Shown one piece after another: positions 1 to 53,905 of a DNA stretch of 53,905 nucleotides. The notes below the pieces were generated by a model that saw nothing but the letters and a program-made list of their open reading frames with translations, was not told the origin of the DNA and searched no databases. The position numbers and the translations under genes are program-made. The stretch is from a virus: the IMG/VR virus record IMGVR_UViG_3300042731_005590, positions 1 through 53,905 of that record, one strand, 5' to 3'. How positions within the stretch are numbered: position 1 is the first letter of the stretch; each line of letters opens with the position of its first letter.

Positions 1-69
1 CGAACTTTTTCTTATCTCCAACGATGTCGGACTTTACCTTGTATACCTCTGTCTTGGTGGGGTACTGCC
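1..69. repeat. 69-bp terminal direct repeat, left copy
   Basis: These 69 bases are identical to 53837-53905. A repeat this short, lying inside a coding gene, is what an assembler leaves when it closes a circular or circularly permuted molecule. The sulfotransferase reading frame continues unbroken when the two ends are merged. Confidence 0.97.
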
Positions 70-145
70 TGTCCATGATCCAACGCGCCGTGGTACCGGC
101 ACACTTCGGGATATGGATAAACATGATCACGTGGTTGTATAGCAT
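1..145 (-). CDS. Sulfotransferase, N-terminal part (gene crosses the contig join)
   Basis: This is the 5' part of the gene that continues at 53905-53232; the joined protein is 249 aa. The ATG at 145 follows AGGAGAGCGAG, the start context common in this phage. Residues 9-19 read FIHIPKCAGTT, the 5'-phosphosulfate (PAPS) binding loop of the Sulfotransfer_2-like family. The gene lies 142 bp downstream of the major capsid gene, behind a stem-loop, and heads a coupled cassette of sugar-modifying genes. From the family it should transfer sulfate from PAPS to a sugar or protein hydroxyl; the acceptor is not readable from sequence. Confidence 0.88.
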   Translation of the reverse strand, partial: MLYNHVIMFIHIPKCAGTTARWIMDRQYPTKTEVYKVKSDIVGDKKKF

Positions 146-173
146 CTCGCTCTCCTAAAAGGTGGCAAGGGGT

Positions 174-267
174 CCACCAGTGGTGTTCTGGTGGTGAAGG
201 GCAGGAGAGCGTCTAACCCACCCCCTCGCCTTGAAAATAGGGGTGTCTGTACTGACCACCCCTATTT
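174..267 (-). terminator. Stem-loops behind the major capsid gene
   Basis: A perfect 11-bp inverted repeat (235-245 with 257-267, 11-nt loop) starts 21 bp beyond the capsid stop codon. On the minus strand its 3' arm ends in TATTTTC, a weak U-tract. A second, 7-bp hairpin (174-180 with 188-194) lies closer to the sulfotransferase start. Together they could be a leaky terminator that makes capsid messages outnumber those of the downstream cassette. Confidence 0.55.
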
Positions 268-287
268 CGCTCTCACGGGAACTGGGT

Positions 288-1766
288 TTACCAGTTCGAT
301 CCAACGTGCGTAGGCCAACAATCACCGTACAGATAATGCTCCGGCGTGGTTGTGGCACCACCGTCAACCTCATAGATACCACCACTGCCCGTGACATCCG
401 GGTACTGGTCGGGGCCAATCGCGTTGATGCAACAAACGTTCGTGATCCTCCCAGACAACTGAGGCATCAGCATACGAACGCGTGTCTTGGCAAGAACACG
501 CAGGTCCGCACAATACCCACCGGAAACGGTTCCGGCGATGGCGTAACGCCCACCGTCGGTCGACTTAACCCACGAGTTACCGGACAACTGCTTGAACACA
601 GTGTCGGCACGCGCCCCCGTTCGGTCAAAGTCCTGGTACTCGCCCCATACGATAGTACCCCCGTTTGGTGCACCGGGGAGAATGCGAGTGATGACGTATA
701 CCGTAGAACACCTGGCCGTGTCGTTCCCAACCGGTCGGTTGACAACGGTGATACCGTTGTCGAGAGTGACAGGATAGTCCTTGCCATCGACCGGCAAGAC
801 CCTTTGCTTGTATATCTTTTCAAGCCGCTTGGTTGCACTGTCGGCCAGTCCCACCATTGGGTTGTTCGTTCCAGACCAGTCGGCACATTGCAACCCATAC
901 GCACAAGCTACACTCTCGGCCACACAATCCCAAATCTGCGGACTCATCACGATGTCGATAATGGCAGTCTCGGGATCGAAACCGGCACCCTCGATCCTGG
1001 CACGAATCGCACGGACGATACCACGGATTTCGGATAGGATGGACGTGGTACCTGCAGCGCCCACGACTTGATTGTTGTGGTTCACAACGATAGAATCCAA
1101 GGCGTTACAGTCGATACCGGTCAATACGTCCTCTTTTCCGGTATTGATGAGCAGGTCGAAGCCGGTCGGATGCAGACGCGCACCGGCGTTTGCGGCAGGG
1201 TTTCCAGACCAAATATCCACACCGAGCACACGCCGCAAGTTGTACCCCACAGCGCCGATTTGCAAGGTGAGAGTGTTCTCGATCTGTTGTCCCTGGCGAA
1301 TAAGGACGTTCCCCATCGGGTCGGTGATGTTACCGTACATCACCATAGACGGGACGTTCTCATTTTCACGCAACCCGATCTCGTCATACTGCATCTCGTC
1401 TGTCATCTGGCAGACACGACCAAAACACGTGCTTTGGGCACAGCGGCGAATGACCGGCTTTCCACAGTCGCCACACGCAGTCGCCTGGTCGTCTCCTGTC
1501 GACCCGATGTAGGTGATAGATTCGACGATGGGGTGCAGGTCCATGGTACCCACCCAACGCAGCTTGGACATGTACCCGTAAGGACCAACCATGGCGTTGA
1601 TGAGGGCCGGATTGTGGGTACAGGTTCCGAACAGACCGCCACCTTGATAGATGTAGTCTGCGTTCGGCGTTCCCGTGGCTTTCAACACGGCACTCCTACC
1701 GCCAACGTCGGGCAGATAAGGAGCGATAGCCTTTGCGAGTCCTTGTAAAACAAATTCGTTTTCCAT
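288..1766 (-). CDS. Major capsid protein
   Basis: A 492-aa protein directly after the protease-scaffold gene, the usual place for the HK97-fold major capsid subunit. I chose the ATG at 1766 because TGGAGGAAAC lies just upstream; an in-frame upstream extension to 1868 would run back into the scaffold gene. Composition (many Gly/Ala/Asn, few Lys) and the C-terminal beta-rich region fit a capsid subunit, but I recognise the gene mainly by position and size. Residues 98-119 hold five cysteines (C98, C101, C109, C114, C119), with another at 49, which is unusual and could bind zinc or form crosslinks. An extended -10 promoter lies just upstream. Confidence 0.8.
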   Translation of the reverse strand: MENEFVLQGLAKAIAPYLPDVGGRSAVLKATGTPNADYIYQGGGLFGTCTHNPALINAMVGPYGYMSKLRWVGTMDLHPIVESITYIGSTGDDQATACGDCGKPVIRRCAQSTCFGRVCQMTDEMQYDEIGLRENENVPSMVMYGNITDPMGNVLIRQGQQIENTLTLQIGAVGYNLRRVLGVDIWSGNPAANAGARLHPTGFDLLINTGKEDVLTGIDCNALDSIVVNHNNQVVGAAGTTSILSEIRGIVRAIRARIEGAGFDPETAIIDIVMSPQIWDCVAESVACAYGLQCADWSGTNNPMVGLADSATKRLEKIYKQRVLPVDGKDYPVTLDNGITVVNRPVGNDTARCSTVYVITRILPGAPNGGTIVWGEYQDFDRTGARADTVFKQLSGNSWVKSTDGGRYAIAGTVSGGYCADLRVLAKTRVRMLMPQLSGRITNVCCINAIGPDQYPDVTGSGGIYEVDGGATTTPEHYLYGDCWPTHVGSNW

Positions 1767-1784
1767 TGTAGTTTCCTCCAAAAG

Positions 1785-1793
1785 ATTATACCA
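1785..1793 (-). promoter_or_regulatory. Extended -10 promoter for the major capsid gene
   Basis: On the minus strand the sequence reads TGGTATAAT, a consensus -10 with the extended TGn element, about 20 nt before the capsid start. No good -35 is visible at 16-18 bp, as is common for extended -10 promoters. A 6-bp inverted repeat CCAAGG/CCTTGG (1791-1796 with 1803-1808) overlaps it and the stop codon of the upstream gene. The element would allow extra capsid transcription within the late operon. Confidence 0.5.
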
Positions 1794-1797
1794 AGGT

Positions 1798-3177
1798 TTA
1801 TTCCTTGGATTCAGGAGGATTACCGAACAGGCCACCGAATTCCTTGTCAGCTTGCGGAGTCGATGCACTCTTCCCGGTAATCCCAGGATTCGACTCGCCC
1901 TTTACCACGGTACTGTCACCATGCTGGACTGAGTATTCAGACATGTTCTTTGTGAGAAGTTCTTCCATCCAATTCGCGTCGTTACTGTCGATGGCGGCTT
2001 TGAGTTTGTCCGTCTCGTCTGCAGCCAATGATTTGATCTTTGTTTCGATAGCAGACAAACGGTCCGGCAAGTCTCCAATGTTCAGAGCAGAAAGGTTGTC
2101 TTCGACCGCCTTAGAGATCGCGACGGGGAGTGCCTTGATTAGACCTTCGATCGCGGACCGGACGACGGCTTCTGCCTTCTCGGTTACTTCATCCTTGTCC
2201 TCGTCTTCACCGCCTTCGTCACCCTTCGGTTCTTCTTTCTTGGGTTCCTCGCCAGGTTTCTTCCCTTCGGGTTTCTTCCCCTCGGGTTTCTTCCCCTCGG
2301 GTTCATCCCCTTCAGGTTCACCAGCGTCAGTCGTTTCAGCCTTGAGTAACGTGCTCGCGGCGTCCGACTTTACCTTCGATTTTTCCAGTTCATCCACGAT
2401 GTCCTCAGCTTCATCGCCAAGCACATTGATGGCATCTTGTTTTTGTGTAGGCATGTCAACCTCCGTTGAAAGCAATAGAATTTCAGTATCAGTGTCCACA
2501 GGGCATGAAGTTTGTGCTAGATGATCTATGTATGCCCTTTTACGTCCACCTTTTAAAACGCGCCGTCCATCGTCCAATGGCTCGACCAGACCCATATCGG
2601 GCACTGTTCCGATGGACATGCGCCGTTTCTCGACATCACGCTCGGCCATGGCCGATTTTGCGGCAAGCTGGCCGAGTTTGGTATCATCAAAGTACCCCTC
2701 TGCCATAAGGGCACTTCCATCAACCCATAGTTTTGTCGGGTACCCTGTACGCGCTTTGTTGCGCACATCGACAAAGTAAGAATAATGGGCGATGTCCGTG
2801 ATGGGAAGGGGGAGGGTGATAGATTCCCCGTCGCCCACGTCGCGTTCGATCGGGAACGACATGCACTTTGAGATTGCTTCTTGGGTGTAAGCAAAGTTGT
2901 CCACCAAATCGTCAAAGTAAGACACGTCAAATCTCTCACCTTCCTGGTCAAATTCACCAGAATTGACACGGGCACGCCATTTGACACGACCGTCACGCTG
3001 GCGCTTGGCCTTTGTGATGACGCCGTTTAATACAACAGATTTGCCTGGTTTTCCGACAATAGTAGAGTGACAAATTGCTATAGCGCGCTCCTTGTCCACG
3101 TCCTGTTTAGCCATGACGTTCTTCACACACCTATCCATGGCCTCCCACTTCTCCTTTGGTACGTTAGAATAAGGCAT
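1798..3177 (-). CDS. Capsid maturation protease fused to a scaffold domain
   Basis: 459 aa; start supported by GGGAGA upstream. The N-terminus (about 1-45) is a small helical module with conserved Cys and His seen in phage head proteins. Residues about 55-250 resemble the prohead protease family and end in a HLAQTSCPVDTDT segment. Residues about 290-335 are a low-complexity linker with PEGKK repeats, also visible as 15-bp DNA repeats near 2265-2305. The remainder is helical and charged, as in scaffolds. Position between the gp10-like and capsid genes fits a self-cleaving protease-scaffold that shapes the procapsid and is then degraded. Catalytic residues could not be assigned with certainty. 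Confidence 0.75.
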   Translation of the reverse strand: MPYSNVPKEKWEAMDRCVKNVMAKQDVDKERAIAICHSTIVGKPGKSVVLNGVITKAKRQRDGRVKWRARVNSGEFDQEGERFDVSYFDDLVDNFAYTQEAISKCMSFPIERDVGDGESITLPLPITDIAHYSYFVDVRNKARTGYPTKLWVDGSALMAEGYFDDTKLGQLAAKSAMAERDVEKRRMSIGTVPDMGLVEPLDDGRRVLKGGRKRAYIDHLAQTSCPVDTDTEILLLSTEVDMPTQKQDAINVLGDEAEDIVDELEKSKVKSDAASTLLKAETTDAGEPEGDEPEGKKPEGKKPEGKKPGEEPKKEEPKGDEGGEDEDKDEVTEKAEAVVRSAIEGLIKALPVAISKAVEDNLSALNIGDLPDRLSAIETKIKSLAADETDKLKAAIDSNDANWMEELLTKNMSEYSVQHGDSTVVKGESNPGITGKSASTPQADKEFGGLFGNPPESKE

Positions 3178-3192
3178 TGGTTTCTCCCACTA

Positions 3193-3753
3193 CTAGCTTT
3201 TCCTGCTCTCTATGTTCCGCTTCGCAGCACGGATACCGCGCTTGAAGAACTTTTCAATATCGGAGCGAAACTCTTTGATATGATCTGGATTCTCCGCAAT
3301 CTGTTTCTCGATATGCCTTGGCCTGATACCAGGGTTCTTCACCCTCTTCGGTGAAACCCACCCCTTTGGATGCTTTAGCCTAGCCTGTTCCTGAAACCCG
3401 TAGGGGACCGTGAGCATTCTATGAGTACCTTTACCGTCCCACCTGAACCTGAGAAAATTACCGCGCTTTGCCTCTATGTCGTGTGGTGGTGTCCCGTTAG
3501 ATACCCATTTCCATATCTCTGCATCAGGTCCGGTAGGCCATGCATATATCGTGATACCGTCTTTGTTAATCACCTTCCTGGTGGATATTTGGATGTCCTT
3601 GCTCCAATGGTGTTCATCCATCCACTCGACAAACCAATTTGCGATCTTTGGTTTTGTCTCGCTGTCCAGTCCATCATGGACAGACCGGATGATTAAGTCA
3701 AAATCCTCGCGTTGTGCGCGGGATCGAATAGGGCGAAAGAACGCTTTTGGCAT
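3193..3753 (-). CDS. HK97 gp10-like head-tail or tail completion protein
   Basis: 186 aa, rich in Trp, Arg and Lys. The middle holds NGTPPHDI, then GNFLRF, then GIRPRH, the pattern of the HK97 gp10-like/tail completion family, in which a small protein caps the tail tube or joins it to the connector. Its place between the MuF-like and scaffold genes is slightly early for this family but occurs in Mu-like layouts. Function is inferred from the motif pattern. Confidence 0.6.
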   Translation of the reverse strand: MPKAFFRPIRSRAQREDFDLIIRSVHDGLDSETKPKIANWFVEWMDEHHWSKDIQISTRKVINKDGITIYAWPTGPDAEIWKWVSNGTPPHDIEAKRGNFLRFRWDGKGTHRMLTVPYGFQEQARLKHPKGWVSPKRVKNPGIRPRHIEKQIAENPDHIKEFRSDIEKFFKRGIRAAKRNIESRKS

Positions 3754-3759
3754 CTCGTT

Positions 3760-4035
3760 TTAATAAAAGTAATCAGGATGGAAATAATACCCTGGATAAC
3801 ACCACGGATAACCGGGACCAAACACTTCATACAACCCATCATACAACCCATCACTGTATATATCGTCGTACAAATGTATCTCGCCGTATTCGTCATCGAC
3901 TACCAGTCCCATTTCTCCACATGGTACCCAGTTTAGCCACGTGTGCCTCATACCGCAATAAGCGCATTTCAAATCATCCGGCAATGGTGCCCCACACCCA
4001 AAGCATACCATGGCGACTACTTTTCCGCTCTCCAT
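3760..4035 (-). CDS. Small zinc-ribbon protein with tyrosine-rich tail
   Basis: 91 aa when started at the ATG at 4035, which has GGAGAG five bases upstream. Residues about 10-30 hold two CxxC pairs (CFGC and CAYC), a zinc ribbon. The C-terminal third is rich in Tyr, Gly, Asp and Pro and is partly encoded by a short DNA repeat (about 3825-3850). It overlaps the end of the MuF-like gene by 19 bp, so the two are probably translationally coupled. Function unknown; its place in the head module suggests a virion or assembly role. Confidence 0.6.
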   Translation of the reverse strand: MESGKVVAMVCFGCGAPLPDDLKCAYCGMRHTWLNWVPCGEMGLVVDDEYGEIHLYDDIYSDGLYDGLYEVFGPGYPWCYPGYYFHPDYFY

Positions 4036-4694
4036 TTTTGCTCTCCATTTTTGCTCTCCACTACGTACGGGTTCCACAAAGCGCCACGTTCCAAACATCC
4101 CGTCGGCCTACCGTACCGGTCCTTGCCGGGACTCGTACAATGCTCTGCCTCAAAATCGAGCACCCACCTGTAAGACTTGACACCGATCTTTTCCCAATGG
4201 CACCTGCAGTTCGTCAAGCATATTGTCGTCCCGTCGCCGGGATGGGCGGGTAACTCATCCCAATCTCTTGCCCTGGCATACGCCTTCGAGAATGCTTGAC
4301 GGGCAGAGCTGAAATAGAGCTGTGCCCGGTAAGCAATTTGGGCCTCGGTCAAATTGCCACTCTTTATATCGTTGGCGAATGCACCAAGGTACTGATACTG
4401 CGCACGCAACATGCCGCCTATCGAACCCCAGTCCGCCTGTGTCATGTTATCCACGCCACCCTTACCGAGCAAGTATTGTTGTATATACAACGATTTTATC
4501 TCCTCGCGCATCAAGAGTTCCCAGTCCTGAAGCTTGAGTTGATCGGTGGCAAGAAGATGGGCAAGCTGCTTTGCTATTGGTAAGGTTCTATCGAGATTTT
4601 CACCCGATATTTTAACAATGTCCTTGGCCTTGATGAACCGTCCCGTTGTCGTGTCGTGATAGTTGTGTGATCCTGTGTTGTATATCCAAGGCAT
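4017..4694 (-). CDS. MuF-like minor head protein (head morphogenesis)
   Basis: 225 aa, directly downstream of the portal. The C-terminal half contains LPAHPGDGTT followed by CLTNCRCHWE, the His/Cys signature of the Mu gpF/SPP1 gp7 family, which travels with the portal into the procapsid and may contact DNA. The N-terminal half is helical. Overlap with the small zinc-ribbon gene and tight spacing to the portal support an operon. The ribosome site before 4694 is weak, so coupling to the portal gene is likely. Confidence 0.8.
   Translation of the reverse strand: MPWIYNTGSHNYHDTTTGRFIKAKDIVKISGENLDRTLPIAKQLAHLLATDQLKLQDWELLMREEIKSLYIQQYLLGKGGVDNMTQADWGSIGGMLRAQYQYLGAFANDIKSGNLTEAQIAYRAQLYFSSARQAFSKAYARARDWDELPAHPGDGTTICLTNCRCHWEKIGVKSYRWVLDFEAEHCTSPGKDRYGRPTGCLERGALWNPYVVESKNGEQKWRAEK
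4027..4060 (-). repeat. Tandem 13-bp repeat made of ribosome-binding-site/start units
   Basis: On the minus strand TGGAGAGCAAAAA is repeated at 13-bp spacing (two full copies and a third partial). Each unit carries an SD-like GGAGAG, and an ATG forms at each junction (4048 and 4035). Only the ATG at 4035 opens the zinc-ribbon frame; because 13 is not a multiple of 3, the other is out of frame. Confidence 0.75.
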
Positions 4695-4738
4695 CGTTTT
4701 CTACTTTACATAATACTACAGATGAGTGATTGCGTCAA

Positions 4739-6553
4739 TTAGGAAAGATCGGATGGGATTTGTCCTGGCATGCCCAACATTCCATCATATTCCGGCATCA
4801 GTTTGTTGAATTGCTCCAATGCACGGGCGACATCCACGGGTGAGATTGGTACTGTGTTCATTGGTGAGAGCGGATCGCCCTGGACGATCACTTTTCCATC
4901 CTTCGATATGGATTTTAACGTATGGCCGGTCCACGCAGACTTTCTGATCTCTAGCCTCTGAACGCGCCCATCAGACCATACACGTGTCTTTGGTCCCATA
5001 TCGAGCCGCCAGGACTTTTCTATGATGTCCTTGTCCTTCTCGGGCAGTTCGTCACCGGCCTGTTCTACCGTTCGCCCTTCTCCCTGTGTATCCTCGCCCG
5101 TGTTCGCTTCCGCCGTATCCTGGGCTAGAACGTCCTCTTCGACCACTTCCAGTTCGTCAGCGGTAAATATCCCTTCTTTTATCAGCCATTGTTGGGCTTG
5201 TTTCTGTGTAATGATAGCAGTCGCACCCCCTACCTCCTTGTAGGTTCCAGCCAATATCGAGATCGTCTGAGCTTTTAGCTTTTGGATACGGGCGGCACGT
5301 TCGTCTTCCTCGACATCCTGATAGTCGAACTTGAATTCCAACGTTGGGGGCAGCGTCAGGCCATCGTTTATCCCCCGTTCAATGAGGGCAAGGATCAAGC
5401 CGTGCCCTTTCGCCTTGGCCTTCATGTGCTGGATGTTCGCCTCTGTAGCCGTTCCGAGGGTACCGGCACTGACAGGCCATATCTCACGCGGGTCCGTGTT
5501 GAACGCCAGGGCGAATGAATACATGGCAATTTCTGTGACGGTGCGCTTGTCAAAGTGCTCTGGCATCTCTGAGAAATGAATGAATTCCGCTTGCAAGGGG
5601 ACAGCCGGGTTGAGTCCGAATAGAATCATGATGTCACGCCAGGTAGTGTTTCCCTCGTTTTCCTGGCGTGTGTCGTATTTCTTTTTTATGTCTTGAAATT
5701 GCTTTTGAGACATGTTATTTAGAAGAAGCAAACCGGCTGGCGGAAGGTCGGACAGCTTTTCTTTCTCGTACTTGGCGATTGAAGCCAATATCTGCGACGT
5801 TGTTATCGCCCTGCTCAACCCACACAGGCCAACACCGCGTAGATTCCTGTTTGGGCTTGGTAGGTCGATAATTCGGATCACCTGCGACCTGTGCATTTGC
5901 ACACTGGGTTTCTTCGTCCTTGGGTCAAAAACCTCATCGTACCACCTAACAGGGTATTCTGGATCGGTCCACACTTCGATTGATGCAGAGTCCATGTGCG
6001 CCAACCCAATGACGCCACCCCTACGATCTGCTCTACCTCTCCTTATCCGCTCCCACGTCCACCCCTTGTCTTGTGTGAGAAAATCTATCGCGCCCATGGT
6101 AACGTCCGGCGTCCACCCGGCATTGAACCCACAACGCTGAGACAATATCTTTTGATACACGTTAACCGTGCGCTCCGGTCCTTCGAGAAACCACTTTGAC
6201 GTTGCCACACGAGACGCGATGGTGGATATGGTGCCCAACAAAAGGTCATTGCCCGGTCGTTGCAAGAACTTACGCAACCACGCATCGCGGTACTGTGACC
6301 AGTAAGACGGTTCTGCATTTTCGTTCCCGATACCCACCCTGAGTACGTCTGTCAAGAACCCGGTAGACACGACGCCTTGCCCTTTCTTGTACGATGGAAG
6401 TGTCCGCACGGACTTTTTCTCTTCCGTCGTCTGGGCTTTCAAGGCCAATACCTTGTCTACCTCGCGTTCAATCTCACGCCTCGTGGCCCCCTCAGACATC
6501 CACGGTGGATGTTCCGGTATCCTGGTCAATTTTGTGGTAGGTTTATGCTTCAT
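4739..6553 (-). CDS. Portal protein
   Basis: 604 aa from the ATG at 6553 (GAGAGG upstream); the longer frame would need a TTG start inside the preceding gene. The order large terminase - portal - MuF is canonical. The middle of the protein has portal-like segments such as LPSPNRNLRGVGLCGLSRA and the helical stretch near IASIAKYEKEKLSDL, and later GTATEANIQHMKAKAKGHG, which fit the stem and crown of the dodecameric DNA channel. The C-terminal 120 residues are acidic and variable. It forms the vertex through which DNA enters and to which the connector binds. Confidence 0.88.
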   Translation of the reverse strand: MKHKPTTKLTRIPEHPPWMSEGATRREIEREVDKVLALKAQTTEEKKSVRTLPSYKKGQGVVSTGFLTDVLRVGIGNENAEPSYWSQYRDAWLRKFLQRPGNDLLLGTISTIASRVATSKWFLEGPERTVNVYQKILSQRCGFNAGWTPDVTMGAIDFLTQDKGWTWERIRRGRADRRGGVIGLAHMDSASIEVWTDPEYPVRWYDEVFDPRTKKPSVQMHRSQVIRIIDLPSPNRNLRGVGLCGLSRAITTSQILASIAKYEKEKLSDLPPAGLLLLNNMSQKQFQDIKKKYDTRQENEGNTTWRDIMILFGLNPAVPLQAEFIHFSEMPEHFDKRTVTEIAMYSFALAFNTDPREIWPVSAGTLGTATEANIQHMKAKAKGHGLILALIERGINDGLTLPPTLEFKFDYQDVEEDERAARIQKLKAQTISILAGTYKEVGGATAIITQKQAQQWLIKEGIFTADELEVVEEDVLAQDTAEANTGEDTQGEGRTVEQAGDELPEKDKDIIEKSWRLDMGPKTRVWSDGRVQRLEIRKSAWTGHTLKSISKDGKVIVQGDPLSPMNTVPISPVDVARALEQFNKLMPEYDGMLGMPGQIPSDLS

Positions 6554-6851
6554 GCCGTTTATGCCTCTCGATATACTCAAGTACGGGTTCTGACTCAAAC
6601 CACTCGCCGTTTAAACGGTAATTTGACAATGCTTTGTGTATCATCTTTTCGTCTGATTTCCTACCCCGGAAGGAGTAGATGACGGTTAACGGGTATGCAT
6701 GTGCTGTTTGTAGCGTGCGTAATCGTGATGGTAGATCGTCTGTGATACCTATCTTGACCGGGCCACCTTGCACGCTTCGGATGAAGTAGATTGTTGTGGA
6801 CCTATCTTTTTTGAACCTGGGCCTGATCCCGGTGTAGAATCGACGCTTCAT
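6543..6851 (-). CDS. GIY-YIG-like (T5orf172/MUG113-type) nuclease domain protein
   Basis: 102 aa from the ATG at 6851 (GGGGG six bases upstream; an alternative ATG lies at 6863). The order IYFIRS, then VKIGIT, R...LQTAH and a C-terminal GEWFE matches the MUG113/T5orf172 branch of the GIY-YIG superfamily: IYF in place of GIY, KIG in place of YIG, and the downstream Arg and Glu. It sits alone between large terminase and portal and overlaps the portal start by 11 bp. Such free-standing domains in terminase regions are often homing or mobile nucleases; a packaging-linked nick is another possibility. Confidence 0.72.
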   Translation of the reverse strand: MKRRFYTGIRPRFKKDRSTTIYFIRSVQGGPVKIGITDDLPSRLRTLQTAHAYPLTVIYSFRGRKSDEKMIHKALSNYRLNGEWFESEPVLEYIERHKRHEA

Positions 6852-6928
6852 GTTCGCCCCCATTTTACCATGTTTGCCGAAACAAGTCTACATAAGTAAA
6901 AGCGTAGATGTAAGACAAGTAGTTACAA

Positions 6929-8956
6929 TCAAACGTTTAGCCTGGATATGGTACAGATAGCCATCGACGCAGCGACAAGTAAATCTATCCTGCAGTCCGG
7001 TGACTCTGTTTTCTTAACGAACCGCAGGTACTTACCGTCCGTCGTCGTGCTCCCGGCGGCATTATTCACGTGCTGCCTGAAAACTGGATCGCCGTCGTGG
7101 GCAATCCGACCGGACATCACGAGGTCGAAGAACATCTTGTCCGCCACGGGCCTACCGGGCTTGATCGGTGTACCCTTGCCCTGGCTGAATGTGTCGAACC
7201 AAACACCCAGTTCGTACTGTAAGTCGGTTGCCATAAGGTGTGCTTGGTATTCATCGTAAACAACACATATAACGTTCGGGTTCGTAGTGCCGTCCGTGTC
7301 CAAGCAAAAATCCTTTATAGCGGGTATGATCGTGTCCTGGTAGAGTATCTTTTGACCCGGCGGGGCGACCCAGAGTTGAGCTGATCGTATGGCCCATTTA
7401 TTATGGTGACGTGGATGTTTCGACACGGCCACAAGCGCCGTGCCGTCACCGCTCACGGACAGGTCAACAGATAAAACCAAGAGTTCGCCGTCTCTTATCG
7501 GTGGAAGTTTCTCGGCCAGGGCGTCCCACCTCTGAAGCGGGATCGCCTGTTGTAGTGGACTTACCCATATATTCTTGTGAACGCGGTCGAATTCATCGTC
7601 TGAATGCGCGTCCGACTCTGCAGCGTAGTACTCCTGATTCTGCCACGGCATGCGCGGTTCGTGATCCCAGTAAGTGAGCTGCTTCGCTTTTTCGTTGATG
7701 TATACGGGTAAGTCGGGAAAGTCTGGATGGCGTGTGGCTATCCCTTCTGGATGTTCCTCAGAATCCACACCGTGTAGGTACAGATTCCATAGTACATCGC
7801 TCTCACCGATGTAACCTGCATAACTCTCTACCCACCGTATAGCTCTGCCCCATCGCGTGGGTGGTATCGTTAGCTCGGTCCAGAGCTTCTCTTTGATACC
7901 GAGCTTGAACCCCCACATCTCTGACCAGAACGTCCCGGTTGGCTGACTACCCGCCTCACCCTCCGGGTCGACCGGGATGGCCTGTATGAATTGGTTGCTG
8001 CTCAGTCTTACCTCAAGCGCAACTTGTTCCCAATCACACATGACACTCGAACCGGTGCCCGACTTCCTTGCTGCCGTAGCCAGCATGATGGACTTTTTCA
8101 CTGCCATGAGCACACGGTCGGACGATTGCTTGCCGTCGTTGGCAAGACAGTAAATTTCAGAAAATGGGATGGAGCGGTATCCAAGCCACGAGGCGACGAG
8201 AGCAGAAACACGGGTCTTGCCGGATTTTTTGACAGCCGAATATACTACTGTCGACCACCTGAAGCGTGTGGATGTTTTCAAAATATCGGCCAGCACATCC
8301 CCTGGCTGGCGATCCCCAACCAATCTCTCAACGCTAGCAACTACACTATCATACTCAATATGCAACACGTCACATAGAGTACGTAGCCCGTTGTCAGACA
8401 ATTCAATCTCAATCTCTCCATTTATAAATTCCAGGCTACATGTTGAACTACATGTCAAAATAGCTAGTATTACACGTGTGGTATCAACATCTAGATGTAA
8501 TTTTTGACATGTAGCCTCTGGGATGCACAAAACTGGGCTGTCACCATACACCAAATGACCAGAATTTAGGCGTAAAGTGACAGAACATTTGTTCGATGGG
8601 TTGTTGTTGTTGTTGTTGTTGTTATTCTTATATATATATATATATAGGAAACAACAACAACAACAACCACGAGCATTGTCCCTATCGAACATTTGTTCTA
8701 TTAGAGATAGATCAATGTACTGTTGTGTGGCGGCGCGTATGATGCGCCTCTGATGTGGGAATAGCACGATGGGTCCGGGGCCGCCAGGTTGACCGCTCTC
8801 ATTAAATCTATCCTCCACGTAGAAGTTGTGTACCGACCAGGAAACCGGATCAATACACCATAGAGGATTATGAACACGTTGCGTGACGGGCCTACTCAAT
8901 CGTGATCGAACGCGCCTGTGCTGGCGGTACAACCTGGCGGATAGCAACTCACTCAT
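6929..8956 (-). CDS. terL: Terminase large subunit with an internal insertion
   Basis: 675 aa from the ATG at 8956 (GGGAG upstream, overlapping the small-subunit stop). The ATPase has Walker A KKSGKT at residues 243-248 and a WSE acidic segment near 345. The nuclease half shows VLSVDLSVSGDG, VVYDEYQAH and a late DLLVAA acidic site, the RNase H-like metal site. In the family about 15-25 residues separate the HQ motif (here FPHQRR, 67-72) from the FRWSTVVYS strand (about 232-240). Here about 150 residues intervene, starting with polyCys, an alternating Tyr-Ile run and nine Asn, then an unrecognised alpha/beta stretch. The frame stays open, so the protein is probably intact and drives packaging. 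Confidence 0.9.
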   Translation of the reverse strand: MSELLSARLYRQHRRVRSRLSRPVTQRVHNPLWCIDPVSWSVHNFYVEDRFNESGQPGGPGPIVLFPHQRRIIRAATQQYIDLSLIEQMFDRDNARGCCCCCFLYIYIYKNNNNNNNNNPSNKCSVTLRLNSGHLVYGDSPVLCIPEATCQKLHLDVDTTRVILAILTCSSTCSLEFINGEIEIELSDNGLRTLCDVLHIEYDSVVASVERLVGDRQPGDVLADILKTSTRFRWSTVVYSAVKKSGKTRVSALVASWLGYRSIPFSEIYCLANDGKQSSDRVLMAVKKSIMLATAARKSGTGSSVMCDWEQVALEVRLSSNQFIQAIPVDPEGEAGSQPTGTFWSEMWGFKLGIKEKLWTELTIPPTRWGRAIRWVESYAGYIGESDVLWNLYLHGVDSEEHPEGIATRHPDFPDLPVYINEKAKQLTYWDHEPRMPWQNQEYYAAESDAHSDDEFDRVHKNIWVSPLQQAIPLQRWDALAEKLPPIRDGELLVLSVDLSVSGDGTALVAVSKHPRHHNKWAIRSAQLWVAPPGQKILYQDTIIPAIKDFCLDTDGTTNPNVICVVYDEYQAHLMATDLQYELGVWFDTFSQGKGTPIKPGRPVADKMFFDLVMSGRIAHDGDPVFRQHVNNAAGSTTTDGKYLRFVKKTESPDCRIDLLVAASMAICTISRLNV
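8448..8514 (-). repeat. 13-bp inverted repeat inside the terminase insertion
   Basis: CTACATGTCAAAA (8448-8460) pairs perfectly with 8502-8514 across a 41-bp loop; a related half site GGCTACATGT lies at 8434-8443. The repeat lies in the AT-richer part of the terminase insertion. Confidence 0.6.
8583..8698 (-). repeat. Microsatellite hairpin bounded by 12-bp direct repeats, in terminase gene
   Basis: A (TTG)n tract, a TA dinucleotide run and a (CAA)n tract form one long inverted repeat between about 8595 and 8686, ending in GATGGG and CCCTATC on the plus strand. Identical 12-mers GAACATTTGTTC flank it at 8583-8594 and 8687-8698. In the minus-strand reading it encodes five Cys, an alternating Tyr-Ile run and nine Asn. 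The period between the direct repeats is 104 bp. Confidence 0.8.
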
Positions 8957-9347
8957 TGTGTGCGTCTCCCGTGCGGTCCAGCGCGCTGAGAATGGCGGAT
9001 AGATCGAACTCGGATAACTCATCACGTAGCAGTTTCAGCCAGTCCAATGGGTCTTTCTTGCTGTCGACAATACCGTCCTCGTCCAATTTCGACGCGACGA
9101 ATCTCTTGATTAACCTGACACGTTCTGCTTTAACTGCAATCCCGGTTAAGAACGTAAGCGCGTCTACCTCTGCACTAAAAAACTCATTGTTGAGCCAGCG
9201 GTATATCGTCGCCTCTCCAACACCTATCCTCTGTGCCGTCTCGCGCCTGCTCAATCCAGTAGCGAGGAGCGATGCGGCAATCTGCTGTTGTGGTGTTAAC
9301 TCAGACTCATTCGTTATTTGTAATTGTTCTAAATCTTGATCTATCAT
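8949..9347 (-). CDS. terS: Terminase small subunit-like HTH protein
   Basis: 132 aa. Residues about 18-55 form a helix-turn-helix (TPQQQIAASLLATGLSRRET, then IGVGEATIYRWL) typical of phage small terminase subunits that bind the packaging site. The rest is helical and acidic, fitting an oligomerisation region. It immediately precedes and overlaps the large subunit. No SD is visible before the ATG at 9347; a -10-like hexamer lies only 11 bp upstream, so the message may be leaderless or start elsewhere. Confidence 0.75.
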   Translation of the reverse strand: MIDQDLEQLQITNESELTPQQQIAASLLATGLSRRETAQRIGVGEATIYRWLNNEFFSAEVDALTFLTGIAVKAERVRLIKRFVASKLDEDGIVDSKKDPLDWLKLLRDELSEFDLSAILSALDRTGDAHNE

Positions 9348-9357
9348 AATCTATTAC

Positions 9358-9386
9358 AGTCTATCACATGTTAGACATATTAGCAA
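9358..9386 (-). promoter_or_regulatory. Putative late promoter before the small terminase gene
   Basis: On the minus strand TTGCTA (9386-9381) and TAGACT (9363-9358) are 17 bp apart, a fair sigma70 match. It would start transcription at about the terminase initiation codon, giving a leaderless message. Confidence 0.3.
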
Positions 9387-9403
9387 GCACTAATATCTAG
9401 CAC

Positions 9404-9456
9404 GTACCTTGGTACTATGCCATCTGGTACCTTGGTACTACAAGAAATTGGTACCC
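9404..9456. promoter_or_regulatory. Array of palindromic operator-like sites
   Basis: GTACCTTGGTACTA occurs twice exactly (9404-9417 and 9427-9440), 23 bp apart. Each copy contains the palindrome GTACC-TT-GGTAC. A third, partial site TTGGTACCCAA has its centre 20 bp further on. The array lies between the divergent late and early arms and just upstream of the plus-strand promoter, as expected for binding sites of a dimeric regulator. No obvious cognate repressor was recognised. Confidence 0.6.
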
Positions 9457-9478
9457 AAAGATACGTAGTATCTACTGA

Positions 9479-9505
9479 TTACAAAAGTGCACTTCTTTGT
9501 ATAAT
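9479..9505 (+). promoter_or_regulatory. Early promoter, plus strand
   Basis: A perfect TATAAT (9500-9505) lies 15 bp after TTACAA (9479-9484), or 16 bp after ATTACA. It faces the plus-strand early genes and lies about 20 bp beyond the palindromic operator array. Confidence 0.55.
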
Positions 9506-9905
9506 GATGTCATAGTACGATAGAACATTAAAAACAGAACAGAGGAACAGACGGGAACAGGGCCATAGACCTAAAGCCAGCGATTACCAGACGTACGCAG
9601 GTACCCGAGACTGAGCAGGAACAAAAAAACACTCAGCCTACCGGGAACCGGAGACGGGAAGGGGCTTAGGAGCAGGGCAAACAAACCAATTCAGGCGAGT
9701 ACCAATGTCCCGCTGAACACCAGTTCGACATAGGAGAAACAGACACAGAACAGGACATTGCGTGCTACTGGCCGTGACCGTTACCGCGACAAAAAAATAC
9801 GGGAGATTGGAGGTATCGCGGTATACTCCAACACGGCCAGTAGTACACAATACACTACTCAGTAATGGACAACTGAAAAATTATTTCCCAGAAAGGACAA
9901 GAAAG
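9506..9905 (+). promoter_or_regulatory. Long structured leader of the early transcript
   Basis: About 400 bases lie between the promoter and the first convincing early gene. The first half holds several GGGAAC/GGAACAG-like repeats and no credible gene. The second half has nested inverted repeats: CTACTGGCCGTG (9765-9776) with 9832-9843, enclosing TACCGCGA (9782-9789) with 9815-9822. A frame that is open from a GTG at 9762 into the next gene could give a longer 79-aa product, so the structure may instead be coding. Confidence 0.4.
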
Positions 9906-10001
9906 ATGTTCACAAAGTTCATGCTCAATAATGCGGTATGGATCGTGGTAGTTTTGGTATTGGCATTCGTGTTGTACACGTTTAGCCAATCAATCATGTA
10001 G
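9906..10001 (+). CDS. 31-aa single-span membrane peptide
   Basis: The ATG at 9906 follows AGGA at a spacing of eight bases. The peptide is almost entirely one hydrophobic helix (NNAVWIVVVLVLAFVLYTFS). A longer frame from GTG 9762, also with AGGAC upstream, would add 48 residues; I prefer the short form because the upstream part coincides with inverted repeats. First gene of the early arm; function unknown. Small membrane peptides recur throughout this arm. Confidence 0.5.
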   Translation: MFTKFMLNNAVWIVVVLVLAFVLYTFSQSIM

Positions 10002-10020
10002 TATCAGGTTTCAGGGGAGA

Positions 10021-10081
10021 AAGGCAACTACACCAGTTGCCTTCCCTCACTAGACACTAAAACGTTAGTATCTAGTGAGGG
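10021..10081 (+). terminator. Two back-to-back stem-loops
   Basis: AAGGCAACT (10021-10029) pairs with 10035-10043 around a 5-nt loop. Immediately after, 10044-10060 pairs with 10065-10081, a 17-bp stem with one mismatch and an AACG tetraloop. There is no U-tract, so an mRNA-stabilising, processing or regulatory role is as likely as termination. Confidence 0.6.
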
Positions 10082-10105
10082 AAGCAATCAAGAAAGGAAA
10101 AAACA

Positions 10106-10360
10106 ATGAGCGCAAAGAACAAGTTCGGCCTAGTATTTGCAATTATCGTAACGCTGGCAGGTTGCGCGCTGGTATGCGTAGTCTGCCAAATGGAAGAGAC
10201 GGGGACAATCCCCGTCGAGCAACACGAGTTTTACCGGATCATTGCAGGCTACAGCGGTACATGCGCTGGTGCGAGCGGCGCGCCATTATTGTTATGGCTT
10301 GCGATGTACGCGTTGAACGTGCATCCGAGTACAGATTGGTCGGAGGGAGAAAATGACTAG
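10106..10360 (+). CDS. Small two-span membrane protein
   Basis: 84 aa, with AAAGGA upstream. Two hydrophobic segments are visible: residues about 7-27 (FGLVFAIIVTLAGCALVCVV) and about 58-72 (GAPLLLWLAMYALNV). Its stop overlaps the next start (ATGACTAG). Not recognised; probably an early inner-membrane protein. Confidence 0.65.
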   Translation: MSAKNKFGLVFAIIVTLAGCALVCVVCQMEETGTIPVEQHEFYRIIAGYSGTCAGASGAPLLLWLAMYALNVHPSTDWSEGEND

Positions 10361-10568
10361 CATTATGGTAACTCCATTTGAAAATGGGACGGCAATAATT
10401 GTCATTACACGCCAGGACAGAAACAGAGTGTACCGTGTATCTAACGAACGTGCTGGCCGTGTCATGTTGTCTATAATGCACGTGATAAGTGTATGTGGTG
10501 GTCAGCGTTGGACCGTGTCAAGCCCAACGCTGTTGTCTGGTAGCGTACAGTTCACAAAGAAAAGATAG
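10353..10568 (+). CDS. Small hypothetical protein
   Basis: 71 aa, beta-rich by appearance, with a basic C-terminus (FTKKR). Starts inside the end of the previous gene, hence probably coupled. An HTH-like coding stretch continues beyond its stop in the -1 frame. Function unknown. Confidence 0.55.
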   Translation: MTSIMVTPFENGTAIIVITRQDRNRVYRVSNERAGRVMLSIMHVISVCGGQRWTVSSPTLLSGSVQFTKKR

Positions 10569-10573
10569 AAACG

Positions 10574-10663
10574 ATTGAAAGGAAAAGTAAAACTGCACGA
10601 CACATCGCGTCACTGTACAATGTGTCGTACAGTGACTTGATGAGTCTCATTAAGAAAGGGTAA
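10574..10663 (+). CDS. Possible HTH microprotein in the -1 frame, no canonical start
   Basis: Between two annotated genes, one frame reads TARHIASLYNVS then YSDLMSLIKKG and stops at 10661-10663. This is a good helix-turn-helix pattern. No ATG, GTG or TTG precedes the motif after the in-frame TAG at 10541; only ATA or ATT would serve. It could be a rare-start gene or a frameshifted tail of the preceding gene. The same DNA contains two overlapping inverted repeats (10598-10605 with 10620-10627; 10609-10618 with 10627-10636). Confidence 0.3.
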   Translation: MERKSKTARHIASLYNVSYSDLMSLIKKG

Positions 10664-10667
10664 GAAA

Positions 10668-10958
10668 ATGAAAATAAAAGTAGATCAGAATAGCATGCCA
10701 CCAATCCAACTTGCAGAAGCAAAATGTCTCAAAGTTGGAGACATTTTGTACCATCGCCGGGACAGAAACGCAGACGGTTCTGCTCGGCGTTGGCGGGTTA
10801 ATGGACGTCCAAAAACGTGGAAACGGGACCAGGACCGCGTCAGGGTACCCCTGAAACACGGCTTGTACTCGTATGACTACCTGGACGAAAACACACTGAG
10901 CCTGTTATCCCTTGAGAATGGAGAAGTTGAGGAAGAGGATAAAAATGGGCGAGAATAG
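10668..10958 (+). CDS. Conserved phage hypothetical protein, basic
   Basis: 96 aa with AAAGGG upstream. After LKVGDILYH comes NADGSARRWRVNGRPKTWKR and then VRVPLKHGLYSYDYL. This layout recurs in small phage proteins of unknown function that look like SH3-type or OB-type beta barrels. It is highly basic in the middle, so nucleic-acid binding is plausible. The end overlaps the next gene by 14 bp. Confidence 0.65.
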   Translation: MKIKVDQNSMPPIQLAEAKCLKVGDILYHRRDRNADGSARRWRVNGRPKTWKRDQDRVRVPLKHGLYSYDYLDENTLSLLSLENGEVEEEDKNGRE

Positions 10959-11358
10959 GGCACAGGAAAACGGGAAAGCGTCTATCAAAGCAATCGTGAA
11001 AATGATGGGCGCGCTCGAAATGGCGGAGGAGGAAGGCGAAGCCATGCTAGACGGTGAGTCAATGCCGTACGACGACATTGAACAGTACATACTAAAAGAT
11101 CAGCTCTCTGTTTGTGTGAGAACAAATTGGTATGCACCTAACAGGGCTTGCCCAGAACCGGGAGAGTATCAAATATTTCTTTCAACTGGTGATGGTGGTT
11201 TAGTCACCAGAATTGTGGGTGACTTGGATGAATACGGTAAGCCAATAAGTGCAATAATGCAATGTCAAGCTTGGTCAACCGAGTGGGAAAATGTCAGTTC
11301 ATCCCCTGATGAAAACAAGGCCATGCTGGCGTACGCCAGCATGTTCTTAAGTTTCTAG
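10945..11358 (+). CDS. Hypothetical protein
   Basis: 137 aa from the ATG at 10945, chosen over the upstream ATG at 10912 because AGAGGAT lies just before it. The N-terminal 50 residues are helical and charged; the rest looks globular with several Trp and Cys. No family recognised. A stem-loop follows it. Confidence 0.6.
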   Translation: MGENRAQENGKASIKAIVKMMGALEMAEEEGEAMLDGESMPYDDIEQYILKDQLSVCVRTNWYAPNRACPEPGEYQIFLSTGDGGLVTRIVGDLDEYGKPISAIMQCQAWSTEWENVSSSPDENKAMLAYASMFLSF

Positions 11359-11370
11359 GGTAGTTATCTA

Positions 11371-11401
11371 TTGCCTAGTAAGGCGGTACCAGACTAGGCA
11401 A
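11371..11401 (+). terminator. Intergenic stem-loop
   Basis: TTGCCTAGT (11371-11379) pairs perfectly with ACTAGGCAA (11393-11401) around a 13-nt loop holding GGCGGTACC. No U-tract. Confidence 0.55.
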
Positions 11402-11439
11402 TGGATAAAAACTCTAAATCTATACCAGGAGGTAAAACA

Positions 11440-12105
11440 ATGGCAAGCAGAAAAGCAATCATCAAGAGAATAAAGAAACGCATGAGAGCTAACAATGCCC
11501 CAGTAGATGACTGGGTAGATTTTGGCGATAGGTCTATGTTAGCAGATGGGTTTATGCTCGTTTCAAAGCCATCGGAGGAGAAATCGCGGCAAGGCGATGT
11601 GGGAATGGTACACCAACAGGCCGACACGTTGTATAGACTGGACGCATTTGCAAATCCGGTCGCTGCGTGCACGGTATCACCGCACGCGCTTATCGACAGT
11701 TTAAAGAATGCGTTGGCGATAGCAAAGAACGACGTAAACAACAGGATCATGATCAGTGTAAACGGCACACTGGAACTTCTCGCGAAGCATGACGTTGGCA
11801 ACGTGAGAGTGGGCGACGTGAGAGTAACAGTGCGAAACGGGGAATCTCATGCCGTATCGTCTCGTGCAAGAAAGAAAAAGTACACGGTCGACCACTACGC
11901 CCACATAGGGGCAACCGTGGTCAAGCACTTTGATGGAAGGTTGCTGCTGGATGCAATAGAGTACGTCGTCCAGGGCAAGAGAACGAAAAACGTGTGTCTA
12001 CAGTTCAAGGAAGACATGGTAAAAATCGTCGGTGATGACGAACATGAAGCGTTATTGATGGGGCTTAGGCCCCCAAAAAAGGAGCAGAAAAATGAAGTAC
12101 AATGA
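11440..12105 (+). CDS. DNA sliding clamp-like protein (weak DnaN similarity)
   Basis: 221 aa. The ATG at 11440 has a perfect AGGAGG seven bases upstream; an earlier ATG at 11401 overlaps the stem-loop. The C-terminal third (FDGRLLLDAIEYV, then VCLQFKEDMVKIV and a final LLMGLRP) follows the pattern at the end of bacterial beta clamps: a helix with LLDAL, then strands, then the MPM-R ending. The middle (HALIDSLKNALAIAKND) resembles another clamp repeat. It is shorter than DnaN (about 370 aa), so probably a two-domain relative. The next gene, RadC, overlaps by 14 bp. Tentative. Confidence 0.45.
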   Translation: MASRKAIIKRIKKRMRANNAPVDDWVDFGDRSMLADGFMLVSKPSEEKSRQGDVGMVHQQADTLYRLDAFANPVAACTVSPHALIDSLKNALAIAKNDVNNRIMISVNGTLELLAKHDVGNVRVGDVRVTVRNGESHAVSSRARKKKYTVDHYAHIGATVVKHFDGRLLLDAIEYVVQGKRTKNVCLQFKEDMVKIVGDDEHEALLMGLRPPKKEQKNEVQ

Positions 12106-12775
12106 ACCTAAATTACGTCACTTGCCGGTAGCTGAGCTACCGGCAACACGCGTCAGTGATGGCGCGCAAACATGTAGCCTAGTTGAAGTGCTGGCTACCA
12201 TCGTGGGCGGTTCTCACCAGATTGAAATCGCCTATGCACTCTTGGAACGCTTCGGAGATATAGCTACCATCGCCCGTGTGCCCGTGGAGGAATTGGCGCA
12301 GGTTGACCAGTTAGGTGTAGCCCGTGCTGCTGCTCTCAAGGCAGCATTAGAAATCGGGCGACGTTTACGGCTCGAAGAAGCGAGCGAAAAAGCAAGAGTG
12401 CGCGCCCCAGATGACGCAGCAGCATTTCTAATGCCTGAGATTGGTTCGCTTGAACAGGAACATTTCGTTGTACTGTTTCTCGACACGCGAAACAAGGTGA
12501 TTGGTCAAGAAACACTGTACAAGGGTTCTCTAAACGCCTCACACATCCGCATAGGAGAGGTATTCCGAGAGGCCATCCGCCGCAACTGTGCGGCGATCAT
12601 CGTAGCGCACAATCATCCTTCGCAGGATATATCTCCCTCTCCCGAGGATGTCGACGTTACCCGCCAGCTTATAGAGGCCGGGGAATTGCTTGACATCAAG
12701 GTTCTCGACCATCTTGTGATTGGTGCTAACAAGTTTCTGAGCATCAGAGAAAGAGGACTAGCCAAGTTTAGTTAG
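12092..12775 (+). CDS. radC: RadC-family JAB/JAMM domain protein
   Basis: 227 aa, near the usual length. Residues about 27-95 form the N-terminal helix-hairpin-helix region; residues about 105-227 form the JAB domain. The metal motif HNHPSQDISPSPEDVD gives H173, H175 and D186 with the SxxD spacing typical of RadC. Family members are linked to recombination and DNA repair, often in mobile elements, though the reaction is not settled. All metal ligands are present. Overlap with the clamp-like gene suggests a joint role in phage DNA metabolism. Confidence 0.92.
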   Translation: MKYNEPKLRHLPVAELPATRVSDGAQTCSLVEVLATIVGGSHQIEIAYALLERFGDIATIARVPVEELAQVDQLGVARAAALKAALEIGRRLRLEEASEKARVRAPDDAAAFLMPEIGSLEQEHFVVLFLDTRNKVIGQETLYKGSLNASHIRIGEVFREAIRRNCAAIIVAHNHPSQDISPSPEDVDVTRQLIEAGELLDIKVLDHLVIGANKFLSIRERGLAKFS

Positions 12776-12800
12776 AAACGGAGATGACCCGAGGTATACT

Positions 12801-13247
12801 ATGAAATTAAGAATAACGAATAAAAATGACTATGCCGTGGAGTTTATCGCGAATTCATTAAATGAATTTCATGACACTGTTAAACAAGCATGTGCGACAT
12901 TCCGTAAGCACGAGTGTCGGCTTGTGCATCGCGGAGAAATTTGCAAAACAGTAATGTGGTCCTGTGCAGGGTATCTAAATGTCTTTGATGAACGTTCGGG
13001 CAATTGGTACAACCCAGGCCAAGTCAAATGTACTAAAACGGGGATAGAATTCTTTGAGCCGTATGAAGCGCCATTGTTGCCCTGGCGAGAGGATGGTACG
13101 ATAGAAAGTATTTTGTTACAAGATGAGTTTTCCATTAGCGCAACATGCGCGCAGCTCTGGTCGATATGTGTAGACGCATGGAAATGGAACATGGCGTTGG
13201 GCAATCAGATTACGGAAGTCACTGACAGCTTGCCTAACAACATGTGA
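12801..13247 (+). CDS. Hypothetical protein
   Basis: 148 aa with CGAGGT upstream. Eight or so Cys and many Trp, spread through the chain (for example CATFRKHECRLVHRGEIC); no clear zinc pattern. Lies between RadC and the helicase. No family recognised. Confidence 0.6.
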   Translation: MKLRITNKNDYAVEFIANSLNEFHDTVKQACATFRKHECRLVHRGEICKTVMWSCAGYLNVFDERSGNWYNPGQVKCTKTGIEFFEPYEAPLLPWREDGTIESILLQDEFSISATCAQLWSICVDAWKWNMALGNQITEVTDSLPNNM

Positions 13248-13262
13248 AAGGAAGACGATATT

Positions 13263-15248
13263 ATGAACACGTTTGACAAAAAAGAATTTTCCCACGTTCT
13301 GGCAACCACATTGCGGTCGTTTACCACGCCAGAACACACCAGTCTGACATGCTCCGATGTTAAAGGAGAGCTAGAATTTAGGGTCAATTTAACAAAGACC
13401 AACAAGCGCGTAGTCATACGCTCTACCATTGGTAAAGACGGCAAAAGTGCGCCGAGAGGAAAGGATAGTATTCGCATTTGGCTGGAATATTTCTGGCCAA
13501 AAACCGGGAGATGGCATCCGCTAAAGAAACACAAAACACGGTGGACCACTCGCGCAGATGGGTGGGAAAGCCGATTATCAAAGAAGGTCGAGGAGATGGT
13601 GCGGCTTGGCTGGAAAGATAGTGGCTATGAGCCAGAAGGACCCAGGCCAGAACCCAAGCCAGAACCCAAGCCCAAGCCAGAGAGCAAGCCAGAACCCAAG
13701 CCGAAGAAGTCAAGAGATTTTATCTCTCGGCCTACTGCAGTAGCAGTAGGCCAAAGTAAGAAGGCGTTTGAGCCGAGCCGGTACCAATCTGCTATTTTTG
13801 ACTTTGTAAAATCGGGTCAAGGCCATGGCGTTGTCAATGCTGTGGCCGGATCGGGCAAAACAACGACCAATATCGGTTGCCTAGAGTATACCGATCCTAA
13901 AATGGACATAGCCTTGGTGGCTTTCAATCGGCATATTGCCGAGGAGCAAGCGCAAAAGGCACCGTCGCATGTGCAAGCGTGCACGTTACACAGTCTTGGA
14001 TACTCAAACATCCGTTCTAGTTCTAGCGGAGCGGCACCAAAGGTAGACCCCTACAAGGTGTCCAATATCCTGCGTAACATAGAACGGGATAGCCGGACAC
14101 CGTTCAATGTCGTGGACTTGCTTGCAGTGTACAGACGGGACATTGCAAAGCTTGTTAGCCTGGTGAAAAACACACTGGCCGACCTGAGTGATACTAGCCT
14201 TGCATTTCTGTGTGATCGTTACGGCCTGAATTTCAACGGAAGTGAAAAAGAGGCTTTTGAACTGGCAAGGCGCGCTTACACGGCCAGTTCAAAGCAGCAC
14301 TCTGTCATTGACTACGACGACATGATAGAGTGGTGCGCAACATCGAAGGTTTCATGTGAAGCCTTCGATGTCTTGGTAGTAGACGAGGCCCAAGACCTGA
14401 ACAAAGCCCAAATAGAAATGGCGCTCCGATCGGTCAGGTCGGATGGTAGGATACTGGCCACCGGTGATAGATGGCAGAGTATTTATGGGTTTCGGGGGGC
14501 AGACACGAACGCAATACCAAGCATCATCGAACGTCTTGGAGCAACACAGTTACCCCTCAGTATCACGTATCGCTGCCCCGTGGCCGTCGTGGAGATGGTT
14601 AACCAATCGTTTCCAGAAATAGACTTTCAGGCCAGGAAGAACGCCAAGGAAGGTCAAGTTAGGCATATAGAGGCAGGGCAGCTTGTTACGAACGTGGCGG
14701 AGGGCGACTTGGTACTGTGCCGGGTCAATGCACCCCTGGTGCGCCCCGCGTTTGAACTGTTACGCCAGGGCACGAAAGCGGTGATACTCGGGCGTGACAT
14801 CGGGCATAGTCTCGATAACCTAGTGCGTAAGATGATAAAAAAGCACGACGTGGTTAGCCTGAATTCCCTTGTTCATACCCTCGCAGAGTATGAACAGAGG
14901 GAAGTGCAAAAGCTATTGGAGGCCAAAAAGACCGGGCAGGCGCAGACGGTTGAGGATCAAGTCGAAACAATTATCGCCCTCTCGGATGGCGCTGAGTCCA
15001 TCCACGAGGTACAGGCCAGGATCAAGGACGTGTTCAGTGACACCAGGGAAGGGGTCACGTTCTCAAGCGTCCACAAGGCCAAGGGAACCGAGGCGGAAAA
15101 TGTTTTCATCCTCAAACCTGAGCTAATGCCACACCCAAAGGCCAAAATGGCCTGGGAAGCACAACAGGAACGAAACATAAAATACGTGGCGTGGACTAGG
15201 GCTAAAGACACGCTTACGTTCGTGAGGACAGAGGAGAGAAGAAAATGA
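13263..15248 (+). CDS. UvrD/Rep-like superfamily 1 DNA helicase
   Basis: 661 aa. Residues 1-120 are an extra N-terminal domain; 123-149 are a Pro/Glu/Lys linker of PKPEPKP repeats. The helicase follows: Walker A AVAGSGKTTT (about 193-202), motif II VLVVDEAQDLN, motif III ATGDRWQSIYGFRGA, motif IV LPLSITYRCP, and motifs V-VI in SSVHKAKGTEAENV and YVAWTRAKDTL. These residues are intact, so it should be an active ATP-driven 3'-5' translocase. The lack of large 2A/2B insertions makes it shorter than UvrD. Likely works in phage recombination or replication with the nearby Sak4- and ERCC4-like proteins. Confidence 0.92.
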   Translation: MNTFDKKEFSHVLATTLRSFTTPEHTSLTCSDVKGELEFRVNLTKTNKRVVIRSTIGKDGKSAPRGKDSIRIWLEYFWPKTGRWHPLKKHKTRWTTRADGWESRLSKKVEEMVRLGWKDSGYEPEGPRPEPKPEPKPKPESKPEPKPKKSRDFISRPTAVAVGQSKKAFEPSRYQSAIFDFVKSGQGHGVVNAVAGSGKTTTNIGCLEYTDPKMDIALVAFNRHIAEEQAQKAPSHVQACTLHSLGYSNIRSSSSGAAPKVDPYKVSNILRNIERDSRTPFNVVDLLAVYRRDIAKLVSLVKNTLADLSDTSLAFLCDRYGLNFNGSEKEAFELARRAYTASSKQHSVIDYDDMIEWCATSKVSCEAFDVLVVDEAQDLNKAQIEMALRSVRSDGRILATGDRWQSIYGFRGADTNAIPSIIERLGATQLPLSITYRCPVAVVEMVNQSFPEIDFQARKNAKEGQVRHIEAGQLVTNVAEGDLVLCRVNAPLVRPAFELLRQGTKAVILGRDIGHSLDNLVRKMIKKHDVVSLNSLVHTLAEYEQREVQKLLEAKKTGQAQTVEDQVETIIALSDGAESIHEVQARIKDVFSDTREGVTFSSVHKAKGTEAENVFILKPELMPHPKAKMAWEAQQERNIKYVAWTRAKDTLTFVRTEERRK

Positions 15249-15421
15249 AGGACGAAAAAAAGCCCCCTGTGTATGACAGGACGTGCATCACGTGTGGCCG
15301 CGAAATGCAGGTACGGTCAATACCTGCAGGTGAAAAGAGTAAGAAACCACGTGGCTTCTTACTTGTGTGTGAATACTGCAAACGGCTAGAAAAGCGGCTA
15401 GAAAAGGACGGTGGGAAATGA
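15245..15421 (+). CDS. 58-aa zinc-ribbon protein
   Basis: Short frame overlapping both neighbours by ATGA (start 15245 in the helicase stop, stop 15419-15421 in the next start). Two knuckles, CITC near residue 14 and CEYC near residue 42, form a zinc ribbon; the C-terminus is charged (KRLEKRLEKDGGK). The three-gene overlap makes coupled translation very likely. Function unknown. Confidence 0.7.
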   Translation: MKDEKKPPVYDRTCITCGREMQVRSIPAGEKSKKPRGFLLVCEYCKRLEKRLEKDGGK

Positions 15422-15615
15422 CACAGTACAAAAAGTTTGGTATCCGGTTGCCGGTCCCTTTGTTGGAAAGGATCAGCGAGGAAGGCATCGCGCGTGGGAT
15501 CGTGTTTCGGACCGGACCGAAACGAGGGACGGCAAACCGAAACAAGACAATAGAAATATTGTTGAAAGAAGCCGTAACAAGTGAGGCAAACGATGAACAC
15601 ACGCGACGTTCTTAA
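15418..15615 (+). CDS. Ribbon-helix-helix-like small protein
   Basis: 65 aa. KFGIRLPVPLLERISEEGIA resembles the beta strand and first helix of Arc/MetJ-type proteins, followed by a basic loop (TGPKRGTANRNK) and TIEILLKEAV as the second helix. Such proteins are usually DNA-binding regulators acting as dimers, and this is a candidate ligand for the palindromes at 9404-9456. It overlaps the next gene. Confidence 0.5.
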   Translation: MTQYKKFGIRLPVPLLERISEEGIARGIVFRTGPKRGTANRNKTIEILLKEAVTSEANDEHTRRS

Positions 15616-15910
15616 AGTTATGAGCCACGGCACTATAAAGCAGATAAACGAAGTGCTACAGGAGATGGACCCGTACGCTAGTGCGTACAGAAACCTATCG
15701 GTATCACTTCGATCTGTAGCACGCGTTCTTGTAGACCGTCACAAGGACAACCGAGGGAGCGCAAGGCGTGCTCTTCTCGCAGCGACGAGAGACATGATGC
15801 TCGATGAACTACTGGATGTTGTATGTGAGTTCGTCGAAGAGAATCTCTCGGTGGACGAATTAGAGGAGTTCGCAAGAGAGTTTACAAATAGGAAGGTGAG
15901 ACATGGGTAA
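15593..15910 (+). CDS. Helical hypothetical protein
   Basis: 105 aa from ATG 15593, which has GAGG upstream; the frame is also open from a GTG at 15581. Entirely alpha-helical in appearance with an acidic C-terminal half (VCEFVEENLSVDELEEFARE). Overlaps its neighbours on both sides. Function unknown. Confidence 0.55.
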   Translation: MNTRDVLKVMSHGTIKQINEVLQEMDPYASAYRNLSVSLRSVARVLVDRHKDNRGSARRALLAATRDMMLDELLDVVCEFVEENLSVDELEEFAREFTNRKVRHG

Positions 15911-16529
15911 AATTGCAATGTCTGACATCGTGAAAGCGATGGAGCATGTATACACAGCAGTTTCAAAGCACCACCCCGAGCTTAATGAATTGCACACGGT
16001 GATGTTCACCGTGTACATTGACCAGCGTGGAGCCAAGCGGGGCCATTACTGGTACAACGCTTGGCACGAGAAAACAGAGGAAGGGCAGGTCCAGCAAGAT
16101 CGGGACGAAGTTTACATAAACTCGGACATCCTGGTAGAAGGGGCAGAGAGTGTAATGAGAACCATTTTGCACGAGGCTTGCCATGGCCTTGCCCGAGCAA
16201 GAGGGATCAAGGACACGTCTTCCGGCGGAAGGTACCACAACAAACGGTTCAAGGCCATTGCAGAAGAAGTCGGCCTTTCTGTTCAAAAGAGCAAGCACGG
16301 GTGGTCAACCCCTGGACTAAGCGACGCGGCGAAAGCCAGGTACGCGAACGAGATGGCGGTCCTTGAAGGTGTCCTTAAGTATTATCAGTTTAGGACACCC
16401 AAGAAGAGTAGAAACTGCCGCTTGGTGAAAGCAGTGTGTGATTGCGGAAGGATCATACGGTTGAGCAGGAAAGTTTTCGAGGAAGGCGACATTGTGTGCG
16501 ATCTGTGCGGGAGTAGGTTCGAGGCATGA
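15903..16529 (+). CDS. SprT-like zinc metalloprotease
   Basis: 208 aa. HEACH at residues 90-94 gives the two His ligands and catalytic Glu; the third ligand is probably the His of YHNKRFKAIAEEVGL at about 112. A C-terminal zinc ribbon (CDCG ... CDLCG, about 177-204) completes the SprT/Spartan layout. Family members cut proteins crosslinked to DNA; in phages they occur beside repair genes, as here. All key residues are present. Confidence 0.88.
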   Translation: MGKIAMSDIVKAMEHVYTAVSKHHPELNELHTVMFTVYIDQRGAKRGHYWYNAWHEKTEEGQVQQDRDEVYINSDILVEGAESVMRTILHEACHGLARARGIKDTSSGGRYHNKRFKAIAEEVGLSVQKSKHGWSTPGLSDAAKARYANEMAVLEGVLKYYQFRTPKKSRNCRLVKAVCDCGRIIRLSRKVFEEGDIVCDLCGSRFEA

Positions 16530-16535
16530 AACACA

Positions 16536-16569
16536 GTCCGGGCAGTCCCGTCTTAGAGACTGCCCGGAC
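16536..16569 (+). terminator. GC-rich stem-loop after the SprT-like gene
   Basis: GTCCGGGCAGTC (16536-16547) pairs perfectly with 16558-16569 around a 10-nt loop, six bases after the stop codon. No U-tract follows, so termination is uncertain. Confidence 0.6.
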
Positions 16570-16667
16570 CCAATGAGGATAGAACGCGAACCGCACAACA
16601 AAAGGAGCCAACTAGAGTATATCATTTAGATGGTGCCATGTCAAATCCTATATTGGAGGTGATACGG

Positions 16668-16805
16668 ATGGTTACTGGTGGAGAGTTCTTTAACCCTGAA
16701 TTGATCCCGGTAATAGGTTGCATTGGGTCGTTTATGCTGTGTTGTATGGTGGCGGCAATCGTCGCCGGGAAGAAAAAGAATGGTGGGGAGGAGGATAATG
16801 ACTGA
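16668..16805 (+). CDS. 45-aa single-span membrane protein
   Basis: The ATG at 16668 follows GGAGGTGA, the strongest SD in the neighbourhood; in-frame ATG 16638 has none. A hydrophobic helix (VIGCIGSFMLCCMVAAIVAG) is followed by a charged tail (KKKNGGEEDND), giving an outside-in orientation. Overlaps the next gene. Unknown function. Confidence 0.6.
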   Translation: MVTGGEFFNPELIPVIGCIGSFMLCCMVAAIVAGKKKNGGEEDND

Positions 16806-16929
16806 GATCACGGCCAGGGAAATTACAACGTTCTTGATTATAGTTATGGTCTACGTGTGGTGTTCATTTGAGATAGCACCACACGCTTGGAGAAGGAAAC
16901 GGAGAAACGGAATCAAGTGGATGTTTTAA
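16798..16929 (+). CDS. 43-aa single-span membrane protein
   Basis: ATG 16798 after GAGGAGG. One hydrophobic helix (ITTFLIIVMVYVWCSF) then a strongly basic end (WRRKRRNGIKWMF). It overlaps the previous membrane peptide by 8 bp, so the two are probably made together. Not recognised. Confidence 0.6.
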   Translation: MTEITAREITTFLIIVMVYVWCSFEIAPHAWRRKRRNGIKWMF

Positions 16930-16933
16930 GGAT

Positions 16934-16960
16934 GTTTTAAGTAAGACGTTTTCTTAAAAC
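16934..16960 (+). terminator. AT-rich stem-loop ending the first early block
   Basis: GTTTTAAG (16934-16941) pairs with CTTAAAAC (16953-16960), followed by TTTAAGGTTTCTT. It lies just downstream of a stop codon and upstream of a strong promoter, so it probably separates two transcription units. Confidence 0.45.
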
Positions 16961-16987
16961 TTTAAGGTTTCTTATGTCAATAAGTAG

Positions 16988-17016
16988 TTGACCGTACGTG
17001 AAAGGTAGAGTATGAT
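16988..17016 (+). promoter_or_regulatory. Sigma70-type promoter of the second early block
   Basis: TTGACC (16988-16993) and TATGAT (17011-17016) are exactly 17 bp apart. It lies in the 206-bp gap before the membrane protein at 17136 and could drive the long plus-strand run that follows. Confidence 0.7.
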
Positions 17017-17041
17017 TATCACAAGCTACCCTCCTTTCCAA

Positions 17042-17098
17042 GCCACTGCCGGGAAAGCGGACCCCGTGGGTGACGCCACAACCGCCCCCGGCAGTGGC
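17042..17098 (+). promoter_or_regulatory. Long leader stem-loop
   Basis: GCCACTGCCGGG (17042-17053) pairs perfectly with 17087-17098. Inside, GCGG/CCGC (17057-17060, 17082-17085) and GTGG/CCAC (17066-17069, 17076-17079) extend the fold. It lies about 20 nt after the expected start of transcription, so it would sit at the 5' end of the mRNA and may protect or regulate it. Confidence 0.55.
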
Positions 17099-17135
17099 GA
17101 ACAGGAGGGATAAAACAAAAACTGGAAGGAGTAAA

Positions 17136-17444
17136 ATGAAAAGAGAGAGCATGGAGAGCGAGGAGTATACCGTCGTTTCAACGGGTCGTTTAGTACGCGA
17201 CCCGTTGACCATGGTGATTATCATTATAACCTTGGTCTTGTTCGTGTTGTTCATGGGGCTACTTGCCATGTTGGGAAGGTCCAACTACGTAGACGCCAGG
17301 TGTAAGTTGTACGGGTATCAGTTCTCGCTGATTGACCTTGATATGAAGGGCCATTGTTGTAGAGAACCGAATGCAGAATGTGTCGACCTGGATGCACTTG
17401 AACTGGGTTTGCTGACACCCACGCCAACGGTAACGGTCAAGTAA
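17136..17444 (+). CDS. Single-span membrane protein
   Basis: 102 aa from ATG 17136 (GGAG upstream). A hydrophobic helix at about residues 28-48 (MVIIIITLVLFVLFMGLLAM) follows a basic cytoplasmic start. The C-terminal 50 residues contain four Cys and end in a TPTPTVTV tail, probably outside the membrane. First gene after the second promoter. A 107-bp gap follows that holds an SD-like AGGAGAGC near 17480 with no usable start. Unknown function. Confidence 0.6.
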   Translation: MKRESMESEEYTVVSTGRLVRDPLTMVIIIITLVLFVLFMGLLAMLGRSNYVDARCKLYGYQFSLIDLDMKGHCCREPNAECVDLDALELGLLTPTPTVTVK

Positions 17445-17551
17445 CAAGTCGCAGTTATCGGTTAAACGTTAATAAAAACAGGAGAGCACAAGTCAATATC
17501 CCCCATCCAGGGCTGACGACCCCCATCTCAAAAACAGCAGGAGAGCGAATA

Positions 17552-17749
17552 ATGACAGATGACGAACTTAATCACCGAGCTTCCCCGTTGATTGCCAGGT
17601 ACAGGCAGCTAAAGAGAAAGTCCCTTGATTTAAAAGAGCAGTTAGACGAATTGGAGAGTATGATCGAGGGCGTCATCGTATCAGACGGCAATTACAGGGA
17701 TGACCAGGGGTACGCGAGGATAATGAAAGGGAAGGTGCAGATCAAGTAG
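17552..17749 (+). CDS. 65-aa coiled-coil protein
   Basis: ATG after GGAGAGCGAATA. Residues about 12-42 form a heptad-like helix (LKRKSLDLKEQLDELESM) followed by a short basic end. Not recognised; it resembles small phage proteins found beside recombination genes. Confidence 0.6.
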   Translation: MTDDELNHRASPLIARYRQLKRKSLDLKEQLDELESMIEGVIVSDGNYRDDQGYARIMKGKVQIK

Positions 17750-17779
17750 CCCTGGACTAATTTTAACCTTGGAGGAAAA

Positions 17780-19171
17780 ATGTCAAGAAATGACTTTCTA
17801 AACAGATCGGCAACACCGGCGATATTGCCAACAGCTACCGGTGGCGGTAGCTTTGTTTCAAGCATCGTAGGGCTATTCTCCGCATGCCTGTTTTTACAGG
17901 TCTTGGCAGAGGACGGAACCCCTGCCGACGAGACTGTCAAAGATGGCCTGAAGCTCCTTGGGGTCCAACCCCAAGCCGTGAACAACATGGGCGGCTGGAA
18001 TTCGTATTTCTTTAGGGAAGAAGACTACGATGCAGCGGCACAAATTCAAAAGGAGATCAACCCCGACTTCAAGTCACCTACGAAGGTTTGGTTGCTCCAA
18101 ACCTACATGCAGGATGTCCTGAACATTGAGGACAAAAGCAACTGGGGCAACGTCTTCATGGCAACGACGAACGTGAAAAGCTACCGCAGCCCCGCACGTC
18201 ACGAGCTACACATGATCAGCCTACCGGCAGCGGTCGCTGCCTATGCAGAGTACATGGGGTATGCTAACTCGGGTTTCGATCTAACCGAGTTAACAGACGC
18301 GGAGGAAGAGGATTTTGATAACGAGTGGTACTCTGCATACCTGATTGGACATCCCAAGAGCAAAAAGGAGCACTACAACGCGTTCGAGGTTGCAGAGGAC
18401 ACCGCGCGCGCCAAGTATGGTGACGGTGCCGCTGAGATCGTGCGCCGCCTGGTGACGAACATGGATTCTTTGCCTGTTCCTAACGACGTACCCGAACCGG
18501 TTGTCGCTATGGCCAAGGATGTCGAGTACATCCCATGGCGCAAGAGTCTGTTGTGGGAGCGCCGCTCCCGCTTGTGGGCAAGTCTAGGCGAGGAAAACGC
18601 CGACTTGTTCCAACCGATCGGCGCACTCACTCCCAAGGGCAAGGAAAGCAAGTTTGCTTGTGTAAACCCAAGCAAACTTGAACAATGCCTGGGCGTCCTT
18701 GCCTACCCATGGACCGAGCCTGTTTGGGCACGGGTGACGAATGTGTACAACCCCGGTCCCGGCAAAGTGTCCAAGAGTGGTGGGCGGCTGACAGTCCCGG
18801 CCATCGTCCAGTTCTTCGGGGATAAAGGCGAAGCACAGTCCGATGCGGAGCGAGAGATCGCAGAGAGAAACAGTGACGGTGAGGCACCCGTGGCAACACC
18901 GGCACAGACACCGACTCCAACACCGGCACAGACACCGGCACCAGCACAGACGCCAGTACCGGCGCTACCTCCTGTGCCAGCGGCTTGGATGAATGCGGAA
19001 ACGCCGCTACTGGACGCTTGGAAGGAGAATATGCGCGGCTTGAAAGCCAAATACCCCGGACCGAAGGAAGTGTTTGCCATTCAGGTACAGAATGCAGAGG
19101 CAGCCGGGACACTCGCAGCGGAGCACGCGTGCTCCGCTCAAGAGGCGATCGACTGGTATGAGTTTGCATAG
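17780..19171 (+). CDS. Large hypothetical protein with Pro/Thr/Ala linker
   Basis: 463 aa, SD GGAGG. Residues 1-345 look globular, including a Trp-rich segment around YIPWRKSLLWERRSRLW. Residues about 373-402 are a disordered PAQTPTPTPAQT-type linker, and a final 60-residue helical domain follows (ending IDWYEFA). It stands two small genes before the ERCC4-like and Sak4-like genes. That position would suit a single-strand DNA-binding or annealing partner, but no motif proves it. Confidence 0.55.
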   Translation: MSRNDFLNRSATPAILPTATGGGSFVSSIVGLFSACLFLQVLAEDGTPADETVKDGLKLLGVQPQAVNNMGGWNSYFFREEDYDAAAQIQKEINPDFKSPTKVWLLQTYMQDVLNIEDKSNWGNVFMATTNVKSYRSPARHELHMISLPAAVAAYAEYMGYANSGFDLTELTDAEEEDFDNEWYSAYLIGHPKSKKEHYNAFEVAEDTARAKYGDGAAEIVRRLVTNMDSLPVPNDVPEPVVAMAKDVEYIPWRKSLLWERRSRLWASLGEENADLFQPIGALTPKGKESKFACVNPSKLEQCLGVLAYPWTEPVWARVTNVYNPGPGKVSKSGGRLTVPAIVQFFGDKGEAQSDAEREIAERNSDGEAPVATPAQTPTPTPAQTPAPAQTPVPALPPVPAAWMNAETPLLDAWKENMRGLKAKYPGPKEVFAIQVQNAEAAGTLAAEHACSAQEAIDWYEFA

Positions 19172-19270
19172 GCAGCGGTTCCATCACTCGCCCGACCGTA
19201 CATAAACATCCTATGTGTGTGCACAATCGAATAGCTCTGTTGAGGGACCATAATTGGGTGAGTGAGAACA

Positions 19271-19308
19271 TCCCCACCCGGACTAGCTGAACATAGTCCG
19301 GGTGGGGA
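19271..19308 (+). terminator. 15-bp perfect GC-rich stem-loop
   Basis: TCCCCACCCGGACTA (19271-19285) pairs with 19294-19308 around an 8-nt loop (GCTGAACA). It lies 15 nt before the next start codon and could mask or expose that ribosome site. The rest of the 151-bp gap (19172-19322) holds no gene I can support. Confidence 0.65.
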
Positions 19309-19322
19309 AAAGGATAAAGGAA

Positions 19323-19478
19323 ATGCTTCCACAAGTTGTTTCAAGAATCGTACAGGTTAGACCGATCGAGGTAGATGAGGTATTACTATTGGGAATAGCC
19401 TTGATAGTGATAGGCATTTTGTCGGGAGTAGTCATTATCAAGACGGCATGCAGTAACAAGGAGAGCAATAATGAGTAA
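19323..19478 (+). CDS. 51-aa single-span membrane protein
   Basis: ATG 19323 after AAGGATAAAGGA. The hydrophobic core is VLLLGIALIVIGILSGVVII, with an acidic segment before it and a polar end. Overlaps the next gene (ATGAGTAA). Unknown function. Confidence 0.55.
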   Translation: MLPQVVSRIVQVRPIEVDEVLLLGIALIVIGILSGVVIIKTACSNKESNNE

Positions 19479-19614
19479 GGAAGAATTTAGTGCCGAACTC
19501 GACAGCTTGGAAGAGTACGTTTTGAAATTGGACAGGACGTTCAAGACTATTATATGGGCGTCTGTCATTGGCTTGCTGATAGTGTGTTGCATCATTATGA
19601 TATTGCCATCGTAG
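19471..19614 (+). CDS. 47-aa membrane protein with helical N-terminus
   Basis: ATG 19471 after AAGGAGAGCAATA. Residues 1-28 form an acidic amphipathic helix (EELDSLEEYVLKLDR-like); residues about 28-46 form a hydrophobic anchor (WASVIGLLIVCCIIMILP). The layout resembles a small tail-anchored protein. Unknown function. Confidence 0.55.
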   Translation: MSKEEFSAELDSLEEYVLKLDRTFKTIIWASVIGLLIVCCIIMILPS

Positions 19615-19628
19615 CCGAGGAGAACGAC

Positions 19629-20525
19629 GTGATTTATACCGATCCCACCGAGACGAGATCAGGCACCCGCTTACCTGTTAATGTAATCAAGGTCGCAACG
19701 AACGTCGCTGGCCTTGAAGCCGCTACAGGAGCCGATTTTTTACTGTCACCCGTTGAAATAGTGGCCGACAAGATAGACCCCAAAATAGCATCGTCCATCT
19801 TGGACGCGGTGAATGCAGACATGACTGACGGCGATAGCCAATCACCAATACATCTGTCATCCTGTGTTGGATGCACGCTGGCCGAGGCAGTTGTGTCTTT
19901 GTCGTTTATACGGGCAATCAGGAACGGCCTACTCGTGCAACGCAAAACAGGCCGCGACCTAACGAACTCTATACCGCACTTGCACTCTATCTTTACCCGC
20001 ATGTGTAGGTGGACTTGCCAACCGTGGCTATTGTTTGTCGGTGACATCAAAGCGTCTCGGAAAGGGGATGCTATTGTCGATGGGCACAACAGCGGGTACA
20101 CCTATGCAGCTTTGCAGGGGGCTTTGGAGACGTGGCAGCGATCGGGGGGAGGGATCACGTTGTTGAGCCGGGATAGTCTCGTGCTTGATTGGTGCGTGAG
20201 GCACCAGAGAAGGTTAAACAAAGAGAGCAAAACCGGCAAAAAGATCATCTCGGTGCAAATGCCTAACATCAGTAGAAAATACCCATGGGCTGATACGTTG
20301 ACCACACTCCCCGGTATTGGTGGGACAAATGCTCTCGCTCTCGCAAAGCACTACAAGACATTGGCCGGGTGTATCGTGAGTGTATGCGATCCCGGTTATC
20401 CAAAATTCAAGACCAAGCCAAGCGGTGCGCGTATAGGCCCAAAGACTATACAGAATGTGAGGGCTTGGCTTGGCCTTGACGACGGATACAGTATTGGTAT
20501 CATAGAACTAGATAAGGAGAAATAA
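19629..20525 (+). CDS. ERCC4/XPF-like protein with C-terminal helix-hairpin-helix
   Basis: 298 aa from GTG 19629 (GAGGAG upstream); the longer ATG form at 19554 overlaps the membrane gene. The start YTDPTETRSG and the later ADFLLSPVEI match the ERCC4 nuclease fold (DxRE-like and GDY-like strands). Where the family has ERKxxxD this protein reads ADKIDPK, so catalytic Glu and Asp appear lost. LLFVGDIKAS and LSRDSLVLDWCVRHQRR fit the later strands. The C-terminus has an HhH pair (TLTTLPGIGGTNALALAKHY). It is directly followed by the Sak4-like gene, so a role in processing recombination intermediates is likely, perhaps structural. Confidence 0.65.
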   Translation: MIYTDPTETRSGTRLPVNVIKVATNVAGLEAATGADFLLSPVEIVADKIDPKIASSILDAVNADMTDGDSQSPIHLSSCVGCTLAEAVVSLSFIRAIRNGLLVQRKTGRDLTNSIPHLHSIFTRMCRWTCQPWLLFVGDIKASRKGDAIVDGHNSGYTYAALQGALETWQRSGGGITLLSRDSLVLDWCVRHQRRLNKESKTGKKIISVQMPNISRKYPWADTLTTLPGIGGTNALALAKHYKTLAGCIVSVCDPGYPKFKTKPSGARIGPKTIQNVRAWLGLDDGYSIGIIELDKEK

Positions 20526-21667
20526 TGGCAAACAAGTTGATAATCATTTGCGGGGCCAAAAACACCGGCAAGACGGTTGCCGCCTCCTCGTTTCTACGTC
20601 CTTCGGAGGTAGACCAAGTGTATTTCCACGACGCGGAAGACAGTGCAAACTCCATCGTGGAGAATCTAGCCAAAAAGGACATGGGCTTTGGGCGGTACGT
20701 ACCCCTCACAAAGAGATTCGAGGGGCTAAAAGACGAAGACTTGCTCACCAGGATCAACGCGGGGAAACTCCCGTGGGTGGATGCAAGGGGAAAGTCCAGT
20801 CTGCTTGAATACTATGGATACGTGATAGACGACCTTGACAGGAACCTGGAACCCGGCAGGTACAAATTGTATGTCATGGATACATTGGAAAAGTTTGAAT
20901 CGGGCATGGTGGCCTGGGTCGATGATAACAAGCGTAAAACTGGTGCGCAAGGTGGCCCGAGCGACAGCGCCTACGGGCAGTTCTGGTGGGGGGCACTGTA
21001 CCCACTGTACGACGCGTTTTTCAACGCGATCTACGACCGTGGGGTAGAAACCATTATCCTCACGTCCCATTTGAAACAAGCGTGGTCCGGTAAAAAGCCA
21101 GTGCCCGGAAAGGTCAAGCCAAGCGGTAAGAGTATCCTTTATGTTAGGTCGATGCTGTTCCTGTGGTTGGTAAACGAGATCAATAACCCAAACGGGGAAC
21201 CCGCAGCACTGGTGTTCAAAGAGAGAATGTGTGAATTCGGTGTAGATAAGGAGCACGACGAGTGGGACGTGCGTAGAATGCTCCCGTATCGAATCCCATG
21301 CTTCTCTTGGAAGCGAGTGCGTGAATACATGGAACACGGTGCTGACCTGGCGAACCCTGCACCCGGTGAGGCAAGATCACAGAGAGAGAACGACATGATC
21401 TCAGAGATGTTGTCTGACATCCAAATGCAACTGATGATTGCACAGGAAGAGACGGAGCAGGTAAAGGCAGAGCAGGATGCAGGTAAGATCGTCCCAATGC
21501 AGCAACCCGGATCGTTTAACCTGAAGAGGACAGAAACAGAACAGGTACAGGCACCAGCACCAGCACCGGATGTCAAGGCTATGCACGCCAGCGGGAAGTC
21601 GGCAGAGCAGATAGCGACCGAGACGGGCATAAATGTTAATGTGGTAAAGGTAATGCTGAACGCATAA
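20525..21667 (+). CDS. Sak4-like RecA-fold ATPase (recombination)
   Basis: 380 aa. Walker A GAKNTGKT at residues 10-17 and a Walker B-like LYVMDTLEKF near 117, followed by a conserved TIILTSHLKQ strand, match phage AAA/RecA-like ATPases of the Sak4 type. These promote single-strand annealing or strand exchange with the phage SSB. The C-terminal quarter is helical with a Pro/Ala linker and ends in a small HTH (KSAEQIATETGINVNVVKVM). Its start overlaps the ERCC4-like stop by one base. Confidence 0.7.
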   Translation: MANKLIIICGAKNTGKTVAASSFLRPSEVDQVYFHDAEDSANSIVENLAKKDMGFGRYVPLTKRFEGLKDEDLLTRINAGKLPWVDARGKSSLLEYYGYVIDDLDRNLEPGRYKLYVMDTLEKFESGMVAWVDDNKRKTGAQGGPSDSAYGQFWWGALYPLYDAFFNAIYDRGVETIILTSHLKQAWSGKKPVPGKVKPSGKSILYVRSMLFLWLVNEINNPNGEPAALVFKERMCEFGVDKEHDEWDVRRMLPYRIPCFSWKRVREYMEHGADLANPAPGEARSQRENDMISEMLSDIQMQLMIAQEETEQVKAEQDAGKIVPMQQPGSFNLKRTETEQVQAPAPAPDVKAMHASGKSAEQIATETGINVNVVKVMLNA

Positions 21668-21689
21668 GGGAACACAACGAGGGGATACA

Positions 21690-22490
21690 ATGAGTGAACC
21701 TATCTTTCTTGATTTATCGACCAAGGACAAGTACCGTCTTTGCCCGTTTCCTCCTCCTCACAACCCTGCTTGGAGACAATTATCTCTTGTCTTGCCACCC
21801 ATCGCTACCGCGTTCGGGTTTTTCATGTTTGGTATGTTCGCTGTCGGTTTCACAGAACTCAGGAACATGCCAGATAGTGCCAGGTTCGTCATCGTCCTGG
21901 TCGGGGCAATCGCTATCCCTGCAGGGGGAGAGCTAGGCACGGTGTCCAGTGTGATAGAAATCTTCCGCAAGCACTATCACAACCGGGGCACTACCCGTCT
22001 TGATTGGATCGGGTTGTGTGTAAGCATGGTTTCAAGTATGGTGGGCCTCGTGCTCTCGTGGGCCTACCTACTTGAAACCGACTTGGTGTGGACGGACGAG
22101 GTAAAGATATGGGGTCCGTTGGTATATGGGATGTTCTGTGTGGCCGACTTTGTGTTCTCGTTGTTGGAGATGGGCGCGTATATTGGCGAAAAAGAACGTG
22201 AGTTTGACAAATGGCGTGTCAAGAAATTCGACCCGTGGATCGAGGAACGTGAAGCACAAGCCAATAAACCCGGCATACCATACCAATCCCCATATAGTGA
22301 CCCGTACAACGAGTACGACCACGAAACGAGCACGCTTGAGCGCAGCACGCTGAGTCCGACAGATGAGGCAAAGCCCATGCCGAGACACGATGAACGATTT
22401 GATCCTGAGATAATGCAGGACAACGGGACATTCCACCCGGTCGTAGCACGTACGCTGGCACGTATCGGGGAAGGGGATAAAACAAAATAA
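21690..22490 (+). CDS. Multi-span membrane protein
   Basis: 266 aa with about four hydrophobic helices in residues 30-165, for example VLPPIATAFGFFMFGMFAVG and FVIVLVGAIAIPAGG. A charged cytoplasmic-looking C-terminal 100 residues follow. No family recognised. The position between recombination and small genes gives no clear role; host membrane takeover or exclusion are possibilities only. Confidence 0.65.
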   Translation: MSEPIFLDLSTKDKYRLCPFPPPHNPAWRQLSLVLPPIATAFGFFMFGMFAVGFTELRNMPDSARFVIVLVGAIAIPAGGELGTVSSVIEIFRKHYHNRGTTRLDWIGLCVSMVSSMVGLVLSWAYLLETDLVWTDEVKIWGPLVYGMFCVADFVFSLLEMGAYIGEKEREFDKWRVKKFDPWIEEREAQANKPGIPYQSPYSDPYNEYDHETSTLERSTLSPTDEAKPMPRHDERFDPEIMQDNGTFHPVVARTLARIGEGDKTK

Positions 22491-22514
22491 GGGCAAGATA
22501 AAGGATGGTGACAC

Positions 22515-22757
22515 ATGAGTATGAGTAAGCCAGAACCGGCAATTGTAGTGAATGTACAAAGACCAGACGTACAAATATTCATCGGGGGAAACCGGATAGA
22601 TGTAATGAAACCGGCAGAAATATTTATCGTTCCCCCGCTTGGTGATGTTCCGGTAGGGTGTAGCTCATTTGAGCTGTTCGGAAGCGGAGAGTTAGTATCG
22701 GTTAGGTTGTCGAAAGAAATCAGAAGGGAGAGCAAAAATGACAAAGACTTACAGTGA
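22515..22757 (+). CDS. 80-aa hypothetical protein
   Basis: Beta-rich looking start (AIVVNVQRPDVQIFIGG) and charged end. The ribosome site before ATG 22515 is weak (AAGGATGGTGACAC). Overlaps the next gene by 20 bp. Unknown function. Confidence 0.45.
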   Translation: MSMSKPEPAIVVNVQRPDVQIFIGGNRIDVMKPAEIFIVPPLGDVPVGCSSFELFGSGELVSVRLSKEIRRESKNDKDLQ

Positions 22758-22983
22758 TGAAATCACCGAGAATGGGATACATTGGTTTCCGACGCCGTTC
22801 GGTCCGGCGCGCGAGGTTATGCCGGGAGAAAAGAACCCGCGTGGGACCGGGATCGGCATTCCCCACCCGGACAAGAAGAAACGCAAGATGGGGTTCAGGA
22901 TCGCAATCCTGGGAGTCATACTCGCGTTTCCACTTGTCATCATGTGGGTCAACCTCAATTTGCACTTAACAAACGTGAATTGA
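22738..22983 (+). CDS. 81-aa single-span membrane protein
   Basis: ATG 22738 with GGGAGAGCAAAA upstream. A soluble N-terminal half with Pro/Gly is followed by a basic KKKRK patch and a hydrophobic helix (IAILGVILAFPLVIMWV) near the C-terminus. Unknown function. Confidence 0.6.
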   Translation: MTKTYSDEITENGIHWFPTPFGPAREVMPGEKNPRGTGIGIPHPDKKKRKMGFRIAILGVILAFPLVIMWVNLNLHLTNVN

Positions 22984-23029
22984 GGCGTAAATCGAGGACG
23001 ACTGGCACCCTACCGTTTCATTGGGAAAA

Positions 23030-23059
23030 GGGGATGGGCCAATGTCCAGACCCATCCCC
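23030..23059 (+). terminator. GC-rich stem-loop
   Basis: GGGGATGGG (23030-23038) pairs with CCCATCCCC (23051-23059) around a 12-nt loop, 20 bp before the next start codon. No U-tract. Confidence 0.55.
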
Positions 23060-23078
23060 ACCCGAAAAGAGATAAACT

Positions 23079-23369
23079 ATGGATAGAATAGAGACAATTG
23101 TTACTCTGGTCGATTACGATTGCAAGAGAAAAAAAGACATACGGTGGTTAGCATTTATTCTAACACGGCACGTGAATACCACGCAACCAAGACTTATCAA
23201 GACCGTGTTCAACAAACTGCATGAGGAGTTTTGTGAAAGGTATGGTAGAAAACCGGCCAGCATGATGACCATGGCAGAGTCCGAAAAGGGCTGGACCCGC
23301 GTTGTCGTCGCTGGACCCGTATACGAATTCGATTTAGTTGGAGAGCGGTCGGGAGACAAAAATGTCTAA
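23079..23369 (+). CDS. 96-aa hypothetical protein
   Basis: Starts 20 bp after the stem-loop, preceded by AAAGAG. Basic N-terminal half (CKRKKDIRWLAFILTRH) and mixed C-terminus. Its stop overlaps the start of the next gene. Not recognised. Confidence 0.55.
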   Translation: MDRIETIVTLVDYDCKRKKDIRWLAFILTRHVNTTQPRLIKTVFNKLHEEFCERYGRKPASMMTMAESEKGWTRVVVAGPVYEFDLVGERSGDKNV

Positions 23370-23958
23370 CAAGATTAGTCGGGATAAGTGGGTGTATACC
23401 CGCTTAACGAGCATAGAACACAACGCACTTTTAAACAGGGCGACAGAGCGCGGCCAAAGTGCGGTAGACCTTGCTGCGGACCTGATCCGAGAGGGTCTTT
23501 TGTCGACAGATGAGGACGACAATTCAATAGAGATGCGCATATTTAGGGCGCACCATGAGGCTAGAGGTAGAGAGCTGTTGAGACTGCAACTGGAAACTAT
23601 AGCATCAAACGCAGACGGTGATGAAGATAAAATGGACGAACTTGAGAAATTGTGTACCGACGCACAGTTCACCCTAGAGGAAATCATGGAGGGGGCCACA
23701 AGGCTTAGTGGACTTGGGTTGAGTTCCCTATCCAATAGCAAGGTTGACAAGGCTAAATTGTTCATCGCCAACATGCTTAGAAACGGAGCCGTACCGGCCA
23801 GAGAAGCAATGGACACGGCGATCGAAGCCGGGTTTGGTAGGAGTACCGTCAACCAAGCAAAAAGAGAACTAGAGGTACAGAGTATCAGGGAGGGAAACTC
23901 TAGACTGTGGGAGTTGCCATCAGTTAGTAGAATTGACAGAGTTGGAATGAGTGATTAA
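23362..23958 (+). CDS. DNA-binding-like protein with winged-helix C-terminus
   Basis: 198 aa from ATG 23362 (GGGAG upstream); an earlier TTG at 23338 is less likely. The N-terminus (DKWVYTRLTSIEHNALLNRA) resembles a ribbon-helix-helix start. The centre is acidic and helical. The end (AREAMDTAIEAGFGRSTVNQ, then AKRELEV and LWELP) follows the winged-helix pattern at the C-terminus of phage and plasmid primase-helicases, here without the ATPase. Probably binds phage DNA. Confidence 0.5.
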   Translation: MSNKISRDKWVYTRLTSIEHNALLNRATERGQSAVDLAADLIREGLLSTDEDDNSIEMRIFRAHHEARGRELLRLQLETIASNADGDEDKMDELEKLCTDAQFTLEEIMEGATRLSGLGLSSLSNSKVDKAKLFIANMLRNGAVPAREAMDTAIEAGFGRSTVNQAKRELEVQSIREGNSRLWELPSVSRIDRVGMSD

Positions 23959-23973
23959 AAGAGGTTATCAACT

Positions 23974-24753
23974 ATGGTTAAGCCTGTACGTAAGTCCACC
24001 ACTACAGTATTCTTTCCGTTCATCGGCCACGAAACAAACAAGGCCCAGAGATGTCTAGGCGCAGGTGCTACAGAAGACACACACGTTAAACTTGGAACGT
24101 CATGGCATAGATCGTGGGGATTGTACGTGTGGTGGAATTATAACAGATATGGGGTGCCATGTGTATGGGGAGAGTATCTAGTCGATCAAGCTATACAAAT
24201 CGGCATAGGTGGGAACAGTCCGTACGTTCTCGGGTTCAATGAACCCGACCGTGAGGACCAGGCCAACTTGACGCCTTTAGAAGCAGCACCGTTATGGCAT
24301 ACACTGACAGAAGCACACACGGAACGCTTGTTCGCTTCACCGGCCATTGTCGAAAGCGACACGTGGCTGACAGATTTTAGGACAGAGTACATAGGGATGT
24401 ATGGAGAACCACCACGGATGGACGTTATAGACATCCATTGCTATGCAGACGACCCGGTGTCCGACCTGGCGCGTGTCGATTATGCCCTTGCAAGAGCAAG
24501 TGATTGGGCAATCAACGAAGTATGGGTATCAGAGTTTCAGTATGGGCACAGGCAAGAACAAGGAGCGGCAGATAGACTGGTCGAGTTTTTTGATGGATTA
24601 GAGTCGAGATTGCCGGTGACAAAGATATTTTGGTTCTCTGTACATATCCCATCACCACTCCCACCCTGGTACCCTAGCGACTGGCTTGCACCAAACTTAA
24701 TCGACACGGATGGAGAGCTGACAGAACTAGGACAGGTGTACAGTAGTTTATGA
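23974..24753 (+). CDS. GH128-like glycoside hydrolase (Glyco_hydro_cc)
   Basis: 259 aa, no signal peptide. VLGFNEPDREDQANLTPLEA carries the acid-base Glu of the Asl1/GH128 clan, and VWVSEFQYG carries the second Glu expected at the end of a later strand. DVIDIHCYAD lies between. The fold is a TIM barrel; known GH128 enzymes cut beta-1,3-glucan. It is followed at once by a small membrane gene, so lysis is one reading and degradation of a host capsule or storage glucan is another. Both catalytic Glu are present. Confidence 0.8.
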   Translation: MVKPVRKSTTTVFFPFIGHETNKAQRCLGAGATEDTHVKLGTSWHRSWGLYVWWNYNRYGVPCVWGEYLVDQAIQIGIGGNSPYVLGFNEPDREDQANLTPLEAAPLWHTLTEAHTERLFASPAIVESDTWLTDFRTEYIGMYGEPPRMDVIDIHCYADDPVSDLARVDYALARASDWAINEVWVSEFQYGHRQEQGAADRLVEFFDGLESRLPVTKIFWFSVHIPSPLPPWYPSDWLAPNLIDTDGELTELGQVYSSL

Positions 24754-24769
24754 AAATTGGAGGATTAAA

Positions 24770-24874
24770 ATGGAAACGTTAGGTGCAATAATAGGTGTCG
24801 TGATAGCGGTTATCGGGTTCTTCCTCTTGGCCAAGAACTCAAAAAAGATACGGAGCATGCATGAAGATGAATGA
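24770..24874 (+). CDS. 34-aa membrane peptide
   Basis: ATG 24770 with TGGAGGA upstream. One hydrophobic helix (LGAIIGVVIAVIGFFLLA) and a charged tail (KNSKKIRSMHEDE). It follows the glycoside hydrolase directly and overlaps the helicase gene. It could be a pinholin-like or accessory peptide, but nothing proves it. Confidence 0.5.
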   Translation: METLGAIIGVVIAVIGFFLLAKNSKKIRSMHEDE

Positions 24875-26462
24875 CGCCAAGACCCCACAAGACTACGGTT
24901 TGGATCACGAAAAATTCAGGGAGTATCAGCAAGATAACATTGAATGGTCTATTTCGCTGCCCTCCTCCTCGGTCGGTATTATAGAAGCACCTACCGGGTC
25001 GGGGAAAACGTCTATCGCAAAAGCGTTATCGACCACAAGGTCGGTAATCGCCCTATGCCGCACGAAGAACCTGCAGGACGTAAACTACGGGCAAAAGTAC
25101 GGTGCCCAAGTTCTGTTTGGACGCGGCAATTATGAGTGCATCCACCCAGACGTGGATGAGGCAATGTGTGATGAATGCATGTACATAGATACGTCTATGC
25201 ACAAATGCGAGTGGTCCAGTAGGTGCCTATACTTGTTGGCCAAGGATGCGGCGCAAAAGTCGCCGTTCTCGGCACTAAACTATCACTATTTCATGATCTC
25301 GCGCTGGCCCAGGGAGATTGGCGCTGGCGCTATCATTTTAGATGAGGCACACCAGTTGTCAGACATCGTCTTGGACTTTGTAGGATGCACGATCACACAG
25401 AAAGACGTGGTAGATTGGGACTTGCCACCTATCCCAGAGATCAAGTCACAAATAGGTGTTATCATAAAAACGGGTCCACCACCAAACAAGGTTGCCCTGG
25501 CATGGCTAAACAGCGCGGTCATTGCAGCCAGGTTGGCGTATAAACGCGAGAAAAGTGCAAGAAACAAGAAGCGCATGAAGAAGTGTCAAAGTCTCGGCAT
25601 TAAACTATCCGCCACATTTGATGCTCTCAGGGAAAGGCCGGATGATTGGTACATAAAGTCTGGTGCCCATGCAAGAAAGGTCATGGGAAAGACCGTGCCG
25701 GGATTTATCTGTAAGCCACTAACGGCACGCCATCATTTTAGTAACTTCTTCCTGAACGAGCACACGACAATCTCAATGAGTGCCACGATCGGGAACCGGG
25801 AGGCGTTCACGGAAGAGCTTGGGATAGACGACTACGACATGAGGGTCGTCCCAAACAGGTTCAACCCGGAAGAACGCAAGGTCCACGTGCTAGATGTACC
25901 AAGAATGGGGTACAAGTCGACACTGTTGGACTATGACAAGCAAGCACAGGCTATAGCCGATGCGATCCTGGACTGTCCCGGTGAGTGGTCGGGTCTTGTA
26001 CACGTAACTAGGAAACGTGAAGCGCAGTTATTGGCAAAGAGACTAGCAGACAAAGGGCTTGGCGATCGTATGTGGATCATGCCCGGATGGGATGGGACAT
26101 ATACACCCACGGATGAGCAAGTCAGCGCGTGGGACAGGAGACGAAGAGAGGTACCAAATAGTATCTGTGTCACGTGGGCGTTGTGGGAAGGCTACGATGG
26201 AACGGAGGAGAAAATCAACATCGTGGCGAAGGTCCCGTTCCCGTTTCTTGGGAGTGAATACGAAAGGGAACGATTGTCGTATTCTAACAAGTGGTACCTG
26301 CAGAGGGCCGCTTACCAATTAGAACAAGGGTGTGGGAGAACGAGAAGAGGGTTTGAGGAAGACTACGGGGATGAGAACGGGTTTGTTGCAATAGCAGACG
26401 CCAACGTAACGAGGGTTGAAAAGTACCTCTCAAAAAGCGCGCAAGAAGCACTTGTGAAATAA
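24861..26462 (+). CDS. DinG/XPD-like superfamily 2 helicase
   Basis: 533 aa. Walker A APTGSGKTS near residue 46, motif II IILDEAHQL near 165, late motif ALWEGYDGTEEKINIV and motif VI QLEQGCGRTRRG. Between motifs I and II four or more cysteines (NYECIHPD, MCDECMY, HKCEW, RCLYLL) could hold the iron-sulfur cluster typical of XPD/DinG. Members unwind DNA 5'-3' and remove R-loops or G-quadruplexes. All helicase motifs look intact. Start chosen at 24861 (CGGAG upstream); ATG 24867 is an alternative. Confidence 0.85.
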   Translation: MKMNDAKTPQDYGLDHEKFREYQQDNIEWSISLPSSSVGIIEAPTGSGKTSIAKALSTTRSVIALCRTKNLQDVNYGQKYGAQVLFGRGNYECIHPDVDEAMCDECMYIDTSMHKCEWSSRCLYLLAKDAAQKSPFSALNYHYFMISRWPREIGAGAIILDEAHQLSDIVLDFVGCTITQKDVVDWDLPPIPEIKSQIGVIIKTGPPPNKVALAWLNSAVIAARLAYKREKSARNKKRMKKCQSLGIKLSATFDALRERPDDWYIKSGAHARKVMGKTVPGFICKPLTARHHFSNFFLNEHTTISMSATIGNREAFTEELGIDDYDMRVVPNRFNPEERKVHVLDVPRMGYKSTLLDYDKQAQAIADAILDCPGEWSGLVHVTRKREAQLLAKRLADKGLGDRMWIMPGWDGTYTPTDEQVSAWDRRRREVPNSICVTWALWEGYDGTEEKINIVAKVPFPFLGSEYERERLSYSNKWYLQRAAYQLEQGCGRTRRGFEEDYGDENGFVAIADANVTRVEKYLSKSAQEALVK

Positions 26463-26472
26463 AGAGAAGGAG

Positions 26473-27396
26473 ATGAAAATGAGCAAGCAAAAACAATATT
26501 CCTACGGTTTCAAGATACTAGACCCGACAGGGTGTACGTATTATATAAAAGCATTCCAATACAACCTGCCTGGGAGAGACGAAAAATGGGCGCTAACAGA
26601 ACATCCAGCCCCGAGAACGACATCAGACATTTTATGTTGTGGCGCGGGTCGTCTCCACGTCCACAATAGCTTGAGCTTCGCGTGTGCGCCCGAACGAGGA
26701 TGGCCGTGGTTTGCCCGGTATAACCCTGGTGATGTCATCGGAAAGGAAGGAAAAGCGAGAGGGAAAACGAGCGTGTCTAGATTAGAACTGAGGCGTATTG
26801 ATCCACGTGTGTTAGCACGTGCGCTCCGCCCCCCGTTTAATTGGGGGCGAGAGGGCAATCTACACGGAATAAATCTAAATCACAAGGCTGATCTACACGG
26901 GGCTGATCTACGTAGAGCTAATCTACGCGAGGTTGATCTACGTGATGTTGACCTGCGTTGGGCTAATCTATACAGGGCTGATCTAAACGAGGCTGATCTA
27001 CGCGGGGCCGACCTACGTGAGGCTGATCTAAACGAGGCTGATCTACGCGGGGCTAATCTATGCGGGGCTAATCTACGCGGGGCTTATTTGCATGGGGTTG
27101 ACCTATGCGGAGCTTATTTGCATGGGGTTAGCCTACGTAATGCTGATCTACATGATGCTTGGCTACGTAATGCTGATCTACGTAGGGCTGATCTATGCGG
27201 GGCTAATCTACGCGAGGCTTGTTTGCATTGGGTCAACCTACGTGAGGCTGATCTACACGGGGCTGACCTACGTGATGCTTATTTAAACCATGCCGACCTA
27301 CGCGGGGCTGATCTACAGGGGGCTGATCTACAGGGGGCTGATCTACAGGGAACCTGCTTACAGGATACTAACTTGACTGGCACCAAGACATGCTAA
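26473..27396 (+). CDS. Pentapeptide-repeat protein 1
   Basis: 307 aa. Residues about 130-303 are roughly 34 pentapeptides of A(D/N)LxX type, forming a right-handed quadrilateral beta helix. Residues 1-115 are a separate globular domain with Cys and His, resembling the small leader domain found before such repeats in other phages. Proteins with this helix can mimic DNA and bind gyrase, but the role here is open. The repeats use codons such as GCT GAT CTA CGC, unlike the next gene. Confidence 0.85.
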   Translation: MKMSKQKQYSYGFKILDPTGCTYYIKAFQYNLPGRDEKWALTEHPAPRTTSDILCCGAGRLHVHNSLSFACAPERGWPWFARYNPGDVIGKEGKARGKTSVSRLELRRIDPRVLARALRPPFNWGREGNLHGINLNHKADLHGADLRRANLREVDLRDVDLRWANLYRADLNEADLRGADLREADLNEADLRGANLCGANLRGAYLHGVDLCGAYLHGVSLRNADLHDAWLRNADLRRADLCGANLREACLHWVNLREADLHGADLRDAYLNHADLRGADLQGADLQGADLQGTCLQDTNLTGTKTC

Positions 27397-27441
27397 GACA
27401 CGCACGGCCATAAAAAGAAAACTAAACAAGGAGTTGAAAAA

Positions 27442-28362
27442 ATGGACTGGAAAAAGACAAAGGAAGTATTGGAAAAACTTCATGGAATAACGTCATTACC
27501 AGATGAGTCAGATGGGTGGGAACATGGGATTGATCTCACGGAGACCGATTTCAGAGGAGCCTACCTCGCAGGAATTTACCTCAAAGGAGCCGATCTCAGA
27601 GGGGCCGATTTCATAAGAGCCGATCTCACAGGAGCCTACCTCAGAGGAGCCGATCTCAGAGAAGCCGATCTAACAGGGGCCGATCTCAGGGGGGTCGATC
27701 TCACAAGGGCCAATCTCGCAAAAACCAATCTCACAGGAGCCGATCTAAGAGGAGCCTACCTCACAAGGGCTGATCTCACAGGAGCCGATCTCAGAAGAGC
27801 CTACCTCGGAGGAGTCGATCTCAGAGAAGCCGATCTAACAGGGGCCGATCTCAGGGGGGTCGATCTCACAGGAGCCGATCTCGCAAAAACCAATCTCGCA
27901 GAAACCAACCTCAAAGGAGTCGATCTCACAGGGGCCAATCTAACAGGAGCCGATCTCAAGGGGGTCGATCTAAGAGAAGCCGATCTCGGAGGAGCCAGTC
28001 TCGCAGGAGCTATCCTCAAAGGAGCCAACCTCAGATGGGCTTACCTCGGAGGGGTCGATCTCAGAGAAGCCGATCTCATGGGGGCTACTATAGAATGGAA
28101 CAGTCATGATGTCATCGCTGAACTATTGCGCCGCCGCGCCAACGATGATATAGAAAAGCGCAAGGTTGCCGGACTGATTCTGGTGAGTCGAGACTGGTGT
28201 TGGGGAGACTTCTTGAAATTAGATGACCCGTTGCAGGAGTGGGCCATCAATACGTTGGCTGAATATGTCACAGACGGTGACAATGCTTATGCCATCTTGA
28301 AGAGGTTTTCAAACTTGAAGAGGCTTTGGATGAAGAAGAACCGGACAAATGAGGACAAATAA
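27442..28362 (+). CDS. Pentapeptide-repeat protein 2
   Basis: 306 aa. A 30-residue start, then about 36 pentapeptides (residues about 31-215), then a 90-residue helical domain rich in Arg and Lys (VIAELLRRRAND; LKRFSNLKRLWMKKNR). Repeats are built from GCC GAT CTC ACA GGA units, a different codon set from the upstream gene, so the two arrays expanded independently. SD AAGGAG. The helical C-terminus could bind a partner; target unknown. Confidence 0.85.
   Translation: MDWKKTKEVLEKLHGITSLPDESDGWEHGIDLTETDFRGAYLAGIYLKGADLRGADFIRADLTGAYLRGADLREADLTGADLRGVDLTRANLAKTNLTGADLRGAYLTRADLTGADLRRAYLGGVDLREADLTGADLRGVDLTGADLAKTNLAETNLKGVDLTGANLTGADLKGVDLREADLGGASLAGAILKGANLRWAYLGGVDLREADLMGATIEWNSHDVIAELLRRRANDDIEKRKVAGLILVSRDWCWGDFLKLDDPLQEWAINTLAEYVTDGDNAYAILKRFSNLKRLWMKKNRTNEDK
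27651..27870 (+). repeat. 55-bp exact duplication within the second pentapeptide gene
   Basis: 27651-27705 and 27816-27870 are identical over 55 bp. The offset is 165 bp, exactly 11 units of 15 bp, so the array grew by in-register recombination that keeps the reading frame. Confidence 0.85.
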
Positions 28363-28364
28363 AA

Positions 28365-28838
28365 ATGAACGATAAAAGCAATAACAAACGCCCGATCCTA
28401 GTCGGGCCGCCGTGGGCATGCCCTGAATGCCACGCAAGAGCTACGCGATTGGTCAATTATTTCAGTGCCCTTTCAAAGACCGTGTCTGGGACACTGTTGG
28501 AACAGCACGGTGAGTTCGTCTACTATCTATACGGGCTACCAGACGAGTGCAAGAAAAGAGGACACACCGCACGCATGGTCAAAGTAGGGAACGCAATTAC
28601 CCCGGTTAGGATCACACTGACAGAAGAAAACTACGACCAGGAAGCTTTGTACGACGAGATAGAAGAAGCAATCAAATTCCTTGTAAAAGAAACCGGGTAC
28701 AGTCTCGATGATGACGTACTGGCACTATTGTACAGGGTGGCATGCCACGACGTGAATGTGATCGAAGCGCACCAGAAAATATTGGATATACTTTCCGGCG
28801 ACATGGTGATAGGAAAAGAGGACGAACATGAAAGATAG
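28365..28838 (+). CDS. Hypothetical protein with CxxC motif
   Basis: 157 aa. WACPECHARATRL near residue 18 holds a CxxC and His; further Cys at about 63 (DECKKRGH) could complete a zinc site. The rest is helical and acidic. Starts two bases after the pentapeptide gene's stop. Unknown function. Confidence 0.6.
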   Translation: MNDKSNNKRPILVGPPWACPECHARATRLVNYFSALSKTVSGTLLEQHGEFVYYLYGLPDECKKRGHTARMVKVGNAITPVRITLTEENYDQEALYDEIEEAIKFLVKETGYSLDDDVLALLYRVACHDVNVIEAHQKILDILSGDMVIGKEDEHER

Positions 28839-29001
28839 ACCCATTATAACCCGTGTCAGGACATTCAACGTGGAAAAGTTTCACGCAGCGCGTAACCGTA
28901 TGTTTAAACGCGTACTCTTCATCGTGTTCGCTATGTTCATCACAATCGAAGTCGGGTACCACATGGCGGACCTGTTAGGAATATTGGAGGGGTTGAAATG
29001 A
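28828..29001 (+). CDS. 57-aa single-span membrane protein
   Basis: ATG 28828 lies in the end of the previous gene (AAAGAGGACGAAC upstream). Basic N-terminal 28 residues, then a hydrophobic helix (VLFIVFAMFITIEVGYHMA), then a short end that overlaps the next start (AAATGA). Too short for many gene finders but well framed. Unknown function. Confidence 0.6.
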   Translation: MKDRPIITRVRTFNVEKFHAARNRMFKRVLFIVFAMFITIEVGYHMADLLGILEGLK

Positions 29002-29306
29002 ACGACTCCCCAACAAGATCAATGTCCATGGCCATGGACCTTCAAGCTTTATCAAAGATCATTCAGCGCAAAGCTGAAGAGTATAAAGCCATGGCGAGTA
29101 GCCCGAACCTACCACCAGGGTTACAAGTGTATGCCATGGGTGCGTCAGACGCGTTCGGATTGGTGGCGTTTTACGTGAGAGAAGCACTCTCACCGACCGT
29201 CACCACGAGCCCAAAGCTGAGACAAAATGCGTTGTGTGCTATGTTTAGAGCACATATTGAAATGCTTGATGTCCTGGCTAATGGTAATGGGGATGATAAA
29301 GAGTAA
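28998..29306 (+). CDS. 102-aa helical hypothetical protein
   Basis: GGAGG upstream, ATGA overlap with the preceding membrane gene. Mostly alpha helical (SKIIQRKAEEYKAMA; LRQNALCAMFRAHIEML) with an acidic end. No family recognised. Confidence 0.6.
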   Translation: MNDSPTRSMSMAMDLQALSKIIQRKAEEYKAMASSPNLPPGLQVYAMGASDAFGLVAFYVREALSPTVTTSPKLRQNALCAMFRAHIEMLDVLANGNGDDKE

Positions 29307-29313
29307 TTGAACG

Positions 29314-29685
29314 ATGATGAACAAGATTATGGAAGCATTCAAAGAGGCTTTCGCCAAATTCAAGAATGAAGTTGGCGCTGATGCTTGGCTCGGTTGGTTT
29401 AACATCTTTACTGAGGGTTGGAGAGCAGCGAAGGCAGATTCGCGCTGGCAACATTACGAATGGATGCGCCACGGCCAACCGCACATTTGGGTAAATGGCC
29501 CTGATGGCCTGGGTTATCATTGCCCTATTTGTGGCATATCCAAGTGTGATGACTATGGTGGATTTAGGACTTGTGAATCGTGGATACTTGAACTCGCCAA
29601 CAGAATACGGGGGCAATCTCCAAAAAATGCTTACCTGGAAGGTGAGGCAAGATTGTGGATCGAGTATCTAAAGAAGCGCAGTTAG
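29314..29685 (+). CDS. 123-aa hypothetical protein with Cys cluster
   Basis: Helical start (KIMEAFKEAFAKFKNE), then Trp-rich segment, then YHCPICGISKCDD and a later Cys (RTCESW), enough for one zinc site. The C-terminus is helical and basic. Function unknown. Confidence 0.6.
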   Translation: MMNKIMEAFKEAFAKFKNEVGADAWLGWFNIFTEGWRAAKADSRWQHYEWMRHGQPHIWVNGPDGLGYHCPICGISKCDDYGGFRTCESWILELANRIRGQSPKNAYLEGEARLWIEYLKKRS

Positions 29686-29741
29686 AGGGGCGCTGGTTTT
29701 GAGTGCTGACTTTGAGCGTGCTCTGGTAAGGGGAAAATAAA

Positions 29742-30254
29742 ATGACAGAATCAGAGTATACAGAAGAGCTACACAAGGACTTGAACTTGGAAAAGCTAAA
29801 CTATTGGAACTATTGGTATGAGACAACAAAGCACAAGGCGTGGGTAATGTGGTATATCCTCAAGGCATGTATGGCGTTAGTTAAGAGAGGAGTTAAACAT
29901 GACTTGTCAAAGTATAAAAGCATTGAGGCAAACGGGTTCATCAAGACATTGCCAAGATTGAAACAATTGACTTATGGATCGGATGAGTACAAAGCATGTC
30001 TGGATGAGTTACAACCAGTTCTCGATCACCACTATTCCAATAATAGGCACCATCCAGAATATTTTGACGGAACTCTTCACAGGATGCATGCCATTGATAT
30101 AATTGAATTACTGTGTGATTGGAGGGCGGCAGTTAAGCGGCATGCTGATGGCGACATGGCAGTATCACTTGGGATCAATACAAAACGCTTTGAGATGACA
30201 GAGCTTGAGGAGGAAAGAATATTCAGGGTATCAAGTGAAATCGGGCTATTATAG
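29742..30254 (+). CDS. DUF5662-family protein
   Basis: 170 aa. Conserved pattern: HKAWVMWYILKAC, then GVKHDLSKYKSIEANGF, DHHYSNNRHHPEYF and IDIIELLCDWRAAVKRH. The order of His and Asp residues (H, HD, HH, D) resembles an HD-like metal fold and is shared by a phage and bacterial family of unknown role often present beside nucleotide or tail genes. Possible phosphohydrolase; not shown. Confidence 0.75.
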   Translation: MTESEYTEELHKDLNLEKLNYWNYWYETTKHKAWVMWYILKACMALVKRGVKHDLSKYKSIEANGFIKTLPRLKQLTYGSDEYKACLDELQPVLDHHYSNNRHHPEYFDGTLHRMHAIDIIELLCDWRAAVKRHADGDMAVSLGINTKRFEMTELEEERIFRVSSEIGLL

Positions 30255-30264
30255 GAGGGGTTTA

Positions 30265-30324
30265 ATGAAAATTGAAATTCTCAGACGGCGGCAGCACAGA
30301 TGCAGAAAGGAGCGAGGGAGATGA
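30265..30324 (+). CDS. 19-aa basic peptide, very short ORF
   Basis: A strong SD (AGGAGGGG) precedes ATG 30265. The peptide is nearly all Arg/Lys after residue 6 (RRRQHRCRKERGR) and ends in ATGA overlapping another 14-aa frame (30321-30365). Either may be a real leader peptide; both sit in a stretch duplicated at about 30545-30590. Confidence 0.3.
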   Translation: MKIEILRRRQHRCRKERGR

Positions 30325-30371
30325 GTAAGTTTTTGGACAACAAAGAAAGACGGCGGCAAGGATGAGAAGTA

Positions 30372-30590
30372 ATGAACGGATATGTCTGTAGAGTATGCGC
30401 GCTTGAGAATGAAATTAAGGTGCAGGTCGGTGGCTGGCAAGCGATCGGCCATTGCCCAGTATGCGGCGAACGCCACGCGCTTTTCGCGCCAGCGAATCAC
30501 GGCGAGTTGACCGCTTTGTTAGCCGTGAGCCGGTGTGCCGCCGCCAGAGACGACGGCACAGAGGCAGAAAGGAGCGATGGGGATGAATGA
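30372..30590 (+). CDS. 72-aa zinc-ribbon protein
   Basis: CRVC near residue 6 and CPVC near residue 28 form a zinc ribbon; the second half is Ala-rich and acidic. Ribosome site GATGAGAAG is weak. Overlaps the next gene. Unknown function. Confidence 0.55.
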   Translation: MNGYVCRVCALENEIKVQVGGWQAIGHCPVCGERHALFAPANHGELTALLAVSRCAAARDDGTEAERSDGDE

Positions 30591-31038
30591 CATTTGGAGC
30601 GTAGAATATAAAGAAAGCATCATTGGTAAGTTGAGAACAGTCAGAGACACGAACGAGTATTTGAGCGATCAACTTGCTACCGTTCGCGCTGAACGGGACA
30701 AGCTACTTGCCAAACTCTCAGACATCGCAAACTATCTTGATGAATGTAGTGTTCCGACACATCAGGGACTTGCACAATTATCGCTGTTTGGCCGTGTTGC
30801 TACAGCGATCACCGCTGCCACCACACGCGCTGAATCCGCCGAGGCCGACGCTGAACGGTTAGCGTCGGCGTTACGTGCAGAAGAAGAAGCATTGGGGATG
30901 GCACTAGATATGCCTTCGCCGTTCCGTGCTGATTACAAGTTACGCCAACTTGAGAGTACACTACAACGGAAGAAGTCCATGGAAATGCGAAAAGCTGCCC
31001 TTACCGCACACAATGCGCTGACGAAAGGGGATGAGTGA
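30583..31038 (+). CDS. Coiled-coil protein
   Basis: 151 aa from ATG 30583 (GGAGCGATGGGG upstream; ATG 30577 is in frame). Residues about 10-55 form a coiled coil (YLSDQLATVRAERDKLLAKL). An Ala-rich segment with ATTRAESAEADAERLASAL follows. A closely related Ala-rich helix occurs in the next gene, so the two share a duplicated module. Function unknown. Confidence 0.6.
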   Translation: MNDIWSVEYKESIIGKLRTVRDTNEYLSDQLATVRAERDKLLAKLSDIANYLDECSVPTHQGLAQLSLFGRVATAITAATTRAESAEADAERLASALRAEEEALGMALDMPSPFRADYKLRQLESTLQRKKSMEMRKAALTAHNALTKGDE

Positions 31039-31053
31039 GGAAAGGAGCAAGGG

Positions 31054-31893
31054 ATGAAAAAACAAGAATGGGCACAAAGGCAACCGGAAGCAGACGAGAT
31101 TTGCAGTTATACCGGGGGCTGTGACTTCTTGCGCGAAGCAAGAGCGCAACTCGCCGCCGCCATCGCCCGTGCCGAAGCCACCGAGGCTGACGCTAAACGA
31201 CTGGCGGGTCAAGTGACAGAATTGGAAGGGGCACTGCAAGAAATGCAAGGCGTAGCCCGGTCAAAGTTGCCCTGTGATAGAGTTGGTACAATGGAATGGC
31301 AATTCTCACATAAAATTGACAACCTCGCGGCGATGGCTACAGCGGCACTTGACGCCCTCGCCGCCCACGATGCTATCCAAGGGAGAGCAAAAGATACCCC
31401 CACGACACCCGATCTGATTATATTCGATGCAGACGGGACACTAAGACGATGCACGGTGAAGGGTCAACCGTGCCCTAACGCTCCCGGCCAATGGGAACTC
31501 ATGCCGAACGTCAAAGAGACGATTGCAAAGCTTCAAAACACCGTATTTGCCATCGTGAGCAATCAGGCCGGGATAGCTTACGGTTATCTTACTGAGGCAA
31601 TGGCTACAAGGCTCCTATACGACCTGGGCATTGAAGCCTTTGGGAGTCGCAATTGCTTCAGTGTTGACCTTTGCCCCCATGCGGTAGACGCAGGTTGCGA
31701 TTGCCGCAAACCAAAACCCCTGATGCTACAACGGGCCATGAATCTCACCCGGTGCCCACCAGGACGAACGCTCTACGTGGGTGATATGGAGAGTGACAGA
31801 CGGGCGGCTGAAAACGCAGGATGCGCGTTCATGTGGGCCAAGGATTTCTTTGGATGGAAAGCTTGGATGGAAAGTGACACATCTAGTCAGTAA
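31054..31893 (+). CDS. Coiled-coil / HAD phosphatase fusion (GmhB/HisB-N type)
   Basis: 279 aa with AAAGGAGCAAGGG upstream. Residues 1-110 are Ala-rich helices (ARAEATEADAKRLAGQV) like the preceding protein. Residues about 118-275 are a HAD domain: LIIFDADGTL (nucleophile Asp and acid-base Asp), SNQAGIAYG (motif II Ser), CPHAVDAGCDCRKPKP (Zn-binding C-H-C-C loop plus motif III Lys) and YVGDMESDRRAA (acidic motif). This is the layout of D-glycero-D-manno-heptose 1,7-bisphosphate phosphatases and polynucleotide phosphatases. All catalytic residues are present; it could dephosphorylate a sugar or a DNA 3' end. Confidence 0.82.
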   Translation: MKKQEWAQRQPEADEICSYTGGCDFLREARAQLAAAIARAEATEADAKRLAGQVTELEGALQEMQGVARSKLPCDRVGTMEWQFSHKIDNLAAMATAALDALAAHDAIQGRAKDTPTTPDLIIFDADGTLRRCTVKGQPCPNAPGQWELMPNVKETIAKLQNTVFAIVSNQAGIAYGYLTEAMATRLLYDLGIEAFGSRNCFSVDLCPHAVDAGCDCRKPKPLMLQRAMNLTRCPPGRTLYVGDMESDRRAAENAGCAFMWAKDFFGWKAWMESDTSSQ

Positions 31894-31909
31894 TAAAGGA
31901 GTAGACGCA

Positions 31910-32797
31910 GTGAAGAAGTTAAACGCTTGGCAAAAACGCCGACGATCAAGCGGATGGTCGGGTGGATACATTGAATGGACAGAAGGAAAAACCGCTTTCT
32001 TGTCTGTAGTATTCTCTTGGCTACTTCCAAAAGCCATGGAGCGTGCACGTTATTATAGCTTTATGGGATATGACGTGCGCGTCGGTGGTCCAGCCGTCGA
32101 TCTAAATTCTGGGTATTTTGGGGCATTTGCTAAAGAGGGCGGTTCTATTCCCGGTGTGCTACAGCGCCACAACCAAAAGGCTACAAGAGCGACCAAGGGG
32201 TGTGTTAGGCGTTGCCCGTTTTGTGCTGTGTGGCGTACAGAGGGAAAGTTACAAGAACTTAGCGACGACCTGTGGCCGGTTTTGCCCCTTGAGTGCTCGA
32301 ACAATTTGCTTGCTGCCAGCAATACGTTTTTTGACCACGTTATAGATCGCTACATTGCCAGCGATGTTGTTGATATAGACTTCAACCAAGGACTTGATGC
32401 GCGCAAGCTGACAGAACATCACGCGGATAAATTGGTTGAGTTGCACAGGGCGAAAAAGCTCAAGCGGGTGCGTCTTGCCTGGGACAATATAGAGACTGAA
32501 ACAGAGTTTAGGGAAGCGCACAAGACATTGAGGAAAGCGGGAATGCCGAAGGGTAAAATCTCTGTTTATGTGCTGATCGGCTTTAAGGATACCCCAGAGG
32601 ACGCGCTATATCGCCTAAGTGAAGTCTGGGCTTTAGGGGCGTGGCCTAACCCGATGCGCTATCAGCCGCTAGACGCAAAGAAACGCAATGAGTTTGTTGG
32701 GGAACATTGGACAGATTCAGAACTAAAGCGATACTGCAAATATTGGAGCAATCTCAGGTATTTGTCTGGTGTACCATTTGATGAATACAGGATATGA
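31910..32797 (+). CDS. Radical SAM protein
   Basis: 295 aa from GTG 31910, chosen because AAAGGAG lies upstream; the frame is open further but overlaps the HAD gene. GCVRRCPFCAVW supplies the CxxxCxxC ligands of the [4Fe-4S] cluster at residues 98, 102 and 105. VDIDFNQGLDARKL and KLKRVRLAWDN fit barrel strands 3-4, and ISVYVLIGFKDTPEDALYRL fits a later strand. The N-terminal SVVFSWLLPKA and DVRVGGPAVDL look like a preceding small domain. Substrate unknown. Confidence 0.85.
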   Translation: MKKLNAWQKRRRSSGWSGGYIEWTEGKTAFLSVVFSWLLPKAMERARYYSFMGYDVRVGGPAVDLNSGYFGAFAKEGGSIPGVLQRHNQKATRATKGCVRRCPFCAVWRTEGKLQELSDDLWPVLPLECSNNLLAASNTFFDHVIDRYIASDVVDIDFNQGLDARKLTEHHADKLVELHRAKKLKRVRLAWDNIETETEFREAHKTLRKAGMPKGKISVYVLIGFKDTPEDALYRLSEVWALGAWPNPMRYQPLDAKKRNEFVGEHWTDSELKRYCKYWSNLRYLSGVPFDEYRI

Positions 32798-32833
32798 ATG
32801 AGTTTGAACAATCTTCATCCTTGGAGGGATATG

Positions 32834-33133
32834 ATGAAAAACAGCATTTTGATTTTAGCCGCTTTGCTTCTTTTGCAATCCTGCAGCCCACAAGTCTTTC
32901 CAGACAAGCCCGGTGACATCGGGGCAAACAAACGTAACAAGGACGGCCTTGGAATCGAGTACACTATGTTTGAGATCGAGGGGATGCCGTGTGTGTGGAT
33001 CGAGCGCACCGAAAACAGAGCGGGCGGCGAAAACACAGGCTACGCCGGACTCACCTGTGATTGGTCCAGGTGGTACGCCAACAACGCCAACCAGGAACAA
33101 CCTATAAGCCCCCTTGAGACTCCGGACCCGTGA
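32834..33133 (+). CDS. Lipoprotein
   Basis: 99 aa from ATG 32834 (GGAGG six bases upstream). KNSILILAALLLLQSC is a lipoprotein signal peptide with lipobox LQSC, cleaved before Cys 17. The mature part is about 83 residues, polar, with two more Cys. Phage lipoproteins commonly act in superinfection exclusion or as outer spanins; the lack of a partner gene favours the first. Only the export signal is certain. Confidence 0.7.
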   Translation: MKNSILILAALLLLQSCSPQVFPDKPGDIGANKRNKDGLGIEYTMFEIEGMPCVWIERTENRAGGENTGYAGLTCDWSRWYANNANQEQPISPLETPDP

Positions 33134-33182
33134 AAAAGAGGCTAAAAAGACTAACTAGAGAGAATGGAAGACAAAACAATCC

Positions 33183-33677
33183 ATGACGCCAATAGAAAAA
33201 ATAAAAAGACCACCACGCGCCATATATACCAAGTTCGGGCAAGTCGGTGAAGAGTTTGTAGCCCATAGATTAAAGGATATGGGCTACACGGTACTTAACG
33301 TAAGCACTACAGCCAATCACGACTTGGAGTTAGAGTCTGGTCATAGGATCGAAGTGAAGTCTGCAACACTGTCAAAGTCAGGCCGTCACGATAGAAAATT
33401 CTGGCAGTTCAGTTTTTGCAGGATGGGCGTTCCGGTGAGCGAGGATATAATTTTCCTACTGTGTTACATCGACATGGACAATGACCCCGTTACATTTGTG
33501 ATACCCGGCGACAAGGTCTTTCCATTTATAAAGAAAATCACGGTACCAAACACCGATCCGTTTGCATACAACGGTAAGTGGTCCGTGTACCGTGAAAAAT
33601 GGAGCCTGGTAGAAAAAGTGGTGGCCATGCCACCAAGGGATACGATAGCGAAAAATGAGATCGAGATACCCTTCTAA
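33183..33677 (+). CDS. PD-(D/E)XK nuclease, Holliday-junction-resolvase-like
   Basis: 164 aa. GEEFVAHRLKDMGYTVL carries the first Glu; NHDLEL and IEVKSAT carry the Asp and the ExK of the restriction-endonuclease fold. The spacing fits archaeal Hjc-like and phage resolvases. It may resolve recombination junctions or branched DNA before packaging. Its stop codon overlaps the stop of the convergent minus-strand gene, so this is the end of the early arm. Confidence 0.7.
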   Translation: MTPIEKIKRPPRAIYTKFGQVGEEFVAHRLKDMGYTVLNVSTTANHDLELESGHRIEVKSATLSKSGRHDRKFWQFSFCRMGVPVSEDIIFLLCYIDMDNDPVTFVIPGDKVFPFIKKITVPNTDPFAYNGKWSVYREKWSLVEKVVAMPPRDTIAKNEIEIPF

Positions 33678-33766
33678 AAACCACGTATTTTTTTCAATAC
33701 ACTTGCGATCGTCTTTCCAGACACGTACAGCAAAAAACCGAGCATGATTGACGGTAACACGTTCAT
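33674..33766 (-). CDS. 30-aa membrane peptide, holin candidate
   Basis: ATG 33766 with GGAGAAAGAA upstream and ATGA overlap with the preceding gene. One short hydrophobic helix (VLPSIMLGFLLYVSG) and a basic end (KTIASVLKKIRGF). It is the last gene of the late arm, beside another membrane protein, the usual place of lysis genes. Confidence 0.45.
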   Translation of the reverse strand: MNVLPSIMLGFLLYVSGKTIASVLKKIRGF

Positions 33767-34080
33767 TTCTTTCTCCTACGACTGGTGTGGCCGGGTGACG
33801 GGGCGCTAGATAGCTTAATGTCTTCAGCGATAGCAGCAAGCCGTTCCTCTATCTCTTGCTGTACCCTTACCCGGTCCTCTATTCTCTCAGATACCCCATC
33901 GACCACTTTCTCCGCTACGTCACGTGAGGTACAGTCGATGCTGCGTTTGCATAGTTCATCGTACACCTTGCGCGATATGATGTCACCGCGAAAGAATAAA
34001 ACCGCCAGAATTAGAAGTACCGCTGATGTCGTGATGACATCAGCAATGCTGGACCACGCTCCTACTTGTTCTGGTGACAT
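33763..34080 (-). CDS. Membrane protein with coiled coil and basic tail, holin-like
   Basis: 105 aa. Residues about 12-31 are hydrophobic (IADVITTSAVLLILAVLFF); residues about 55-88 are a charged helix; the end is RRRKK. One span plus a coiled coil and a basic C-terminus at the end of the tail operon fit a class III-type holin or a tail-linked membrane protein. Evidence is positional. It ends in the ribosome site of the next peptide. Confidence 0.5.
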   Translation of the reverse strand: MSPEQVGAWSSIADVITTSAVLLILAVLFFRGDIISRKVYDELCKRSIDCTSRDVAEKVVDGVSERIEDRVRVQQEIEERLAAIAEDIKLSSAPSPGHTSRRRKK

Positions 34081-34092
34081 CGTAAACCCTTT

Positions 34093-34350
34093 CTATGCCG
34101 TCTTGGTGATAGAATCAGACAACTTTGAAATGTAATCGAGTGCTGCCGTGGCTTCTAACAGTGACTTCTTAGCCATGGCGATAGCATTATCGTTCCTAGA
34201 CAACCTTGCCGTAACCAAGTTAATGTTCGCGGCGAACTTTGCTTCCTCCCACTCCAAGCGCATTCTTTCCAAGACCTTGACTTGCGCCGCGTGTGGCAGA
34301 TTAGTTTCAAACGGTCGCGCCGGGTTTGTTTCTACTTGATTTTGGTTCAT
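34093..34350 (-). CDS. 85-aa helical protein
   Basis: ATG 34350 after GGAGAGCGAG. All helical (KVLERMRLEWEEAKFAA; LSRNDNAIAMAKKSLLEATA). Lies downstream of the tail genes. No family recognised; may be a virion or lysis accessory protein. Confidence 0.6.
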   Translation of the reverse strand: MNQNQVETNPARPFETNLPHAAQVKVLERMRLEWEEAKFAANINLVTARLSRNDNAIAMAKKSLLEATAALDYISKLSDSITKTA

Positions 34351-34402
34351 CTCGCTCTCCTGGGATCAATTTGAATCAGCATACACCAAAACTGTGTACC
34401 CG

Positions 34403-34711
34403 TCAAGGTTCATTAAGTTCATACCTATCGTCTGCCTCCGCTTGGGCCACGTCGCGCGCCGTGTTGACTTCGGTTGTGACGTAGAGTTCTGAAGCCGCTA
34501 GTTTCACAACAGCTTTTAATGCCTGGTTGAGATACCCGCGCTTTTGCACGTTCGTCAGGGTGGCCCACTCTGGGCCATCATCTCCTTTGTACCATAGATC
34601 GTACCAGAACTTTCCAGCATCGTCCAGTGTGTCTATAATCTTTGCAGACGGGCCTACTACACTCCAAACCATACTGGCGTTACCATTAAGCACAGTTACT
34701 ACTAACGACAT
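34403..34711 (-). CDS. Hypothetical protein downstream of the tail fibre
   Basis: 102 aa from ATG 34711, with AGGAGG six bases upstream; the longer frame from 34744 overlaps the fibre gene. Mixed strands then helices, ending acidic (QAEADDRYELNEP). Could be a fibre assembly chaperone by position only. Confidence 0.55.
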   Translation of the reverse strand: MSLVVTVLNGNASMVWSVVGPSAKIIDTLDDAGKFWYDLWYKGDDGPEWATLTNVQKRGYLNQALKAVVKLAASELYVTTEVNTARDVAQAEADDRYELNEP

Positions 34712-34736
34712 TGTTTTCCTCCTGGTTTCTCTCCCA

Positions 34737-37262
34737 TCATACACCTATCATGAGTACATTGTCCGGCAGCGTGGCATGACTGCTCGTCTTCCATACCTCG
34801 TTAGCAGCAGCACCCGCTGCCGCTTGTGTCGCACCGGACTTTATCGAACGCAAAAGTAACACATCCCCAAGAGACACCGGGCCTGTGTTTGTGTATATGG
34901 CGTAATCGCTACCAGACCCGGACTGGTTGTCAATGTAGATACCGTAATTGGTTGTTATCAACGCGTTTCCAAGGTTACGGATGTATACCCCATATACGTT
35001 TCCTATCGCACCCGTTGAACTAAACGTGACGGGATACGCTTCAAACCCTGCCCAATATGACGTGATGTCGCCTGTACTAACCAGTCTCGCCGTGGCACGG
35101 TACGACGTGGCCTGGGTAGTATCTGCTGCCGAGTATACTCTGATTGTGGATATACATCCAAGCTGATACGTCAATGTCGTTCCGCCGTCCATTTGGTTGT
35201 AGGTATCGCACTGAAAAGCGGTACCCTCGGCTATATCGTTCGACCCCCGTAGATCAGCTATGAACGAGGTACCACGTAATATAGACGTTCCTGCAGCATC
35301 GCCGTAAGCACGGATGTTATAACTCGCTGCCGTGTGCACTGCCGCTGCGGCCATTGTCAGAGACTTGTACATATTAAATGCAACGGTGCTCGTTGCACTT
35401 GCATTGATACCAAACCCGGTCACGCGTATGTATCCACTGGCGTCTGTAGCCAGGATAGAAGCCGCCGCGCCAGGGTTGCTGCTCGTTGTTATCTGGTGCG
35501 TATGGGTTGCCAGGGTTGCATCATTGATCGAAGACACAGACAACGTACCGGCACCCAGAGCGACCGTGCCGGAGTTTGCAAACGTGATAGATCGGTCAGA
35601 ATCACCAGTGATGATTGTCAAAGTCCGATCGGCTGTCAGGTCCGATCCGGGCTTTATGATTAAATCGTGACTGCTATCCGTATCCAGTAAGTGCAACCCT
35701 GTGTTAGACAAGGTAAGTATACCGTCTTGCAATACGACGTCGTCCGGCGCGCTATCGTTGAACTCAAACCTGGCACCTGCCCCACCGGCCAGTCCGATCC
35801 ACCCATTATCAGGCAACGGATAGTACGACGTGATTGTCCCGGTGTAGGTAGAGTATTCCACCATGAACACAGACAAAGACCCCGTATCCTCACGCAAGTC
35901 CAACGTGTCACCGTAACTATACCCGGCCAGCATCACCACGTCTCCACCATCAGAGAATACACCGTATCTGTCACCCCCCGTTCCCGTTCCGATAGCGTCT
36001 CCACTGATTTGGATAGAGGTAGTGCTGGCAGATAAAATACCGATCGTCTCAACGGCTGTGGCGTGAGCCGATTCAGCCTTGTACTCACCGCGCAGATAAT
36101 ACCCATCCAAGGCACCCACATCACAGTACACACCGTAAACAGAGACGGACGACCCGTCGCCGTACGCGTATATGTTCCCTATGTGTGACACGTAGTTACA
36201 ATTGTAAATACCGGCGCACAGTGCCGAAGCATTTGGTGTATAAACGATAACATCTCCCCGGACCTCAAGGTGCCCAACGTAAGCAGCGCCGACACACCCA
36301 TCGCTTCCAGTGGACTTGACATCACCGTGTATATAGATAGCGCCATCGTTGGCAAACGCCCCGACACCGGCGCAATTGCCGGGAGAAGACCCGGTATTTT
36401 CTGCACTCACGTCACCCCACACACGCACGGTGTCCAGGTCTATCAAGATACCGGCCACGATTGCAAACGGGTTAGAACCGTTTCCGAAAGCCTCTATGTT
36501 GGCGTGTATGTACGTGGTCCCTTCCCCGCTCCCACCACTCACGACACCGACTACTTCAGCCCCCGTATCTGCGGTTTGGTTCTCTGCCCGAATTAGCTCC
36601 GCTATAATCGTACACTCTTCACCCGTGGCAAGACCGTCCACGTCGACACCGTAGGCATTGTCCGTGCCCGAGCGAGTGCACCGTATCTCCTTAACTTGGA
36701 TGTACCCCCCATCTGCAGCAACAACCGCCGTGTCCGTGGCCGTGCTGTTTATAATGACGGTTCCGGGCACGATCTCAGTAATGATGACACCGTCAACCAA
36801 AGTGACCTCTTCATCATACTCACCACAACCACACAGGACGTAGTCACCGGACGTGAGAGAAGCATAGCCGAGCGCCGCATTGATCGTGGCGTATGGTCCA
36901 ATGATAACAGTCTCGGATACGTCAAACACCCACACGGACCGAAGGATAGCGCCCGTTTCCTGATACCCCCCGCTCCCACTGACGGATAAAATCTCGTAAC
37001 GGTTCCCCTCACGGAAATGGAACACGGACACTTCATCACCGACGCCTACAGCCGGGTACCCACGCCACAACACCTGTTGGATGTAATCGTTCACCCGGAC
37101 AGAAATGTGCCTCGGTAGGGATGACCCACTGCCCATAGACGTGACCGTGCATCCTGAATATACCTCAGACGTGCCGATAATTAGGGGCAACCTGTCTATG
37201 ATCGACTGGACTACAGCGTCTAGCTGCTCGTTTGCGCTTGGGCTGAGACGGATACGCTTCAT
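34737..37262 (-). CDS. Tail fibre / receptor-binding beta-helix protein
   Basis: 841 aa, Gly/Ser/Thr/Asn-rich. Residues 1-110 include a conserved attachment region (LPRHISVRVNDYIQQVLWRG). A long right-handed-beta-helix-like stretch follows (about 120-470), with repeated GDV, AYGD and SVYGVY turns. Then DNGWIGLAGGAGARFEF and LLDTDSSHDLIIKPGSDLTA open a repeat typical of phage tail fibres with TLTITGD turns. The C-terminus (ALITTNYGIYIDNQ and so on) is a further beta array. It likely forms a trimeric fibre that meets the host surface. Its start overlaps the upstream gene (ATGA). Confidence 0.82.
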   Translation of the reverse strand: MKRIRLSPSANEQLDAVVQSIIDRLPLIIGTSEVYSGCTVTSMGSGSSLPRHISVRVNDYIQQVLWRGYPAVGVGDEVSVFHFREGNRYEILSVSGSGGYQETGAILRSVWVFDVSETVIIGPYATINAALGYASLTSGDYVLCGCGEYDEEVTLVDGVIITEIVPGTVIINSTATDTAVVAADGGYIQVKEIRCTRSGTDNAYGVDVDGLATGEECTIIAELIRAENQTADTGAEVVGVVSGGSGEGTTYIHANIEAFGNGSNPFAIVAGILIDLDTVRVWGDVSAENTGSSPGNCAGVGAFANDGAIYIHGDVKSTGSDGCVGAAYVGHLEVRGDVIVYTPNASALCAGIYNCNYVSHIGNIYAYGDGSSVSVYGVYCDVGALDGYYLRGEYKAESAHATAVETIGILSASTTSIQISGDAIGTGTGGDRYGVFSDGGDVVMLAGYSYGDTLDLREDTGSLSVFMVEYSTYTGTITSYYPLPDNGWIGLAGGAGARFEFNDSAPDDVVLQDGILTLSNTGLHLLDTDSSHDLIIKPGSDLTADRTLTIITGDSDRSITFANSGTVALGAGTLSVSSINDATLATHTHQITTSSNPGAAASILATDASGYIRVTGFGINASATSTVAFNMYKSLTMAAAAVHTAASYNIRAYGDAAGTSILRGTSFIADLRGSNDIAEGTAFQCDTYNQMDGGTTLTYQLGCISTIRVYSAADTTQATSYRATARLVSTGDITSYWAGFEAYPVTFSSTGAIGNVYGVYIRNLGNALITTNYGIYIDNQSGSGSDYAIYTNTGPVSLGDVLLLRSIKSGATQAAAGAAANEVWKTSSHATLPDNVLMIGV

Positions 37263-38428
37263 ACGTTTTCGGCCTCCAAGGTAAACGTAGTTTTACCTGA
37301 TAACCCGGCATTTGGACGTACACTAATCTCGTGAATCCAAAACTTTTTCTCTGACCAGTTCACGTCAAGGCCGTTCGCGGAAGTGCCAGCATACGTGACC
37401 TGGACACGGTCAAGGAGTTCAAATAGCAACCCGCAACAACCGGGAGCTTCCCATTGAACAGTATAGTCACGATTGAGGAACTTGTACAACCGTTCCGCCC
37501 AGTCGTCTAACGTGTCCTGTGAATTACAGCGTATGCGGTCCCTATCCTCTACGCGTCCATATACATACGTGGGCGATGAAGGATAATATGAGTGCAACGT
37601 CGACCCGCCGTCTGTTACTGCATGTAGTTTAACCTGGCGCACGCGCTCTCTGTACCTCGGTACAATCTCAACGGGGGTTAACATGAATCTTTCGTCAAAC
37701 GTCATGACGGTGTCTGGGAGCACGGTGTTGTACATCGGATGTCGGTGATAATGAAGGGTATCCGTCTTGTCAAAGTAGATGGAGAAAAATTCATTTGCCG
37801 CTATCTCCTGTAGACGCGACCATAGATTGTCCGTCTCTCTGACGATGTAGATTGAAACCGCCATCGAGCCGCCCGTGTTTCCCACCGACCATTTGGAATC
37901 CTCTACGTGATCGAGTGAAATCCACCCCGTTGGGTTTTGAGTCGGGTGAAATACATGATTCGTGTGCGCGACGTAGTTAGGCCCGATGTCATTACACGTG
38001 TCGTAGTAACCAAGGATATGCTTGACAATCTTACCCATCGTGAGCGTGTGTCCCATATCCTCTGTGGGACACTCGGTTGCATCGTCGGAGAACTCGTGGT
38101 AATTTGCACGCGCGTCGACTTCAGCGAAAGAGATACCCTGCAACCAATCATTTTCGAGAAAACCGTCCGTGGTGCGTATGTTTATGTCAAGTTGACTACC
38201 TACACGGTCAGCCGTTTTGCGTAACAAGTTGACATAACCAGACAGCGCGCTACGGTACCCCGATGGTGGATTGGAACCAAGGGCGGGTGCCCACGTGATG
38301 TCAATGCGTTGGTTTTGCTCGACAACGTCCGTATCACGCAAGGCAGACATCGTGGCCATCCACCCGCCACGGTCTATCGAGCCGTTGATCTCATCTATCG
38401 TTCTAAAAACACTCGTGATGTCTGTCAT
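37259..38428 (-). CDS. Tail hub / baseplate protein
   Basis: 389 aa overlapping its neighbours by ATGA on both sides. Contains a long beta-rich core with IDITWAPALGSN, FFSIYFDKTDTLHYHRHP and a final SVRPNAGLSGKTTFTLEAE, the style of gp27-like and Tal hub proteins (late-control-gene-D fold). It follows the PKD/propeller protein and precedes the fibre, so it probably closes the tail tube. Confidence 0.6.
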   Translation of the reverse strand: MTDITSVFRTIDEINGSIDRGGWMATMSALRDTDVVEQNQRIDITWAPALGSNPPSGYRSALSGYVNLLRKTADRVGSQLDINIRTTDGFLENDWLQGISFAEVDARANYHEFSDDATECPTEDMGHTLTMGKIVKHILGYYDTCNDIGPNYVAHTNHVFHPTQNPTGWISLDHVEDSKWSVGNTGGSMAVSIYIVRETDNLWSRLQEIAANEFFSIYFDKTDTLHYHRHPMYNTVLPDTVMTFDERFMLTPVEIVPRYRERVRQVKLHAVTDGGSTLHSYYPSSPTYVYGRVEDRDRIRCNSQDTLDDWAERLYKFLNRDYTVQWEAPGCCGLLFELLDRVQVTYAGTSANGLDVNWSEKKFWIHEISVRPNAGLSGKTTFTLEAENV

Positions 38429-40974
38429 AAGATTATTATTGACGATATGTTAGCTACGATCGGGATAGATCGGTCTAGCCAAGTATCTCCCGTATAAATG
38501 CTAAGTTCAACGTTATCCGCGTTGGCAACGTTGCCGCCGATGTAGGCTGTGTCGTGGTTGAACCAATCACGAACACCGCATTGAGCGTTGAATGGTGTAG
38601 CACCACCGATCTGAGTCCAATTATACGCAGCATCGAACGAACGCCAAGTCTCACCGGCAACGTTCAAGACGGCTACGATGTCGAACGGGTCAAACGACGA
38701 CACCATAAGCGGTCGCACAAGTTCACCCGCGCCCCATGTCCCATCTGTGAAGTCTGCCAGCGTATCACCAAAGTCCTCGGACCCGACGATCTTGACATTG
38801 CCAAAATCACCGTAGAACCACACGATGTCTGGATAATTCCAATCACACGTGGGTCCACCCCACGTTCCGGCACCGGGGCTATACAATATCTCAGACAAGA
38901 TACCGTTGTACATGTCCTGAGATATACGGAGAATGACCGGGTTGTTAGACCCATCTAGGACACCGAGAAATATATAGTTGCCGCCGGTATCCGAATCCAC
39001 CAGGACAGAATATCCCTCCGCCGCCAGGACATAGTTCGCATAGGACGCGAACTTACGACGGCATTTCTCACCGGCATCGCCACCGACCGTAGTAAAATCA
39101 CCTACAATGAAAACCTCGTGTGTCGTCTCGTTGTAATGAACTTCGTAGATAGTGTTACCGTCTGTTCCCGTGTTTGGATATTCACCGATCACATTCCACC
39201 CATCGAGATAATAGGATATGTTATTTGCCGTCTCCGCCCCCGCTTTGGTGTACGTACCACCGACCCATATACGGCCAAGGCCATCTATGGTAATAGATAA
39301 CACGGACGTAGCTATTAACTCGCCATATCCAATCCCTAACCCCATTTGTTCCCACTTGGACAAGTTATCATCCCACTTGGCTATACAACTACCCGGACTA
39401 TCGAAATCGCCACCGCAGATAACGTATCTATCATCAGGCGTGATTGCAAGTGCAAAGCACGTACTATTCAGGCCGCCCCCTAGTGGACCCCAGGCAGCGC
39501 CACGGTACACGGCTACACGCCTAGCATTCACGACGCCACCCTCAACCGTCCTGAACAACCCCCCAACAAATATATTCGTACACGTCGAGTCACACACAAT
39601 GGCGCGACCTTCATCACCCAGTCCTCCACCGAGCTGACTCCAATTGAACCCGTCCCAATACGCCACGTGACCTAGGAGGTTAAACCAACCCGTTGCGTAC
39701 AGGTTTCCATCTGACCCCCACACAAGCTGATTGACGCGCCCGTTTGGACTGGCACCGGGCCACACAACCGCCCCGACCTGCGACCACGTTGTCGTTGCCA
39801 CGACGTATTGTGCCACAGCATCAGCAGCTATAGGCCCACCACCAGGGTCGACCGTTGTGAAATAGCCGCCTACAAACAAAATCGTACCTGCAGCGTTCAT
39901 CGTCATTGTGCGAACCTCACCATTGAAGGTTCCGATCAAAGACGGTAGACCTGCTCCAACACGTTCATATATCGCATATTCACCAAGTATGTTCGGGCCA
40001 ATAGTGCAGTACACGATGGTACCGGCTGGATTGGTCGTGATCGCCCTTGTCTCATCCGGCGCAATATCCTGGCCCAATACATCGTCCCAGTCGTTAGCAG
40101 CAGCGGCGGCATAGGTCCAGTAAGAAAACAGAGGGTAGCCGTTCGTATCATAATCCTCGAAATTGACCCGGTAGAGAAGAACAAAGTCCTCTATTCCTAT
40201 CGTGGCGTCTACGACAACGAACACATCATATTGGTTAATCTTAGACGGGCTTACACAACGCGTGGTGAACGAAACGGTACCGGCGGGTTGTTCTAGCTCG
40301 ATTAACTCCCAGTCCTGCCCCCCGTTTGCCGTGCGGTAGAAACCGTCTTCTGTAGCAGCGAATAACTCAACCGTAGACGTATCTATCGTTCCATCATCGT
40401 AATAGATGGCACCCGTGAACCATGAGGCTTTCATGTCGTAAATGACCACGTTATCCAACCCGGCACTGTGCCAGTTCAGGCCACCATCAGGGGAGTACCA
40501 AGCACCAGACGCCATGCAAGCACAAAAGATCGGAAACCCAAATGCCGCACAATCCACAGCCTCTATTTGGACTTCCACAGACCCGGTAGCACCCAATAGA
40601 TCGGTCACGGTGAGTACGACCGTATACGTAGCCGGTAACACGTACCCACCGAGAGGATGGGCGACCGAACCGGCACCGGGCCATGCGCCGTTTGATATGT
40701 TGCCATCACCCCAGTCAACCTCCCACGTGTTTATAGTCGAACTTGGCGACCAGGAATGAGAATAGTCAGCCGTGACCGGGACACCCGTGCACGCCCTACG
40801 GGTACTGAGAGCGAGTATAGGGACCGGGTCTTTGTCTACGCCAACCGTCGTCCCAGACACACAACAAAACGCTTGCGGGTTGACAACGAAGCCGGACTCT
40901 ACGTGAAACCTGGCACCTTGGGCCGGTTCCTTCAATTGCTCTTCTAATAAATCAGAAAACGGTGCTGTCGCCAT
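38425..40974 (-). CDS. Large tail protein: PKD domain plus beta-propeller repeats
   Basis: 849 aa. Residues about 50-145 form a PKD/Ig-like domain (WEVDWGDGNISNG, then ATYTVVLTVTD). An Asp-box type segment follows (YSPDGGLNWHSAG; YRTANGGQDWE), then several 45-55 residue blades with a repeated pattern of naming, value and gG-F turn (LFVGGYFTTVD, IFVGGLFRTVEG, VICGGDF, IWVGGTYTKAG). Such propellers bind sugars or proteins. Sits between a small tail protein and the hub, so a tail-tip adhesin or decoration is likely. No enzyme motif is obvious. Confidence 0.7.
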   Translation of the reverse strand: MATAPFSDLLEEQLKEPAQGARFHVESGFVVNPQAFCCVSGTTVGVDKDPVPILALSTRRACTGVPVTADYSHSWSPSSTINTWEVDWGDGNISNGAWPGAGSVAHPLGGYVLPATYTVVLTVTDLLGATGSVEVQIEAVDCAAFGFPIFCACMASGAWYSPDGGLNWHSAGLDNVVIYDMKASWFTGAIYYDDGTIDTSTVELFAATEDGFYRTANGGQDWELIELEQPAGTVSFTTRCVSPSKINQYDVFVVVDATIGIEDFVLLYRVNFEDYDTNGYPLFSYWTYAAAAANDWDDVLGQDIAPDETRAITTNPAGTIVYCTIGPNILGEYAIYERVGAGLPSLIGTFNGEVRTMTMNAAGTILFVGGYFTTVDPGGGPIAADAVAQYVVATTTWSQVGAVVWPGASPNGRVNQLVWGSDGNLYATGWFNLLGHVAYWDGFNWSQLGGGLGDEGRAIVCDSTCTNIFVGGLFRTVEGGVVNARRVAVYRGAAWGPLGGGLNSTCFALAITPDDRYVICGGDFDSPGSCIAKWDDNLSKWEQMGLGIGYGELIATSVLSITIDGLGRIWVGGTYTKAGAETANNISYYLDGWNVIGEYPNTGTDGNTIYEVHYNETTHEVFIVGDFTTVGGDAGEKCRRKFASYANYVLAAEGYSVLVDSDTGGNYIFLGVLDGSNNPVILRISQDMYNGILSEILYSPGAGTWGGPTCDWNYPDIVWFYGDFGNVKIVGSEDFGDTLADFTDGTWGAGELVRPLMVSSFDPFDIVAVLNVAGETWRSFDAAYNWTQIGGATPFNAQCGVRDWFNHDTAYIGGNVANADNVELSIYTGDTWLDRSIPIVANISSIIIL

Positions 40975-40980
40975 ATCACC

Positions 40981-41319
40981 TTACCCTACGTAGATCAGGA
41001 ACGTGGCTACGATCTCGTTTCCGGTATCATGAGTTTGCCTAAATGAAACAGACTTGCATGTCACGTCAGTATCGTATATCGTCCATTCTTTCAAGCTACC
41101 CTTGGAACGTGTCTTGATAGACGATAACCGTTGGTTGTCAAAGTCGAACCAATCCAGGTTCGCGGGTCCGCCGACCCGCTTCCGCCATTCCAGCATCTTG
41201 TAAGGGCTACGGCGTTCTAGGCCATCGGCAGCATCACCGAGGTTAATGTCTTGCCAAACCTCCTCGTCTGGTGCTGTCACTTGTTGCCCGTTGATCGCAT
41301 GCGCGCCTTGATATGTCAT
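40981..41319 (-). CDS. Small tail protein downstream of the tape measure
   Basis: 112 aa from ATG 41319 (AAGG upstream; a GTG at 41325 is in frame). Central LEWRKRVGGPANLDWFDFDN resembles the family of about 110-residue proteins that often follow the tape measure and may start the tail tip (distal-tail-like). Tentative. Confidence 0.5.
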   Translation of the reverse strand: MTYQGAHAINGQQVTAPDEEVWQDINLGDAADGLERRSPYKMLEWRKRVGGPANLDWFDFDNQRLSSIKTRSKGSLKEWTIYDTDVTCKSVSFRQTHDTGNEIVATFLIYVG

Positions 41320-41334
41320 CGTCACTTACCTTTG

Positions 41335-43788
41335 CTATCTACCCTTGGTAGAAAATTGGTAATCAAACTGCCGCTTTAACCTAGAAGCAATCGCAATCGT
41401 AAGCTGGTTGCCGAGATCGGTCATGTCCATCCCACCGAGCGAACCCGACCCCTCAACCTGGATCGGGCTACCACGCCACGAGATTGACATGGATATGTTA
41501 CCGGGATACATCGGTTGAGCGGATATGCGCTCTGGCCGTCCTTCACCGACCGGGATTAAAGACGGTTCATTGACATAACGATTACCACCAAACTGAAGCC
41601 CTGGGTGCAGTTTCGGTTTCGCGGGTGTGTGTCCCTGCGATGGAGGCCCACCAGAACCAGGCGGACGTACAGCCCGTCCCTGTGCCGTTGGAACGTAACC
41701 ACCGTAGGACATCGACATCGCACTTGACATAACCGATCGGATATAGGCGGCTGATTGAGCAGCGTACGCATTCCAGCGATCGAATGCCCCCTTGACAGCA
41801 TTGTCCATCACGGACCCCTCACCCCAATGCTGGTTGACAATGCTGTCGATCTGGTCATACTCAAGCCCATATCGGTTTGCAAACGACCGCAACTGCTCCG
41901 CTATCGCGTCGAGACGGTCTTGATGAGCACGTTTTTCATCCTCTAGCGCAGACTTGCGTGCCGCCTCTGCTTGGAGCTGTTTCTCGGCATACGCCCTTGC
42001 GTTCTCTGCCTTTTCCTCCTCCGCCGCTTCCCGCGCCGCCGCTATTCTATCGTCACGCCCCTGTGCAATCTCGGCAATTTGTTCGTGCAACGTTTGTTGT
42101 AGGATTTGCATCTGCCGCCGCATGCTCTCTTCTTGTATCTTGGCTTGCAAGCGGTACATTGCTTCAGCTTGTTCCATTTGAAGCTGAAAGTTCTCTTCTT
42201 GTGCTTGGCGTTGCAGCTTGTAGTTCTCGTCTAACTCCTCGATGGCGAGTACATCACCTTCGCCCACCAAGCGGCGACGACGGGCCTGGTACATACGATC
42301 GTTCTGAATCATGGACAACTGGTGGCGACGACGGCGGAACTCCATGTCAAGATGGTGGCGTGCCTCGGCGTTAGCGTCATCGCTGCGTCGTTTGTCCTCC
42401 ATCTCCTTGACTTTCTTGTTATGCTTGGCGATGGTGTCCTCTATGTCATCTGAGGCATCGGCACGTATGTCAGTTATCTTGTCCGCAAGGTCTTGTTCGA
42501 TCTCAGCCTGTTTATCCATCGCGTCGTACATGGCGTCGACAATGGTATTGTAATAGTCGTCCGTGATCTCGCGTAGTTTCTCGGTATGCCTTTCCAAAGC
42601 TTCGTCGTTTGCGGCCAGGATTTTAGCCAGGTCTTGTTCCGCTTTGCCCCAGTCGACTGCTTCATCACCGGCAAGCGCCATCACGTCAGCAAATTGCTTC
42701 AGGTATTCTGCCCGTTTCTGTAACAAGTCAGTAGCCATGCCACCGGACAACTGGCGATCTATCTCTGCCCATGCTTCCCCAAAACCTTCTGGATCAGCCA
42801 TAACAAAGGCGTCAACTAGGTCAAGCATGGCAAGGTTCAGGTTGACCACGGCGTCAATGGAGGCCCAAACATGAGCGCCGAACAGGGCCATTACTTCTGC
42901 CCCTGCCTTTGCCGCCTGGGCCAAAAAGTCCATGATACCAAGGAATTGTCCAGACGGGGCTATAACCGCTGTGAACACAAGCCCGAGCTTGTCCATCTCT
43001 TTGTTCAGGCTTTTGTATTCCTCTGTGTTCTCGTACAGCCGCTTGATATTTTCTTTTAGCGTCTGGGTGATCTTGCTTATGATAGAATTGACTACAGCGC
43101 CAACAGTCGCCCACAACACGAGGCGTTTTAAGAAACGGTCTATGTACCCGGTTGTTCTACTGGTTTTCTCCCCGGTTTCTCCAACGGATTCGGTCAGGTC
43201 TTTTTGTATTTTTGCTAAACGGTCGCTTGCGTTCGACGCACCGCCAAGAGACGATTGCATTGAACTGGTAGCACTAAGCCACGAGTTCACTTCGTCTATA
43301 TTTCTCTTCATGGCAAAAGATATTTCCTCGGCGCTCAAGCCAAGGTCTTTCATTTGCCGCGCGACGTCTTCTGGCCCTTTCGCCCTGGCACCCTCCCATT
43401 TCTTCACACTTTCAGTAGCCTTCTCTACTGATTCCCCTACCCGGTCCCATTCCTTCGCACTGCCAGCGACACTAGACACCGACTCTCCGACTTCGTCCAT
43501 AAGCCCGAGGAACCTACGAACGTCCTCCTCAGATTGCGACATGACACCTGAAATCTCTTTTATGGACAAGCCCTGCTCGCGCATTTGACGTGCCATATCA
43601 GCCGGACCCTTGACAGACCCGGACGCAGAAGTGACCTTTTTCATGCTTGCCGCCATGTCGTTTGCGGCTTTTGCAGTCTCTTTGTTCGCACGGTCCAAGT
43701 CGCTGACGTAACGGTTGACACCGTTACGCCAATCAGATTCATCAAACCTGGCTGACATGCCTATAGAGTCTTTAATTTCCTCGCTCAT
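41335..43788 (-). CDS. Tape measure protein
   Basis: 817 aa, the largest helical protein. Residues about 230-250 hold a hydrophobic helix (VLWATVGAVVNSIISKI); residues about 430-640 are almost continuous charged coiled coil (REAAEEEKAENARAYAEK). Length and position after two chaperone genes identify the tape measure that sets tail length. The N-terminal 190 residues contain a duplicated motif, MARQMREQGLSIKEIS and VARQMKDLGLSAEEIS, each looking like a helix-turn-helix. Overlaps the chaperone gene by ATGA. Confidence 0.88.
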   Translation of the reverse strand: MSEEIKDSIGMSARFDESDWRNGVNRYVSDLDRANKETAKAANDMAASMKKVTSASGSVKGPADMARQMREQGLSIKEISGVMSQSEEDVRRFLGLMDEVGESVSSVAGSAKEWDRVGESVEKATESVKKWEGARAKGPEDVARQMKDLGLSAEEISFAMKRNIDEVNSWLSATSSMQSSLGGASNASDRLAKIQKDLTESVGETGEKTSRTTGYIDRFLKRLVLWATVGAVVNSIISKITQTLKENIKRLYENTEEYKSLNKEMDKLGLVFTAVIAPSGQFLGIMDFLAQAAKAGAEVMALFGAHVWASIDAVVNLNLAMLDLVDAFVMADPEGFGEAWAEIDRQLSGGMATDLLQKRAEYLKQFADVMALAGDEAVDWGKAEQDLAKILAANDEALERHTEKLREITDDYYNTIVDAMYDAMDKQAEIEQDLADKITDIRADASDDIEDTIAKHNKKVKEMEDKRRSDDANAEARHHLDMEFRRRRHQLSMIQNDRMYQARRRRLVGEGDVLAIEELDENYKLQRQAQEENFQLQMEQAEAMYRLQAKIQEESMRRQMQILQQTLHEQIAEIAQGRDDRIAAAREAAEEEKAENARAYAEKQLQAEAARKSALEDEKRAHQDRLDAIAEQLRSFANRYGLEYDQIDSIVNQHWGEGSVMDNAVKGAFDRWNAYAAQSAAYIRSVMSSAMSMSYGGYVPTAQGRAVRPPGSGGPPSQGHTPAKPKLHPGLQFGGNRYVNEPSLIPVGEGRPERISAQPMYPGNISMSISWRGSPIQVEGSGSLGGMDMTDLGNQLTIAIASRLKRQFDYQFSTKGR

Positions 43789-44060
43789 AGTTTACCTTGC
43801 TTGGACAGAATTTTGTATTCGTTCAATAGGCCGAAATAGTAATTTATCCTACGCTCCTCGATGACGATGGCGGTCGCGTGCGCCCTCGCTTCTCTACTTG
43901 TTTCACACCAATCATCCGGCGACATAGAGCAAAGCATCATAGCCCTGCTCTCGTCTAGTGCTGTACTTGCGTACAAATCGTACTCGGACGATTCGACTTC
44001 AAGAGCACCCTCAAACCATTTAATTGCCTCCTCCAACGGTGTCCTGTCCGTCCCAACCAC
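43785..44060 (-). CDS. Second tail assembly chaperone (possible frameshift product)
   Basis: 91 aa, helical. It starts with GTG at 44060 inside the end of the upstream chaperone gene, in the +1 (equal to -2) frame, and the only SD-like sequence is AGGAC one base away. This layout matches the gpG/gpGT and Mu-type chaperone pairs, in which a frameshift fuses the second frame to the first. The exact shift site cannot be fixed: no canonical slippery heptamer is visible. Confidence 0.6.
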   Translation of the reverse strand: MVGTDRTPLEEAIKWFEGALEVESSEYDLYASTALDESRAMMLCSMSPDDWCETSREARAHATAIVIEERRINYYFGLLNEYKILSKQGKL

Positions 44061-44670
44061 CGTCCTGAAACCCGGCGCGTTGGTGCGCTATTTCCTCCTC
44101 GGTGACAGGTTCCCTGTATCCCCACGCAGCAGATGCGACGGTAGAAAGGTTGTTATCCGATGGATCGTTTAACAACTGGCTTACGATGTAGAACTCACGC
44201 ATGGTCCAATCGTTCGACTTACCCTCAATTTCTAATGGGTGCGGCACCCAGTCAGACGGGATGTCATAGTGCCACCACAATGAAAGCTTTTTCCAGAATA
44301 TAGAAAGAGGGAACAGGCGGCGCACGAAGCGGATTATCGCGTTGCCGCGCCGCCATGCCACGATAGAGTAATCGAGCGTTGCGACAAGGTTATCATAGCG
44401 CAAGTCGTCCTCGATCTTCGACTTCTCCTCTATCCAATTTTTCAAGTTCTCGATCCACGCGATATACTCAGGTTCGTCTTTTTCAACCGGGATAGTCTCG
44501 ATACCGCCCCCCGCGTTCTTTACTTCACGAACGGGCATGGTAGGCTTTGGCGGCAGTTTGTCTTGAACGCGTTTACTCAGTGCATTCTGGACATAGGGAG
44601 TGAGAGGACGTATCAAAACCTCTGTCCCGTCATCGAGTTGTTCTACTAAGAAATTTTTGTGTTTATACAT
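44020..44670 (-). CDS. Tail assembly chaperone
   Basis: 216 aa with AAAAGGAGAGC upstream. N-terminal strand-rich part (VLIRPLTPYVQNALSK), then helices, and a late LEIEGKSNDWTMREFYIVSQ resembling phage tail-chaperone sequences. It lies between the tail tube gene and the tape measure, the normal position. The last 14 codons overlap the second chaperone frame. It probably coats the tape measure during tail growth. Confidence 0.65.
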   Translation of the reverse strand: MYKHKNFLVEQLDDGTEVLIRPLTPYVQNALSKRVQDKLPPKPTMPVREVKNAGGGIETIPVEKDEPEYIAWIENLKNWIEEKSKIEDDLRYDNLVATLDYSIVAWRRGNAIIRFVRRLFPLSIFWKKLSLWWHYDIPSDWVPHPLEIEGKSNDWTMREFYIVSQLLNDPSDNNLSTVASAAWGYREPVTEEEIAHQRAGFQDGGWDGQDTVGGGN

Positions 44671-44707
44671 TGAAATTGCTCTCCTTTTAATAGAATTGTA
44701 TGTAGGC

Positions 44708-46198
44708 TTATGCCTGTGAGCTGAAACGACCGATTAGGCCGGTTCCTGCAACAAGTTCGCCGCACACGAACGCTTGGTTCATGTCCACGACGAATAGGCC
44801 GTTCAAGCCATTGTTTGGTAACGCTATCATGTTCTCTGGGTTCCACGTGACACCACCGTCTAAGGAACGGTACACGGTACCGTTAGACCCGGCGTCGTTG
44901 TGGACGAGATACATACCGTACTCGGTGTACGGGTCTTTCTTGATCTTGGCGATGTTCCCGATTGCTGGAATGTTGTCGGAGATTAACTCCCACGAATCAC
45001 CACCATCGAACGAACGATAAACCTCACCACCGGACGTACCGACGAACACAAAACCAAGATAATTGACCTCTACAGAAACGAGGTTTACCCCGGCTTTCGG
45101 TCCATCGACTTGGTTCCAGTCTTCCGAGTCTGCCAGCTTGACCAGGACAACGTTCGAGTCTCCCACGGCATAACCACGCGTGCCGTAGAACGTGATGTCG
45201 TTCAAATCCTCTAGCGTCTCGTTTCCATTCTCGGATACGTCCCACGTGTTCCCGACGTTCTTCGAGCGATAGATACGTCCGTTGTCAGCAGCAGCGTAGA
45301 CGGTACCGATAAAGTCCATGGCGAACGCATTGATCCCGAGTCCGCCATGACCGGCGCTTGCAGCCGGGTTCACGTTCGTCCACACAGTACCACCTGTCAC
45401 GCGGGTACCGTCAGAGTATGCGATCTCTGGGTAAGTGGCCGGTGATGGGCCACCCCCTATTAGAACACGGTGTGTATAGCCTCCGGTCGGGACCGCCATA
45501 ACACATTGGGCATTGCGCCCGAGTGTGTTAAATGGGTGTGTCCCGGTTGGATTCCAGTTTGACCCATAGTCCGTCGTCTTCAGCACCGTGTCACCGTATA
45601 CCCCGATGTAGTCAGTGTCCAAGACCGCATAGCCAACGTGACCCTTGCCACGGTAGATGCTACACTTGCTGTAGCATTGCGCAGGTAGAAACGAGATGTC
45701 GTTGACCGCACGCGTGACAGATATTTTCTGGCGTTGTGCAGTCAGTTTCCTGATGAACGACCAGGCTATAGCACTCGCTGACCCGGATGTCTCAGAGCGT
45801 TTGTTGTCTCCTGGTTTAACGATGGCCATCTCGTTGATCTCTCCACTTGAGAACAACGATTGGATCAAGACAATGGATATTTCATAGTTTTCTTCCACCG
45901 CACGCAAACCACCGCACGACATATTCACGCGCAGGTTGAACCGGCAGTTAAGTTCTACAAGTGCATTGTACACTTCCATCAAAGGCCGGGACAGGTTCGC
46001 TGTGACAAGTGGCAAGTCGCCCTCTATGAGATCGACCGCTTTGAACTGGCCCACGTATGCTGATGGCATGTAGTCAGGTTCCTGTGCCCTGCGTGGGATC
46101 GTGACAGTACCTACCCCGGTCGCGGTCAAGAGAGAGTAAGGTTGCAGGGGGTCAACCTGATAAAACGCTTGACCTTTCCCTGTGTGTTGAGTTTCCAT
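44708..46198 (-). CDS. Major tail tube protein fused to a BNR-type beta-propeller
   Basis: 496 aa with AGGAGG upstream. Residues 1-165 resemble a tail tube subunit (GVGTVTIPRRAQEPDYMPSA start, then ATANLSRPLMEVY-type helix). Residues about 190-490 are propeller blades with Asp-box signatures: KTTDYGSNW, RSKNVGNTW, RSFDGGDSW, RSLDGGVTW, each closing a blade with a final Trp. Such YCF48/sialidase-like blades bind surface sugars or proteins. Position just before the chaperones supports tube identity. The fusion would display propellers along the whole tail. Confidence 0.7.
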   Translation of the reverse strand: METQHTGKGQAFYQVDPLQPYSLLTATGVGTVTIPRRAQEPDYMPSAYVGQFKAVDLIEGDLPLVTANLSRPLMEVYNALVELNCRFNLRVNMSCGGLRAVEENYEISIVLIQSLFSSGEINEMAIVKPGDNKRSETSGSASAIAWSFIRKLTAQRQKISVTRAVNDISFLPAQCYSKCSIYRGKGHVGYAVLDTDYIGVYGDTVLKTTDYGSNWNPTGTHPFNTLGRNAQCVMAVPTGGYTHRVLIGGGPSPATYPEIAYSDGTRVTGGTVWTNVNPAASAGHGGLGINAFAMDFIGTVYAAADNGRIYRSKNVGNTWDVSENGNETLEDLNDITFYGTRGYAVGDSNVVLVKLADSEDWNQVDGPKAGVNLVSVEVNYLGFVFVGTSGGEVYRSFDGGDSWELISDNIPAIGNIAKIKKDPYTEYGMYLVHNDAGSNGTVYRSLDGGVTWNPENMIALPNNGLNGLFVVDMNQAFVCGELVAGTGLIGRFSSQA

Positions 46199-46216
46199 TA
46201 TAGACCTCCTAAGTTC

Positions 46217-47440
46217 TTAAACATTTCCAACCCCAACGATAGGATTAAGGCTTTCGACTACGTTTGCGGCAAAGATACTGCCACGTGTCACGTAGCCAAA
46301 ATACTGTTGTGCCATAGCCGCATTGAGGTTGTCTATTGGCATTTCCTCGGTCCACTGTGCGTATAGTTGCCGGGTCTGGGAGCAACCACAAATGTTGTCG
46401 GGGATGTCTGCCAGGGACAGGGCCACGATAGCCTTTGCTAATCGTGGTTCCATCCAGTCGGCCTCGATCCACTTTGCAAACCCGTTACGCTGGCGATGAT
46501 ACCCGGCTAAGTACCATAGGCGAACAGCATGGGGGGTGTCTGTGAATGATGCCGGTATGAACGATCCAGATGAATAAGTGGCCGGTGAAACCTTGACCTC
46601 ACCAAGCCGCTTATCCGTAACTTGCATGCACGCTGCTTGGCACGACTCCGCACACGCACCTTCCCCGCACGACCCGACCCCCGTACGGTACACGATCTGT
46701 GCTTGTTGGGATGGGTCGGTGTAGCGACGATATACATTGACATAAGACACGAAATTAGTGTCCAAGTCTTGCCGTATATCGTTGTCGTTCAACCACAGGT
46801 CTGGGCGCACGAACTGGCAGCGGTTCCCAGAGATTGTCACGGCACCCGTAGTTGGATTGAGTACGATTTTCAGCGGTCGAATACGTTGCGTATCGTCCAT
46901 GCCGAATAAATAAAAATCAAGGTATGGTTCAGGGTAGTACACGGCCAGTTCGTACCAGGACGCACCTGCCGTGGCAAGTTGCGCGGCTGTGATAGTAATC
47001 GTCGCCGTGTCGTTCACACCATCTCCATCACGATCGGTGTAAACCACGGGAGCGAATAAAGCGACCTCGGTGAACGCCTCACGTCCGGGTTCCAGAACGT
47101 AGCCATTGTTTGTGGTCAGCGTGGGTAGGATCAAACTCGCACTCGATCGGGGGTATATCCACAGAACCTCGTCGGAGTTTACATAAGTTGGAGCAATCGG
47201 GAAAGCGAGTGCGTGTGATAACATCTCCTCTGCAGTTGCAATAGCAGAAGCTATGTCCTCACGTCCAACGATTAGACCTTTCTCATAGTCATACCACCCG
47301 TACTGGACCCAGGTAGCACGGCAATGTGTTGGATATGGCTTTTCAGGGTTTACAACTTGGTTCCAGGCACACGGGTTGATCGCCATGTGCCAAGCCCATA
47401 GGTCAAGAGGTAAAAGTGTTGGAGTCGTTGCTCGTGCCAT
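46217..47440 (-). CDS. Structural protein, connector or head-tail adaptor candidate
   Basis: 407 aa. N-terminal 60 residues contain several Trp and Cys; TDRDGDGVNDTA (about residue 134) is a calcium-loop-like DxDxDG motif; near residue 255 GSCGEGACAESCQAACMQ is a Cys cluster. It directly precedes the tail tube gene, where neck and adaptor proteins lie. No family recognised. Confidence 0.5.
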   Translation of the reverse strand: MARATTPTLLPLDLWAWHMAINPCAWNQVVNPEKPYPTHCRATWVQYGWYDYEKGLIVGREDIASAIATAEEMLSHALAFPIAPTYVNSDEVLWIYPRSSASLILPTLTTNNGYVLEPGREAFTEVALFAPVVYTDRDGDGVNDTATITITAAQLATAGASWYELAVYYPEPYLDFYLFGMDDTQRIRPLKIVLNPTTGAVTISGNRCQFVRPDLWLNDNDIRQDLDTNFVSYVNVYRRYTDPSQQAQIVYRTGVGSCGEGACAESCQAACMQVTDKRLGEVKVSPATYSSGSFIPASFTDTPHAVRLWYLAGYHRQRNGFAKWIEADWMEPRLAKAIVALSLADIPDNICGCSQTRQLYAQWTEEMPIDNLNAAMAQQYFGYVTRGSIFAANVVESLNPIVGVGNV

Positions 47441-47857
47441 CTAGTCATCATTCCTTCGCTCTCCTGCATCAGTCGTAGCACGCCAGATGGTCCTACTTCC
47501 CCCCGATAGGATCATCGCCCCCCCACTAAGAGCAAACGGGATCAAGAACAACCATGCTCTAGTAAGACAAATTCCCGTGACGATGATGCCCACCCACAAA
47601 GACACACACCAGAGGCATGATAATTGCGAGTGTACAATTTCAAAGAAAATGTCATGTTCGAGATAGAACTCACCATGGTCTTCCGCGCATTCTTTCATTG
47701 TCGGCAACGATCTATGGTAGACATAATCTCTAAGATCGGCTACAACACCGTACAACCCACGCTCATACCACAGTATAACAGAGATTCGCCAGGTTGACAA
47801 TAGGCCAACGGCAAGCCTCAAAAATAGGAACAGAACTTCAGTGTTTGAGTCTTGCAT
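47441..47857 (-). CDS. DUF1360-like membrane protein
   Basis: 138 aa. LLSTWRISVILWYERGLYGV and LSCLWCVSLWVGIIV match the DUF1360 pattern (a Thr-Trp-Arg motif with Glu, then the Cys-x-x-Cys-x-Ser-x-Trp helix); about three hydrophobic segments. It overlaps the FkbM gene by 20 bp. These proteins often occur in phages, sometimes next to tail genes, and are of unknown function. Confidence 0.7.
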   Translation of the reverse strand: MQDSNTEVLFLFLRLAVGLLSTWRISVILWYERGLYGVVADLRDYVYHRSLPTMKECAEDHGEFYLEHDIFFEIVHSQLSCLWCVSLWVGIIVTGICLTRAWLFLIPFALSGGAMILSGGSRTIWRATTDAGERRNDD

Positions 47858-48623
47858 AGATGTCTCCCCATGATCCCTTGCCGGATTCGGTCAAGTTCGA
47901 TTCCATCACACGCATAAGGGTGCTTCCATCGACCCAATCTTGTAGGACCATGTCACCCCGGTTATCCAGAACGTAGTTATATTCATACGACCCGATTGTG
48001 ACTAGGTGCCTGATTGCCGCCCAGTTGTTCCAAAGCCAGTCTTTGTGAAATTCCATGTTCAAAGCAGGTACAGGATGATGGAGAGTGGATATGACTTCCC
48101 CATCATAGCCCTCAACGTCAACTTTGATGAAGCGTGGCAACCCGAACTTCTCAACAAGATCATCAAGCGTGATAGCCTGAACCACCTTTTTTACCACGGA
48201 CTTTGAGTACAAATGCTTGTGTGCAGACTGCTTCACCCACTTCTGCGAAGCTGTTGTGACGATCCAATGAGGACTGCCAATGTTCGGCATGGTGAGCGTG
48301 ACTTCCGGGTCGGGGGATACAGCTATCGGGAGCAACATTACGTGGTCATCACCGGCAAACATATAATGGAACTCTTTTACGCGGTCCGGTACAATCTGAT
48401 GTAACGGTTCAACAGCGATAACGTTAGCGCCAAGCTGGCGAAAAGCCCACGTCATGCCACCACGGTTCGCGCCGATGTCAAATACCAGTTCGTCCTTGCC
48501 AACGAACTGGGCAAACAGTTCGGGCTTGAACTTGACTTGGTGGGAGGCAATGTACGCCTCCCACCACCCGGACACGGTGTACTTACCATCGTGTGTTATT
48601 TCATTGCCGTCTACCGTCTTCAC
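47838..48623 (-). CDS. FkbM-family methyltransferase
   Basis: 261 aa from GTG 48623 (AGGT upstream, one base after the previous stop). ELVFDIGANRGGMTWAFRQL is the SAM-binding glycine loop, NVIAVEPLHQIVP the acidic motif II, ITLDDLVEKFGLPRFIKVDV the FkbM-specific strand, and ALNMEFHK the last strand. Family enzymes O-methylate sugars or related hydroxyls. In this cassette it probably methylates a glycan made by the neighbouring glycosyltransferases. Confidence 0.9.
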   Translation of the reverse strand: MKTVDGNEITHDGKYTVSGWWEAYIASHQVKFKPELFAQFVGKDELVFDIGANRGGMTWAFRQLGANVIAVEPLHQIVPDRVKEFHYMFAGDDHVMLLPIAVSPDPEVTLTMPNIGSPHWIVTTASQKWVKQSAHKHLYSKSVVKKVVQAITLDDLVEKFGLPRFIKVDVEGYDGEVISTLHHPVPALNMEFHKDWLWNNWAAIRHLVTIGSYEYNYVLDNRGDMVLQDWVDGSTLMRVMESNLTESGKGSWGDIYARLKH

Positions 48624-48624
48624 G

Positions 48625-49911
48625 TTACTTACCTGATATGATCGACTGCAAGTGCGCAATGACAGTCTTACGGTTCTTCCCGCCTGATTCCATCTCAAGC
48701 ATCGCCTCCGCCTCGGTTGGGGAGACAGGAATTGCGATAAGCTGTTTGACGGTGAAGTTGGCCGGGTCCGGCGCGTAAGACTCCACAGGGGATACCTGAT
48801 CGACTGCCAGATTTGGATTCATGGCAACCGTCTTAGTCGGCTTGGCCGGTTTTTTCGGGGCCGGTTTCGTAGCTGGCGCTGCTTGCCTACGTGCCGGTTT
48901 CGCCGGTTGTCTCTTGGGGGGTATGACCCTGAAGTCACGCCCCTGGTGAAGTCTCGTGAACCACGGCGCATCCTGTTTGTACACACCAGGCACAGCATTT
49001 GGCCCTTCGACCAAAGCACCCGGACCTGGAATATAGTAAGTGGTGCCGGATGGTTTAGCGGTAGCGTTAAAGCTACCATTTAACCGTCCGGTATATTCGA
49101 TCTGTACCTTCTCTGAATCCACGGGAACGACACGCGACTTTGATATAGGCTTTCTTGCCTTCTTGGGTTCGCTACAGCATCCCATTGTAAACCTCCCGTT
49201 ATAAGATTCCGCATGCAAATCACGCATACGGTTTTTTGCTTCAAGCTCACGGACAGCGCCGTGCGCCTTGATGTTCGCCAATCTACCGGCTTGATTGCGC
49301 CTGTACCAGTACAAAGTGTCCGACACGTGAAACCCGCAAACGCCCAGTTCTCCAAGTGTGATAAATAACTCCCAGTCTTCGTATCCGATGTCCATGTGTG
49401 GGTTCCATCCACCCGCACGTTTGATGTCTGATTTTTTCATCAGGCACCCCACGCACATAAAGTTGTGATGGAGCAAGACATTAAAATTGTACTCGGGGGC
49501 ATGGTATACCTGTTGGTAATCCCGACCGAACATGACCAAATCAGAATACACAATACCCTGTTCCTTACCACCGTGGTACCACGCCCACAAGAATTTCTCA
49601 ACAGCGTTTGGAGCTAATTTGTCATCCGCGTCTAGAGGGAGAACAAGATCGCAGCGTGCAATCTCAACGGCAAGGTTGCGTGCGCCGGATACACCCTCTA
49701 CACCGTACTTTTCCGCCTTTGCGAAACCGACACCGTGCCAGTTTTTCACTTCGGACTCAACGTCAATTGAGGAGTGATCATCCACGACAATTACCTCAAA
49801 GACATCCGGCATTGTCTGCTCTGAAACAGAACGTAACGCCTCACCAAGCCACAATACGTGATTGGTTGACGTGGCACGGACCGGAACGATGATTGAAATT
49901 TGATGATTCAT
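48625..49911 (-). CDS. Family 2 glycosyltransferase fused to phage-type C-terminal domains
   Basis: 428 aa. Residues 1-235 are a GT-A glycosyltransferase: ISIIVPVRATS start, VIVVDDHSSID, and LPLDADDKLAPNAVEKFL with the DxD metal site; GYEDWELFITLGELG is the late ED motif. Residues about 250-330 (MGCCSEPKK, then VQIEYTGRLNGSF and SGTTYYIPGPG) look like a small phage structural domain, then a Pro/Ala/Lys linker (about 335-365), then a C-terminal helical pair (NFTVKQLIAI; GKNRKTVIAHLQSI) like an HeH/SAP module. The fusion may tether the enzyme to the virion or assembly site. Overlaps the epimerase stop by ATGA. Confidence 0.82.
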   Translation of the reverse strand: MNHQISIIVPVRATSTNHVLWLGEALRSVSEQTMPDVFEVIVVDDHSSIDVESEVKNWHGVGFAKAEKYGVEGVSGARNLAVEIARCDLVLPLDADDKLAPNAVEKFLWAWYHGGKEQGIVYSDLVMFGRDYQQVYHAPEYNFNVLLHHNFMCVGCLMKKSDIKRAGGWNPHMDIGYEDWELFITLGELGVCGFHVSDTLYWYRRNQAGRLANIKAHGAVRELEAKNRMRDLHAESYNGRFTMGCCSEPKKARKPISKSRVVPVDSEKVQIEYTGRLNGSFNATAKPSGTTYYIPGPGALVEGPNAVPGVYKQDAPWFTRLHQGRDFRVIPPKRQPAKPARRQAAPATKPAPKKPAKPTKTVAMNPNLAVDQVSPVESYAPDPANFTVKQLIAIPVSPTEAEAMLEMESGGKNRKTVIAHLQSIISGK

Positions 49912-50930
49912 GAGATAAGCCCTTCTTCTTTCTGCCTGATATAGTCCTCGACCATGTCACTCAACGTATCCACCAATGGCGTGTCCGGGCATGTACCGAT
50001 CAAACTAATGAGCTTCGTCGTGTCTGCAGCACGGCGTTCGTACCCATCCGGGCGCGATGTATCAAACGTTACACGTACATCCCGTTTCCCGGCAACACGG
50101 GCTATCGTGAGCGCCAATTCCCTGATGGACACTTCTGTCTTGTGCCCTATGTTCACCACGTCAAACTGGAAACTCTCGTCACCGACCAATCTCTCAACGA
50201 GTAGCACCAAGCATTTGGCTATGTCCCTCGCGTCGACCAGACTCCGCGTTTGATTCCCAGACCCCCACACGGCCAATGGGTTATCACCTTCCATCACACG
50301 CCTGATAAGTGCCGGTGCGACGTGGGACGTTTCATTATCATAATAGTCACGCGGACCGAACGCGTTAAAGAAACGAACGACCAGCGTAGGGATACCATAC
50401 TCTTCGGCCAGATAACGTGCTTGCTGCTCACCTACCCACTTTGCCACACCATACCCAAAGTTGGTCGGTTCTGGATCGCACACGGTAACTGAGGACTCCG
50501 GTGTTGGGACGGGTGCGTCGTGTGGATATACACAGGCAGTAGACACCCACACGAGGAACTTTGGCTTGTGCTCCATAAGCAATCTACTCAAATTAGTGTT
50601 TATACACAAATTTGAATTCATCATATCGAGATGGTTGAACATGTTATATTGTATGCCGGTCACTTTGGCGGCTAGGTGAAATAAAATCGAGCCGCACGTG
50701 TCCAGATGTCTGACTATCCCCTCCTCCATGTTAGCGTAAAACATGTTAGCACGAACGTCCACATTATTAAGCTTACCACGAGACAAATTGTCTATGATGA
50801 GAGGAGGATCAACACACACACCACTCTCCATCATTTTACGCTCAATGAGGAGATCGACCAAATGTGAACCGATAAACCCGGCACCACCAGTTACAATCAC
50901 GTTCTCCCACTTCCAGTCGAAGTTTTCCAT
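49908..50930 (-). CDS. NAD-dependent epimerase/dehydratase (SDR family)
   Basis: 340 aa from ATG 50930 (GGGGG upstream). VTGGAGFIGSHLVDLL is the Rossmann loop; WVSTACVYP holds the catalytic Thr/Ser; NFGYGVAKWVGE holds the YxxxK pair; VRFFNAFGPRDYY is the family substrate strand. The layout is that of UDP-glucose 4-epimerases and GDP-fucose synthase. It likely makes the nucleotide-sugar donor used by the adjacent glycosyltransferases. All catalytic residues are present. Confidence 0.92.
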   Translation of the reverse strand: MENFDWKWENVIVTGGAGFIGSHLVDLLIERKMMESGVCVDPPLIIDNLSRGKLNNVDVRANMFYANMEEGIVRHLDTCGSILFHLAAKVTGIQYNMFNHLDMMNSNLCINTNLSRLLMEHKPKFLVWVSTACVYPHDAPVPTPESSVTVCDPEPTNFGYGVAKWVGEQQARYLAEEYGIPTLVVRFFNAFGPRDYYDNETSHVAPALIRRVMEGDNPLAVWGSGNQTRSLVDARDIAKCLVLLVERLVGDESFQFDVVNIGHKTEVSIRELALTIARVAGKRDVRVTFDTSRPDGYERRAADTTKLISLIGTCPDTPLVDTLSDMVEDYIRQKEEGLIS

Positions 50931-50932
50931 CT

Positions 50933-52693
50933 CTACCCCCACTTTCTCATTTGGTCTATCATAGTTAACAGCGCGTCTATCCTGTTATTCCATCTGTGTC
51001 TGTCACTCACCAGTTTTTGTCCGTTTCTGCCGATTCTTTCCCTCTCGTCATCGTGACCCAAATAGTATTCGATCTTTTCCTTCATCTCATCGAACGTGTT
51101 CCACTCGATACACGTCTCACCGTCTACGAAACCGTGTGAGCGCATACCGGCAAAACGTTGCACGAGTGCCGGACAACCTGAAGCACAGATATTGTACAGA
51201 CGATCGGAAGAGTAACCCCACAAGCTTGACGACTGGGAAATAGATAGCGCCATCTTGGATCGTGAGTATATTTTGGCGTTCTCCGCATGGCGTTCGCCGG
51301 TATAGGTTGCCTTCAGGCCGATCCGCTCCCAGTGCGTCCCAAATAAGCCGAGTCTCAATTTCACACCACCAAGTTTCATCTCGGATATGGTTTTAACAGA
51401 CTGTTCCCTATTTTCTGCCTCGGGGAACTTTCCATGCCCGTATAGAGCGCCCATGAAGGTTACGTCGTAGTCAAACTCGGTGTCACGATCTACAAAGTAG
51501 TCATCCTCAACACCGATAGGCCAATATGCGACACCGACACCATTGGCTATGTACTTTGGGAACAAGGTAGGTGACACGACACACTGCAAGTGAACGGCTT
51601 TTGCGATCTCGAAGTGAAATTGATTGAGTTTAGGATGAGTGTCACCATCAAAATTGACAATGAACGTGAATGGAAGCAATTTGCGTAACTGGCGGACCGT
51701 GCCGGGAGTGACGTTGTTCTCATGCTGTGCCTGTAGGATAACAAGGTCCGGGCGCTCGGATTGGCACAAATCAAGAAACGCCTTTTGGTATCCCTCGCGC
51801 CCACCGGCTTGCCTCAACAGTGCATTTTGGTTAACCTGCTTCGATTCTCCTAACGTGCCCCACAGGTTTATCATAGTCTTTCTCTGGGGATCGTTGGCGT
51901 TCATCATACCCTTGAAACGGAGTGTCTTCAGGTTTCCCCTTGAGGCTTTCTCTATCACCGTGTCAGCCGGTGTGACGGACGGGATGATATGATTGCGGTC
52001 CGGCAGTCTCCCGGTCCATGCCTTGGAAAATATCGCCAGGTCCGGGTGGATAGACCCTTTCTCACGGGCCAGCTTCCATGGGTCATCAGAGTTTATGGCC
52101 CTCAACTGATCTTGCGCGATATGATCTACTATCGCGCAACCGTCGACGTGCAAGGTCGGGTATCCTAACTCCCATAAACGGAGGGACAAGCGTGTGTCGC
52201 CGCCGTATGTCCGCATACCTTCATCACCCCACCACCCGACATAATCACCAAGCCAGCGCGGCGTGAGGCAGCATTGACCGTACATCAAGCCGTACGCAGA
52301 GGACAAGGGCTGGCGTTTCGCGTCCGTAGATTTCACATTGTTCTTAAACGCCACCTGGCCGCAATAAGGATTTTTCTCCAAGAAGCGGTACGCACGATAT
52401 ATCGTGTCACCCACAACCTCTATGTCATCGTTGAGGATGCAAACATATCTCCCCGTTGCAGCTTCGCACCCCGCGTTGAATGCGGCGATACCACCAAGAA
52501 GCTCCCCTTGTTCAATGATCGTGACATCATCCTGCGACTTGCACCATTCAATCGTCCCGTCGTCTGAGCCGCCGTCCACCAAGATAATTTCGTACGACAA
52601 ATCGGCCACGGACTTACGCACAGACTCGACCATCTGCACCAAATAGGGATGTAAGCGATTGTAAGTACCTGAAACTACAGACACTTCGATCAT
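50933..52693 (-). CDS. Double glycosyltransferase: GT2 domain plus GT4/CgeB-like domain
   Basis: 586 aa. Residues 1-215 are GT-A: VSVVSGTYNR, EIILVDGGSDDGT, VCILNDDIEV with a DD metal site, and GGDTRLSLRLWELGYP. Residues about 270-580 are a second transferase of the CgeB/GT4 type with two Rossmann halves: DLVILQAQHENN, CVVSPTLFPKYI and a late ALSISQSSSLWGYSSDRLYN, CASGCPALVQ and MRSHGFVDGETCIEW. The second half normally has a nucleotide-sugar site around the final Ser/Arg loop, present here. Two transferases in one chain could build a disaccharide. Start overlaps the methyltransferase stop by ATGA. Confidence 0.85.
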   Translation of the reverse strand: MIEVSVVSGTYNRLHPYLVQMVESVRKSVADLSYEIILVDGGSDDGTIEWCKSQDDVTIIEQGELLGGIAAFNAGCEAATGRYVCILNDDIEVVGDTIYRAYRFLEKNPYCGQVAFKNNVKSTDAKRQPLSSAYGLMYGQCCLTPRWLGDYVGWWGDEGMRTYGGDTRLSLRLWELGYPTLHVDGCAIVDHIAQDQLRAINSDDPWKLAREKGSIHPDLAIFSKAWTGRLPDRNHIIPSVTPADTVIEKASRGNLKTLRFKGMMNANDPQRKTMINLWGTLGESKQVNQNALLRQAGGREGYQKAFLDLCQSERPDLVILQAQHENNVTPGTVRQLRKLLPFTFIVNFDGDTHPKLNQFHFEIAKAVHLQCVVSPTLFPKYIANGVGVAYWPIGVEDDYFVDRDTEFDYDVTFMGALYGHGKFPEAENREQSVKTISEMKLGGVKLRLGLFGTHWERIGLKATYTGERHAENAKIYSRSKMALSISQSSSLWGYSSDRLYNICASGCPALVQRFAGMRSHGFVDGETCIEWNTFDEMKEKIEYYLGHDDERERIGRNGQKLVSDRHRWNNRIDALLTMIDQMRKWG

Positions 52694-53235
52694 AACGGTT
52701 TCCTTGCGGTGACGTTCAGGCTAATCAATGAGCGCGCGATACGGCCAACGGACCAATCACGGTAGTTGCACCCTTCACCAAACATGCCGCGTATCCATTG
52801 CCCCGCATCGTACCGTTTGACTTCGTTGAACCCGGCCTTGATTAGCTCGTCTTGCAACGTGAAAAAGTCCCAAACCGAGTAGTGGATATTGTCTGGATAC
52901 TCTTGACCACCATTGATCGCGTACCTGATTGACTTCAACGTAGCCCCGTTGTACGCGTTTTCGTAGATGTCGACCAAGGCGACAAAGTCTGGTACTGCCA
53001 GTCTCAGGACGCCACCGGGGATGAGTACGCGCCTCCACTCACGCAATGCTGGCTGGACCTCGGCATATCGCAAGTGCTCGATCCCGTGACAATAGTATAT
53101 TTCCTGAACGGAGTTGTTGCTGATAGTGGGTAATGATTGTGCGAGGGATACGATGTCCGGCTTGGTTTCCGGTCGGACATCTATGTGGACAAAACCTGGC
53201 AAGCGTTTTATTCCACAACCTAAATGTAATTTCAT
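52690..53235 (-). CDS. SAM-dependent methyltransferase (class I)
   Basis: 181 aa with AGGAGAGCAAAA upstream. MKLHLGCGIKRLPGFVHIDV is the SAM loop and motif II Asp; EIYYCHGIEHLR and WRRVLIPGGVLRLAVPDF match the small type 11 methyltransferases usually found in polysaccharide clusters. It overlaps the sulfotransferase stop and the double glycosyltransferase start by 4 bp each. Probable role: methylating a sugar of the same pathway. Confidence 0.88.
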   Translation of the reverse strand: MKLHLGCGIKRLPGFVHIDVRPETKPDIVSLAQSLPTISNNSVQEIYYCHGIEHLRYAEVQPALREWRRVLIPGGVLRLAVPDFVALVDIYENAYNGATLKSIRYAINGGQEYPDNIHYSVWDFFTLQDELIKAGFNEVKRYDAGQWIRGMFGEGCNYRDWSVGRIARSLISLNVTARKPL

Positions 53236-53905
53236 TTTTGCTCTCCTAGAGCTAACGTTCTTGCAAAATCGTATAGCTCATAATCCAGTATATTGGATTT
53301 CCTTATTTTGTCAATATCGGAAGAGGATACCTCGGGCTTGTAACGGGACACGTTCTGGTTTCGATAGACGGGAATACGCCACCCAAACGTCTTACGCATG
53401 CAACCTAGAAACGTGTCGAACTCATCAGAGATACCCACGCACCCAAAAGTGCGCAAGTTGTCCTTCGCCAGTTTAAGGTGTTCAGCGGTCACTCCCCCGA
53501 ACGGTATCTCCATGTCTCTCCACGGTTCCTGTTTACCGTCACGCATAGTAAAGTGATCGACACCACACAATTGTCTCACCATGGCATTGTCCGTGGTGCA
53601 CGTTACACCGCTCGTGACAAACTCAACGGGCGACATCTTTCCCGCAACGGGTCCGAGATAATGACCTTTCTGTGATATTTTGACGTATGAGTAAAGTGAC
53701 AAGACACGTTGCACGGGATCGCGCAATATGGTAACGTATGAGAACTTTTGACCTTTGTTCAATGATGCATGCATGCCATAACAATAATGGCCAAACACAG
53801 CAGCAAGCAAGCGTTTCTTATCGGCAGGAAGAAGATCGAACTTTTTCTTATCTCCAACGATGTCGGACTTTACCTTGTATACCTCTGTCTTGGTGGGGTA
53901 CTGCC
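53232..53905 (-). CDS. Sulfotransferase, main part (gene crosses the contig join)
   Basis: Continues the protein begun at 145-1; here the frame is open to the window end because of the terminal repeat. In the joined 249-aa protein, YVTILRDPVQRVLSLYSYV gives the 3'-phosphate site of PAPS (R87, D88, S95), and FGCVGISDEFDTFLGCM with RNQNVSRY match the end of the Sulfotransfer_2 fold. Both PAPS-binding motifs are intact, so activity is plausible. The stop overlaps the methyltransferase start (ATGA), so the two are coupled. Confidence 0.9.
   Translation of the reverse strand, partial: QYPTKTEVYKVKSDIVGDKKKFDLLPADKKRLLAAVFGHYCYGMHASLNKGQKFSYVTILRDPVQRVLSLYSYVKISQKGHYLGPVAGKMSPVEFVTSGVTCTTDNAMVRQLCGVDHFTMRDGKQEPWRDMEIPFGGVTAEHLKLAKDNLRTFGCVGISDEFDTFLGCMRKTFGWRIPVYRNQNVSRYKPEVSSSDIDKIRKSNILDYELYDFARTLALGEQK
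53837..53905. repeat. 69-bp terminal direct repeat, right copy
   Basis: Identical to bases 1-69; see the left copy. It marks the closure point of the circular assembly rather than a recognised packaging repeat. Confidence 0.97.

Follow-up and report, generated by a model that had tools for sequence, protein, structure and literature searches.

The six genes beside the major capsid protein (MCP) gene in the 53,905-nucleotide stretch of viral DNA analysed here (the window) are probably this phage's version of a hypervariable glycan island that a large lineage of uncultured phages carries within the late head-assembly operon, the glycan being placed on a virion protein. A methylated, possibly sulfated virion glycan had been proposed in a preliminary description, and comparative evidence strengthens that reading: a lineage-wide head-operon slot with hypervariable glycan content, an absence of membrane or lipid-carrier machinery, and fusion of a GT2 transferase to a domain that stands alone in slots without glycan genes; linkage of the glycan to the virion, the remaining part of the proposal, is not demonstrable from sequence.

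The cassette and its flanking genes

The features discussed are as follows (window coordinates, strand, description; HMMs were built without the window).

1..69, no strand: terminal direct repeat, identical to 53837-53905
1..145, minus: sulfotransferase, N-terminal part (MLYNHVIMFIHIPKCAGTT...)
235..268, minus: strong hairpin in the MCP-sulfotransferase gap (AAATAGGGGTG..CACCCCTATTTT), from a fold of window 140-300
288..1766, minus: MCP, HK97 fold; family HMM 3.1e-84
4017..4694, minus: minor head protein homologous to gp013 of S-CBS4, MuF-like from its position
4739..6598, minus: portal protein; family HMM 7.7e-115, function by position
44708..46198, minus: tail tube with BNR/Ycf48-like beta-propeller; PSII_BNR 3e-8, family HMM 3.1e-79, tube role by position
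46217..47440, minus: neck (head-tail connector) protein; family HMM 1.1e-93 and alignment, function by position
47441..47857, minus: DUF1360 membrane protein, 138 aa; family HMM 1.1e-17
47838..48623, minus: FkbM-family methyltransferase, 261 aa from GTG; PF05050/Methyltransf_21 2e-10, TIGR01444 (fkbM_fam) 4.4e-19
48625..49911, minus: GT2 with long C-terminal extension (GT2C); PF00535 1e-14, homologues in the relatives' slot
48643..49188, minus: Cys-motif beta domain and helical tail, residues about 242-423 of GT2C; HMM 4.8e-18
49908..50930, minus: SDR nucleotide-sugar enzyme, 340 aa from ATG; Epimerase 3e-43, NF047922 1.1e-42, PDB 7ll6 2e-38
50933..52693, minus: GT2-GT4 double glycosyltransferase, 586 aa; PF00535 (Glycos_transf_2) 1e-22, PF13524 (Glyco_trans_1_2) 7e-22
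52690..53235, minus: class I SAM methyltransferase, 181 aa; Methyltransf_11 3.5e-5, PHROG 6636 2e-7
53232..53905, minus: sulfotransferase, main part; Sulfotransfer_2 1.2e-8, runs across the join to 145

The 69-bp terminal direct repeat is the end overlap of a circular record, and with the duplicate removed the circular genome measures 53,836 bp and the sulfotransferase 249 aa; the enzyme does span the join to position 145, as first described, but a literal join doubles 23 of its residues. The contiguity of six genes on the minus strand, in the order sulfotransferase, methyltransferase, GT2-GT4, SDR, GT2C and FkbM, was borne out, as was their tight coupling: ATGA overlaps lie at 53232-53235, 52690-52693 and 49908-49911, the gap from the GT2-GT4 stop to the SDR start (ATG 50930) is two bases, and that from the GT2C stop to the FkbM start (GTG 48623) is a single base. 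Pfam searches recovered all six predicted families.

The Sulfotransfer_2 match reaches 35.9 bits (Pfam cut-off 22), and both PAPS-binding motifs (HIPKCAGTT and RDPVQRVLSLY) are present, aligning to heparan sulfate 6-O-sulfotransferase, in keeping with weak matches to heparan sulfate sulfotransferases; tblastn of the protein against cultured phages gave no match. GDP-L-fucose synthase is the nearest family of the SDR (NCBIfam, PDB), and alignment to 1bsv and 7ll6 shows the Cys, the Tyr-x3-Lys and the His of SHV(A)PAL retained, with Ser replaced by Thr; its NF047922 score of 146.5 bits falls below the equivalog cut-off of 500, and the enzyme is therefore named GDP-fucose-synthase-like only. FkbM clears both of its cut-offs (PF05050, 41.4 bits against 22.7; TIGR01444, 69.3 against 37.7). 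Pfam and a transmembrane (TM) scan together identify soluble phage-encoded glycosyltransferases in the cassette; TM-like segments were found in none of GT2-GT4, GT2C, FkbM and the sulfotransferase.

Earlier assignments of MCP, neck and tube agree with families built independently of the window (3.1e-84, 1.1e-93 and 3.1e-79), and an AlphaFold model of the MCP (pTM 0.81) has Foldseek matches to phage HK97-fold capsids down to 7e-11. The cassette had been placed directly downstream of the capsid gene and ahead of the neck and tail genes; the MCP gene is indeed upstream, but the DUF1360 gene, which overlaps FkbM by 20 bases and encodes three TM-like segments, intervenes and closes the slot, with the neck gene next. 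The window gene at 1798-3177 was unmatched by the lineage protease/scaffold HMM built without the window, and its protease/scaffold label denotes position only. In the gap of about 142 bp between MCP and sulfotransferase, the 140-300 fold has an MFE of -68.4 kcal/mol (z = -4.3), the hairpin being a possible attenuator through which cassette expression may be uncoupled from that of the capsid, a point against the proposed role; a scan for post-MCP hairpins in relatives did not discriminate, and the hairpin is accordingly reported for the window only.

A slot between capsid and neck genes across the lineage

The route to relatives began with the minor head protein aligned to gp013 of Synechococcus phage S-CBS4, and continued through a second alignment (A2, yielding loci L085 and L144), a third (A3) and finally an MCP alignment (A6); an MCP alignment of 17 sequences proved too diverse for searching. 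Single-protein scans of viral contigs with GT2-GT4, terminase, MCP and GT2C produced no confirmed relative, and tblastn of MCP, portal and terminase against cultured phages matched nothing. IMG/VR and GTDB were searched with the MCP family alone, without choosing for glycan genes, and 68 loci carrying it were obtained, the region being readable to DUF1360, neck or tube in 24. A host assignment from five genome-contig matches was rejected: the bins (Altiarchaeales, Methanothrix, Nitrosotalea, Anaerolineae and Moraniibacteriota) are mixed and best explained as misbinned viral contigs.

A small Cys-motif domain occupies the slot in all 24 readable loci, fused C-terminally to a GT2 in 22 and standalone in the other two, L300 and L302 (scoring of the interval from MCP to the boundary gave GT2C or its domain in 23 loci; the 24th, L302, has the standalone domain). 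On this evidence the location of glycan genes between MCP and neck is a lineage-wide slot, and GT2C its conserved, nearly invariant anchor gene. The window belongs to this lineage, since HMMs for MCP, neck, tube, DUF1360 and portal, all built without it, match. The closest cassette relative is L085, with MCP, GT4, sulfotransferase, GT2C, DUF1360, neck and tube, its sulfotransferase a homologue in the same slot. Chance falls far short of explaining the arrangement, since dozens of relatives have the slot; the initial remark that no standard phage module holds these six genes is right for the exact set, but the slot is standard in its own lineage.

Apart from the Cys-motif domain, slot content is hypervariable and rich in predicted glycan enzymes. 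Among 136 slot proteins, where one protein can match several families, the commonest assignments are GT2 (23), Epimerase (21), Polysacc_synt_2 (15), Methyltransf_24 (11) and Methyltransf_23 (11), with DegT aminotransferase (4), rhamnosyl O-methyltransferase (3), Sulfotransfer_1 (3), PIG-L (2) and formyltransferase (2) rarer. L171 and L179 are 93% identical in MCP, 82% in neck and 88% in tube, and six of nine slot genes have no match (three of nine are shared); L205 and L238, at 65% identity in MCP and 62% in tube, have none of nine slot genes in common. HNH genes occur in slots now and then, and the slots of L281 and L248 hold large genes unrecognised as glycan genes.

Standalone copies of the GT2C C-terminal domain were found in L300, L302, L179, L180, L171 and L214, and an HMM of these copies matches 20 proteins longer than 400 aa. 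In L300 and L302 the standalone domain, 135 aa long in the L300 type, is the sole gene between MCP and DUF1360, and DUF1360 is present in both, their slots being without glycan genes. We would guess that the domain docks the enzyme on the head. Its fold, modelled on the L154 homologue, had no significant match in the PDB; BFVD yielded a single match below 0.001, to an HSTV-2 protein of 140 aa whose overall superposition was poor, while small proteins of Bacillus phages matched more weakly. The first 30 kb were searched for the HSTV-2 protein without locating it. Kinship of the domain to Staley_38 was dropped, the profile comparison not being significant; Staley_38 is encoded right after a presumed capsid gene and equals in length one of the BFVD-matched small proteins.

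Proposed role and competing explanations

In the proposed scheme, the SDR would act on a host precursor during assembly to make or complete a GDP-sugar, one that probably resembles GDP-fucose; a short oligosaccharide would be assembled in the cytoplasm by GT2-GT4 and GT2, both soluble; and the two methyltransferases and the sulfotransferase would cap or decorate it, with SAM and PAPS supplied by the host. Transfer of the glycan to a virion protein would be direct, the likeliest acceptor being the capsid or the tail tube with its BNR propeller, and the last transferase would be docked to the nascent head by its invariant C-terminal domain. We infer sugar identity, virion attachment, docking and the benefit, a changed virion surface as in serotype switching. 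A broader and more tentative proposition, for which we would not claim even chances, is that of a widespread lineage with a serotype-like capsid glycan locus, its clade-specific, methylated and sometimes sulfated coat built with a head-docked transferase and swapped between close relatives like O-antigen loci.

A late-operon position can reflect late timing alone, and the enzymes might instead remodel host surface polysaccharide late in infection, for superinfection exclusion or progeny release as in serotype conversion, the capsid-side site being a convenient late promoter. The enzyme families are common to O-antigen and capsule loci, PHROGs labels GT2 domains 'GtrB-like O-antigen conversion', nucleotide-sugar genes of groundwater phages have been interpreted as host-surface auxiliary genes (PMC12911398), and a Gratiaviridae glycosyltransferase has been interpreted as a host-wall modifier (PMC8008677). 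We nevertheless regard host remodelling as unlikely: no GtrA flippase, membrane-anchored GtrB or Wzx/Wzy-like multi-pass protein was found in the cassette or among 243 slot proteins (two have two TM-like segments, none more), the MCP-neck position is retained across highly diverged phages, and relatives whose head region has no glycan genes carry the anchor transferase's domain there by itself.

The large gene turnover between close relatives, the HNH genes of some slots and the large genes without a recognised glycan role in L281 and L248 would suit an island that collects moron genes of mixed function by horizontal transfer, in which the sugar theme mirrors host gene abundance and forms no single pathway; dominance of glycan families among the 136 slot proteins, the near-invariance of GT2C and the translational coupling of the window genes make this improbable. 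Glycosylation of phage DNA as hypermodified bases, a defence against host nucleases, has a precedent in DNA hypermodification with glycans by virus glycosyltransferases (Pyle et al. 2024, as cited in PMC12619734), and is here highly improbable: the genes are located in the late structural operon, a scan of ten early-region proteins produced matches to helicase, ATPase, SprT, glycosidase, HAD and radical-SAM families and none to a base hydroxymethylase, and the sugar dehydratases, methyltransferases and sulfotransferases of the slots better fit a glycan pathway.

Glycosylation of the virion, the favoured reading, is known among phages from a few cultured actinophages and seldom considered elsewhere, and nucleotide-sugar genes of metagenomic phages are usually interpreted as host-surface auxiliary genes. 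A conserved head-operon slot with hypervariable sugar genes suggests that they coat the virus instead in at least one lineage, which as a whole would make and exchange a sugar coat of its own. If true, the slot would be a genetic locus for virion 'serotype' and would account for sugar-gene differences between close relatives; L300 and L302, with glycan-free slots, offer relatives for comparison, and the GT2-domain fusion hints at a testable route for directing a cytoplasmic glycosyltransferase to the assembling capsid.

Comparison with known systems

Serotype-conversion systems of the Gtr type are membrane-bound and lipid-linked; they share the GT2 domain with the window but differ in membrane features, which are absent from both window GT2 proteins and, as multi-pass proteins, from the 243 slot proteins. 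Mycobacteriophages Che8, Corndog and Myrna carry glycans on capsid and tail-tube proteins (Freeman et al. 2023, as cited in PMC12363180 and PMC12619734), and the likeness lies in phage-encoded glycosyltransferases and, as proposed for the window, a glycan on the virion. One to two transferases per phage are described in those citing papers, in contrast to six genes in the window, including a sugar-making SDR, a sulfotransferase and two methyltransferases; slot content in the window's lineage also turns over, and a transferase is fused to a head-region domain. No mycobacteriophage was among the phage matches of the window GT2 proteins. Megavirinae glycosylation clusters, of 6 to 33 genes, combine nucleotide-sugar pathways with glycosyltransferases, are clade-specific and produce a virion-surface glycan (Notaro et al. 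2022, PMC10117803); clustering and clade-specific content are alike, but these are giant viruses of amoebae with an unrelated particle, and their glycan chemistry is measured, that of the window predicted.

Synechococcus phage S-CBS4 has a predicted glycan cassette among its head genes (gp014, glycosyltransferase; gp015, galactosyltransferase; gp016, methyltransferase) and a minor head protein family in common with the window phage, but its cassette lies between minor head protein and protease, not after MCP. The window cassette was rejected as a copy of it, given that the GT4 genes have no detectable sequence relation and the positions differ. The S-CBS4-type lineage is separate from that of the window, and all 61 of its readable loci have a GT4 gene in the head module.

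Cassette layout and enzyme families

The record's first 69 bases are identical to its last 69, and the circle measures 53,836 bp once this duplicate is discounted. The minus strand carries all six genes named in the preliminary description, ordered as claimed. Three of their junctions are ATGA overlaps, and short gaps, of one and two bases, occur at FkbM and SDR. The sulfotransferase crosses the record's join as described, but a literal read across both ends adds a false duplication of 23 residues, without which the protein comprises 249 aa with the motifs HIPKCAGTT and RDPVQRVLSLY intact. Placement of the cassette between capsid and neck genes also holds, except that a DUF1360 gene (138 aa, three hydrophobic segments) intervenes between FkbM and neck; on the other side, a gap of ~142 bases containing a strong hairpin separates the capsid gene from the sulfotransferase.

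Enzyme families were found by Pfam for all six proteins, with matches to Sulfotransfer_2; Methyltransf_11; Glycos_transf_2 plus Glyco_trans_1_2; Epimerase; Glycos_transf_2; and Methyltransf_21. The closest NCBIfam family to the SDR is GDP-L-fucose synthase (1.1e-42, under the equivalog cut-off), also nearest in a PDB sequence search (2e-38), and the SDR keeps that enzyme's Cys, Tyr-x3-Lys and His. No partner dehydratase was recognised among the cassette genes, and the substrate of the SDR would therefore be host-supplied.

A lineage-wide slot downstream of the capsid gene

A broader minor-head alignment recovered two relatives, L085 and L144, both of which also match the window portal and GT2; L085 additionally matches the sulfotransferase, neck and tail tube, in the order MCP (major capsid gene), GT4, sulfotransferase, double GT2, DUF1360, neck, tube. 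An alignment of three GT2 proteins retrieved many further loci, and most of those with capsid, neck or tube homologues share one order: MCP, variable genes, a GT2 extended at its C-terminus, DUF1360 where present, neck, tube. Because these loci had been found by glycosyltransferase, IMG/VR and GTDB were searched with the capsid family only (alignment A6), yielding 68 loci with a capsid gene, 24 of them readable to DUF1360, neck or tube. The slot between MCP and this boundary holds 1 to 12 genes, and GT2C, a GT2 with a C-terminal Cys-motif domain, or its domain scored there in 23/24 (near-duplicates such as L235 and L236 make independent cases slightly fewer). The sole slot protein of L300 (135 aa) and a 136-aa slot protein of L302, the locus not scored, share their Cys motif and beta domain with the GT2C C-terminus elsewhere, placing the domain in 24/24 readable loci and its glycosyltransferase fusion in 22/24. 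GT2C went undetected in some boundary-unreadable loci despite 10 kb downstream; one of these, L253, begins with sugar-type genes as judged by eye from protein starts. The single cassette first reported is thus real, but it is one instance of something larger, a lineage-wide slot.

An HMM built exclusively from standalone domain copies recognises 20 proteins of >400 aa, and the window's copy scores 4.8e-18 against an HMM built without the window. In the model of the GT2C C-terminal domain (L154 homologue, 54 sequences, mean pLDDT 81.5), a beta domain of five strands is joined by a disordered linker to a tail of three helices; a PDB fold search with this model gave no significant match, and BFVD gave one below 0.001, a halovirus HSTV-2 protein. 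The capsid model (67 sequences, pLDDT 81, pTM 0.81) matches solved HK97-fold capsids (282 hits <0.001). Capsid relatives on five GTDB contigs (L303-L307) fall into bins that carry the labels Altiarchaeales, Methanothrix, Nitrosotalea, Anaerolineae and Moraniibacteriota, mixed labels which indicate that at least some bins contain misassigned viral contigs. Two tandem standalone Cys-motif copies (74-83 aa) also occur between GT2C and neck in three loci:

L179, 10622-11079: tandem Cys-motif copies
L171, 11687-12144: tandem Cys-motif copies
L180, 11687-12132: tandem Cys-motif copies

Slot content, turnover and a second lineage

Family matches among 136 slot proteins (GT2C anchors excluded, near-duplicates removed; one protein may match several families)
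GT2: 23
Epimerase: 21
Polysacc_synt_2: 15
Methyltransferases, several families: 11, 11, 9, 8, 7
DegT aminotransferase: 4
Rhamnosyl O-methyltransferase: 3
Sulfotransfer_1: 3
PIG-L: 2
Formyltransferase: 2
GHMP kinase: 2
Hexapeptide transferase: 2

The capsids of L171 and L179 are 93% identical, yet 6/9 slot genes are unmatched, and L205 and L238 (capsids 65%, tubes 62% identical) share none; some pairs retain most slot genes, with 7/7 kept between L278 and L298, so turnover is uneven.

No match to the window's capsid, portal or terminase was found among cultured phages; its minor head protein (4017-4694) has a match in Synechococcus phage S-CBS4, gp013, which is followed there by three genes, for a glycosyltransferase, a galactosyltransferase and a methyltransferase. 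Searching IMG/VR from this protein pair gave 80 loci. Among loci having at least 1.5 kb downstream, 61/61 have an S-CBS4 gp014-family GT4 within 3.5 kb, and among those having at least 3 kb, 40/53 have a further recognised glycan-type enzyme; an independent Pfam search placed FkbM domains in 8/50 of these S-CBS4-type records, in every case a short distance downstream of the minor head protein. In L003-L082 the conserved GT4 and variable glycan genes sit between minor head protein and protease. The S-CBS4-type loci are a lineage apart from the window phage, with the cassette at a different place.

Probable virion glycosylation and other window genes

The best reading, and probably the correct one, is that a virion protein is glycosylated directly as particles assemble, with an oligosaccharide that would be decorated through SDR, transferase, methyltransferase and sulfotransferase chemistry. 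The late position, cytoplasmic enzymes, lack of lipid-carrier steps and joining of a transferase to a head-region domain all fit it. No TM-like segments were found in either GT2 protein, FkbM or the sulfotransferase of the window, and among 243 slot proteins two have two such segments and none has more, so that no flippase or polymerase is visible. DUF1360 is retained in L300 and L302, whose slots lack glycan genes, which marks it as a head-neck module member, not a pathway gene.

Glycans are reported on capsid and tail-tube proteins of mycobacteriophages (PMC12619734, PMC12363180), and sugar genes of groundwater phages have been interpreted as host-surface auxiliary genes (PMC12911398). The closest parallel in scale to the slot is found in Megavirinae, where clusters of 6 to 33 glycogenes accompany clade-specific sugars (PMC10117803). 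No description of a capsid-adjacent glycan island in phages was found in the open-access papers searched, which does not prove its absence. The tail tube protein is a candidate glycan carrier; the tube family of the relatives aligns along its propeller. This and other window features are as follows:

44708-46198, minus: tail tube protein, BNR/Ycf48-like beta-propeller
8308-8677, minus: low-complexity stretch (CCCCCFLYIYIYKNNNNNNNNN) and ~120 residues of unfamiliar sequence within the terminase large subunit ORF (6929-9025)
23974-24753, plus: protein with a glycosyl hydrolase catalytic core (PF11790, 1.5e-26)
26473-28362, plus: adjacent protein pair, mostly pentapeptide repeats (A[D/N]LxX pattern)
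31054-32797, plus: HAD phosphatase (PNK3P-like) gene that shares ~110 bases with a weak radical-SAM-like gene

The unfamiliar terminase residues are located near the N-terminal half of the ORF, and these and the low-complexity stretch may be an insertion, an intein remnant or an assembly artefact. The PF11790 protein is possibly a lysis enzyme or depolymerase.
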